The notes under the pieces: model-generated | What the model saw: only the letters and a program-made list of their open reading frames with translations | Told to the model about the DNA's origin: nothing | The model's database searches: none | Origin: Candidatus Omnitrophota bacterium | GTDB lineage: Bacteria; Omnitrophota; Gorgyraeia; Zapsychrales; Zapsychraceae | Assembly: GCA_023247445.1 (NCBI GenBank) | Contig: JAHFGL010000021.1 | Coordinates: 1-39,630, forward strand | Length of the DNA stretch: 39,630 bases | Direction: 5' to 3' | Part shown: positions 1-39,630 of the stretch, one piece after another | Numbering within the stretch: the stretch's first letter is position 1 | Layout: each line of letters begins with the position of its first letter | Program-made: the position numbers and the translations under genes

Positions 1-807
1 GGATTTTTATTAGGTGATGCGCCAGCGGTTATGCGCGGGCCGATTGTTACCCGTTACGTCCAGCAGATTTTACTCAACACGGCCTGGGGTGAACTCGATT
101 ATTTATTTATCGATATGCCGCCGGGAACAGGGGATGTGCAATTAACCATTACGCAGACTATCCAACTTAGCGGGGCCGTTATTGTGACAACCCCGCAGAC
201 GCTTTCTCTAATTGATGTCTCGCGTGGAATCTTAATGTTTGAAAAAGTCAATGTGCCTATTTTGGGAATCATTGAAAATATGGCGTACTTTATCTGCGAT
301 CAGTGCGATAAAAAACATTACATCTTCGGAGAGCAGGGGGCAGCGCAGCTTCAAAAACGTTTTGGCGTTGAGATCCTGGCCCAATTACCGCTGTTGGCGC
401 AACTAGGGTTAAAAATTGATAAACCTTTAGCTAATGATTTTATTATGAGGGCGGTTGATAAAGTTGTTATGGCTCTGGGGAAAAATAGTATTTTACAAAA
501 GCAAGTGCCGCAGATTCAGTTTAACGCCGAAAGAATAACATTAAATTGGACGGATGGAACACAAATGACCGTTAGTAATTCAGATCTTCGTTTAAGCTGC
601 CAATGTGCCCTATGCGTTAACGAATTAACAGGGAAACAAATATTACAGCCAAAAGATGTTCGAGCTGATATTGCGCCAATTGAAATTACACCACTGGGCA
701 ATTACGCCATCGGCGTTGTCTGGAATGACGGACATTCCTCAGGAATCTATCCCTACGATATTATTCGACAAATTGCCAACGATACGATCCAATCCAATAA
801 AGGTTAA
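1..807 (+). CDS. Mrp/ApbC-type Fe-S carrier ATPase fused to DUF971 (5' end missing)
   Basis: The frame is open from base 1, so only the last 268 residues are seen and the Walker A end lies outside the window. Residues about 30-150 carry the Mrp/NBP35 signatures: the IDMPPGTGD segment, a TTPQ segment, and a CxxC pair in ICDQCDKKHYIFG that binds the bridging Fe-S cluster in this family. From about residue 170 to the end is a DUF971 (GBBH-like N-terminal) domain with an RLSCQCALC segment and a final YPYD block. Mrp proteins bind and transfer Fe-S clusters in the cytoplasm. Mrp-DUF971 fusions occur in other bacteria; the role of the second domain is not known to me. The stop overlaps the next start by one base (TAATG), so it is cotranscribed with the glycan locus, although a functional link is not evident. 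Confidence 0.9.
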   Translation, partial: GFLLGDAPAVMRGPIVTRYVQQILLNTAWGELDYLFIDMPPGTGDVQLTITQTIQLSGAVIVTTPQTLSLIDVSRGILMFEKVNVPILGIIENMAYFICDQCDKKHYIFGEQGAAQLQKRFGVEILAQLPLLAQLGLKIDKPLANDFIMRAVDKVVMALGKNSILQKQVPQIQFNAERITLNWTDGTQMTVSNSDLRLSCQCALCVNELTGKQILQPKDVRADIAPIEITPLGNYAIGVVWNDGHSSGIYPYDIIRQIANDTIQSNKG

Positions 808-1949
808 TGCAGAAATCTAAAATAAAAGAATATTACCCCTTCCTTGACGGATTGCGCGGTATATCGATTTTATGGGTGCTTGGGTTGCACATTCTTTTAT
901 TCTTTGATTTAAAATCAATCTTGGGTTCTTACTATTGGATTGTTTATAAATTCTTTTCTATTGGCCATTTGGGTGTTGATATTTTCTTTGTCTTAAGCGG
1001 CTTTCTCATCACCGGCTTATTACTTGATGACTTATCAGATCACGTCCGTTTAAAAAGATTTTATCTTAGGCGGTCATTTAAAATTCTGCCGCAATATCTT
1101 CTCGTAGTCCTCACCGGATTTATTTTCTTAAAACTTGGGGCGTTCCCACCCATCAAAGGGGCCATCGAAATAAATCCAACACTCTCAAACCAGTCCACTC
1201 TGAGTTTTATTTTGTTTATTCAAAATTATATTCCAGGTTCAATTATTCTTATGCACACCTGGTCTCTGGCAATCGAAGAACATTTTTACCTTCTTTATCC
1301 CGTCTTATTAATTTTTATATGTTTTTTCACAAAAAACATACCAGCACGATATCGATGCTTACCAATTATTCTATGGATCCTTATCATCATTGTTAATATT
1401 GTTCGCTATTATCATTTTGCCAAAAGCCCGCCTGAAATATCTCTTCTAAATTGGGGGGACTTAATCAAAACCTTCCATACTCACATACGTGCTGATGCTT
1501 TAATGTTTGGATGCCTCATTAAAATCTACGAACATCAAAAAATATTTGATTCATTTAAAAATCATCGAGTTTTAATATCAAGCTGTTGTGTTCTTATTTC
1601 ACTCGCTATTTATTCTTGGTTCTTCTGGAAAGGATTTTCATTCTCAAGCTGGTACGCTTACACACTGGCCTATATCGCTCCCGGATTATTGATCATCGCT
1701 TGTCTCCATTCCTTCGCATTCCTCAAGAATATATTTCAAAACTATTTTTATGTCTGGGTTGGGAAAAATTCTTACGCCATTTATCTTTGGCATTCGCTTC
1801 TGATCTGGCCGTTTGCGTATTTATTCATGAAGAATCAATCTCTAACTTGGATTCTTCTCTATATTTTGGCATCACTTTTGATTGGGATGCTAAGCACAAA
1901 AATCATTGAAAAATATTTTTTAGACCTACGTAACAAACTTGTTCCTTAA
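807..1949 (+). CDS. Acyltransferase-3 family integral membrane O-acyltransferase
   Basis: This 380-residue polytopic protein has the family hallmarks: FLDGLRGISILWVLGLH near the N-terminus with the conserved H, then GHLGVDIFFVLSGFLITGLL, RRSFKILPQY, and WSLAIEEHFYLLYP around residue 155. Length and about ten hydrophobic segments fit the OafA/NodX/YrhL group, which moves acetyl or other acyl groups across the membrane onto sugars or other surface molecules. It has no extra C-terminal SGNH domain, but a separate SGNH-like gene occurs at 14270. Position at the head of a glycosyltransferase/exporter locus suggests it decorates the exported glycan. The acceptor cannot be told from sequence. Confidence 0.92.
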   Translation: MQKSKIKEYYPFLDGLRGISILWVLGLHILLFFDLKSILGSYYWIVYKFFSIGHLGVDIFFVLSGFLITGLLLDDLSDHVRLKRFYLRRSFKILPQYLLVVLTGFIFLKLGAFPPIKGAIEINPTLSNQSTLSFILFIQNYIPGSIILMHTWSLAIEEHFYLLYPVLLIFICFFTKNIPARYRCLPIILWILIIIVNIVRYYHFAKSPPEISLLNWGDLIKTFHTHIRADALMFGCLIKIYEHQKIFDSFKNHRVLISSCCVLISLAIYSWFFWKGFSFSSWYAYTLAYIAPGLLIIACLHSFAFLKNIFQNYFYVWVGKNSYAIYLWHSLLIWPFAYLFMKNQSLTWILLYILASLLIGMLSTKIIEKYFLDLRNKLVP

Positions 1950-1955
1950 CTAAAA

Positions 1956-4019
1956 ATGCTTACGAAATCCTCATGGTATTGCAAAAATAAAGATGGTAAC
2001 CGGATTCTTTATCTTAGATTCTTTTTTTTCAATATCCTCTTAGCTACAACATTTATATTCTCCCATAAAATATTTGACAATAATTTCTCTATCCCCAGCG
2101 CTGTCTTCTGGGTAGGCCTCATGATGGCGCTCCCACTCGGAGCCGCACTTGGAACACGATTAAAAGAACAATCAGCAAAAATCCTCATTCTATTTTTATT
2201 TAGTTTTCTTTGGTTGATCGTAAGTAGCGCCCTCTATGTACATTTAATTCTTCCTTCGTTAGGCTCATTTGATCCAACCGGTGGTTTTCTCTTTAAAGAA
2301 ATTGCCAAACATTTCTTAGCCTGGAGTTCTTTTCTGGGGCTCATCGCGCTTGTAATTTTCTTTCCCTTGTGGCTGGTGATGGGATTATTCGAGATGCATC
2401 TTTATTTAAGTTTAATAAAAAGACCGCCACCAACCCAGTGGTTAGCCTATTTAAGCAGTCTAACCGGATTATTTGTTGGGCAGGGGATCTGCTTTTTTCT
2501 TTTACCTTCGCCGCAGCCTTTTTGGATTGGGATAATTATTCTCTTAAGTTTTATTTTTTATAGTTCCATTTCATATTTTAAATGGTCATGGCCAAAGATC
2601 ATTTTGATATTTCTTCTTGGGATATGCTTACTCGCAGAAAACGGATATGTCAAAAATTCTTTGATGGTTCATAAAAGCGTTAATCCAAAAAGCCAAGCGC
2701 ATGTTCTCTATGATCAATGGATGCCTCATATGCGTCTGACGGTCGTTAAAAATAACGATCGATTATTTGGCTATTACAACGGTGTCTTTCATTGGGTTTC
2801 GAAAGATTCTAATTCTTCCCAGTGCTTTGCCATTGATCCTCTCATTAGCCATCTTTTAACTGATGATGCAAAGGTTGCGATTATTGGGGCAGGAGGAGGG
2901 AGCCAGTTAAATCCATTTCTTGAACATCAGCCCAAACATATTTATGCGATTGATATTGTTCCACATTTGTCGACAACCTTAAGTCAATTAGGCGTTAGTT
3001 CTTTTCTTGATCCAAGGGTTACATCGGTGACCAAGGATGGTCGAAAATTTATTGCAGAAAGCCAAGAACAATTTGATCTTATTTTTCTCCCCTTTACCGA
3101 AAGTATATTTAAATTAAGTAAAAGTCTTTTTGAACCGGCTGATCATCTCTTTACCTTAGAAGCGATAAAAGATTACCAAGCGCACCTTAAACCAAATGGA
3201 GTGATTATTATTAAAAAGGCTTTGTTATTTCCAAAGCTTTCTTTTGTCATGGCCAATTATGCCAAAACAATGCAAAAAGCAGGATTAAAAGTGGGCTATT
3301 GGACCAATGATTGTGTCGCAATTCTTTTAGGAGCCAAAGATGATGCGACACTCACGAAGGCAAGCCAAATCCTTAATTCCTCGCCACTGATCACCCACAA
3401 AGATACTCCTCAAACAGGAGTCATTTTACGTGATGATAAACCATTTTTTGCTAGTGTCATGTTCACGCCGCGAATAGTTTATGCTCTCGGAGTTATTGGA
3501 ATCGTGTCTTGTCTTTTAATATTCTTTTTCTGTTTTTATTCTCAAAAACGAATTCTCTTTCCTGCGATTCTTTGTGGCCTTAACTACACATTAATTTTAT
3601 TATCCATGCAGCTATTAATGTTTTTCCAAATTGATAATCCTCTAGAAGCCACAATGATAGGTAGCTTTCTATTCTTGGGAATCGTCTGGATCGGTACATT
3701 GTTATACAAAAAAAGAATGATTCTATTTATAATAACGCTGTTAATTCTTATCGCTATTTTAAATAAATTTTTGCCCGGCCCCTTAGGCGTCTTAGGGCTG
3801 TTAGGTCTCTGGAGTGGGGGATTCTTCCCAAGACTCATCCACTCCTATCAAGATCAGTTAAAAAAACTTCTTATTTGTGATGGACTTGGGGCCGCCCTAG
3901 CGGGTGTCCTTTATTTTCTCATTCCAACGGTGGGTGGAATTAAATTATTTCTTATTGTAGTTTATATTATATTTTTTATAACCTTTTGGCAGGTTAATCG
4001 GGCTGATAAAATACAGTGA
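1956..4019 (+). CDS. Multi-TM protein with internal spermidine-synthase-like domain
   Basis: This 687-residue protein has three parts: about seven hydrophobic helices (residues 1-230), a soluble spermidine synthase-like/SAM-fold domain (about 245-460) and a second set of about seven helices. The central domain has the nucleotide-binding loop VAIIGAGGGSQ followed by an acidic strand end in YAIDIVP, and FDLIFLPFTES in place of the usual catalytic aspartate block. It therefore probably binds a SAM-like ligand but need not make polyamines. Membrane-embedded spermidine synthase-like proteins are common and mostly uncharacterised. The start follows the acyltransferase stop by 6 bases, and its TGA overlaps the GTG start of the next gene by 4 bases. 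Function beyond aminopropyl- or methyltransferase-like is not assigned. Confidence 0.8.
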   Translation: MLTKSSWYCKNKDGNRILYLRFFFFNILLATTFIFSHKIFDNNFSIPSAVFWVGLMMALPLGAALGTRLKEQSAKILILFLFSFLWLIVSSALYVHLILPSLGSFDPTGGFLFKEIAKHFLAWSSFLGLIALVIFFPLWLVMGLFEMHLYLSLIKRPPPTQWLAYLSSLTGLFVGQGICFFLLPSPQPFWIGIIILLSFIFYSSISYFKWSWPKIILIFLLGICLLAENGYVKNSLMVHKSVNPKSQAHVLYDQWMPHMRLTVVKNNDRLFGYYNGVFHWVSKDSNSSQCFAIDPLISHLLTDDAKVAIIGAGGGSQLNPFLEHQPKHIYAIDIVPHLSTTLSQLGVSSFLDPRVTSVTKDGRKFIAESQEQFDLIFLPFTESIFKLSKSLFEPADHLFTLEAIKDYQAHLKPNGVIIIKKALLFPKLSFVMANYAKTMQKAGLKVGYWTNDCVAILLGAKDDATLTKASQILNSSPLITHKDTPQTGVILRDDKPFFASVMFTPRIVYALGVIGIVSCLLIFFFCFYSQKRILFPAILCGLNYTLILLSMQLLMFFQIDNPLEATMIGSFLFLGIVWIGTLLYKKRMILFIITLLILIAILNKFLPGPLGVLGLLGLWSGGFFPRLIHSYQDQLKKLLICDGLGAALAGVLYFLIPTVGGIKLFLIVVYIIFFITFWQVNRADKIQ

Positions 4020-5761
4020 AAATTAAAGCCATTTTTTTATTATTCACGCTTATTGTCATATTATTCCTTGTTGCATCACCAGGACAAGACTTAACCAGCC
4101 ATTCTAAACATGAAGTCGAAGACTTCACCCTCTTAGATCACAATGGCAATTCTTATCATCTCTATTATAATTTGGGACAAAAAGCAGTTGTGCTTATGTC
4201 CTATGAGCTGGGCTGTTTAATTGCACGTCAATCCGTTATTACGCTAGAGCAACTTAGACAGCGCTATGAGAAAAAAGGATTTCAATTTATTTTAATTGAT
4301 GCAAGCAGAGAAGATCAAAGAGAGGCCTTACAAAAAGAAGTCAAAAAGCTTAAGATTCATATTCCAATTTTAATGGATGAATCGCAAATTGTTTCAGAAT
4401 CACTTGGACTCACGAGAACAGCCGAGGTTATTTTGATTGAACCCAAAAGCTGGCGTATTGTCTATCGTGGCCCAATTGATGATCAAAAAGAGTATTTACG
4501 GTTGGCCTTTGAATCTCTACGCTGGGGCTGGCCGCTTAAGGATAAAAAAGTGCCGACTAAGGGACGTTTAATAAAATTTGAAAACCCAGTTAAACAAATT
4601 TCTTACACTCAGGATGTGGTTCCAATACTTGAAAAACACTGCGTAGTATGTCACTACACGGATGGACCTGCTCCGTGGGCCATGACAGATTACAAAAAAA
4701 TAACAACATGGTCAAAAATGATGCGGGAGGCTCTGCGGGTAAAACGCATGCCACCACCATCCGCTGATCCTTATTATGGTGAATATCTTAATAATAACTA
4801 TTTAAAAGCCGATGAGCTACGAACGCTCATCCATTGGATAGAAAGTCAATGCCCAAAAGAAGAGAGCGAAGATCCAATACCTGCGATCGAAAAAGCTAGG
4901 GCGAAAAACCAGTGGCCCTATGGAGAACCCGATATTATTTTAACAGCGAAAAATATCCAGCATCTTCCCGCGACCGGTGTTCCTCATTGGCAATTTAATT
5001 TTTCAAAAGAGACGATTCCAAAAGATCTTTGGGCCAAAGCCATTGTTTATAAGCCAAGTACCAAACGAACAATTCATCATGCCTTAGCTATGACACCAGT
5101 AAAAAGTCCCTATCAAAATAGCCAACGGCCGTTTGATCAAGAAGGTGTTTTAAAATCTGATGAAGAACTTTTATGCGGTTATACCTCGCAATGGCAAGAA
5201 ATACCCTTTCCCCAAGGAACAGGAAAATTTCTCCCAAAAGGCTCCCGAATTAAGTTTGCAACGCACTATATAACTACCGGCAAACCAGAGACGGATCAAC
5301 CACAGTTAGGAATTTATTTGTCACAACAACCGCTTAAGCCGCTCATTTACATGTATATGCAAATGAATAAATTTAAAATTCCCAAAAAAACGCAGGCACA
5401 TCAACTGACCGCTCAACACACCTTTAAAGAAGGTGTCATGCTTTATGGGGTCAGCCCACACGCTCACTATCGAAGCCGCTCAGCGAAAGTTACCGCCGTA
5501 TATCCTGATAAAAATGAAGAAATTCTTCTTTCTGTCCCATCGTTTGACAGCGCCTGGGAAACGTTGCATCTATTTAAAAATCCAAAATTTATGCCGGCGG
5601 GAACAATCATCAAAGTTGAATCTACTTTTGATAATTCTATTTTTAACCCTAAGAATCCAAATCCTAATCAAGACGTTACCTTTAGCATGGAGCGCGTTGA
5701 AGGAGAAATGTTTTGGACGTTATTAGCCTATAGTGTGGTTGAAGAAAATGATCAAAAATAA
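4016..5761 (+). CDS. Redoxin / cytochrome c / PHM-like copper monooxygenase, copy 1
   Basis: A GTG start overlaps the upstream stop (GTGA). The 581-residue protein has an N-terminal signal anchor (residues 4-22), so the rest should be extracytoplasmic. Domain 1 (about 35-170) is a thioredoxin-fold redoxin with one cysteine, C67 in GCLIARQS, as in single-Cys AhpC/TSA-type proteins. Domain 2 is a small c-type cytochrome with heme motif C209-V-V-C212-H213 and a downstream KRMPPP that supplies the usual methionine ligand. Domain 3 (about 320-575) resembles peptidylglycine/dopamine-type type II copper monooxygenases: H354-H355 and H417 match the CuH ligands, H482-A-H484 and M565 (EMFW) the CuM ligands. 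This is the only copy in the array with a complete ligand set. Substrate unknown; residue matches are by motif, not by structural alignment. Confidence 0.85.
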   Translation: MKIKAIFLLFTLIVILFLVASPGQDLTSHSKHEVEDFTLLDHNGNSYHLYYNLGQKAVVLMSYELGCLIARQSVITLEQLRQRYEKKGFQFILIDASREDQREALQKEVKKLKIHIPILMDESQIVSESLGLTRTAEVILIEPKSWRIVYRGPIDDQKEYLRLAFESLRWGWPLKDKKVPTKGRLIKFENPVKQISYTQDVVPILEKHCVVCHYTDGPAPWAMTDYKKITTWSKMMREALRVKRMPPPSADPYYGEYLNNNYLKADELRTLIHWIESQCPKEESEDPIPAIEKARAKNQWPYGEPDIILTAKNIQHLPATGVPHWQFNFSKETIPKDLWAKAIVYKPSTKRTIHHALAMTPVKSPYQNSQRPFDQEGVLKSDEELLCGYTSQWQEIPFPQGTGKFLPKGSRIKFATHYITTGKPETDQPQLGIYLSQQPLKPLIYMYMQMNKFKIPKKTQAHQLTAQHTFKEGVMLYGVSPHAHYRSRSAKVTAVYPDKNEEILLSVPSFDSAWETLHLFKNPKFMPAGTIIKVESTFDNSIFNPKNPNPNQDVTFSMERVEGEMFWTLLAYSVVEENDQK

Positions 5762-7538
5762 TTTATTCCTACACATTCTAAAACCAATGATCATTTTCAT
5801 TTTGATGATCACCGTATTTCTTCTGATCAAAAATATTTCTGATTTTACGCCAGAGGATATGTTTAGTCTTTCAGAGAAAATAGAAAGTTTCAGTTTGCTT
5901 GATCAAGAGGGGAAGTACCATGAATTGTCTTATTATTCTGACCAAAAAGTCATCGTGATTGCTTCCTATGCAATAGATTGCCCAGAATCTGATCAGGCCG
6001 TAAGAATGTTAGAAAAAATAAAAAGAAAGTATGCAAAAAAAGACGGACAGTTTTTATTAATTGATGCCAATCCTGCTGATACCCGCGAAGCGTTACAACA
6101 AAAGGCAAAAATATCTAACATCGATATCCCCATTTTAATGGATGAAACTCAACTCATCTCGGACTCGTTAGGATTTACCCATGTCGGTCAAGTGGTCGTT
6201 ATTAATCCAAAGAATTGGGAGCTGATGTATCGTGCGGCGATAGATAACCGATATCTTCCTAAAGCGATAAAAGCTACTCTGTCAGGAAGAAAAATAAAGA
6301 CTCCATTAATAGATGTGCAAAATTGCATTATCCCCTATGTGAAGGATTCAGCAAAAATTTCCTATGAGCAGGATATCGTGCCTATTCTAGAAAAACATTG
6401 TATCGCTTGTCATAATAAAAATGGATCAGCCCCATGGACGATGACAAACTACGAGAAAATTAAAGGTTGGGCTCCCATGATTAGCGAAGTGGTTAAGACA
6501 AAAAGAATGCCTCCCTGGGGACCTGATTTATATTATGACCAATACACTAACTCAAATCATTTAACGATCATCGAGACACAAAAATTAATTCATTGGTTAG
6601 AACAGGGTTGCCCAAAAGAACCTCACGAAGAAGATACTCTGCCCAAAATTGAAGAAGAAGAGGCCAAGAAGAAACAAGGTTGGCCCTGGGGTGAACCTGA
6701 CATTATTGTTGCCGCACAGAGTGAAGAACAAATCCCTCCTAAAAAGATCTATGAATACGCGAAAGAAAGTGCCGGGAAAATTAACAATACAAAGGACCTC
6801 TGGGCAAGAGCGATTTTCTTTAAACCACAAAGTGTGAAAGCAACTAGAATCGCCAGTGCCTGGATTGATATTCAAGACCCAGAGCAAGTCCTGACAAATT
6901 CATCCATACAGCACTTTAGAACAAAAACATTGCTTGCCTACCACTCCTTTAACACTTTTGCATATCCGCAAATTTTTCCCAAAAACACAGGAGAATTTAT
7001 TCCCAAAGATTCAACCGTCACGTTTCAAACTCATTACAAAACAATTGGCAAGGCAGAAAAAGATCGACCACAGGTTGGCATTTATCTATATCATGGTGAT
7101 CCGCACACAATTAAACCAATCTATACCCGCGTCATTGAATTTAACGATATAAGTATTCCGGTAAATGTTAAGAATTATGAAATCACAACCTCACAGATTT
7201 TAGACCAGGATATCTATCTATATGCTTGCGGTTTTCATATGCATTATTTTGGTCGTTCAGGCAAAATGATTGCAACATATCCTGATGGCGACCAAAAAGT
7301 CCTGCTATCAATTCCTTATTATGATTATGACTGGATGACACCTTACTATTTTGTTACACCAAAGTTATTACCGAAGGGAACAAAGCTCACCCTAAAATAT
7401 ACTTATGATACTTCTGTGCAAAATCGCAAAAGACCTCCCGTAGGGGAAAAAGTACTTTATGGGACAAGTGGGAAGACAGAAATGTTGGGTGGGGCGATTA
7501 TTTATACACTTGCTGATGAAACGATCAAGCTACAATAA
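5748..7538 (+). CDS. Redoxin / cytochrome c / PHM-like protein, copy 2 (CuH pair lost)
   Basis: ATG 5748 is preferred over the in-frame GTG at 5733 because it limits overlap with copy 1 to 14 bases and puts a basic residue before the signal anchor. The 596 residues have the same order as copy 1: anchor (about 10-30), redoxin with a single DCP cysteine, heme motif C218-I-A-C221-H222, KRMPPW, then the PHM-like module. CuM-type ligands are present (H497-M-H499, M579) and the single CuH histidine is kept (H429 in THYKTIGK). The adjacent His pair of copy 1 is replaced by R367-I368 when aligned from the shared KP anchor. The two-copper reaction is therefore unlikely unless other residues substitute. 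Linked to both neighbours by close spacing. Confidence 0.83.
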   Translation: MIKNNLFLHILKPMIIFILMITVFLLIKNISDFTPEDMFSLSEKIESFSLLDQEGKYHELSYYSDQKVIVIASYAIDCPESDQAVRMLEKIKRKYAKKDGQFLLIDANPADTREALQQKAKISNIDIPILMDETQLISDSLGFTHVGQVVVINPKNWELMYRAAIDNRYLPKAIKATLSGRKIKTPLIDVQNCIIPYVKDSAKISYEQDIVPILEKHCIACHNKNGSAPWTMTNYEKIKGWAPMISEVVKTKRMPPWGPDLYYDQYTNSNHLTIIETQKLIHWLEQGCPKEPHEEDTLPKIEEEEAKKKQGWPWGEPDIIVAAQSEEQIPPKKIYEYAKESAGKINNTKDLWARAIFFKPQSVKATRIASAWIDIQDPEQVLTNSSIQHFRTKTLLAYHSFNTFAYPQIFPKNTGEFIPKDSTVTFQTHYKTIGKAEKDRPQVGIYLYHGDPHTIKPIYTRVIEFNDISIPVNVKNYEITTSQILDQDIYLYACGFHMHYFGRSGKMIATYPDGDQKVLLSIPYYDYDWMTPYYFVTPKLLPKGTKLTLKYTYDTSVQNRKRPPVGEKVLYGTSGKTEMLGGAIIYTLADETIKLQ

Positions 7539-7539
7539 T

Positions 7540-9252
7540 ATGCGGATCTATAAAAAATCTATTCTGACGTTTCTATTCATTATTTTATTTGCTGTATATT
7601 TTTACAAAAAAGAGGCCACTCATTTTAAAATCGAATCGCTTCCTATTGCAAACGACTTTGCTTTATTAGATCAAGCCGGAGAATTCCATCGCTTATCTTA
7701 CTATTCTGATAAAAGAGGAATTGTTTTAATTTCGTATGATCTAAATTGTCCAACCGCCCAGCAAAACCTTCTTACACTTAAACGCCTTAGCGATAAATAT
7801 CAGAAGAAAGGAATTAATTTCTTCCTTATTGATCCTCATAATACCCGCGGTGACCTCACTGCGAAAACAAAAAACCTTGAACTTAAGATTCCAATTTTAA
7901 TCGATGATGCCCAGGTTGTCTCCCACGCCTTAGGTTTTACCCATATTGGCGAAGTCATTGTTATTGATCCCAAAAACAGGCATGTCATGTATCAAGGCAA
8001 TGTTGATCATCTTTTCGTTGCCATTAAAAATCTTTTAGCTGGCAAGCCCACAGAAAGTCTGGCGAAAATGGATGACAACAAATGTTGGATTGTCCCCGAC
8101 AAAAACAATATCTCTTATCAACATGATATTGTCCCCATTCTACAGAAGCACTGTATTCAATGTCACAATAACAATGGGCCGGCTCCCTGGGCGATGACAG
8201 ATTATGAAAAAGTTAAAGGCTGGGCTCCCATGATCAAAGAGGTGATCATGACCAAGCGGATGCCGCCGCCTGTTGCTGATCTTTATTATGATGAATATGA
8301 AAATTTAAACTACCTAACACCAGATGAAACAAAAAAACTGATCCGTTGGTTAGAACAAGGTTGCCCCAATAAAATTCGACAAGAAGATCCTCTATTAAAA
8401 ATTCAAATGCAGGAAGAACAAAAGCAAACTAAATGGCCGTGGGGAGAACCCGATATTATTGTCACCGCACAAGAAGAGGAACAAATTCCAGCTCGCGGCG
8501 TTTATGAGCACGTTAAAGAGAATATTGGAAAGGTTAATAATTCTCAAAAATTGTGGGCAAAGGCCGTCTTTTTAAAACCTTCTAATCTTAAAGCCTCGCA
8601 ATCATGCCATGTGTGGATTGATGTTCCCCAAATATACAGTAGTGAAACGGCTCGTATTAACACAATTAAATCTAAAAACCTTCTGACGCATCGATCCCTT
8701 GCCCTAGAACAACAACCTTATCCAGAAGGAACAGGGAAGCTCATCGAAAAAAATGCCATCATAACGTTTATGAGTCATTATAAAACGGTTGGGAAGCCAG
8801 AAAAGGATTATCCAAGCTTAGGAATATATCTCTCGGATAAACCATTAAAACCTCTGCATCACTTTATTATGGGGAACAATACTTTTCAAATCCCCAAAGA
8901 GAATAATCACGTTGAACTCAATCACACTCAAGCAATTGAAACGGACATGATGCTTTATGGGGTAGGCGTCCATATGCATTATCTCGGTCGCAGCGCCAAG
9001 ATGATCGCTCAATTTCCTGATGGGAGGGAAACCGTTCTACTATCAATTCCTTTTCACGATTTGGATTGGGAAATTCCTTATTTCTTTAAAACGCCAAAAT
9101 TCATCCCTCAAGGTACAAAAATAACAATGAAATACGTATATGATAACTCTAAACAGAATCGTAAAAATCGTAATACCAACAAAAACTTTAAATTTGGAAC
9201 AGGCCTACAGGATGAAATGTTTTGGGGAATACTGATCTATGCTGACAAATAA
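7540..9252 (+). CDS. Redoxin / cytochrome c / PHM-like protein, copy 3 (CuH pair lost)
   Basis: ATG 7540 lies two bases after the copy 2 stop; in-frame ATGs at 7459 and 7516 would extend into copy 2 and give a poor leader. The 570-residue protein repeats the architecture: signal anchor, redoxin with one NCP cysteine, heme motif C205-I-Q-C208-H209, KRMPPP, and a PHM-like C-terminal module with H413 (SHYKTVGK), H478-M-H480 and M560 (DEMFW). The position of the CuH His-His pair reads Q-S; a C356-H357 pair lies two residues later and could be an altered metal site. It is more similar to copy 2 than to copy 1 by eye, for example HMHYxGRSxKMIA in both, suggesting a later duplication. Confidence 0.83.
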   Translation: MRIYKKSILTFLFIILFAVYFYKKEATHFKIESLPIANDFALLDQAGEFHRLSYYSDKRGIVLISYDLNCPTAQQNLLTLKRLSDKYQKKGINFFLIDPHNTRGDLTAKTKNLELKIPILIDDAQVVSHALGFTHIGEVIVIDPKNRHVMYQGNVDHLFVAIKNLLAGKPTESLAKMDDNKCWIVPDKNNISYQHDIVPILQKHCIQCHNNNGPAPWAMTDYEKVKGWAPMIKEVIMTKRMPPPVADLYYDEYENLNYLTPDETKKLIRWLEQGCPNKIRQEDPLLKIQMQEEQKQTKWPWGEPDIIVTAQEEEQIPARGVYEHVKENIGKVNNSQKLWAKAVFLKPSNLKASQSCHVWIDVPQIYSSETARINTIKSKNLLTHRSLALEQQPYPEGTGKLIEKNAIITFMSHYKTVGKPEKDYPSLGIYLSDKPLKPLHHFIMGNNTFQIPKENNHVELNHTQAIETDMMLYGVGVHMHYLGRSAKMIAQFPDGRETVLLSIPFHDLDWEIPYFFKTPKFIPQGTKITMKYVYDNSKQNRKNRNTNKNFKFGTGLQDEMFWGILIYADK

Positions 9253-9259
9253 AAAAATA

Positions 9260-9288
9260 TTAATAATTCATAAAACCTTTGATAAAAT
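9260..9288 (+). promoter_or_regulatory. Possible sigma70-type promoter before copy 4
   Basis: TTAATA at 9260-9265 and TAAAAT at 9283-9288 are separated by exactly 17 bases in the only real gap (48 bases) of the redoxin array. The start codon is 13 bases after the -10. The -35 is weak (4 of 6) and the region is AT-rich, so chance is a fair alternative. Confidence 0.35.
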
Positions 9289-9300
9289 GGGGCCTATTCT

Positions 9301-10170
9301 ATGCCTAAATATATTTTGATCCCATTAAGCCTGGGTTTATCATTCTTTTTGGTCTACACCTTTTTTACCTTCCCAAATAAATCCAATTTGCCGATTAAAG
9401 AAACGGTAGAAGATTTTACTTTGGCTGATCAACAAGGAGCACTGTATCAGCTATCTTCGTATGCAGGAAAGAAGGGGATTGTTTTAACTTCTTATGGTAT
9501 TGGTTGCCCCATCGCTCGATTTTCTGTTATTACACTTAAACAGCTGCGCGATCAATATGAGAAAGATGGGATTGCTTTTCTTCTTATTGATCCGGTTATG
9601 CAGGACAAAAAAGATGATATTATTGACGAATCCAAAGATTTTGGCATTGATATTCCTATTCTCATCGATGATTCTGGAGTCATTGCTAAATCCTTAAAGA
9701 TGGTCCGTACAGCTGAAACAATTTTAATTGATCCAAAAAATTGGACCATTGTGTATCGCGGTCCTGTAGATGATCATTTAGATTACGAAGTCCAACGAGA
9801 GAAGGCAAAAAACCATTATTTAAAATGGGCGATGGAATCTTTACTTAAACGAAGATCCGTGAAAATTTCTAAAGTTGAAGTTAAGGGTTGTCTTCTAAAC
9901 TTAGATTGGCATCTGTCAAAAGTTTCCTATCCGGACGATATTGTTCCAATCTTAGAAAAACGTTGCCTAGAATGCCACAACGCCAGAGGGGCAACGACAT
10001 TTATAGTGAACAACTATGAAGCGCTTTACGCCCATGCCGAGGGAATCAAAAAGGTGATTCGAACAAAACATCGGCCCATCCAGTGGAATGATATGACCGC
10101 AACAGAAATTAAGACATTAACGCAATGGTTAGAGAGTGGCATGCCTAAAGGCAGAGAGGTCAATCGTTAA
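9301..10170 (+). CDS. Redoxin / cytochrome c, copy 4, lacking the copper domain
   Basis: This 289-residue paralogue has an N-terminal anchor (about 4-22), the redoxin domain with a single cysteine in GIGCPIARFS, and the cytochrome segment with heme motif CLECH. It stops just after the cytochrome domain, so the PHM-like module of the other three copies is absent. The end is clean and in frame, not a frameshift remnant. The KRMPP segment that provides the heme methionine in copies 1-3 reads KHRPIQW here (H257), so the distal heme ligand has probably changed or been lost. It may be a partner or electron-transfer variant of its neighbours; that is inference. It is the only array member with a noticeable upstream gap and possible promoter. 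Confidence 0.83.
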   Translation: MPKYILIPLSLGLSFFLVYTFFTFPNKSNLPIKETVEDFTLADQQGALYQLSSYAGKKGIVLTSYGIGCPIARFSVITLKQLRDQYEKDGIAFLLIDPVMQDKKDDIIDESKDFGIDIPILIDDSGVIAKSLKMVRTAETILIDPKNWTIVYRGPVDDHLDYEVQREKAKNHYLKWAMESLLKRRSVKISKVEVKGCLLNLDWHLSKVSYPDDIVPILEKRCLECHNARGATTFIVNNYEALYAHAEGIKKVIRTKHRPIQWNDMTATEIKTLTQWLESGMPKGREVNR

Positions 10171-10174
10171 TATC

Positions 10175-10879
10175 ATGCCCGCACATCCAACCAATATTGA
10201 AATAAGCATCATTCTTCCGTGTCGCAATGAAGAAGAGTCTTTGGCCATTTGTTTACTCAACATTAAAGAAATCCTTCGTGAACAAAAGCTAACCGCAGAA
10301 ATTATTGTCTCGGATTCTTCCGATGATCAGTCGGCGACAATTGCCCGTCAACACAATGTCCTTTTGATTAAACATAATCAACGAGGTTATGGGCGAGCTT
10401 ATTTAGAAGGATTCAAAATAGCCACTGGAAAATTCTTATTCTTAGCTGATCCAGATGGCACGTATGATTTTAAAGAGATACCCCAATTTATTGATGCCTT
10501 ACAATCTGGCAATGATTTTGTTATTGGAAATCGTTTTGCAGGAGAAATTGCAAAGGGAGCGATGCCCTGGCATCATCAATACATTGGGAATCCGTTGTTT
10601 TCGTTTCTTGTACGATTTCTATTTAAAACAGAAATTCATGATGTTCATTGCGGGATGCGTGCCATTCGAAAAGAGGCTATCGATAAACTAAACTTAAAAA
10701 CAACAGGGATGGAATTTGCTTCTGAAATGGTGATAAAAGCCATCCAAAATGGTTTGAAAATTAAAGAGTTGCCGATTGATTATCACAAACGTTATGGCCA
10801 ATCAAAACTGCGTTCCTTTATCGATGGATTTAGACACTTAAAATTAATAATGACCAATTTAGTTTTTAAAGAGGAATGA
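10175..10879 (+). CDS. GT2 glycosyltransferase, polyprenyl-phosphate mannose/glucose synthase-like
   Basis: ATG 10175 is chosen over the in-frame GTG at 10136, which would overlap the upstream gene by 35 bases; GAGAGGT upstream can act as ribosome site. The 234-residue soluble GT-A fold protein has ISIILPCRNEEESL, the SDSSDDQS loop, the metal-binding ADPDGTYDF motif and HCGMRAI, all typical of DPM1-like enzymes. These transfer a hexose from a nucleotide sugar to a polyprenyl phosphate on the cytoplasmic face. There are no C-terminal helices, so it is the short DPM1 type. The two GT-C-like membrane proteins directly downstream are natural consumers of such lipid-linked donors. Confidence 0.87.
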   Translation: MPAHPTNIEISIILPCRNEEESLAICLLNIKEILREQKLTAEIIVSDSSDDQSATIARQHNVLLIKHNQRGYGRAYLEGFKIATGKFLFLADPDGTYDFKEIPQFIDALQSGNDFVIGNRFAGEIAKGAMPWHHQYIGNPLFSFLVRFLFKTEIHDVHCGMRAIRKEAIDKLNLKTTGMEFASEMVIKAIQNGLKIKELPIDYHKRYGQSKLRSFIDGFRHLKLIMTNLVFKEE

Positions 10880-12000
10880 ATCAAACAAATAAAATAACGG
10901 CTGCTATTGCTTGTTTTTATCTCATCTATATTTTTTTATTTCTCGCCAAATTCAATTTTAATCCCAGCGCCACGATCGAATTAACAACAACGCATGCCCA
11001 AGAGTATGGGAGGCCTTTGCCAACAAACCTTATCGTGCAACAAGAAGGCCATGGTCATGACGGGCAATATTATTACATGATCGCAACTGACCTAAGTCAT
11101 GAACATATTACCGTAAAAACTTTTCGTCATCAGCGCATCCTGTATCCTTTGTTGGCCAATTCTTTAGCCTTTGGACAAATAGCCCTGATCCCGTGGACCT
11201 TACTTATCATTAATTATGTGGCCACCCTTCTTGGAACATATATTTTGTTACTCATTTTGCAAAAGCATGGGGCGAATCTTAATCTGGCCTTTGTATGGGC
11301 GCTTAATGTTGGGTTCTTAAATAGCATTTTGCGTGACCTAACCGGCCCACTGATGTTTCTTTTTATTCTACTTTTTATATATTTTCATGAAAAACAAAAA
11401 CTTAAACTATCGAGCTTCTATTTAAGCTGTGCTCTGTTAACCAATGAGCTGACGTTATCGATTATTTTTCCCTTATTATTAAGTTTATCCATTCAAAAAG
11501 ATTACAAGAAAATTAAAATCTACTCTTGGCCGCTTATTGTTCTATTTATTTGGCAAAGCATTCTCTTCCTACGATTTGGCCATTTTCCGCTGGTGACAAG
11601 CGCTGGAATGCTTTGGCACTTTACCAGTATGGATTTTCTTGGTGTCATTAGTAAAATCGACATCATGCAAGGCCTTCGCAGCCTATATCATCAAATTCCT
11701 GGATTGCCTGTCTTTATTTTTTGTATCATCCAATGCTGGCTGTTAGTACAGCCCAACAATAAAAAAGAGGGGATTTATTTCTGGATTTTAGTAGGTCAGT
11801 TGATTTATATTTTCATGGTCAAAGTCTGGGTTGGTGATCTTGATCGATATGCGGTTGGATTATTTTTGTTTTCACTACTTTATTCAACACAGAAAAAAGA
11901 GGCGTATAATCTTTTTTTAATTATACTTATGTTCGTTATGTCGGCTCTTTATTTTATTGAGCGCATTATTTTCTTTAAAATTAACTACCTTATAAGCTGA
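10876..12000 (+). CDS. GT-C-like polytopic membrane protein, copy A
   Basis: The ATGA overlap with the GT2 stop implies coupled translation. The 374 residues form about nine to ten helices. After the first helix a periplasmic loop holds HDGQYYYMIA and, some 25 residues on, HQRILYPLLAN. This DGQ(F/Y)YY ... (Y/H)QRILYP pattern is shared by a broad set of GT-C-type, PMT-like membrane proteins of surface glycan loci, where a loop Asp is the catalytic candidate. I infer a polyprenyl-phosphate-sugar-dependent glycosyltransferase, but the acceptor is unknown and no characterised close relative is recognised. It is a tandem paralogue of the next gene. Confidence 0.68.
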   Translation: MNQTNKITAAIACFYLIYIFLFLAKFNFNPSATIELTTTHAQEYGRPLPTNLIVQQEGHGHDGQYYYMIATDLSHEHITVKTFRHQRILYPLLANSLAFGQIALIPWTLLIINYVATLLGTYILLLILQKHGANLNLAFVWALNVGFLNSILRDLTGPLMFLFILLFIYFHEKQKLKLSSFYLSCALLTNELTLSIIFPLLLSLSIQKDYKKIKIYSWPLIVLFIWQSILFLRFGHFPLVTSAGMLWHFTSMDFLGVISKIDIMQGLRSLYHQIPGLPVFIFCIIQCWLLVQPNNKKEGIYFWILVGQLIYIFMVKVWVGDLDRYAVGLFLFSLLYSTQKKEAYNLFLIILMFVMSALYFIERIIFFKINYLIS

Positions 12001-13139
12001 TGAAAAAGAAACGAAATAACATTCTCTGGGTTGTTGGAATTTTCTATTTAATCTATATTTTCTTATTTCTATCTAAATTCCAATTTAATCCAAGCGCAAC
12101 CATTGAATTGTCTGCCAATCACGTTACAAAATACAATGCCCCGCTACCACCAAATCTGGTTGTTGAAATCAACCGCGATGGTTATGACGGGCAGTTTTAC
12201 TACATGATTGCCGCTGATCCCTGGCATAAACATATTGCCGTAACAACTAACTGGTATCAACGGATTTTATATCCAACATTAGCCCATATTTTATCGTTGG
12301 GCAATAAAGCACTTATCCCAATTATTCTTCTGCTGATTAATTTTGTCTCAATCATTTTGGGAACTTATGTTCTCTTACTACTTCTAGAAAAATATAAAGC
12401 CAATTTAAATCTGGCCTATATTTTTGCCTTTAATGTCGGCATTCTTATTGCCATCATTCGTGATTTGCCCGAACCACTACTGTGCCTATTTATTGTTCTA
12501 ACGATTTACTACATGGAAAAGAAAGAGGATGGAATCGCCATTATTTACTTGGCCGCTGCCCTTTTAACAAAAGAGATCGCCATTCTATTTGCTGCCGCTT
12601 TATTATTCTATTTGCTATTAAAACGTGAATTTAAGCGGTTCTTGATCTATCTGGGACCTTTGTTGCTTTATAGTTTTTGGTTGCTATCACTTTTCCTACG
12701 ATTTGACAAAATCGCGCTAATGGAAAGCATCGAGCGAGGAGGGATCCCATTTTTAGGAATCGCTCAATATTTCTTATGGCTAAAATTCCCCAACGACCTA
12801 AATGAGCTCTACACTTATTATTCAGCTTTACCCGTGTTGATATTTGTAGTAATTCAATGTGTTCTTGTATTTAAACAGAAAGCAAAATATCATTCTTACT
12901 ACTGGCTAAGTTTGACACTTCAAATTCTATTTCTTATCAGCCTAACAAAACATGCCTACACAGAATTAATTGATGGTTTAGGCCGCCAAGCGGTTATTTT
13001 ATTTCTATTTTCAATCTTGTTTCATGTCGAAAATAATCAGCAATATAATCGATGGCTCTTGTGGCTGATGATACTTATGTCGACTGGCTATTTCATTACA
13101 AAAATAATTATCTTTAAACCGCAATATTTTATTACGTAA
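12000..13139 (+). CDS. GT-C-like polytopic membrane protein, copy B
   Basis: The ATG shares its first base with the preceding TGA (TGATG). The 379-residue protein is clearly paralogous to copy A: both begin with YLIYIFLFL(A/S)KF then FNPSATIEL, and share the loop motif, here YDGQFYYMIAADPWHK and YQRILYPTLAH. About ten predicted helices follow. Copy B keeps GYDGQ where copy A has GHDGQ. Same family and role as copy A, presumably with a different acceptor or linkage after duplication. Confidence 0.68.
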   Translation: MKKKRNNILWVVGIFYLIYIFLFLSKFQFNPSATIELSANHVTKYNAPLPPNLVVEINRDGYDGQFYYMIAADPWHKHIAVTTNWYQRILYPTLAHILSLGNKALIPIILLLINFVSIILGTYVLLLLLEKYKANLNLAYIFAFNVGILIAIIRDLPEPLLCLFIVLTIYYMEKKEDGIAIIYLAAALLTKEIAILFAAALLFYLLLKREFKRFLIYLGPLLLYSFWLLSLFLRFDKIALMESIERGGIPFLGIAQYFLWLKFPNDLNELYTYYSALPVLIFVVIQCVLVFKQKAKYHSYYWLSLTLQILFLISLTKHAYTELIDGLGRQAVILFLFSILFHVENNQQYNRWLLWLMILMSTGYFITKIIIFKPQYFIT

Positions 13140-14273
13140 ATGAAAATCGCGATCTTCCATAACGCGCTGGACAATATCGGAGGGGCAGAAATTGTTGGGC
13201 TGACGCTCGCCCGTGAGCTTAAGGCGGATATTTACTCAACCAATATTGATCACGATAAAATCCAAAAGATGGGTTTTAGTAATATCAATATAAAATCCAT
13301 TGGAAAGATTCCCTTAAATGCGCCACTGCGGCAACAAGCTGCGTTAGCTCGGTTCCGCCATCTTAATCTGGGGAAAAAATATGATTTCTATATCATTGAT
13401 GGTGATTGGGCTATCTCAGCGGCGGTCAACCATAAACCAAATCTATGGTATGTTCATTCACCCATTCGTGAAATTTGGGATCTGTATGAATATACGCGGC
13501 AACATTCAGTCCCTTTTGAACTTCGCTGGATTTTTGATGCTTGGGTAAGAATTAATCGGCACTTAAACCGTAAGTACGTTACTCACGTAAACCAATTAGC
13601 GTGTAATTCTTTAAACACACAGAATCGGGTAAAAACATATCTTGGACGCGAGGCAACGATCATTCATCCACCGATTGAAACGACAAAGTTTCACTACCAA
13701 AGAAATGGTGACTTTTGGTTAAGCGTTAATCGCTTGATCACCCACAAACGCGTTGACCTTCAACTTGAAGCCTTTCGCCAACTTCCCAATGAACGATTAA
13801 TGATTGTTGGAAGCTATGAGCAGTCTCGACATTTCAAACGTTATGCTGACTATATTAAAAACATGAAACCCAACAACGTGGAAATCCGAAGCTGGGTGAG
13901 CCACGCAGAGCTCATTGATCTTTACGCGAACTGCAAAGGATTTATCACAACCGCCAAAGATGAAGATTTTGGCATGACTGCTGTTGAAGCCATGGCCGCT
14001 GGTAAATCCGTCATTGCCGTAAACGAAGGTGGATACAGAGAAACTGTGATCGCTGGAAAAACGGGAGAGCTTATTGATCACATTGAAGTTCCAAAACTTA
14101 TCCAAGCTATCCAAAAAATAGGAAAAAATCCCGAAATCTACAAAAGCGCCTGTCTTGCCCAAGCGCAATATTTTGATACGAAAATTTTTATAACGGCCAT
14201 TCAAAATCTCATCGATAAAAAACCAGCACCATCATCTGCCATCAAATATAAGCCAACTGAAATTTATCGATGA
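13140..14273 (+). CDS. GT4 family glycosyltransferase (GT-B fold)
   Basis: The ATG directly abuts the upstream TAA. The 377-residue protein has the N-terminal NIGGAEIVGLTLARE acceptor-side motif, a central linker (IHPPIETTKF, SVNRLITHKRVDL) and the family C-terminal motif EDFGMTAVEAMAAGK with the E275-x7-E283 pair that binds the donor nucleotide sugar. Length and order are normal for cytoplasmic GT4 retaining transferases such as mannosyl or glucosyl transferases. It most likely extends the glycan on its lipid carrier at the inner face of the membrane. Sugar specificity cannot be assigned. Confidence 0.9.
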   Translation: MKIAIFHNALDNIGGAEIVGLTLARELKADIYSTNIDHDKIQKMGFSNINIKSIGKIPLNAPLRQQAALARFRHLNLGKKYDFYIIDGDWAISAAVNHKPNLWYVHSPIREIWDLYEYTRQHSVPFELRWIFDAWVRINRHLNRKYVTHVNQLACNSLNTQNRVKTYLGREATIIHPPIETTKFHYQRNGDFWLSVNRLITHKRVDLQLEAFRQLPNERLMIVGSYEQSRHFKRYADYIKNMKPNNVEIRSWVSHAELIDLYANCKGFITTAKDEDFGMTAVEAMAAGKSVIAVNEGGYRETVIAGKTGELIDHIEVPKLIQAIQKIGKNPEIYKSACLAQAQYFDTKIFITAIQNLIDKKPAPSSAIKYKPTEIYR

Positions 14274-15283
14274 TAAACACCTTATTAAAGTTTGGACAAA
14301 AATATCCTCGAACAACTGCTTTTATCTGGGGAATAGTTTTTTGTCTAATAATTATTCTTTTGGTAGAGTTTATCCTAAGGACTTTACATGCTTCACAATC
14401 TTATGAGGCCAGTTTCACTTATCCAGCGACTTATCATACCCGCGATCAATTTGGGATTCGAAAGGCCGCACCCGGGCAACATCACGTCATATTAAAGAAT
14501 AAAATAAGCAATGAAGTTATTTATGATGTCACCTATTCAATTAATCCAAATGGAAGCAGAGTAACGCCGATCAAGAATATAAGTAGCCGAGATAAATTTG
14601 TTTTATTTCTAGGATGTTCTTTTACGTATGGCGAAGGGGTGGAAGATAACCAAACACTGCCGTATTATCTGGGAAGTTATACCAAAGAATATCAGCCCTA
14701 TAATTTTGGCTTTCATGGCCATGGGCCGTTCGATATTCTAGCGCAACTTGAAAATATAGATTTTAAACATGAAATAAAAGAGCCTAACGGAATCGTCATT
14801 TACAGCTTTATCGATGATCATGTTGAAAGGATGTTAGGGAGCATTAAGGTGATGCAATGGAAAGTAGCTGATCCTTATTATCAACAGACCACTCTTGGCA
14901 AATTTAAACGCAAAGAGACTTTTCTAACAGGCCGGCCGCTAGAAACCATATTTTATTATGTCCTGTCAAAAAGTAAGCTCTTGCAGGCACTAAAGTTCAA
15001 TTGGCCTGGGGTTCATCAACCTCAAATCAAGCAAGCCGCAGAAAGCATCCGACAGATGAAAGATAAATTCTCTTTGAAATATCCACATTCTTCCTTTTAT
15101 GTTCTCTTATATCCCGGTGAATTTACTCAACATTTAATACCATTTTTAGATCAAATGAATATAAAATATTTGGATTACACGAAGGAACCTTTTGATTATC
15201 TCAACAAAAATGACCAGCATCCTTCAGCCATGGCTTATAAAAAAATCGCAACGAAGATCACAAGGGACCTCAACTTAAAATAA
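14270..15283 (+). CDS. SGNH/GDSL-like membrane-anchored protein
   Basis: ATGA overlap with the GT4 gene. The 337 residues begin with one membrane anchor (about 16-37), leaving an extracytoplasmic SGNH-like domain. Block I is FLGCSFTYGEGVEDN with candidate nucleophile S117, a GFHGHGPFD segment can supply the glycine/oxyanion region, and the C-terminal DQHPSAMAYKKIA gives D315 and H317 as the Asp/His pair. Such domains act as O-acetylesterases or, as in AlgJ/PatB-type proteins, as acetyltransferases working after an acyltransferase-3-like membrane protein. The acyltransferase at 807 is an obvious potential partner. Direction of the reaction is not decidable. Confidence 0.75.
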   Translation: MINTLLKFGQKYPRTTAFIWGIVFCLIIILLVEFILRTLHASQSYEASFTYPATYHTRDQFGIRKAAPGQHHVILKNKISNEVIYDVTYSINPNGSRVTPIKNISSRDKFVLFLGCSFTYGEGVEDNQTLPYYLGSYTKEYQPYNFGFHGHGPFDILAQLENIDFKHEIKEPNGIVIYSFIDDHVERMLGSIKVMQWKVADPYYQQTTLGKFKRKETFLTGRPLETIFYYVLSKSKLLQALKFNWPGVHQPQIKQAAESIRQMKDKFSLKYPHSSFYVLLYPGEFTQHLIPFLDQMNIKYLDYTKEPFDYLNKNDQHPSAMAYKKIATKITRDLNLK

Positions 15284-15284
15284 T

Positions 15285-16148
15285 ATGTCTGCTCCAAAAG
15301 TTTCGATAATAATTCCTGTTTATAATGGGGCCCCAACATTAGGGCAATGCCTGCAATCCGTCTTAAATCAAAGCAATCCTGCTTTTGAGGTTATTGTGGT
15401 TGATAATAATTCAATCGATCAAACGAAAGATATTGCGATAGAGTTTCAAAGCGACTATCCAAACATTCAGTATGTTTTTGAACCTTTACGCTCAAGGGGA
15501 GCGGCCCGTAACGCTGGCATCATTGCCGCCCATGGCGAAATTATTGTTATGACCGATAGCGATTGCATTGTGCCATACAACTGGATTGAATCTTTAATTG
15601 CTCCGATTGTAAACGAAGGAGAAACCATTGTGATGGGCCACGAATACGATTTAAATAAGAATTTCTGGTCAAAAAGTATTCAAGAAGCAAATCAAAGCTT
15701 CTTTGGAAAATATTTAAATGGAAACTATATTACCGTTTTGGATACAAAAAATTTTGCGATTACGACAGATACAATGAAACAATTTATGTTTAATCCCAGT
15801 GTCGGGAATATCGAAGATTTCGAACTTTCCATTCGCTTGCGGGACAAAGTCAAAATACGTTATATTCCATCCATTAAAGTAGGTCATTACCACAAAAATT
15901 CGCTCGTATCTTGGTTTAAGCTAAACTTTAACCGCGGATATTGGGCGGGGATTGTTTTTCATATGCACAAAGAAAAAGAATTCATTCATAACGATACAAT
16001 GTTTGAGAGTCGCAAGCTAACTAATCTCATTAAACTGCCATTTTGGATGGCATTGCAACTGCTTAAAAACCCTTCTAAGAAAATTGGTTTTATTTTTTTA
16101 ACCGAAATAAGCTGGCGCGCCGGTCTTTATTGGGGAAGAAAATGCTAA
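15285..16148 (+). CDS. GT2 family glycosyltransferase, copy A
   Basis: The ATG follows the upstream TAA by one base. The 287 residues are a GT-A fold: VSIIIPVYNGAPTLGQCL at the N-terminus, VDNNSIDQTKD, RGAARNAGI, and the metal-binding MTDSDCIVP (DxD). A later IEDFELSIRLRDK block fits the acidic catalytic region of inverting GT2 enzymes. A moderately hydrophobic C-terminal segment may associate with the membrane. It is a tandem paralogue of the next gene, sharing TDSDCIVPxNWIE, LDTKNFA and the GHxHxxSL segment. Acceptor and donor unknown. Confidence 0.88.
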   Translation: MSAPKVSIIIPVYNGAPTLGQCLQSVLNQSNPAFEVIVVDNNSIDQTKDIAIEFQSDYPNIQYVFEPLRSRGAARNAGIIAAHGEIIVMTDSDCIVPYNWIESLIAPIVNEGETIVMGHEYDLNKNFWSKSIQEANQSFFGKYLNGNYITVLDTKNFAITTDTMKQFMFNPSVGNIEDFELSIRLRDKVKIRYIPSIKVGHYHKNSLVSWFKLNFNRGYWAGIVFHMHKEKEFIHNDTMFESRKLTNLIKLPFWMALQLLKNPSKKIGFIFLTEISWRAGLYWGRKC

Positions 16149-16996
16149 TACCTAAAGTCTCAGTTATTATCCCAGTCTATAATGGGGCAAAATCACTCGA
16201 AGAATGTTTAAACTCTGTTCTTAAACAAACTTATCCGCCTTTTGAAGTCATTGTGGTTGACAATCATTCAACCGATGAAACTAAAGAACTCATCCATAAA
16301 CTCAAAGCAAAGAATTCAATTGTTCGATATGTCTTTGAATTTGATCGCGGTCGCGGGAACGCGCGCAACACAGGGATTGGTTGCGCTTGTGGTGATATTA
16401 TCGCCATGACCGACAGCGACTGTATTGTTCCCCAAAATTGGATTGAGGCCTTGATCAACCCAATAATCACTAAAAACGAATCAATCGTTATGGGAAGCGA
16501 ATATGACTTAACCAACACGATTTGGTCCAGTCAAATTCAGGCAACTCAAGACTCATTTAAAGAAATGCATAGGGAAGGGGAGCATATTAAGATTCTTGAT
16601 ACAAAAAATTTTGCGGCTCGGAGGGATGTGTTTGCTCAATTCTTGTTTGATCCAATAATGAAAAGCCTCGAAGATTACGAATTCTCGCTACAAATTAGAA
16701 ATAAAATTCGTATCTATTATCTTCCACGGCATCAAGTAGGGCATTGGCACCCTTCGTCACTACTGACAATCTTTAAACTAAATCTTAACCGCGCGTATTG
16801 GGCAAAAAAAATATATACCAAACATCAAAATTTGACATTTATCACGAGCGAACCGATGTTTCAAAGTTTTCGAGCCACCAGCGCATTTATCTTTCCGATC
16901 TGGATAACTTTTCAATTTCTTAAACGTCCACTTCTTAAAGCTTGGTTTAACTTAGCCTCTGAGTTAGGCTGGAGAATCGGACTTTTATTAGGTTAA
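16142..16996 (+). CDS. GT2 family glycosyltransferase, copy B
   Basis: ATG 16142 is used because GGGGAAG lies just upstream; the in-frame TTG at 16130 is less likely. It overlaps copy A by 7 bases. The 284-residue protein has the same motifs as copy A: VSVIIPVYNGAKSLEECL, VDNHSTDETKE, RGNARNTGI, MTDSDCIVP and EDYEFSLQIRNK. Divergence is high enough that the duplicates probably differ in specificity. It is followed immediately by the UbiA gene (TAA then ATG). Confidence 0.88.
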   Translation: MLIPKVSVIIPVYNGAKSLEECLNSVLKQTYPPFEVIVVDNHSTDETKELIHKLKAKNSIVRYVFEFDRGRGNARNTGIGCACGDIIAMTDSDCIVPQNWIEALINPIITKNESIVMGSEYDLTNTIWSSQIQATQDSFKEMHREGEHIKILDTKNFAARRDVFAQFLFDPIMKSLEDYEFSLQIRNKIRIYYLPRHQVGHWHPSSLLTIFKLNLNRAYWAKKIYTKHQNLTFITSEPMFQSFRATSAFIFPIWITFQFLKRPLLKAWFNLASELGWRIGLLLG

Positions 16997-17809
16997 ATGA
17001 GTCACCAAAGCATGATCAAAAGAATCTTAAATGTCCTCGAACTAATCCGCTACTGGCAATGGCAAGATAAAATCCAAACTGTCCTTATTGCCATTCTAAG
17101 CTTAATAATTTTTACTAATACATTGTCTTTACTCTGGAAGGAAATAATAATTTTCTTTTGCTATTTCTACGCTGCCTGTTCGTACGGATACTTAATAAAC
17201 CTATATTTTGATGAGCATGTTGATAAACAAGCCAAAAAATTTCCGCTATTAGATTTTTCGTCTTACTTTGTCAAAATCCTTATCGGCATAACTGGTATCT
17301 TGACTCTTTTTCTGCCATTTTTATTTCACAATGGCTCAATCATCCTTTTATCAATCATTATCTTTTTTATGGCAACCTTTTATTCTGCTCCGCCACTACG
17401 TTTTAAAAACCGTGACATCTGGGGGCTGGCCGTTGCGGCAATAACCCAAAGACTTCCATTCTTGTTTTTTGTTTTTCTCATCCCCGAGCATAAAACATTT
17501 ACCTTTTACTTATTTGGCTGGCTTCTTATTATTGGCTTTCTAATCGAACTCGCGCATCAAATTGATGATTATCATAATGATTTAAAGACCGGGATTAAAA
17601 CAGCGGGCGTTTCGTGGGGCATTAAAAAAACTAAAAAGATTATTTACGCTTTATTTATTATCTTAATTATTTACATGGCTATTCCACTTATTCAATTACT
17701 AACCACCCAGATCAATCAAAATATTTTCCTATCTTTAATTCTATTTATTTTCTCCATGGAGACAATTCGAACAACCATGGAAAGCATTGATCGCGCTTAT
17801 CGACGATAA
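16997..17809 (+). CDS. UbiA-family prenyltransferase
   Basis: This 270-residue protein with about eight helices carries both Asp-rich motifs of the UbiA superfamily: N68-x3-D72-x3-D76 (NLYFDEHVD) and D191-x3-D195 (DYHND), plus YSAPPLRFK between them. UbiA enzymes move a polyprenyl chain from its diphosphate onto a ring or sugar-phosphate acceptor. Relatives make quinones, ether lipids or decaprenylphosphoryl-ribose. Nothing in the sequence picks one of these. The neighbours (glycosyltransferases, a geranylgeranyl-reductase-like enzyme, Wzm/Wzt) favour making or modifying a lipid or lipid-linked sugar over quinone synthesis; that is inference. Confidence 0.85.
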   Translation: MSHQSMIKRILNVLELIRYWQWQDKIQTVLIAILSLIIFTNTLSLLWKEIIIFFCYFYAACSYGYLINLYFDEHVDKQAKKFPLLDFSSYFVKILIGITGILTLFLPFLFHNGSIILLSIIIFFMATFYSAPPLRFKNRDIWGLAVAAITQRLPFLFFVFLIPEHKTFTFYLFGWLLIIGFLIELAHQIDDYHNDLKTGIKTAGVSWGIKKTKKIIYALFIILIIYMAIPLIQLLTTQINQNIFLSLILFIFSMETIRTTMESIDRAYRR

Positions 17810-17819
17810 ATTTCCAGCT

Positions 17820-20078
17820 ATGTTTAAAAAAACTCCCACAGGTAAGACAATTGTCATAATCGCCGTCATTCTTCTGGCTAGTATTTTAGTATTTCGAAAC
17901 AAACTGGAATATTTGTTTAATTCGCCGAATGATATGCGCTCAAAGTTAGCCCATATTGCTAAAACAAGGAATATGCAAACGATAAGAGAAGACTATTTAC
18001 GCAAAACTAAAAAAGACTTTGATAATACTGCGAATCCAGTATCGCTAGAAAAATATAAATTTTATGCCATTTATGCTGAAACTCTTTTTAGTCTTTATCG
18101 CTACCCAGAGGCCATTACGTATTTCACGAGCGCCATCGATCTTATCCCAAAGATTAGAGAAGAGAAAAGCCTTCCCATCAGCGAGTTAAATCGCCAAGCA
18201 AGACATTTATATTTTAGTGCCCTTGTCACCCACATTTATCTGGCCGACTGTAACAAAAAAGACTCCCCCAATAGTTCCCATGACAAAATTTTCCCTTCAT
18301 GGCAAAACACCTGTCCGAGTGAGAATCAACATCTTATAACCGCCATTTCAATCCTTAAGCAACTTCTTGCAATTAATGCGGATGATTTAACCGCTAAATG
18401 GTTATTAAACTTAGCCTACATGAAAATTGGACAGTACCCAAAAGGAGTTCCCAAGAATTATCTAATTGATCCAGCAGTATTTGAATCTGCGGAAAATATT
18501 CCACGTTTTAAGAATATTGCTTCTCAAATAGGGATTGATCATTTTGGATTAAGTGGAGGAACGCTTCTGGAAGATCTCGATGGTGATAATCTCATTGATA
18601 TCATTGCAACCAGTGTTGATATTCGAACACAGATACGATATTTTCATAATAACGGCGATGGGACATTTATCGACAAAACGGCTGAAGCTGGATTATTAGG
18701 AATAACCGGTGGCGATAACATTATCCAAGGTGATTACGATAATGATGGATTTGTTGATCTGTTTATTGTCCGTGGGGCTTGGCTTGGAAGCTTAGACAAT
18801 TATCCATATACGCTACTTCACAATAACGGCAATGGAACTTTTACGGATGTAACCATTAAAGCAGGCCTAGCCAAAAAGTTTTATCCTGCGTTATCGGTCG
18901 CCTGGGCGGACTTTGATAATGATGGATATCTTGATCTTTACGTTGGGAGTCAAATGAGTTTAAATACTCTTTTGCCTGCGGCTGTCGATCCCACGACCAC
19001 GGCCGCTGTTAAATTTTATCCTTCACAACTATTTCACAATAATGGAAACGGAACATTCACCGATATTGCCAAAGAAGCGGGGGTAGAGAACCGTCACCAT
19101 ACAACTGCCGTTTCCTGGGGAGATTATGACAAGGATGGGTATCCCGATCTTTATGTTTCCAATTTGGGCTCCAATAATCGCCTCTATCATAATAATCGCA
19201 ATAAAACATTTACGGATGTGGCGATGGAACTAAATGTCACAGAACCGTTTTATAGCACCACGGCTTGGTTTTGGGATTTTAATAATGATGGAAATTTGGA
19301 TATTTTTGTTCCCAACTATACCATCGTGACAGATGAGATTATTGCTGGATATTTAAATTTGCCAATAGCACAAAAAACCGCTAATCGTCTTTACAGGGGA
19401 GATGGTCAGGGAGGGTTTCGCGATGTTTCATCTGAACAAGATTTTAATTACCCCATAGCCGGTGCAGGGTCTAATTTGGGCGATATTGATAACGATGGTT
19501 TTCCCGATTTGTTTCTCGGAAATTCTCCTCTTTTTAATGAGGGGATCTTTCCGCAGAAGGTTCTTCGAACTGTAAAAGGAAAACATTTTTCTGATATAAC
19601 AAAGGCTGGCGGGTTTGGCTATATTGGTGAAGGATCATGCGTTTCTTTTGCCGACTTAGATAATGATGGTGATCAAGATATCCTGCAAGAGATAACCGAT
19701 CCACAGTTTGGTCCACAAACGACCAACTTATTTGAAAATCCTGGATTTGGAAACAACTGGATTACGATAAAACTTATTGGTGTTAAATCAAACCGTTCCG
19801 CGATTGGAGCGCGCATCCAAATCGAAGTTAAAGAGAAAGACGGCAATCGCTTTATTTATGCGGATGTAAATAGCGGGGGAAGCTTTGGGGCAAACAGCCT
19901 GCAGCAAGAAATCGGGTTAGGCCAAGCGGTAAAAATTAATTCTCTTAAAATCTTTTGGCCAACGAGTAACCTTACGCAAATTTTTGAAAACGTGCCTATT
20001 AATGAATTTCTAGAAATTCACGAGGGTGACGATAAATATAGGACAGTTAAACGAAAGAAAATTATGCTCACTCAATAA
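17820..20078 (+). CDS. Anchored TPR-like / FG-GAP (VCBS) repeat protein with UnbV/ASPIC domain
   Basis: ATG 17820 lies 10 bases after the UbiA stop; an upstream in-frame TTG (17787) inside UbiA is unlikely. The 752 residues start with a membrane anchor (about 8-26), then a helical TPR-like region (to about 220). A beta-propeller follows, made of repeats with calcium loops of the DxDxDGxxD type (DLDGDNLID, DYDNDGFVD, DFDNDGYLD, DYDKDGYPD, DFNNDGNLD, DIDNDGFPD, DLDNDGDQD). The last ~90 residues are an ASPIC/UnbV domain (SAIGARIQIE ... SLKIFWP). Such proteins are extracytoplasmic and often sit in surface-polymer loci; the function is not established. Its stop overlaps the convergent flavoprotein stop by 7 bases. 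Confidence 0.88.
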   Translation: MFKKTPTGKTIVIIAVILLASILVFRNKLEYLFNSPNDMRSKLAHIAKTRNMQTIREDYLRKTKKDFDNTANPVSLEKYKFYAIYAETLFSLYRYPEAITYFTSAIDLIPKIREEKSLPISELNRQARHLYFSALVTHIYLADCNKKDSPNSSHDKIFPSWQNTCPSENQHLITAISILKQLLAINADDLTAKWLLNLAYMKIGQYPKGVPKNYLIDPAVFESAENIPRFKNIASQIGIDHFGLSGGTLLEDLDGDNLIDIIATSVDIRTQIRYFHNNGDGTFIDKTAEAGLLGITGGDNIIQGDYDNDGFVDLFIVRGAWLGSLDNYPYTLLHNNGNGTFTDVTIKAGLAKKFYPALSVAWADFDNDGYLDLYVGSQMSLNTLLPAAVDPTTTAAVKFYPSQLFHNNGNGTFTDIAKEAGVENRHHTTAVSWGDYDKDGYPDLYVSNLGSNNRLYHNNRNKTFTDVAMELNVTEPFYSTTAWFWDFNNDGNLDIFVPNYTIVTDEIIAGYLNLPIAQKTANRLYRGDGQGGFRDVSSEQDFNYPIAGAGSNLGDIDNDGFPDLFLGNSPLFNEGIFPQKVLRTVKGKHFSDITKAGGFGYIGEGSCVSFADLDNDGDQDILQEITDPQFGPQTTNLFENPGFGNNWITIKLIGVKSNRSAIGARIQIEVKEKDGNRFIYADVNSGGSFGANSLQQEIGLGQAVKINSLKIFWPTSNLTQIFENVPINEFLEIHEGDDKYRTVKRKKIMLTQ

Positions 20079-21211
20079 GGTTTTCTATTTTCGATCCAAG
20101 ATAAAATCTTTACATACAGCGCGCGCCAAGGCGGGGGAATCAAACAAGGAAGGATGTAAAGCTTGCTCGTATATATTAAAGCGTAAAAATTTTGTAAGAC
20201 ATTAATAATTTCTCGTTGATACGTTTTGCCCAACTGCTGCATCGGCAATTTCTTATTATAAAGTTCAGCGGCGATTTTTCCTGAAAGAAGGGCGGCCGAA
20301 ATCCCTTCGCCAGTATAAGGATGAATTAGCCCTGCAGCATCGCCTAAAAGAAGATATCCTTTTCCCCAAATAGCGTCCTTGATTCTTAATTTCGCGAATC
20401 GAGAATTGATAATATTAAGTGGAAAGCCCTTGAGCGTGCCTTGCAGAATTCCATCGCCTAAATACTCTTTAACTTTGGGATCTTCGCACCACTGATAAAA
20501 CTTGCCACGAAGATTAGACTTTTTAGTCCCATATCCAATATTTGCCCAACGCTCACCATCTTTCTTAAAAGGAAAAATCCAAAAGTATCCAATATTATCG
20601 GGGTCAAGGAAAAATACGAGGCCGTCATCAATGTTGGGGATTCCCTTAACATATTGCCTAACAGCAATGATACCGTTCTCATACCGCGGCGAAAGGGATG
20701 TCTGTCGTCTTACAATGCTGTTGGATCCATCAGCGCCAACAATAAGATCAGCCTTAACACTTCTTTCATTCTTTTCATGAATAAATTGTATTCCTTGAAT
20801 TGCTCGACACTCATCAAATATCAGCTTTGTTGCTGAAGCCTCTTCTAAAACATCAATCGATTGGTCAACAGTAGCAGTCCAAAGAAGGTAATCAAATGTC
20901 TTACGTGGGATGACATTAAGTGGAGGACTTAATTTTGTAATGCATTCCCCACTTGGATACCAAATTCGATATTTTTGAGTAAGACTCTCTTTGGAAATTT
21001 TATCAGCAATTTCTGGGAAAATTTCACCAATAAGGGGAGGGACAAGCGAAGAAATTCCATCACCACAAATTTTATCGCGAGGATATGAATACTTTTCTAA
21101 TAATAAAATACTAGCGTGCGGATTTTCTTTACGTACCGTCTTAATAAAGGCCAACCCGGCTGGTCCCGCGCCAACAACAACAATGTCATATTTCTCCCGT
21201 AGCTTAAGCAT
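20072..21211 (-). CDS. Geranylgeranyl-reductase-family FAD-dependent oxidoreductase
   Basis: ATG at 21211 gives a 379-residue protein starting just before the dinucleotide-binding motif YDIVVVGAGPAGLAF. Further family marks are the YPRDKICGDG segment, ADLIVGADGSNSIVRR, and GKGYLLLGDAAGLIHPYTGEGISAAL for FAD. This group reduces polyprenyl double bonds in archaeal lipids, chlorophyll and bacterial quinones. With a UbiA prenyltransferase and glycosyltransferases in the same locus, saturation of an isoprenoid lipid carrier is a reasonable guess, not shown. The start overlaps the end of the Wzt gene by 8 bases, so it is the last gene of a wzm-wzt-reductase operon. Confidence 0.85.
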   Translation of the reverse strand: MLKLREKYDIVVVGAGPAGLAFIKTVRKENPHASILLLEKYSYPRDKICGDGISSLVPPLIGEIFPEIADKISKESLTQKYRIWYPSGECITKLSPPLNVIPRKTFDYLLWTATVDQSIDVLEEASATKLIFDECRAIQGIQFIHEKNERSVKADLIVGADGSNSIVRRQTSLSPRYENGIIAVRQYVKGIPNIDDGLVFFLDPDNIGYFWIFPFKKDGERWANIGYGTKKSNLRGKFYQWCEDPKVKEYLGDGILQGTLKGFPLNIINSRFAKLRIKDAIWGKGYLLLGDAAGLIHPYTGEGISAALLSGKIAAELYNKKLPMQQLGKTYQREIINVLQNFYALIYTSKLYILPCLIPPPWRALYVKILSWIENRKPY

Positions 21212-21932
21212 GTTCTTTCCAATATCGCTTAATAATCTCTTCACTGGGGCCTTCCTCAATCAAACGTCCTTCGTGAAGCCACAAGATTCGATTACAATCA
21301 TGCATGATGGAGGGAATATGACTTACCGAAAGAATCGTAACGCCCTTTTTCCTAAGGTCGCTAAGCGTTTTTTTCCCGCGCTCAACAAAATCAATATCGA
21401 GATTAGCAATGATTTCATCAAAAAGAAGTATTTCGGGATCGCAGTGAATCGCCATGGAAAAAACAAGACGCGCCTTCATCCCAGCTGAAAATTGATACAA
21501 TTTTGTTTCTGTATATTCGGTTAATTCAGTAAGTTCAACAATGGAGTCAAATCGTTCATTTGTCGTTCGGCGGGATAAGCCAAAGAGAGCGCAGCAAAGA
21601 TAAATATTGTCACGCATGGTTAAGCGATCGCGCAAGCCGTTAACCAAGCCGATAACAGAGATAACCTTTCCGTTAACCGTAAGCGTTCCGCCACTGCGCT
21701 CATAAATTCCGGCAATGACACTTAACAAAGTGCTTTTGCCAGCCCCGTTTTTCCCAATGATCCCAATCATCTCTCCCGCTAAGACGCTAAAGGATACGTC
21801 CACAAGCGCCCACAATTCCTTTGTTTGGGCGCGACCCGAAATAGCACAAAGCGCCTTTGACAAAAATTGACCCCGTTGATTTGAACCAATGTAGAATTTC
21901 TTCGATAAGTTTTCAACAACAATTCGTTTCAT
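21204..21932 (-). CDS. Wzt/TagH/KpsT-type polysaccharide ABC exporter ATPase
   Basis: The 242-residue ATPase has Walker A G60-KNGAGKST, signature QFSAGMKARL, Walker B ILLFDEIIANLD and the H-loop SHIPSIM. The N-terminal ENLSKKFYIG and the SAGM signature (not SGGQ) are typical of exporters of O-antigen, teichoic acid or capsule. It lacks the C-terminal carbohydrate-binding domain of long Wzt proteins, so export is probably not gated by a terminal sugar cap. Overlap of one base with the permease gene indicates a coupled pair. Confidence 0.93.
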   Translation of the reverse strand: MKRIVVENLSKKFYIGSNQRGQFLSKALCAISGRAQTKELWALVDVSFSVLAGEMIGIIGKNGAGKSTLLSVIAGIYERSGGTLTVNGKVISVIGLVNGLRDRLTMRDNIYLCCALFGLSRRTTNERFDSIVELTELTEYTETKLYQFSAGMKARLVFSMAIHCDPEILLFDEIIANLDIDFVERGKKTLSDLRKKGVTILSVSHIPSIMHDCNRILWLHEGRLIEEGPSEEIIKRYWKEHA

Positions 21933-22690
21933 TACATTAACTCACTAAATTTCTGTTTTAATCTTGAGAATATTAGCTGTCCAACAAATAGCATGAGTAT
22001 CGTATATCCTAACATTCCAGCCAAGAGCCACGTAGAAGGATGGGAAGTATAAATAATAATCTGACGTCCTAAGGTTATAAAATAATACATTGGATTAAAT
22101 AAGTTCACGAAAAAGATATGTGAATTAAGCTCTGCAGCATAAAAAATTGGCGTTAAAAACCACAAGACCTGAACCATAAAAGCCCAAATATTTTCTAGGT
22201 CCATGAAGTAAATTGTCAGCGAAGCCAAAACAAGGGCAAAACCATACAAAAAAAGTGTCAAACACAATAAGATGGGAAGATAAAAGATGATATTAACAAT
22301 TGGGATGTGAAATACCCATAACGTAAAAACAAAAACAATAATTTCAAAGATATGGGAAAAAAGAGCTTTGAAAATAAGGGCGCCAACCAAGGCCTCAATG
22401 GGAAACTTAGTCGATTTAATCAGCAATCGATGTTCATAAATAACGCGTGTTGATTCGGTGGTTACTATCCTAAATAAATTAAAGAGAATGATTCCAAACA
22501 GTAGATAAAGAGGGTAATGTTCAATGTTTTTACCGAGCTGTTGCGAAAAAATAAATAACAGGAGGGAGAACATCAAGAGAGGATTAAGTAGGTACCACAA
22601 AATCCCCAGATAACTTCCTTCATTTTTTAATTTAAATTCTGCCTGAGCGAGTGTTATACTCAAACGCAAAATTTCTTTTAACTGTTTCAT
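21932..22690 (-). CDS. Wzm/TagG/KpsM-type ABC-2 permease
   Basis: The 252-residue protein has a cytoplasmic amphipathic start (LAQAEFKLKNEGSYLGILWYLLNPLLMF), the ABC2-type signature of polysaccharide exporters, and six helices. It forms the channel through which the lipid-linked glycan crosses the inner membrane, working with the ATPase encoded next. The start lies 29 bases from the divergent start at 22720, so both promoters must share or overlap this short gap or lie within the coding ends; I could not identify them. Confidence 0.92.
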   Translation of the reverse strand: MKQLKEILRLSITLAQAEFKLKNEGSYLGILWYLLNPLLMFSLLLFIFSQQLGKNIEHYPLYLLFGIILFNLFRIVTTESTRVIYEHRLLIKSTKFPIEALVGALIFKALFSHIFEIIVFVFTLWVFHIPIVNIIFYLPILLCLTLFLYGFALVLASLTIYFMDLENIWAFMVQVLWFLTPIFYAAELNSHIFFVNLFNPMYYFITLGRQIIIYTSHPSTWLLAGMLGYTILMLFVGQLIFSRLKQKFSELM

Positions 22691-22719
22691 AAACTTTATT
22701 AAGATTAATCTAGTTGATT

Positions 22720-24537
22720 ATGATTAAAACTCTTCTGGGGTTCGTCCTTTTAATATATCCATTTCTTTTCATTAGTAAAGAGCAAGGCCAAAAAAATGCC
22801 TTTCCGTATTTTCTTCTCTATATAATTGGCCTAAATCTTTTGGTCGCCCTTATCACGCAGGCCCTACATATCTTTACTTACCCCGTTGTCATTGCCACGC
22901 ATTTACTCATCATTCTTATCGTTAGCTTCAAACTAAAATCAAAATTAAGCGAGCGCCTTCGTTCACTGGTTAGCTTAAAATCCGTTGACTGGACTCTTTT
23001 AGTGGTTGTTGTCATCGCTTTTTTGCACCTTTATTCAATCCACTTTAACTATTCCGGCAAAATTACAGTCGCGACAACGCCTCAATACCAAGATGTTCAA
23101 CATATGAAATATATTTATCCTTATTTTGCGGATGAATGGAGCGCTGTTGCATTTATAAAAAGCAGTATTCGTACACATGCGTTGCCACTGATTAACCCGC
23201 TGGCCGCAACTGAACTTCAAATAACAAATTTTGAATTTATCTTTCATAGCTTCCTAGCCGAGATATTTGTTCTACTGGGCCTTGATCCACTACTAAGCTA
23301 TACAGCCATAACGATCATAACCAGCCTAATCGTTGTTATTCTTATTTATCTTTTTTTAAAGCTTCAGCTAAGCAATCCAACCATCGCCGCCATAACAAGC
23401 CTTTTAGTGCTCTATATTACTAGTGGTGCCAATCTTCCCGGGTTATGGACATTGATTCCCCTAATCGCAGGGATCATTCTGCTACTGGTTGGTTTTATCT
23501 TTATCTCACTCAACAATCTACCAATGATATTTTTATCTTTATTTCTGGCACTTTTATTCTATCCGCCATTATTTCCTTTTTGCACCATCATCATTATTTC
23601 TTATATCTTTCAACAATCAAGATTATCAAAAAGCATCCAATTAAATAAGATTTGGCCTTACATGATCGTTTGCCTGATAGTCTTTATCGTTATTGCGCTG
23701 CCATTCTTACTTCGAGACAAAGCCGCAGGATATTTTGTATCAGAAATCTTTCTATCCAAGATACTTTATCCAGTTTATATCGCCGATTCGATTCCGCAAT
23801 ATGCCCCATGGTATATTATTCCAATCGTTACTTTATTATTTGGACTATTGGGCATCGTTATCGTATCTAAAAGAACGCCATGGTTAAACAGTACTCTGTG
23901 GCTTGGCATTATCTTTTGGGCGATTTATTCGATCGCGACTTTTCGGATTATCATTGAATATCAACGGGTGGTTATCGTCACATCGATTCTTCTAACGATT
24001 ATTGCTGGGTATGGAATAAATGCTGTATTTATTTATTTTAAAAATACTATTTTTTCAACGCATCCAAAGATTCTTCATTCAGTTCTGTGGCTAACACTCG
24101 TATTCTTATTTATCATGTCTTTTAATTACACCAAGGATGAACGCTGGCAAAAATTGACCTTGCTCCATAAACCTTCGGCAACGATTCGCATCCCAGCTGC
24201 GCCTGCCAACAATTATCTTCAGCCGGATGATTTACGTTTATTTAAAAACATACAACACCTTATTTTCTTAAGTTTACCGTGGAAGGGAGTTGTTATTGGG
24301 ATTGCAACCGACAATTTTCCTTCCAGCACAAAGGCAGGAAATGTCACAGTTAGTCAAAGATTATATTACGAATTTATGAATCTAACCTGTGAACAGAAAT
24401 TTGAATCGGCCAAAAATAGCAGGACTAGCTATGTTTATTCAGAAAAATTCAGCTGCCCTGATTTTGAATTAATCGAAGAAAGTAAGGAAGGACTCTATCT
24501 TTACCGCTTTAATTTCATCAATTACGCTTACTATTAA
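22720..24537 (+). CDS. Polytopic membrane protein, GT-C-like, unassigned
   Basis: ATG 22720 is chosen over TTG 22714. The 605-residue protein has about twelve helices and, after the fourth, an extracytoplasmic loop with YFADEWSAVAFIKSSI and INPLAATELQITNFEFIFHSFLAEIFVLLG. A long C-terminal soluble segment (about 500-605) contains a NYLQPDDLRLFKN region. The topology, with an acidic first loop and a soluble tail, resembles GT-C glycosyltransferases or O-antigen-type membrane proteins, but I see no decisive motif. Position beside Wzm/Wzt supports a role in glycan assembly. It ends 10 bases before the convergent grxD stop. Confidence 0.6.
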   Translation: MIKTLLGFVLLIYPFLFISKEQGQKNAFPYFLLYIIGLNLLVALITQALHIFTYPVVIATHLLIILIVSFKLKSKLSERLRSLVSLKSVDWTLLVVVVIAFLHLYSIHFNYSGKITVATTPQYQDVQHMKYIYPYFADEWSAVAFIKSSIRTHALPLINPLAATELQITNFEFIFHSFLAEIFVLLGLDPLLSYTAITIITSLIVVILIYLFLKLQLSNPTIAAITSLLVLYITSGANLPGLWTLIPLIAGIILLLVGFIFISLNNLPMIFLSLFLALLFYPPLFPFCTIIIISYIFQQSRLSKSIQLNKIWPYMIVCLIVFIVIALPFLLRDKAAGYFVSEIFLSKILYPVYIADSIPQYAPWYIIPIVTLLFGLLGIVIVSKRTPWLNSTLWLGIIFWAIYSIATFRIIIEYQRVVIVTSILLTIIAGYGINAVFIYFKNTIFSTHPKILHSVLWLTLVFLFIMSFNYTKDERWQKLTLLHKPSATIRIPAAPANNYLQPDDLRLFKNIQHLIFLSLPWKGVVIGIATDNFPSSTKAGNVTVSQRLYYEFMNLTCEQKFESAKNSRTSYVYSEKFSCPDFELIEESKEGLYLYRFNFINYAYY

Positions 24538-24547
24538 GCAATCCGCG

Positions 24548-24859
24548 TTACTTACCTAATAGCTTAGTTAATTCACCGCTACCATGCAGTTCTGTCACGA
24601 TATCACAACCACCCACGAGTTCACCATCAACATATAATTGAGGGAAGGTTGGCCAATCAGAATATTCTTTGAGTGCCCCACGCAATTCTTCGTTTTCTAA
24701 AATGTTAACGGTCTTAAATGGAACTTCATGTTCTTTTAAAATATCAACTGTCCTTGCCGAAAATCCACACATCGGACTATCTTTTGTACCCTTCATATAA
24801 AGGATTACTTTATTACTTTTAAGATCATTCTCAATTTGCTGCTTAATTTCATCGCGCAT
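24548..24859 (-). CDS. grxD: Monothiol CGFS glutaredoxin
   Basis: This 103-residue protein has the monothiol active site C31-G-F-S, WPTFPQLYVDGELVGGCDI for glutathione binding, and the usual length of bacterial Grx4/GrxD. Such proteins bind a glutathione-ligated 2Fe-2S cluster and work with BolA partners in Fe-S delivery. The bolA-type gene lies 13 bases upstream in the same operon, matching the known Grx4-BolA pairing. A clear AAGGAGAT ribosome site precedes the start. It is the last gene of the glutathione operon. Confidence 0.95.
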   Translation of the reverse strand: MRDEIKQQIENDLKSNKVILYMKGTKDSPMCGFSARTVDILKEHEVPFKTVNILENEELRGALKEYSDWPTFPQLYVDGELVGGCDIVTELHGSGELTKLLGK

Positions 24860-24872
24860 GTTGTATCTCCTT

Positions 24873-25133
24873 CTATAAATTATATTGTGATTTAACTTCG
24901 TTCCACTTAAGTGGTGTAAATGTTTTAAGCGCTAGCGCATGAACATCCGCGGCCATCGCTTGTTTTAGAGGTTTCATGACCATCTGATGTTGTTTAATGA
25001 GCATCAGGCCTTCAAAAGCAGGGCTGATCACAATGGCCTGTAGATGCTGTCCATCGTTCATCGGATCAAGGATATACGCCGTTGCGCCGGGAATATTGCT
25101 TTCGATAATATTTTTAATGTCGTTTAAATTCAT
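24873..25133 (-). CDS. BolA-family protein (IbaG-like)
   Basis: The 86-residue protein has the BolA fold signature: LNDIKNIIESNIPGATAYILD, a HLQAIVISPAFEG strand, the LIKQHQMVMKPL helix and ADVHALALKTFTP near the end, which carries the conserved His of the family. BolA proteins bind monothiol glutaredoxins with a shared 2Fe-2S cluster. Its start overlaps the glutaredoxin gene upstream by 20 bases and it precedes grxD. The second BolA at 29254 is diverged, so the genome has at least two. Confidence 0.92.
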   Translation of the reverse strand: MNLNDIKNIIESNIPGATAYILDPMNDGQHLQAIVISPAFEGLMLIKQHQMVMKPLKQAMAADVHALALKTFTPLKWNEVKSQYNL

Positions 25134-25356
25134 TTTTCAACCATTCAATAATGTCATCGGACTCATAAAGCGCTTGGCCATCAATGACCAGGCAGGGAAC
25201 TTGCGACTTCCCGCCAATTTTAATAAGATCCTCACGATTTTGCCGACCTTCATGAGTATCCTTAAGAACTAGTTTAATATTATTTTGTTCAATAAACCTT
25301 AGAACTTTTTGAGAGTAGGGACAAGATTGTGTGTAATACAAAACTAGGTTGGCCAT
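25114..25356 (-). CDS. Dithiol-type glutaredoxin (CPYS)
   Basis: The 80-residue thioredoxin-fold protein has active-site C12-P-Y-S15, the cis-proline VPCLVIDG segment and LYESDDIIEWL for the C-terminal helix. The second active-site cysteine is Ser, so it should act by a monothiol glutathione mechanism although it belongs with the GrxC-type group. It sits 15 bases after gshB. Together with gshA/gshB this supplies both the thiol and its exchange enzyme. Confidence 0.92.
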   Translation of the reverse strand: MANLVLYYTQSCPYSQKVLRFIEQNNIKLVLKDTHEGRQNREDLIKIGGKSQVPCLVIDGQALYESDDIIEWLKNEFKRH

Positions 25357-25371
25357 TGACCTTAATTTCCT

Positions 25372-26337
25372 TTAAGCGTGTATTCTATCCTTATGCTTAC
25401 TTTGGTCAATGAGTTTTTCAACAAAATCGATCACTTTGTCTTCGAGTTGAACTTTATACAGTTGATTCATTTCCTGAAGACAGGTAGGGGAGGTTACATT
25501 AACTTCAATTAAATACTCACCCATGATATCAATGCCCACAAAATATAATCCAAGCTTACGTAGTTCTGGCTTTAAGATTTCGATAATTTCCTGATCGCGT
25601 TTGGTGATTTCGGTTGCGACACATTTTCCGCCCGCAAAAATATTATTACGATGATCGTCTTGGGCATGAACACGAAGAACCGCACCGAGGGGCTCGCCAT
25701 TAAAGAGTAAAATACGTTTATCACCATCTTTCGCCTGCGGCACATATTGCTGGGCAATGGCTGGGCGGTTGCCGTTTACAGTCATCATCTCAATAATAAC
25801 ATTCGTGTTTTCATCGCCTTTTTTGACATGAAACACACCTTTGCCGCCATGACCATCCGTTGGTTTAATAATAATATCTTTTTCTTCATCTAAAAATTTA
25901 AGAAGCTGATCTTTCTTTGACGAAACAAGGGTTCGGGGGACAATCGATGTAAATTGTGTCGCCCATAATTTTTCATTAACGGTTCTTACTCCCGAAGAAC
26001 TATTAATGACCGGGATGGAAGAAGGCAACAAGTCCAATAGTAACGTATTCGTTAAATATTCTTGATCAAAGGGAGGGTCGCTACGAATAAAAACAACATC
26101 TATTTCGTTTTCGACCAAAGCTACTTTTTGATGTTCGACAAATGGTTTATCTTTAACAAGCTGGGGTGTAACTTCAATTACATCAAAATAAAGTTTGCCA
26201 TTCTTTCGCGTGATTCCATCATTAGGCAAATAATAAACCTTATGTCCACGGCGTGAAGCCGCAAGCATCAGGATAAAGGAGGTATCTTTATCCATAACGA
26301 CAGTATTAAGTGGATCCATCAAGAATAAGAAGTTCAT
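25372..26337 (-). CDS. gshB: Glutathione synthetase
   Basis: The 321-residue ATP-grasp enzyme joins gamma-glutamylcysteine and glycine. It shows the N-terminal FLMDPLNTVVMDKDTSFILML block, SSSGVRTVNEKLWATQF, the ATP-binding IIKPTDGHGGKGVFHV loop, DKRILLFNGEPLGAVLRV and the metal/glycine end VGIDIMGEYLIEVNVTSPTCLQEM. Length and motifs match proteobacterial-type GshB. ATG overlaps the gshA stop by 4 bases (ATGA), so translation is coupled. Confidence 0.95.
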   Translation of the reverse strand: MNFLFLMDPLNTVVMDKDTSFILMLAASRRGHKVYYLPNDGITRKNGKLYFDVIEVTPQLVKDKPFVEHQKVALVENEIDVVFIRSDPPFDQEYLTNTLLLDLLPSSIPVINSSSGVRTVNEKLWATQFTSIVPRTLVSSKKDQLLKFLDEEKDIIIKPTDGHGGKGVFHVKKGDENTNVIIEMMTVNGNRPAIAQQYVPQAKDGDKRILLFNGEPLGAVLRVHAQDDHRNNIFAGGKCVATEITKRDQEIIEILKPELRKLGLYFVGIDIMGEYLIEVNVTSPTCLQEMNQLYKVQLEDKVIDFVEKLIDQSKHKDRIHA

Positions 26338-27632
26338 TTGAAATTTTCTTTCGTGCCTTCGAGCTGAGTGATTTCGCGATGGGCCGCGATGCCACCGATA
26401 CGGGCGAGGATGCGATAAACGTCAAAGATACTGACATCATGATGAACACCACAATCACCATATTTTTTAAGATGCGGGCACATTTTTTTAAAATTCATCC
26501 CTTGGGAGTTTAAATTATCACGCTCACCTTTGCCTGAATGAGAGCGATAAAACCCACCGATTAGATTATTTTCAATTTGATAAATAACAACTTCGCTAAC
26601 CTCGTGATCAATATTGTGAATCGTCAAAACTCCTTCTTGCAAAAGATATCGCTCGATAACTTGTGAACTTTTCCCTTTATAAAGTTTATTGCGCTCTTTG
26701 CGATTAAGATTAAGAATCTCTGCTGGATCTTCAACCGGCAAGACACCCATGCCATATGTGCCCGAATCAGATTTAACAACGATATACGGTTTTTCTTTAA
26801 TGGCGTGTTCTTTATATTTGATCGCAATACGTTTAAATAAATCGTTCGCCAAATCTGCTAGCTTTTGCCGATCGGTATCAACATTAATATTCACTTGATC
26901 CTGCACACTAAATAAACAAGAAAATAGCCATGGATCCATATTCAGAATCTTGGCAAATTCTTTAATCAGATCATTGACGATACAAAAATGATGAGATTTA
27001 TGACGGGCATGCCAGCCAGCCTGAATCGATGGGTAAATCGGGACATTCGTTTTCTTTAGAATCTCTGGAATCCCGGTTGTTAAATCATTGTTAAGAATAA
27101 TTAGATCGATATCATCTCGGCCGGCTTCAAATTCAGAGAGAATGCGTTTAAAGCAGAAAACTTTTACCGATTGCTGTGTTGCTGTCTCAAGCTCAACATA
27201 TTTTGCACTGTCACAAAAGTCCGGTTGAATAGATAAGAAGGTGGCGATCCTGACACGAAATCCGGCTTGTTCAATGATCTGCTGCAAAATACGGATATTT
27301 TCCAAGTACCAAGTGTTACGCGTATGTTCTTCAGCCACGATTAAAATATTTTGACAACCAGGAACACGCTTTAAAACTGCTTCCTTAATAAATTTAACAG
27401 AGTCCGCCAGTCCATGTTCACACAAATTGTTAAATCCAGCGGGAAACAGATTGGTATCAACAACCGAGACCTTAAAGCCAGCATCGCGGATATCGAGTGA
27501 CGTATATAAGGGAAGTTCCTTTGAACGTTCGTGAGATTCCAACCAGCTGATAATCGCTTCTTGATTTTGTTTGATCCGTTCAAGAATTTCTATCATTGTT
27601 TTGGTCATAGGGATAATTGAGGTTTGTTCCAT
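26334..27632 (-). CDS. gshA: Glutamate-cysteine ligase, GshA (pfam08886) type
   Basis: The 432-residue protein matches the GshA family described from acidithiobacilli and other proteobacteria, not the E. coli or plant types. Family blocks seen are YTSLDIRDAGFKVSVVDTNLFPAGFNNLC, VAEEHTRNTWYLENI, NNDLTTGIPEIL, PYIVVKSDSGTYGMGV and a C-terminal GFYRSHSGKGERDNLNSQGM. It makes gamma-glutamylcysteine, the first step of glutathione synthesis. ATG 27632 is chosen because the predicted promoter puts the transcript start at that codon; TTG 27647 and ATG 27608 are alternatives. Typically Proteobacterial, so transfer into this lineage is likely. Confidence 0.92.
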   Translation of the reverse strand: MEQTSIIPMTKTMIEILERIKQNQEAIISWLESHERSKELPLYTSLDIRDAGFKVSVVDTNLFPAGFNNLCEHGLADSVKFIKEAVLKRVPGCQNILIVAEEHTRNTWYLENIRILQQIIEQAGFRVRIATFLSIQPDFCDSAKYVELETATQQSVKVFCFKRILSEFEAGRDDIDLIILNNDLTTGIPEILKKTNVPIYPSIQAGWHARHKSHHFCIVNDLIKEFAKILNMDPWLFSCLFSVQDQVNINVDTDRQKLADLANDLFKRIAIKYKEHAIKEKPYIVVKSDSGTYGMGVLPVEDPAEILNLNRKERNKLYKGKSSQVIERYLLQEGVLTIHNIDHEVSEVVIYQIENNLIGGFYRSHSGKGERDNLNSQGMNFKKMCPHLKKYGDCGVHHDVSIFDVYRILARIGGIAAHREITQLEGTKENFK

Positions 27633-27638
27633 GGAAGA

Positions 27639-27667
27639 ATTATGCAATAAATACTTTTAATTGTCGA
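27639..27667 (-). promoter_or_regulatory. gshA operon promoter, probably leaderless
   Basis: On the - strand TCGACA (27667-27662) and CATAAT (27644-27639) are spaced by 17 bases, each one mismatch from the sigma70 consensus. The predicted start is near 27632, the A of the gshA ATG, and no Shine-Dalgarno sequence precedes that codon. Together these point to a leaderless gshA mRNA. Confidence 0.6.
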
Positions 27668-27708
27668 GCTGAATTTAGATGCAGGCCCAATTAATGAATG
27701 TGACATGT

Positions 27709-27904
27709 CAGTGGTTTAGGCATATTATTATTCGCTCAAACAGTCCTCGCGCGATCGACTTTTCTCAATGGTTTAGACATATGATCACAAAGCGAGTTTG
27801 CGACCGAAGGGAGCATGTTTGAGCGACTGATCATATGTCTAAACCAAGTTTTTGTAGTCGATCAGCTGCGGAACTCGCTCTGTAATAATATGCCTAAACC
27901 ACTG
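27709..27904. repeat. 196-bp nested inverted-repeat element
   Basis: Outer arms 27709-27730 and 27883-27904 are perfect 22-bp inverted repeats. Inner arms 27769-27787 and 27828-27846 are perfect 19-bp inverted repeats. All four arms share the core TGGTTTAGRCATAT. Shorter paired segments lie between them (TCGCTCAAAC at 27732 with its complement at 27817; GATCGACT at 27753 with 27856; AGCGAGTT at 27791 with 27872). A 10-bp palindrome TGACATGTCA sits at the left edge (27701-27710). No open frame of note lies inside. It fills the space between the symporter 3' end and the gshA promoter. It could be a MITE-like non-autonomous element or two abutting REP-like units. Confidence 0.8.
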
Positions 27905-27930
27905 GAGGATTTTATCTCATCTAAGATAAT

Positions 27931-29160
27931 TTATTTAGAAGCATACTTCTGGACAATCAGACTGCAGACGGCATCGCCTTCGACATTAACCATCGTGCGA
28001 ATGGCATCAAGCGGACGGTCAATCGGCAGGAGAATAGCGATCGCCTCAACGGGTAGGCCAACGGATTGAAGAACCATAACCATGGTCACCATTCCGGCAC
28101 TGGGAATGCCTGGCGCGCCAATAGAAGCAATAACAGCGGTAATAACAACCACACATTGTTGGACAAGATTTAACTCTATCCCAACAATGTTCGCAATAAA
28201 TAACGCAGCGGCGGCTTCATACATCGCGGTTCCATCCATGTTGACAGTTGTGCCTAAGGGAAGCACAAACCCCGCAATATCTTTATCAACTTTTAAGTTT
28301 CTTTCCAAGCAGCGCATGGTGACCGGCATCGTTGCTGAACTTGAACTGGTGGAAAAGGCGGTGACCAAGGCCTCTTGCATGGCAGCAAAGAATTTAAACG
28401 GACTAAATTTTGTCAGAATATACAAAATGCCCGGCAAAATAACAATTCCATGAAATAACGTTGTGCCGGCGACAACGGCCATAAACAATCCAAGCGAGGT
28501 AAAGAGGCCAACATTTTGGGTGGCGATTAATTTCGCCAAGAGCGCCATAATTCCAAATGGCGCCAAGCGCATAATCCACTGCACGATGAGCATAATAATA
28601 TCGAAAAACTCATTTAAAAAATTTAATATCGTTTTGGCCTTGGGACCAGTGACAACCAAAGCAATTCCTAAAATTAAGGCGAACACAACAATGGCAAAGA
28701 CATTGCCTTGGGCCATCGCCGTAACAGGATTAACAAACATGCTTGATAAAAATGTTTTAAAGAATTGTGCAATTGACATTTGATCGGCATGAAACATCGA
28801 CATCGAATCTTTAAACAAATCGATGTTTAAGCCAACGCCGGGTTTAGCGATATTAATGACCGTCAGTCCCAAAATGGCAGCGATAATCGGTGTGACTAGA
28901 AAATAAATCATCGTATATTTCCACACCTTATCCATCTGCGCATGGGCACGTAAATTCGCAATGCCGACCGTAATGGATGTAAAGACAAGTGGGATCAAAA
29001 CCATTTTTAGAAGATTGACAAAAAAATCACCGATAATTTCACTAAAATAAACCGTGGGATGATAAACAGGATGGGTATTACCTAAGACATTTAGCAGAAT
29101 TCCAACGCCGACACCAAAGAGCGCACCAAGTAAAATTTGCGTGTTGAGCGATAGTTTCAT
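27931..29160 (-). CDS. Dicarboxylate/amino acid:cation symporter (DAACS family)
   Basis: ATG 29160 gives 409 residues; the in-frame TTG at 29181 is less likely. The protein is an eight-helix, two-hairpin transporter of the GltP/DctA type. The serine-rich HP1 motif STSSSSATMPVT, the PLGTTVNMDGTAMYEA motif of helix 7, and the HP2 stretch SIGAPGIPSAGMVTM are intact. These bind aspartate, glutamate or C4-dicarboxylates with cations. Substrate is not certain; glutamate import would suit the adjacent glutathione operon. It is probably a single-gene unit, with a repeat-rich leader on one side and the nested repeat element on the other. Confidence 0.92.
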   Translation of the reverse strand: MKLSLNTQILLGALFGVGVGILLNVLGNTHPVYHPTVYFSEIIGDFFVNLLKMVLIPLVFTSITVGIANLRAHAQMDKVWKYTMIYFLVTPIIAAILGLTVINIAKPGVGLNIDLFKDSMSMFHADQMSIAQFFKTFLSSMFVNPVTAMAQGNVFAIVVFALILGIALVVTGPKAKTILNFLNEFFDIIMLIVQWIMRLAPFGIMALLAKLIATQNVGLFTSLGLFMAVVAGTTLFHGIVILPGILYILTKFSPFKFFAAMQEALVTAFSTSSSSATMPVTMRCLERNLKVDKDIAGFVLPLGTTVNMDGTAMYEAAAALFIANIVGIELNLVQQCVVVITAVIASIGAPGIPSAGMVTMVMVLQSVGLPVEAIAILLPIDRPLDAIRTMVNVEGDAVCSLIVQKYASK

Positions 29161-29167
29161 ATTGAAA

Positions 29168-29224
29168 GGGTCAAGGTACAAGGGACAAGGGTCAAAGAAT
29201 TCCTTGACCCATGCCCCTTGTCCC
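29168..29224. repeat. Interleaved inverted repeats between the symporter and bolA
   Basis: Four 9-mers occur in order: GGGTCAAGG (29168-29176), GGGACAAGG (29182-29190), CCTTGACCC (29202-29210) and CCTTGTCCC (29216-29224). First pairs perfectly with third and second with fourth, an A-B-A'-B' order. Because A and B differ by one base, a nested hairpin with two mismatches is also possible. A T-run follows on the + strand. The block lies in the leader of the symporter on one strand and upstream of bolA on the other. Confidence 0.75.
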
Positions 29225-29253
29225 TTTTTGCTTTTTATACTACACTAGCTCCC

Positions 29254-29529
29254 ATGACAACAAAAGAAAAAATAGAAAAAATTCTGCGCGCGAAGATTAG
29301 CATTGATCATTTGGATCTTATCGATGAAAGCTTTAAGCATGCTGGCCATAACGAATCTGCGCGTAGCGGAGGGACACACATGCAACTACTCATTGTCTCC
29401 AATGACTTTAAAGGAAAAACTCTTATCCAACGCCATAAACTGATCTATAAAATTCTTGAAAGCGAATTTGAATCCGGCCTGCACGCGCTGGCGATTAAAG
29501 CCTTAACTCCGCAAGAATCAAAATCCTAA
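29254..29529 (+). CDS. bolA: BolA-family protein, second copy
   Basis: ATG 29254 gives 91 residues; an upstream TTG at 29218 lies in the repeat block and is rejected. The protein has KEKIEKILRAKISIDHLDLIDESFKHAGH, SGGTHMQLLIVS, the LIQRHKLIYKIL helix and GLHALAIKALTP, the classic BolA layout and closer to E. coli BolA than the copy at 24873. It may partner a glutaredoxin in Fe-S handling. It is the only + strand gene between 24538 and 35169. Its stop overlaps the stop of the convergent radical SAM gene. Confidence 0.9.
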   Translation: MTTKEKIEKILRAKISIDHLDLIDESFKHAGHNESARSGGTHMQLLIVSNDFKGKTLIQRHKLIYKILESEFESGLHALAIKALTPQESKS

Positions 29530-30749
29530 ATACGACTCGCCAATTTGTTTTGATTTCGCACAAAAAATACAGGATCATCAACAAGAGAAGATTGCAAAAC
29601 GGGCGCAGCTTCGGCTAACCCAAATATTTCCGCGTAATCGCCATGAAAGCCATCACAAATTTTCCGCAACGAACATTTCTGACAATCCAAATGATATTTA
29701 TATCCCAAATCTAGCTTGGCGCGATCGTTTGCTTCTTTTCGATAAAGATTCTTTTTACCAAAGATTATTTGATTTACCATTGCGAGTGCATGCTGAATCT
29801 TCATCAAAGATTTCGCCCAAAGCGGATTGTGACTAACCCAATCGCGCAACTCCAAAGAACGATACATAAAATGTCGATCATTAAATCCCAAGCGATGGGT
29901 GGGCGAAAGAGGGCCATCGCTCATGCGCTGCGGTTGTTGTCCAGTCCATTGCCAACTTTGATAATCCCATTCGTGCGGATCATAGGAGAGTTGTTGTAGA
30001 TTATAAAAATTCTTGCGATGACGCTCCTCAGCAAAACATAAGGGAAGATAGCGAACGTTGGCCTCAATACCAGCGGCTTCGAGAAGATCTAGCGCCTCGG
30101 ATAACTTTGGTTTTATTTCTGAGTAAGATGCCACATTAAGTGCCGAACGTTTACCTGATTTCTGATCATCGAATGGATTAAAAGCGATAAAGTTAACAAC
30201 TAATACTTTTAATTCGATCGCCTTTTTAGCGATTTGCGGCAAAATCGCGATCACCGGTTTTGTCAGCGTGCAGTTAATGCGAACAGGAATTTCCAACTCA
30301 TTCATCTTCTCAATGGCACAAATTAATTTTTCGTACGCGCCATCGCGACCAACGACCTCATCATGAACTTTACCAATGCCATGTAGACTGCAAAGAAAAT
30401 CAGCAATCCCAGCCTTTTTAAATTCTTCTAAACGTCCTGGCTGCGCCAAATATATTCCGTTTGTAATAAGCGTTGGCGCAAGTCCAATCGAGCGACAATA
30501 AACAATCAACTCTAAAATTTGTGGATAAATTGTTGGCTCGCCGCCTTGAATATCAATGGCATCGCATTTATAAAATTTGCGCAGCGTCAAACAAATCTCT
30601 TTGGCTTTGCCAAGTGACATAAACGCATGTTCAGGATGGTGAGCATTTTCGATACGATCAAGAAAGTAGCAGAAGTAACAGCGCAGGTTACACGTTTGTC
30701 CTAACCATAAAACCGCACGACGTGTAAGGGCAGGGGCAGCATTAATCAT
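29526..30749 (-). CDS. Radical SAM protein with C-terminal Cys-rich segment
   Basis: The 407-residue protein has the 4Fe-4S motif C20-x3-C24-x2-C27 (CNLRCYFC), GGEPTIYP for SAM contact and LITNGIYL. The C-terminal part has a short CQKCSLRKIC cluster, like a reduced SPASM/twitch region that could hold a second Fe-S cluster. The long DPHEWDYQSWQWTGQQPQR stretch before it is Trp-rich and not one I recognise. The reaction is unknown. It overlaps the molybdoenzyme gene by 8 bases, so both are made together. It is not a MoaA by its motifs. Confidence 0.82.
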   Translation of the reverse strand: MINAAPALTRRAVLWLGQTCNLRCYFCYFLDRIENAHHPEHAFMSLGKAKEICLTLRKFYKCDAIDIQGGEPTIYPQILELIVYCRSIGLAPTLITNGIYLAQPGRLEEFKKAGIADFLCSLHGIGKVHDEVVGRDGAYEKLICAIEKMNELEIPVRINCTLTKPVIAILPQIAKKAIELKVLVVNFIAFNPFDDQKSGKRSALNVASYSEIKPKLSEALDLLEAAGIEANVRYLPLCFAEERHRKNFYNLQQLSYDPHEWDYQSWQWTGQQPQRMSDGPLSPTHRLGFNDRHFMYRSLELRDWVSHNPLWAKSLMKIQHALAMVNQIIFGKKNLYRKEANDRAKLDLGYKYHLDCQKCSLRKICDGFHGDYAEIFGLAEAAPVLQSSLVDDPVFFVRNQNKLASRI

Positions 30750-31440
30750 TTATTTGCGGCTCAGCGTATCGATCGTCATACCAGGGTTCAGCGGTATTGG
30801 AATAACCACGCAGCTCCCAAAATCCTAATTTTTCTTTTGATAAAAAAATAATTTCCTTAATCCACTTGCTGCCTTTCCAGGCATATTTACGTGGTGTAAT
30901 GAGTCGCACCGGCCCGCCGTGTTCTTTGGGCAGATCAAGGCCTTCCCATTTATGAACAAGAAGAACATCGTCATCGATCGCTTCTTCTAATTTTAAATTG
31001 GTTGAATATCCATCGTGACCAGTCATATAAACATATTTAACGGTTGATTTTAATTTTGCTTTTTGGGCAATGGTTTTTAATTGCACGCCTTCCCAATGGT
31101 TATCCATTCGACTCCAGGTCGTTACACAATGAAAGTCAGAGATGTCTTTTATCTGCGGCAGAGCTAGAAATTCTTTCCAGTTTAGGGTAAATGGATTATC
31201 AACATCACCCATGACTGCTAATTGCCATTTATCTTTTGGAATGTCTGGCAAGATTCCTAAATCAAGAATCGGCCAGTTGGGAACTTCGCGTTGACCCGGT
31301 GGGAGTTTCGGCATGCCATGACTATTAGGATCGCCAGTTCCAAGAACTTCTGCTTCCGGGCTTTTCCCACCAGAGAGAAGCCCACGCTTGGCTTTATTTA
31401 TTTTTGCTTTAATTAAATTGGGATTAAATTCTTGTGCCAT
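30742..31440 (-). CDS. Sulfite-oxidase-like molybdopterin oxidoreductase
   Basis: ATG 31440 is supported by AGGA eight bases upstream; the longer frame to 31488 runs into the toxin gene. The 232-residue protein is a stand-alone Mo-pterin domain. DFHCVTTWSRMDNHWEGV contains C105, the expected Mo ligand. HGGPVRLITPRKYAWKGSKWI and FWELRGYSNTAEPWYDDRY are typical of the small sulfite oxidase-like family. No signal peptide, Tat motif, heme or dimerisation domain is seen, so it is probably cytoplasmic. Substrate is unknown. The radical SAM gene follows with overlap. Confidence 0.88.
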   Translation of the reverse strand: MAQEFNPNLIKAKINKAKRGLLSGGKSPEAEVLGTGDPNSHGMPKLPPGQREVPNWPILDLGILPDIPKDKWQLAVMGDVDNPFTLNWKEFLALPQIKDISDFHCVTTWSRMDNHWEGVQLKTIAQKAKLKSTVKYVYMTGHDGYSTNLKLEEAIDDDVLLVHKWEGLDLPKEHGGPVRLITPRKYAWKGSKWIKEIIFLSKEKLGFWELRGYSNTAEPWYDDRYAEPQIND

Positions 31441-31441
31441 T

Positions 31442-31717
31442 TTAAATCCTAGAAAAAATCTGTTCGTACACTTCTTTACGGTGTCCAATTTTTAAAATAC
31501 GAACTTGGTCATTCCCCAAAATTTTATAAATCACTCGATAATCTCCAACGCGTAATTTACGGTAACCCTGCAAACTTTTTCGTAAAGGATCGCCAAAATG
31601 AAGAGGCTCTGTCATTAATCTCGTCTCAATGGCTTTACGAATGCGTTCCTTTATATTCATTGGGATTTTCGAGAGATCTTCCTTAACCTCAGGATGATAA
31701 ATTAACTGGTAGGGCAT
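31442..31717 (-). CDS. RelE/ParE-superfamily toxin
   Basis: The 91-residue protein has the compact RelE fold pattern: YQLIYHPEVKEDLSKIP, a basic helix IKERIRKAIETRL, PLRKSLQGYRKLRVGDYRVIYKI and a C-terminal ILKIGHRKEVYE. The GYRKLRVGDYRVIY and GHRKEVY segments carry the Arg/His/Tyr residues used by ribosome-dependent RNases of this group. The ATG directly abuts the antitoxin stop (TAAATG). Its TAA lies one base before the molybdoenzyme start, so some readthrough transcription into that gene is likely. Confidence 0.9.
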   Translation of the reverse strand: MPYQLIYHPEVKEDLSKIPMNIKERIRKAIETRLMTEPLHFGDPLRKSLQGYRKLRVGDYRVIYKILGNDQVRILKIGHRKEVYEQIFSRI

Positions 31718-31945
31718 TTATGACCAAACTTGTTTATGGGATAAGGCCTTATTCGTTGAAAAACTTTTTTCACGTTTTTCAGCCGTTTTTTGCCAATAAG
31801 AGTCTTCGTATCGTTCAACAGCTTCCTTCAATAAATCTCTAGCCAGCATCGACAAAGAGACTCCTTCCTTATGAGCTAATTTCCCGATAGCTGTGTACAG
31901 ATTTGGTTCTAAAACTACATTTAAACGTGGATGTTTAGTAGACAT
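31718..31945 (-). CDS. Ribbon-helix-helix antitoxin
   Basis: The 75-residue protein has an N-terminal beta strand (RLNVVLEPNLYTAIGKLA) and helix (SLSMLARDLLKEAVERY) of the RHH/CopG type, then a basic disordered tail that would wrap the toxin. It neutralises the RelE-like partner and should repress its own promoter. AGGAGGT lies just before the start, a much stronger ribosome site than the toxin has, as expected for antitoxin excess. Confidence 0.88.
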   Translation of the reverse strand: MSTKHPRLNVVLEPNLYTAIGKLAHKEGVSLSMLARDLLKEAVERYEDSYWQKTAEKREKSFSTNKALSHKQVWS

Positions 31946-31963
31946 ATTTTTACCTCCTGCGAG

Positions 31964-31992
31964 AGTGTAACATATCTGATGAACCGTGTCAA
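31964..31992 (-). promoter_or_regulatory. Promoter of the first toxin-antitoxin operon
   Basis: On the - strand TTGACA (31992-31987), 17 bases, then TACACT (31969-31964) with an extended TG one base before the -10. The start codon follows 18 bases after the -10. It lies just beyond the end of the upstream flavoprotein gene, so the operon has its own promoter. Confidence 0.7.
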
Positions 31993-31997
31993 AAGAC

Positions 31998-33374
31998 CTA
32001 TTTCAATATTTCTTGTGCTTTGCGCGCGGCGTTACGGACAATTTCAGGTAGCGCAGGATGGATGTAAATCATATTAAGAAGATCATCGAGCGTGCCGTCT
32101 TTATTCATAAAGGCAATGAGCATATGGATCATGTTGGAGGCCTCATCGCCAACAATATGCGCACCCAAGATTTTCCGTGTCGATCGTTCAATTAAAATTT
32201 TACAAAACCCGTGATCAGATAACAGCGCCATACCCATCGCACTGCTTTTATAGGAGTTGAGTCCAACAACATAATTAACACCTTCGGCCTTTAGTTGATC
32301 TTCCGTTTTCCCGACACCCGCAACTTGCGGATACGTAAAAACAGCATGAGGAACGGGAGGATACTTAATGGGCAAGTTACGCTTTCGACCAAAAATTTCA
32401 TCAAACAAATATTCACCTTCAAAGTTTACACTGTGACGAAAGAAATAATTTCCAACACAATCGCCCATTGAATAAATGCCGGGCACAGTTGTTCGCAGAT
32501 GATCATCAACCTTAATAAATCCACCATCGCGTAATTTAATATTCGTATTTTCAAGCGACAACGTATCGGTATTGGCAACAATGCCGGTTGCCACAAGCAA
32601 GCTATCCGCCGTCATTACTTTGAGCGCGCCTTGCGAATCTTTATAAGCCACACTAAACAAACCACTATTAAATTCAACTTTTATTGGAATCGTACCGATA
32701 TGGATGTTGTTTCGTTTTGAAAACTCGCGGGTAAATTCTTCAGCAACTTGAGAATCTTCGCCACGCAAAAATTGACTGCGCACGAGAAAGTGAACTTCGG
32801 TGCCCAACGAACTATACGCATGACCAAGTTCAACAGCGATATAACCGGCTCCTAAGATAATCATTTTTTGCGGCAGCTTGGTATTACGCAACGCTTCGGT
32901 ACTCGTCATAAAAGGAGTGTTGTTCAAGCCTTCAATATTGGGAATATGCGGTCGCGCGCCAACGGCAATAAAAATTTTATCAGCGGTTAATTGTTCGCCG
33001 TTAACTTCAATGACTTTATCACTGACAAAACGAGCGGCGGCTTTGTAATAATCAATGTTGGGATTCTTTGTATAGCCAGCGACAATACTCGCGGAATCTT
33101 GATCAACCGTTTCTGAAATGCGCGTGATAAGTTTGGCAAAATCAACGCTAAATTTCGTATTGTTAAGAAGGTCAAACTTGTAAGCGTCTTTAATCTCAAG
33201 CGCCACATCTGCGGGATGGATGAGCATCTTTGATGGAATACAACCACGATTTAAACAGGTGCCGCCTAAGGCATCTTTTTCGATGGCGGCTACTTTAAAT
33301 CCAAGTCGAGCGGCAGGGGAGGTAATCTTTGCGCCACCGCCGGAACCAATGACAATAATGTCGTATTTTTTCAT
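31998..33374 (-). CDS. Lipoamide-dehydrogenase-like pyridine nucleotide-disulfide oxidoreductase
   Basis: The 458 residues show FAD-binding DIIVIGSGGG, the redox pair C40-x4-C45 in GGTCLNRGCIPSK, the NAD(P)-binding ILGAGYIAVELGHAYSSLG, GIYSMGDCVGN, and the active-site base H439 with E444 in HPALPE. The HPALPE ending resembles mycothione reductase and some Lpd paralogues, not HPTSEE of glutathione reductase. No 2-oxoacid dehydrogenase genes lie nearby. With a glutathione operon 4 kb away it is a candidate disulfide reductase, but specificity cannot be read from sequence. It follows dus by 19 bases with no clear ribosome site. Confidence 0.88.
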   Translation of the reverse strand: MKKYDIIVIGSGGGAKITSPAARLGFKVAAIEKDALGGTCLNRGCIPSKMLIHPADVALEIKDAYKFDLLNNTKFSVDFAKLITRISETVDQDSASIVAGYTKNPNIDYYKAAARFVSDKVIEVNGEQLTADKIFIAVGARPHIPNIEGLNNTPFMTSTEALRNTKLPQKMIILGAGYIAVELGHAYSSLGTEVHFLVRSQFLRGEDSQVAEEFTREFSKRNNIHIGTIPIKVEFNSGLFSVAYKDSQGALKVMTADSLLVATGIVANTDTLSLENTNIKLRDGGFIKVDDHLRTTVPGIYSMGDCVGNYFFRHSVNFEGEYLFDEIFGRKRNLPIKYPPVPHAVFTYPQVAGVGKTEDQLKAEGVNYVVGLNSYKSSAMGMALLSDHGFCKILIERSTRKILGAHIVGDEASNMIHMLIAFMNKDGTLDDLLNMIYIHPALPEIVRNAARKAQEILK

Positions 33375-33393
33375 ATCAGCATTGTCATCTTTA

Positions 33394-34377
33394 TTAGACA
33401 GGGATGACGGGCACTAAAGAATTTTCATCGACAAATTTTTTAAGCCGTTCAATAACACTATCTAAAACCATAAATTGCATAAGCTCTGAACGCAGTTTGG
33501 CGATGTTGGGAATGCCACGAAAATATCCAGCATAATGTTTACGAAATTCCATAACGCCAAAATGTTGTCCTTTAAACGCCACCGAAAGTTTCAAATGCTC
33601 AATGCAGGTATCAACACGTTCTTGAATGGTAGGATCAGGGAGAAGCTCACCGGTTTTTAAATAATGTTTTGCTTGCTTAAAAATCCAAGGATTGGTGATT
33701 CCCGCGCGGCCAATCATGACGCCATCGCAACCACATTCAAACATCCGTTTAACATCTTGGGCTGTTTGTAGATCGCCATTTCCAATGACGGGAATGGAGA
33801 CAACTTTCTTAACTTTCTCGAGCCACGTCCAATCCGCCGACCCTTCATGACCCTGACTGCGTGTTCGACAATGAATGGTGAGTGCAACCGCGCCGGCTTG
33901 TTCAACCATTTTGGCAACATCTAAAATGACAATACTTTTTTCATCCCAACCTAAACGCGTTTTAACAGTGACAGGAAGTTTAGTCCCACGTACCGTTGAT
34001 CGTACAATTTTTTCAAAATGAGGAAGGTCTTTTAAAAGGGCAGCGCCTTGACCGCGCGCGACAACATCTTTAACCCAGCAGCCGCAGTTGATATCAATAA
34101 AATCGGGTTTATAAGTTTCCGCAATTCTCGCTGCGTTTTCCATGGAACCTTCAACGCCGCCAAATAGTTGGATGGCAACCGGCCGTTCCTCTTCAAGCAC
34201 CTCAATTTTACGAAGCACCTTGGCAATCCGACGGGTAATCCCATCGCAATTTGTAAATTCCGTATAAACTAAGTCCGCACCCATGCGTTTGGAGAATAGC
34301 CGAAAAGACTTATCGGTTACATCTTCCATGGGGGCCAGCGCAATTGGTTTTTCAATATCTATGGGTCCGATTTTCAT
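33394..34377 (-). CDS. dus: tRNA-dihydrouridine synthase (DusB-like)
   Basis: The 327-residue FMN enzyme reduces uridines in tRNA. Family blocks: IALAPMEDVTDKSFR at the N-terminus, VAIQLFGG, FIDINCGCWVKDV with catalytic C100, VTVKTRLGW, LTIHCRTRSQG and the FMN phosphate site VIGNGDLQT / GVMIGRAG. The active-site Pro of the usual GCP is Trp here. A helical C-terminal tRNA-binding domain (about 240-327) is present. It lies 3 bases after the second toxin stop, so it may be transcribed from the toxin-antitoxin promoter. Confidence 0.92.
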   Translation of the reverse strand: MKIGPIDIEKPIALAPMEDVTDKSFRLFSKRMGADLVYTEFTNCDGITRRIAKVLRKIEVLEEERPVAIQLFGGVEGSMENAARIAETYKPDFIDINCGCWVKDVVARGQGAALLKDLPHFEKIVRSTVRGTKLPVTVKTRLGWDEKSIVILDVAKMVEQAGAVALTIHCRTRSQGHEGSADWTWLEKVKKVVSIPVIGNGDLQTAQDVKRMFECGCDGVMIGRAGITNPWIFKQAKHYLKTGELLPDPTIQERVDTCIEHLKLSVAFKGQHFGVMEFRKHYAGYFRGIPNIAKLRSELMQFMVLDSVIERLKKFVDENSLVPVIPV

Positions 34378-34380
34378 AAT

Positions 34381-34686
34381 TTAATAAGCATCTTTGCGGT
34401 TATCAGCAGCAATCATAAAAACAATTTTTTCTTTATCATCAATTGCATAAAAAAATCGATAGGAGCTTATGCGGTAGCGCCAAGTTTCTGGCTTATAATC
34501 TCGCAATTTTTTTATATTTTTTCCAAAGTACGGCTGGTCACGTAACTGTGGATAAACATGGTTGATCAATTTTTCTTGGATCTGTTTTTGATAGGAACCA
34601 AAATTTTGGTTAAGGTCTTTCGTGAATTGGTTGGTCTCAAAGATGCGAAAATTAGGCAACAAACTTTCCTTTCTTGACCTTTGCAT
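34381..34686 (-). CDS. RelE/ParE-like toxin, second pair
   Basis: Up to 101 residues: FETNQFTKDLNQNF, a helical PQLRDQPYFGKNIKKLRDY and WRYRISSYRFFYAIDDKEKIVFMIAADNRKDAY. This has the order of the RelE/YoeB-type fold (Y-R-I-x-Y-R-x-x-Y). ATG 34686 overlaps the antitoxin by 35 bases; a TTG at 34662 with GGAAAG before it is an equally good start. The 5-residue end after the DNRKDAY block is typical. Toxicity is inferred from fold and pairing only. Confidence 0.8.
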   Translation of the reverse strand: MQRSRKESLLPNFRIFETNQFTKDLNQNFGSYQKQIQEKLINHVYPQLRDQPYFGKNIKKLRDYKPETWRYRISSYRFFYAIDDKEKIVFMIAADNRKDAY

Positions 34687-34894
34687 CCCTATGCCCAGCT
34701 TTTAGACTTTTTATCAATTTCTCATCGGTGTTAATCTGAGTCATCTCAAGAGAATCGGCATGATAGGCATCTTCAATCTTATCTAAAACAACATGTGTAA
34801 TAAAGTTCGAGATCGGCCGATGTTCTTGATTCGCAATTCTTGAAATCTGCTTATATTCTTCTTCGGAAAGCCGTAACGTAACTGTTTTACTCAT
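34652..34894 (-). CDS. Ribbon-helix-helix antitoxin, second pair
   Basis: The 80 residues begin with the RHH strand KTVTLRLSEEEYKQISRIA and helix HRPISNFITHVVLDKI, then a charged tail. A strong AAGGAGAT ribosome site precedes the start. It overlaps the toxin, so the two are translationally coupled. Three operator-like direct repeats lie upstream and are described separately. Not closely similar to the antitoxin at 31718. Confidence 0.86.
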   Translation of the reverse strand: MSKTVTLRLSEEEYKQISRIANQEHRPISNFITHVVLDKIEDAYHADSLEMTQINTDEKLIKSLKAGHRDAKVKKGKFVA

Positions 34895-34912
34895 TATTCA
34901 TCTCCTTGCAGA

Positions 34913-34964
34913 TGTATTCATTTGTATTCACTGAAAATCTAACATATTCAAACGGGATCGTCAA
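34913..34964 (-). promoter_or_regulatory. Promoter and operator-like repeats of the second toxin-antitoxin operon
   Basis: On the - strand TTGACG (34964-34959), 17 bases, then TAGATT (34941-34936) with an extended TG before the -10. The 8-mer TGAATAYR is repeated at 34950-34943, 34930-34923 and 34920-34913, with offsets of 20 and 10 bases, that is on one face of the helix. The repeats flank the -10. Tandem direct repeats are what RHH repressors bind, so these are likely the antitoxin operator. Confidence 0.7.
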
Positions 34965-35061
34965 GCGATGATTCCCATTATTTGAATTAAGAAAACCTAC
35001 CGTTTCCTGCAGTTTTGATCTGGGCCCATTATAACCAAAACCTTCTAAAATTCAATGAACA

Positions 35062-35109
35062 AAAAAGGCTAAGAAACCGCTTGCTCGAATGCCCCTTTAG
35101 GGCCTTTTT
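35062..35109. terminator. Possible bidirectional hairpin in the 275-bp gap before the large secreted gene
   Basis: AAAAAGGC (35062-35069) can pair with GCCTTTTT (35102-35109), and a small GCCC/GGGC stem (35091-35103) overlaps the right arm. A T-run follows on either strand. No gene ends immediately beside it, so it may be a leader structure of the next gene or a boundary between divergent units. The remainder of 34965-35169 shows nothing I can name. Confidence 0.35.
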
Positions 35110-35169
35110 AATAGATAAATATGACTTATATTTGTACTGTAGGAGAGAGACTGTGTATTAACTAATAAT

Positions 35170-38100
35170 ATGAATAATTTTAATAAAAACAAACGAATCA
35201 TGCGGGTAATAGCAGCAATTGTTGTGTTTTTCTTTTCAGTAAACACAGTGTTTTTGCCCACGCCACTTTTAGCTCAGACTGTTTTCAATCTCCCAGTCCC
35301 TGGAGTGATCGTCAATTTAAGCCCAGCCTTTACGCCGGTCATGATGAAGGGATTAACTCTTTATCCTGACAATCCATTTAAATTTGATTTTATTATTGAT
35401 CAAGGAGATTCCAAACTCGAAGGCGAAAAGTTCAAAGAAGAATCTACCAAATTGATCAAATATTTTATGTCCGCCTTAACCGTGCCCGAAGAAAACATGT
35501 GGGTCAACCTATCGCCGAACGAACCGAATCGCATTATCGCTGACGGGTTGAATAAAACTGAGATGGGCCGAGACCTTCTAGCGCAAGATTATATTTTAAA
35601 ACAACTGACCGCGTCACTGATGATTCCCGAAAATGAATTGGGTAAAGAATTCTGGGATCGCGTCCGCAAGGAAGCTAAAGAGAAATTTAATACCGATGAC
35701 ATTCCGATGGACACGTTTCATAAAGTTTGGATCGTGCCGGAAAAAGCGGTTGTGTATACGCATGATAAAAGTGCATTTGTGGTGGAGTCGCATTTGAAGG
35801 TGATGCTTGAAGATGATTACCTTGCAACGAAAAATAACTCGGATCATCTTGAAGATGGAAGATTGAAGAGAGAAGATGGAACGAGGAGCGAATATCCATC
35901 GTCCATCATCAATCCTCCATCCTCAAGCTCTCCTGAAATAACAAATATTTTAAGACGATTAATTATCCCCGCCATCGAAAAAGAGGTCAACGAAGGAAAA
36001 AACTTTGCTCAGTTACGACAAGTTTATAATTCACTGATTCTCGCCACCTGGTACAAGAAAAATCTAAAACAAAGTGTCCTTGGAAAAGTTTACGTTGACC
36101 AAAACAAAACTAAAGGTGTTGAGACTGATGACAAGTCCGCCAAAGAGAAAATTTACAACCAATATCTCGAAGCCTTTAAAAAGGGTGTTTATGACGTAAT
36201 CAAAGATGACTATGATCCCGAAACTCAAGAGATCATTCCACGCAAATATTTTTCCGGTGGCGTTGATGCGGCGATGATGACAACGATTCAATCTACCACC
36301 ATAGGATTAAATCTATATCAACGAGGCCAACTTCCGCAAGGCGACGAAGCTGTTTTTACGACAGTACTAAAAACTATGTCAGTCGGGAACGAATCCGTAC
36401 AACCTGCCCAATCCGACGCCGCAATGATGACTAATTACGATGCCGAAAAGCTAGCCAAGGATCCAAGAACACCCATTCAGATTTTATTAGAAGAACCAGC
36501 TTATAAACGCATCTATGGCAATCTGGAAAACCTTCAAAAGCGCACTGGCATAAATAATATTGATCAATTCTTGGCTGATTTTTATTTTAATCCATTTCGC
36601 CTTTCGTTTGATGAACGATTAAATCAAATGAGAAACGATAAAGAAAAGTTTAAAGATTCTCCTGCGGCAGAACGTCAAAAGGGTGAACAGCAGATCAGTG
36701 AGCGTATAGACCTTGTTATAAGCGTCGATGATTTTATTAAGAAAGAAGAGAATCATATTAATCCAATATTCTCAGATCGTCCGGGTATCATGATGGCTTG
36801 GAAATTAGGTCAATTGGCTTTAAAAGATGTAGAGCCAAATGGAGAAAGTGAGGTCAGAGAAAAAACTTTTAGTAAGGATTTTCCATTAGCCAAAGAAGAG
36901 GGTGTGTTAAAGAATTTGCGGCCTAGCGGTCCTGCGGTTTTAGTTTTGGCCGCGGGGTTAAGGCCTGCGTTCTATTTTCAAAGTCTCCCACCTGGAAAAT
37001 ATATTTTTGTCGACAATTCAGCTTTTATGCAAGCGTTCTTGGAATCCGCTAAAACCCGCTTTGCGCGTTCTATCCATCCAGGTGTTGAGATTATTATCCG
37101 TCGCGCTAATTTGCAAAGTGATCATGAGGCTTTTGTAGGGGAAGAGCGCTATCAGCATATAGAAATTAACGATATGGATCGATATGTGCCTGCCCTTAAA
37201 ACCGATAAGATGTTTTATCAGCGACTTCTAGATCGTGTTGCCCCCGGAGGCACTATTTCCATCGAGTATGATCAGTCCAAAGAAAGTTCTAACCAGGGCC
37301 GGTTTTCTTTGGCGCAGGTCAGGCAAAATATTTCTAACCGACAAGATTGGTCCCAGCCAGAAACAACAAATACAACGCGTGGTCTTTCCAACGAACCACT
37401 TGAATATTTTCTTTTTCAAAAAGATGAGGCGATGATGACGGAGCCTGCGACACGGTTAAAAGAATACACGACTCTTTTAGAAGAGTGGCAAGATAGCAAT
37501 GGTTTTAGTGATACGAAATTAAAAAATTTAATTAAGAGAACAGATGATGTTGTTTGGTTTGTTAATAACAGTTATTCCGAGGATTTGAAGGGTATTGATT
37601 TGTTTGAATTGTATTTAAAGAGAATTCAAGGAATTATTCGTTATCTAAAAATGGTTCTAGAAACAACGGAAGGGTTTACAACAGAAGATCAAGATTTATT
37701 CTTTTCTTGGATCAGAAAGGCCAAGAGCGATATCTCCCGCCTTACCTATGTCTATAGGAAGGAAGAATTAGCTGGTGCTTTTAAAACAGAGCTTGATAAT
37801 ATCGCGGATTCTATAAATTTGGGGAGTGTAGACCTTAAATATGAGTTAACGCTCTTTCAAAGATTGAAGAATTACTGGCGTGATTCGGTGAGTAGAAAAA
37901 CGAAAACTAGAGTGGCAAGAATAGCTACGGCTGGTCTTCTAACGGCTGTTGTAACGAACGTCCCAGGAGACTATTCTCCTTACCATGGTTTATCGAGCCG
38001 AGAAATATTTGCCGCTATGCATATTAGTGGACTTGAGCGCTCTTACTATGAAACTTTGGCCTTTAACTTAGGGGCCGAGAGTGGTTACGAAGCATTATTC

Positions 38101-39630
38101 TCAATCTTGGATATAAATAACAATTATTCTTCAGAAGAGAGAGCATCCGTTTTGCAAATATTAGCTTACCACAGGGGTGACCTAGAAAAAACTTCTGACA
38201 AGATCAAAGATCAACTTCAAGAAGTCTTAGGACGTTTATATTTAGAATTGAGCAATAAAGAACCGGAAAGCACTTCTGATTTTCAACCAGGAAATAATGG
38301 CCTGTGGACATTGTTTTCCATCGCAAAAAATTTAGATTTAAAATTTTCTTCAGAAGAAGTCATGCAGGCCATTAAAAATAAAGCCTTTGCTTACCGCGTT
38401 AATGTTAACCATCCCCTTGAGTTTTATTATTTTGCCTATATTGCACCGCAGGCCTTTATAAATAATTTTGTAAGTAGCGTTGAACGTACAGCGCATATCG
38501 ATGAGTATTCCATGTATTGTCTTTCCCTCATGTCAGAAATACGCGGAGAGTTTGGATATAAATTTTCAGAAGAGCAAATGGATATCGTTGAAGAAAATAC
38601 GCGAAAACTTTTAAGCAAATACGATAGCAAACAGGATTCTCCAGAAGAAATTCTGGGAGCATTAAGGGCTTTTCGAGCATTTACCGATTATAACGATAAT
38701 TTATTCTATCGGATAAAAAGAGTCTACCAATCTGTTTTTAACGAAAAGCAACGATTGGCTTTCTTTGCCGCTTTGACGAGTGATTCTAGAAATTATCGCG
38801 GAACAACCGCATATACTCTATATGAAATTGACTCCGACCTTATCTTGAATTACTTTTTAAATCCAAACAACATTTCAGAATTAAGCCAAGATGAAATCAA
38901 CCTACGAATCGATATCGCTAAGACGCTTTTGGATGATAATAAAGATGATGAAAAAGTAAGGAAGGTAGTTATTTCCTTCCTTGCCGCCCTTATAAATCAA
39001 ACGGGAGATAATTTAGATTATTTAAAGAAATTAGACGGTTTTATGGAGGGTTATCAACCCTTATTCTCTGAAATAGATCAAAAAGCAATTGTCCAAACCT
39101 TGACCCCAAAAACCAGAGAGCGACTCATAGAGATTGTTTTCAAAACGCGCGCTATTGATAATGAAACATACACAATTATCGACCGACTACTATCGCCAAC
39201 AATTACTGAAGACACCATCAATAACTTTTTGGATCAAAAGCAAAAGGGGCAATTAACTATAGAGGAAACAGCTGTTTTAATACAAATTGCTACTGAAAAT
39301 GGGATGTTTGAAATTCCTGTTAATGAGGATACGGATGAAAATCTTGAAGAAGACGAGAAGGGGGAATATGGCCCATCTTTTGATTATGAAAAGCTAGGCA
39401 AATTGTACGGAAGAATCATAAACATAATGGGTATGTCAAAGTTAGAACATGTTAAATTTATTTTAGAATCCGTAGACAGACACGATATTTCACCGCAGTC
39501 TCTAAGCCCGCATATTGGGAATGATATTCTGCAAAGGCTTGAGAGGATACTCTTGACGGTTAAAAAAGTAGATTTCACTTATATTGAGAATGAAGAAGAG
39601 CAGGACAGCGATGAGTTTGAACTACAGAAG
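35170..39630 (+). CDS. Very large secreted Omnitrophota-type protein (3' end missing)
   Basis: The frame runs open from ATG 35170 to the window edge, 1487 codons without a stop. Residues 1-35 are a signal peptide (basic start, hydrophobic core, cut near LLA-Q). Residues about 37-360 hold blocks I recall as recurrent in Omnitrophota secreted proteins: GLTLYPDNPFKFDFIIDQGD, TEMGRDLLAQDYILKQLTAS, FHKVWIVPEKAVVY, EVNEGKNFAQLRQVYNSLIL. A glycine-rich GGVD junction (363) follows. Residues about 588-700 look like a SAM-methyltransferase-type Rossmann fold (VLVLAAGL, YIFVDNS, LLDRVAPGGTISIEY). The rest is mostly helical and acidic. D(A/E)AMMT occurs at 366, 416 and 752. The nearest GGAG (35142) is unusually far from the ATG. 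Function unknown. Confidence 0.88.
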   Translation, partial: MNNFNKNKRIMRVIAAIVVFFFSVNTVFLPTPLLAQTVFNLPVPGVIVNLSPAFTPVMMKGLTLYPDNPFKFDFIIDQGDSKLEGEKFKEESTKLIKYFMSALTVPEENMWVNLSPNEPNRIIADGLNKTEMGRDLLAQDYILKQLTASLMIPENELGKEFWDRVRKEAKEKFNTDDIPMDTFHKVWIVPEKAVVYTHDKSAFVVESHLKVMLEDDYLATKNNSDHLEDGRLKREDGTRSEYPSSIINPPSSSSPEITNILRRLIIPAIEKEVNEGKNFAQLRQVYNSLILATWYKKNLKQSVLGKVYVDQNKTKGVETDDKSAKEKIYNQYLEAFKKGVYDVIKDDYDPETQEIIPRKYFSGGVDAAMMTTIQSTTIGLNLYQRGQLPQGDEAVFTTVLKTMSVGNESVQPAQSDAAMMTNYDAEKLAKDPRTPIQILLEEPAYKRIYGNLENLQKRTGINNIDQFLADFYFNPFRLSFDERLNQMRNDKEKFKDSPAAERQKGEQQISERIDLVISVDDFIKKEENHINPIFSDRPGIMMAWKLGQLALKDVEPNGESEVREKTFSKDFPLAKEEGVLKNLRPSGPAVLVLAAGLRPAFYFQSLPPGKYIFVDNSAFMQAFLESAKTRFARSIHPGVEIIIRRANLQSDHEAFVGEERYQHIEINDMDRYVPALKTDKMFYQRLLDRVAPGGTISIEYDQSKESSNQGRFSLAQVRQNISNRQDWSQPETTNTTRGLSNEPLEYFLFQKDEAMMTEPATRLKEYTTLLEEWQDSNGFSDTKLKNLIKRTDDVVWFVNNSYSEDLKGIDLFELYLKRIQGIIRYLKMVLETTEGFTTEDQDLFFSWIRKAKSDISRLTYVYRKEELAGAFKTELDNIADSINLGSVDLKYELTLFQRLKNYWRDSVSRKTKTRVARIATAGLLTAVVTNVPGDYSPYHGLSSREIFAAMHISGLERSYYETLAFNLGAESGYEALFSILDINNNYSSEERASVLQILAYHRGDLEKTSDKIKDQLQEVLGRLYLELSNKEPESTSDFQPGNNGLWTLFSIAKNLDLKFSSEEVMQAIKNKAFAYRVNVNHPLEFYYFAYIAPQAFINNFVSSVERTAHIDEYSMYCLSLMSEIRGEFGYKFSEEQMDIVEENTRKLLSKYDSKQDSPEEILGALRAFRAFTDYNDNLFYRIKRVYQSVFNEKQRLAFFAALTSDSRNYRGTTAYTLYEIDSDLILNYFLNPNNISELSQDEINLRIDIAKTLLDDNKDDEKVRKVVISFLAALINQTGDNLDYLKKLDGFMEGYQPLFSEIDQKAIVQTLTPKTRERLIEIVFKTRAIDNETYTIIDRLLSPTITEDTINNFLDQKQKGQLTIEETAVLIQIATENGMFEIPVNEDTDENLEEDEKGEYGPSFDYEKLGKLYGRIINIMGMSKLEHVKFILESVDRHDISPQSLSPHIGNDILQRLERILLTVKKVDFTYIENEEEQDSDEFELQK
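35848..35927. repeat. In-frame imperfect palindromic repeat inside the large secreted gene
   Basis: Arms 35848-35880 and 35895-35927 are 33-nt inverted repeats with 27 matches, separated by 14 nt. The left arm is purine-rich, built from GATGGA/GATTGA-like units. It encodes residues about 227-253 (low-complexity, Ser/Pro/Arg-rich), between two blocks of the conserved N-terminal domain. The reading frame is kept through it. Confidence 0.75.

Follow-up and report, generated by a model that had tools for sequence, protein, structure and literature searches.

What do four consecutive redox proteins do in the middle of a densely packed operon of glycosyltransferase genes? The question is raised by a contig from a Candidatus Omnitrophota bacterium (JAHFGL010000021.1, assembly GCA_023247445.1), whose 39,630 nucleotides are referred to below as the window. 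A reading of the sequence alone described four anchored proteins in an uninterrupted row, each with a single-Cys redoxin and a c-type heme domain and three with a copper module similar to that of PHM and dopamine beta-hydroxylase (DBH). It placed them inside a glycan export locus and proposed that they oxidize the exported polymer or its lipid. To our knowledge, ABC-exporter loci for O-antigen or capsule are not known to include redoxin-heme-copper proteins.

Domain architecture of the four copies

The row itself is confirmed by the ORF list, with four uninterrupted, paralogous open reading frames, c1 to c4, on the plus strand at positions 4016 to 10170. The first, c1 (4016 to 5761), contains an N-terminal helix, a redoxin domain, a heme c domain with the motifs CVVCH and RMPP, and a complete PHM-type copper module. 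The same architecture is found in c2 (5733 to 7538, with 5748 as a possible alternative start) and c3 (7540 to 9252). For c3, the start in the ORF list lies upstream, at 7459; 7540 is the most likely start by our reading of the open reading frames, as is 10175 for the GT2 gene that follows the array. The shorter c4 (9301 to 10170) consists of redoxin and heme c and terminates after the heme domain, without a copper module. These assignments are based on open reading frames, Pfam, and alignments for all copies, with AlphaFold2 (AF2) models for c1 and c2.

A hydrophobic helix at the N terminus of all four proteins, together with heme c and the thioredoxin-like domain, bears out the extracytoplasmic placement of the first reading. 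All four redoxin parts match Pfam AhpC-TSA above the gathering score (E values of 2e-12 to 2e-9). A strictly single-Cys redoxin is found only in c1, however, as a second cysteine is located near the domain end in c2 (VQNC), c3 (DNKC), and c4 (VKGC). Each copy has one CxxCH heme site, and the features resemble those of class I-type cytochromes c; the Pfam heme families score under the cutoff for the array copies. The Met of RMPP, probably the distal heme ligand, is present in c1 to c3, with Arg at the same place in c4, where HRPI replaces the motif. The array copies show 38 to 42% identity to c1, and c2 and c3 are 47% identical to each other. An assembly duplicate or artifact as the origin of the array is ruled out because the copies are only 38 to 47% identical.

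Copper centers and descent of the array

The copper module of c1 to c3 comprises ∼280 residues. Searches with single sequences against Pfam Cu2_monooxygen and Cu2_monoox_C gave no match for c1 to c3 at an E value of 0.1, and since they missed the module, a family profile and structures were used instead. Cu2_monoox_C is matched by 39 of 48 family members at an E value of 0.01. A profile built from 38 members finds PHM and DBH among the PDB structures at E values of 2e-9 to 1e-7, and the motifs of the copper ligands coincide: HH, HY, HxH, and EM of the family fall onto VHH, VHY, HTH, and DEM of PHM. The AlphaFold2 models of c1 and c2 (mean pLDDT of 90.5 and 89.0, respectively) have rat PHM and human DBH as their best PDB matches in Foldseek, the structural comparison proposed at the outset, and their N-terminal parts match thioredoxin-like proteins. 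Normalized by target length, the TM-score to PHM is ∼0.6, at 9 to 15% identity. This score and the large rmsd would be expected of a remote relative whose two subdomains are mobile. The models predict a PHM-type two-subdomain fold for both c1 and c2.

All six copper ligands are present in c1, with His354, His355, and His417 forming CuH and His482, His484, and Met565 forming CuM. Neither c2 nor c3 has the full set: the His pair of CuH is replaced by Arg-Ile in c2 and by Gln-Ser (followed by Cys-His) in c3, with all CuM ligands retained in both and the third CuH His in c2. Such losses are rare in the family. The CuM ligands, the third CuH His, CxxCH, and the Met of RMPP are found in all of 100 full-length members (c1 to c3 included), the first CuH His in 97, and the second in 98. 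The exceptions at the CuH pair are c2, c3, and one protein from Bacteriovoracaceae with Gln-His; the latter (locus L070, 111 to 1862) has a very long branch. In rat PHM, replacement of any one of the three CuH His residues by alanine yields an inactive enzyme (PMC6123673). As c2 and c3 lack CuH, the known two-copper mechanism of PHM is unavailable to them. Judged from the aligned ligands, the copies are not equivalent, with a complete dicopper center predicted only for c1, and the array may function as one mixed complex instead of four enzymes of the same kind. The copper module initially claimed for three copies is upheld by profile and models.

In the family tree, c1, c2, and c3 form one clade, with c2 and c3 as sisters, beside single copies from the same order. 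In the simplest history, a local duplication would have been followed by loss of CuH in the lineage leading to c2 and c3. Out of 52 near-invariant family positions, c1 to c3 deviate at 8 to 10, compared to 0 to 2 in the single copies of the order. The activity of c1 itself is not assured, given that it deviates at 9 of the 52. That c2, c3, and c4 are decaying, functionless duplicates of c1 is an improbable reading. It would account for the missing CuH of c2 and c3 and for the lost copper module and RMPP of c4, but all copies are open reading frames at 38 to 47% identity, so the duplications are old. Moreover, CxxCH is intact throughout, the CuM ligands persist in c2 and c3, c2 is folded confidently by AF2, and the retention of 42 to 44 of the 52 positions in c2 and c3 argues against simple decay.

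The array represents a tandem expansion, specific to this lineage, of a bacterial family of periplasm-facing redoxin-cytochrome c-PHM fusions that is itself widespread. Within the order, 8 of 81 genomes carry the family, and the same eight were the only carriers among 384 sampled genomes of the phylum; a second genome with the array was found neither among the 81 nor among the 384. The array genome (2.29 Mb in 75 contigs, 95.6% complete) has a fifth family copy away from the array. In another genome of the order, G042, two copies are located on separate contigs. Elsewhere, the family is frequent in Gammaproteobacteria, Planctomycetota, Verrucomicrobiota, Flavobacteriaceae, and Acidobacteriota. 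No match indicated spread by plasmids, and no functional study of the fusion was found in the open-access literature.

Clustered copies, some of them adjacent, also occur in marine Gammaproteobacteria (e.g., L038, L042, and L056), where two or three copies lie within 20 kb (loci L022, L031, L033 to L042, L044, L045, L047, L048, L054, and L056). In L038, L042, L056, and relatives, the redoxin cysteine is replaced, often by Ser, with heme and both copper sites intact, a mirror image of the CuH loss in c2 and c3. Recurrent neighbors at the marine loci are a HupE/UreJ-type membrane protein, an NHL/ScyF-like protein, and an amidohydrolase, which form a metal-linked conserved cluster. A search for a PAL-like partner beside the gammaproteobacterial copies returned a common NHL-type protein, with one example giving a weak ScyF match. 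The HupE/UreJ-type neighbor, of a metal-transport family and present at many gammaproteobacterial family loci, fits an explanation of c2 and c3 as copper carriers or sensors, in which the remaining CuM-type site binds copper and supplies c1; retention of this His2Met site without CuH would fit as well. We consider this explanation very improbable, as no copper transport or chaperone gene was recognized among the scanned window genes and a carrier has no obvious need for heme and redoxin domains.

Operon position and the proposed glycan link

The array is part of an operon of 15 plus-strand genes (807 to 20078), in which most junctions overlap or have gaps of ≤6 nt. The first gene encodes an acyltransferase-3 family protein (807 to 1949) and the second, directly upstream of c1, a membrane protein with a spermidine-synthase-like (SpeE-like) domain (1956 to 4019), both assigned from open reading frame and Pfam. 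The array is contiguous and on the same strand as the glycosyltransferase genes, which belong to the remaining part of the operon (10175 to 20078, plus strand): GT2, two GT-C-type membrane proteins (a type given by our own reading, with no Pfam match), GT4, an SGNH-like protein, two further GT2 proteins, a UbiA prenyltransferase, and an FG-GAP/ASPIC protein. The position between an acyltransferase and glycosyltransferases is therefore correct on the downstream side, but the immediate upstream neighbor is the SpeE-like protein. This SpeE-like protein has no match in other genomes of the same taxonomic family; the FG-GAP/ASPIC (UnbV) protein (17787 to 20078) has none (E value of 1e-20) in the order's 80 other genomes.

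The sole larger gap, of 48 nt, precedes c4 (9253 to 9300, plus strand). One promoter-like match from a consensus scan lies in it (9260 to 9288) and is no evidence of a promoter, such matches showing little excess over shuffled sequences (77 versus 64.5). Terminator-like matches number 31, versus 15.9 in shuffles, and the window scan found none between c4 and the first GT2 gene. No RNA elements were found in the window.

A convergent minus-strand unit (20072 to 22690) encodes a geranylgeranyl-reductase-like (GGR-like) flavoprotein, a Wzt-like ABC ATPase of 242 amino acids, and a Wzm-like ABC-2 permease, with Wzm/Wzt at 21204 to 22690; the two units meet at 20072 to 20078. Because the exporter genes belong to this convergent unit of the opposite strand, the array does not share a transcription unit with them and, as judged from gene order, lies beside the export transcript, not within it. 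Farther along the window, the minus strand encodes a glutathione synthesis pair (25372 to 27647), made up of an adjacent GshA-type glutamate-cysteine ligase (PF08886) and glutathione synthetase, and a radical-SAM-like protein adjoins a sulfite-oxidase-type molybdopterin-binding oxidoreductase at 29526 to 31488.

The neighborhoods of relatives show a different picture. A phmmer survey with the window proteins near ∼75 family loci found no homologue of GT2, GT4, acyltransferase-3, the SpeE-like protein, or UbiA; instead, it returned generic ABC ATPases, ASPIC proteins (at two loci of Acidobacteria), and, next to a G042 copy, a GGR-like protein. Pfam scans of the neighbors likewise listed no GT2, GT4, or acyltransferase-3 among the 25 commonest families. 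A neighborhood of glycan genes conserved across the family was rejected on these two surveys. A targeted Pfam scan did recover a UbiA gene, missed by phmmer, beside one G042 copy. At this locus (L097, 1725 to 6662, contig 84 of G042), two P450 genes, the UbiA prenyltransferase, and the GGR-like flavoprotein are encoded on the strand opposite to the copy; UbiA and GGR-like genes are common to this locus and the window, and no P450 was found in the array genome. PMT_2, UbiA with GGR-like, or MBOAT genes are close by at a few Omnitrophota loci. Only PMT_2 was compared with the background: such glycosyltransferases lie near two copies in other genomes of the order versus ∼0.56 expected (P ∼0.11), which is not significant. 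The fifth copy of the array genome adjoins a DoxX/MauE gene and housekeeping genes; on this locus (L008, 11462 to 17920), it stands after the DoxX/MauE-type gene and before a secreted-looking protein of 1308 amino acids with NHL and Ig-like repeats.

Homologues thus occur in unrelated contexts in most genomes, against a family-wide role in glycan synthesis. This is, for the most part, the outcome that the first reading had named as grounds for dropping the functional link. As the fifth copy also lies elsewhere, any glycan link is specific to this array and based on position in one operon; in this form, it is partly supported. Alternatively, the four genes could form a generic set for extracytoplasmic redox reactions or for handling copper or peroxide, present in the operon by chance and without a part in making glycan or lipid. 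The varied contexts of family members elsewhere and of the fifth copy speak for such a set, which we nevertheless regard as rather unlikely, since the four copies stand uninterrupted and nearly gapless between operon genes and differ from the rest of the family much more strongly than the single copies of the order do. That the array oxidizes the exported glycan or lipid of the operon, as first proposed, is plausible from its position, but gains nothing from the homologues, which mostly lie in unrelated contexts.

Proposed function and comparison with known systems

The explanation we favor, tentatively and at somewhat less than even odds as a whole, assigns different roles to the copies. As the most likely catalytic member, c1 would be an O2-dependent dicopper monooxygenase, a reaction suggested by its fold and ligands. 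The role of ascorbate as electron donor to CuH would be taken by its fused heme c, and a C-H bond of the substrate would be hydroxylated at CuM. c2 and c3 would be non-equivalent partners, either CuM-only subunits fed directly by heme or pseudo-enzymes for substrate binding or electron relay, with c4 as a redoxin-heme accessory. The substrate is probably part of the operon's cell-surface glycan or lipid, because the array is embedded among the acyltransferase, glycosyltransferase, and UbiA genes of one packed operon. A bolder version appears quite improbable. It would make the array an oxygenase complex that modifies surface glycans or lipids, with c2 and c3 as oxygenases that use a single copper (CuM only) and are driven directly by the heme c that each carries; the PHM/DBH fold is not known to work in this way. 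Oxygen chemistry with heme c is feasible as judged from the gene content of the array genome, where genes for a heme-copper oxidase and for a cytochrome c assembly protein are present. Within the order, a heme-copper oxidase is found in 7 of 8 family carriers versus 26 of 73 noncarriers (P = 0.007, with kinship ignored); cytochrome assembly genes show no enrichment (6 of 8 versus 41 of 73; P = 0.46).

If c2 and c3 are active without CuH, the electron-transfer copper of PHM and DBH would be replaceable by a covalently attached heme, and natural CuH-less enzymes would be available for study. A true operon link would reveal a new way of tailoring a bacterial surface polymer or lipid by oxidation. 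If neither applies, the array documents a widespread, uncharacterized redox fusion family that diversifies by losses of single centers.

PHM (PDB 1PHM and 1OPM) and DBH (4ZEL) have the fold in common with the array copies, and c1 contains all six of their copper ligands; in contrast to both, the array copies are fused to redoxin and heme c, and c2 and c3 lack CuH. Animals make amidated hormones with the PHM-type copper oxygenase. The clamp for the peptide carboxylate in PHM, which we take to be Arg240, Asn316, and Tyr318, is aligned with Ser, Trp, and Leu in c1, so peptide amidation by c1 is unlikely on the aligned residues. The closest relatives are bacterial redoxin-cytochrome c-PHM fusions with the same domain order as c1 to c3, the best matches showing 28 to 42% identity over the full length; Acidobacteriota have a form without redoxin. 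Unlike c2 and c3, nearly all these fusions retain the CuH pair, and several gammaproteobacterial copies lack the redoxin cysteine. The fusion family is already known by its domains, widespread, and usually located away from glycan genes. For the redoxin part, the best structure and profile matches are the thioredoxin-like proteins 2CVB, 2YWI, and 3U5R, which share a single active cysteine of the CPxV type and a later GCxI cysteine; they differ as single-domain proteins, and the second cysteine is lost in c1. Wzm/Wzt loci for O-antigen or capsule resemble the present one in having glycosyltransferases, an acyltransferase, and an ABC-2 exporter close by, but here, the exporter is on the other strand.
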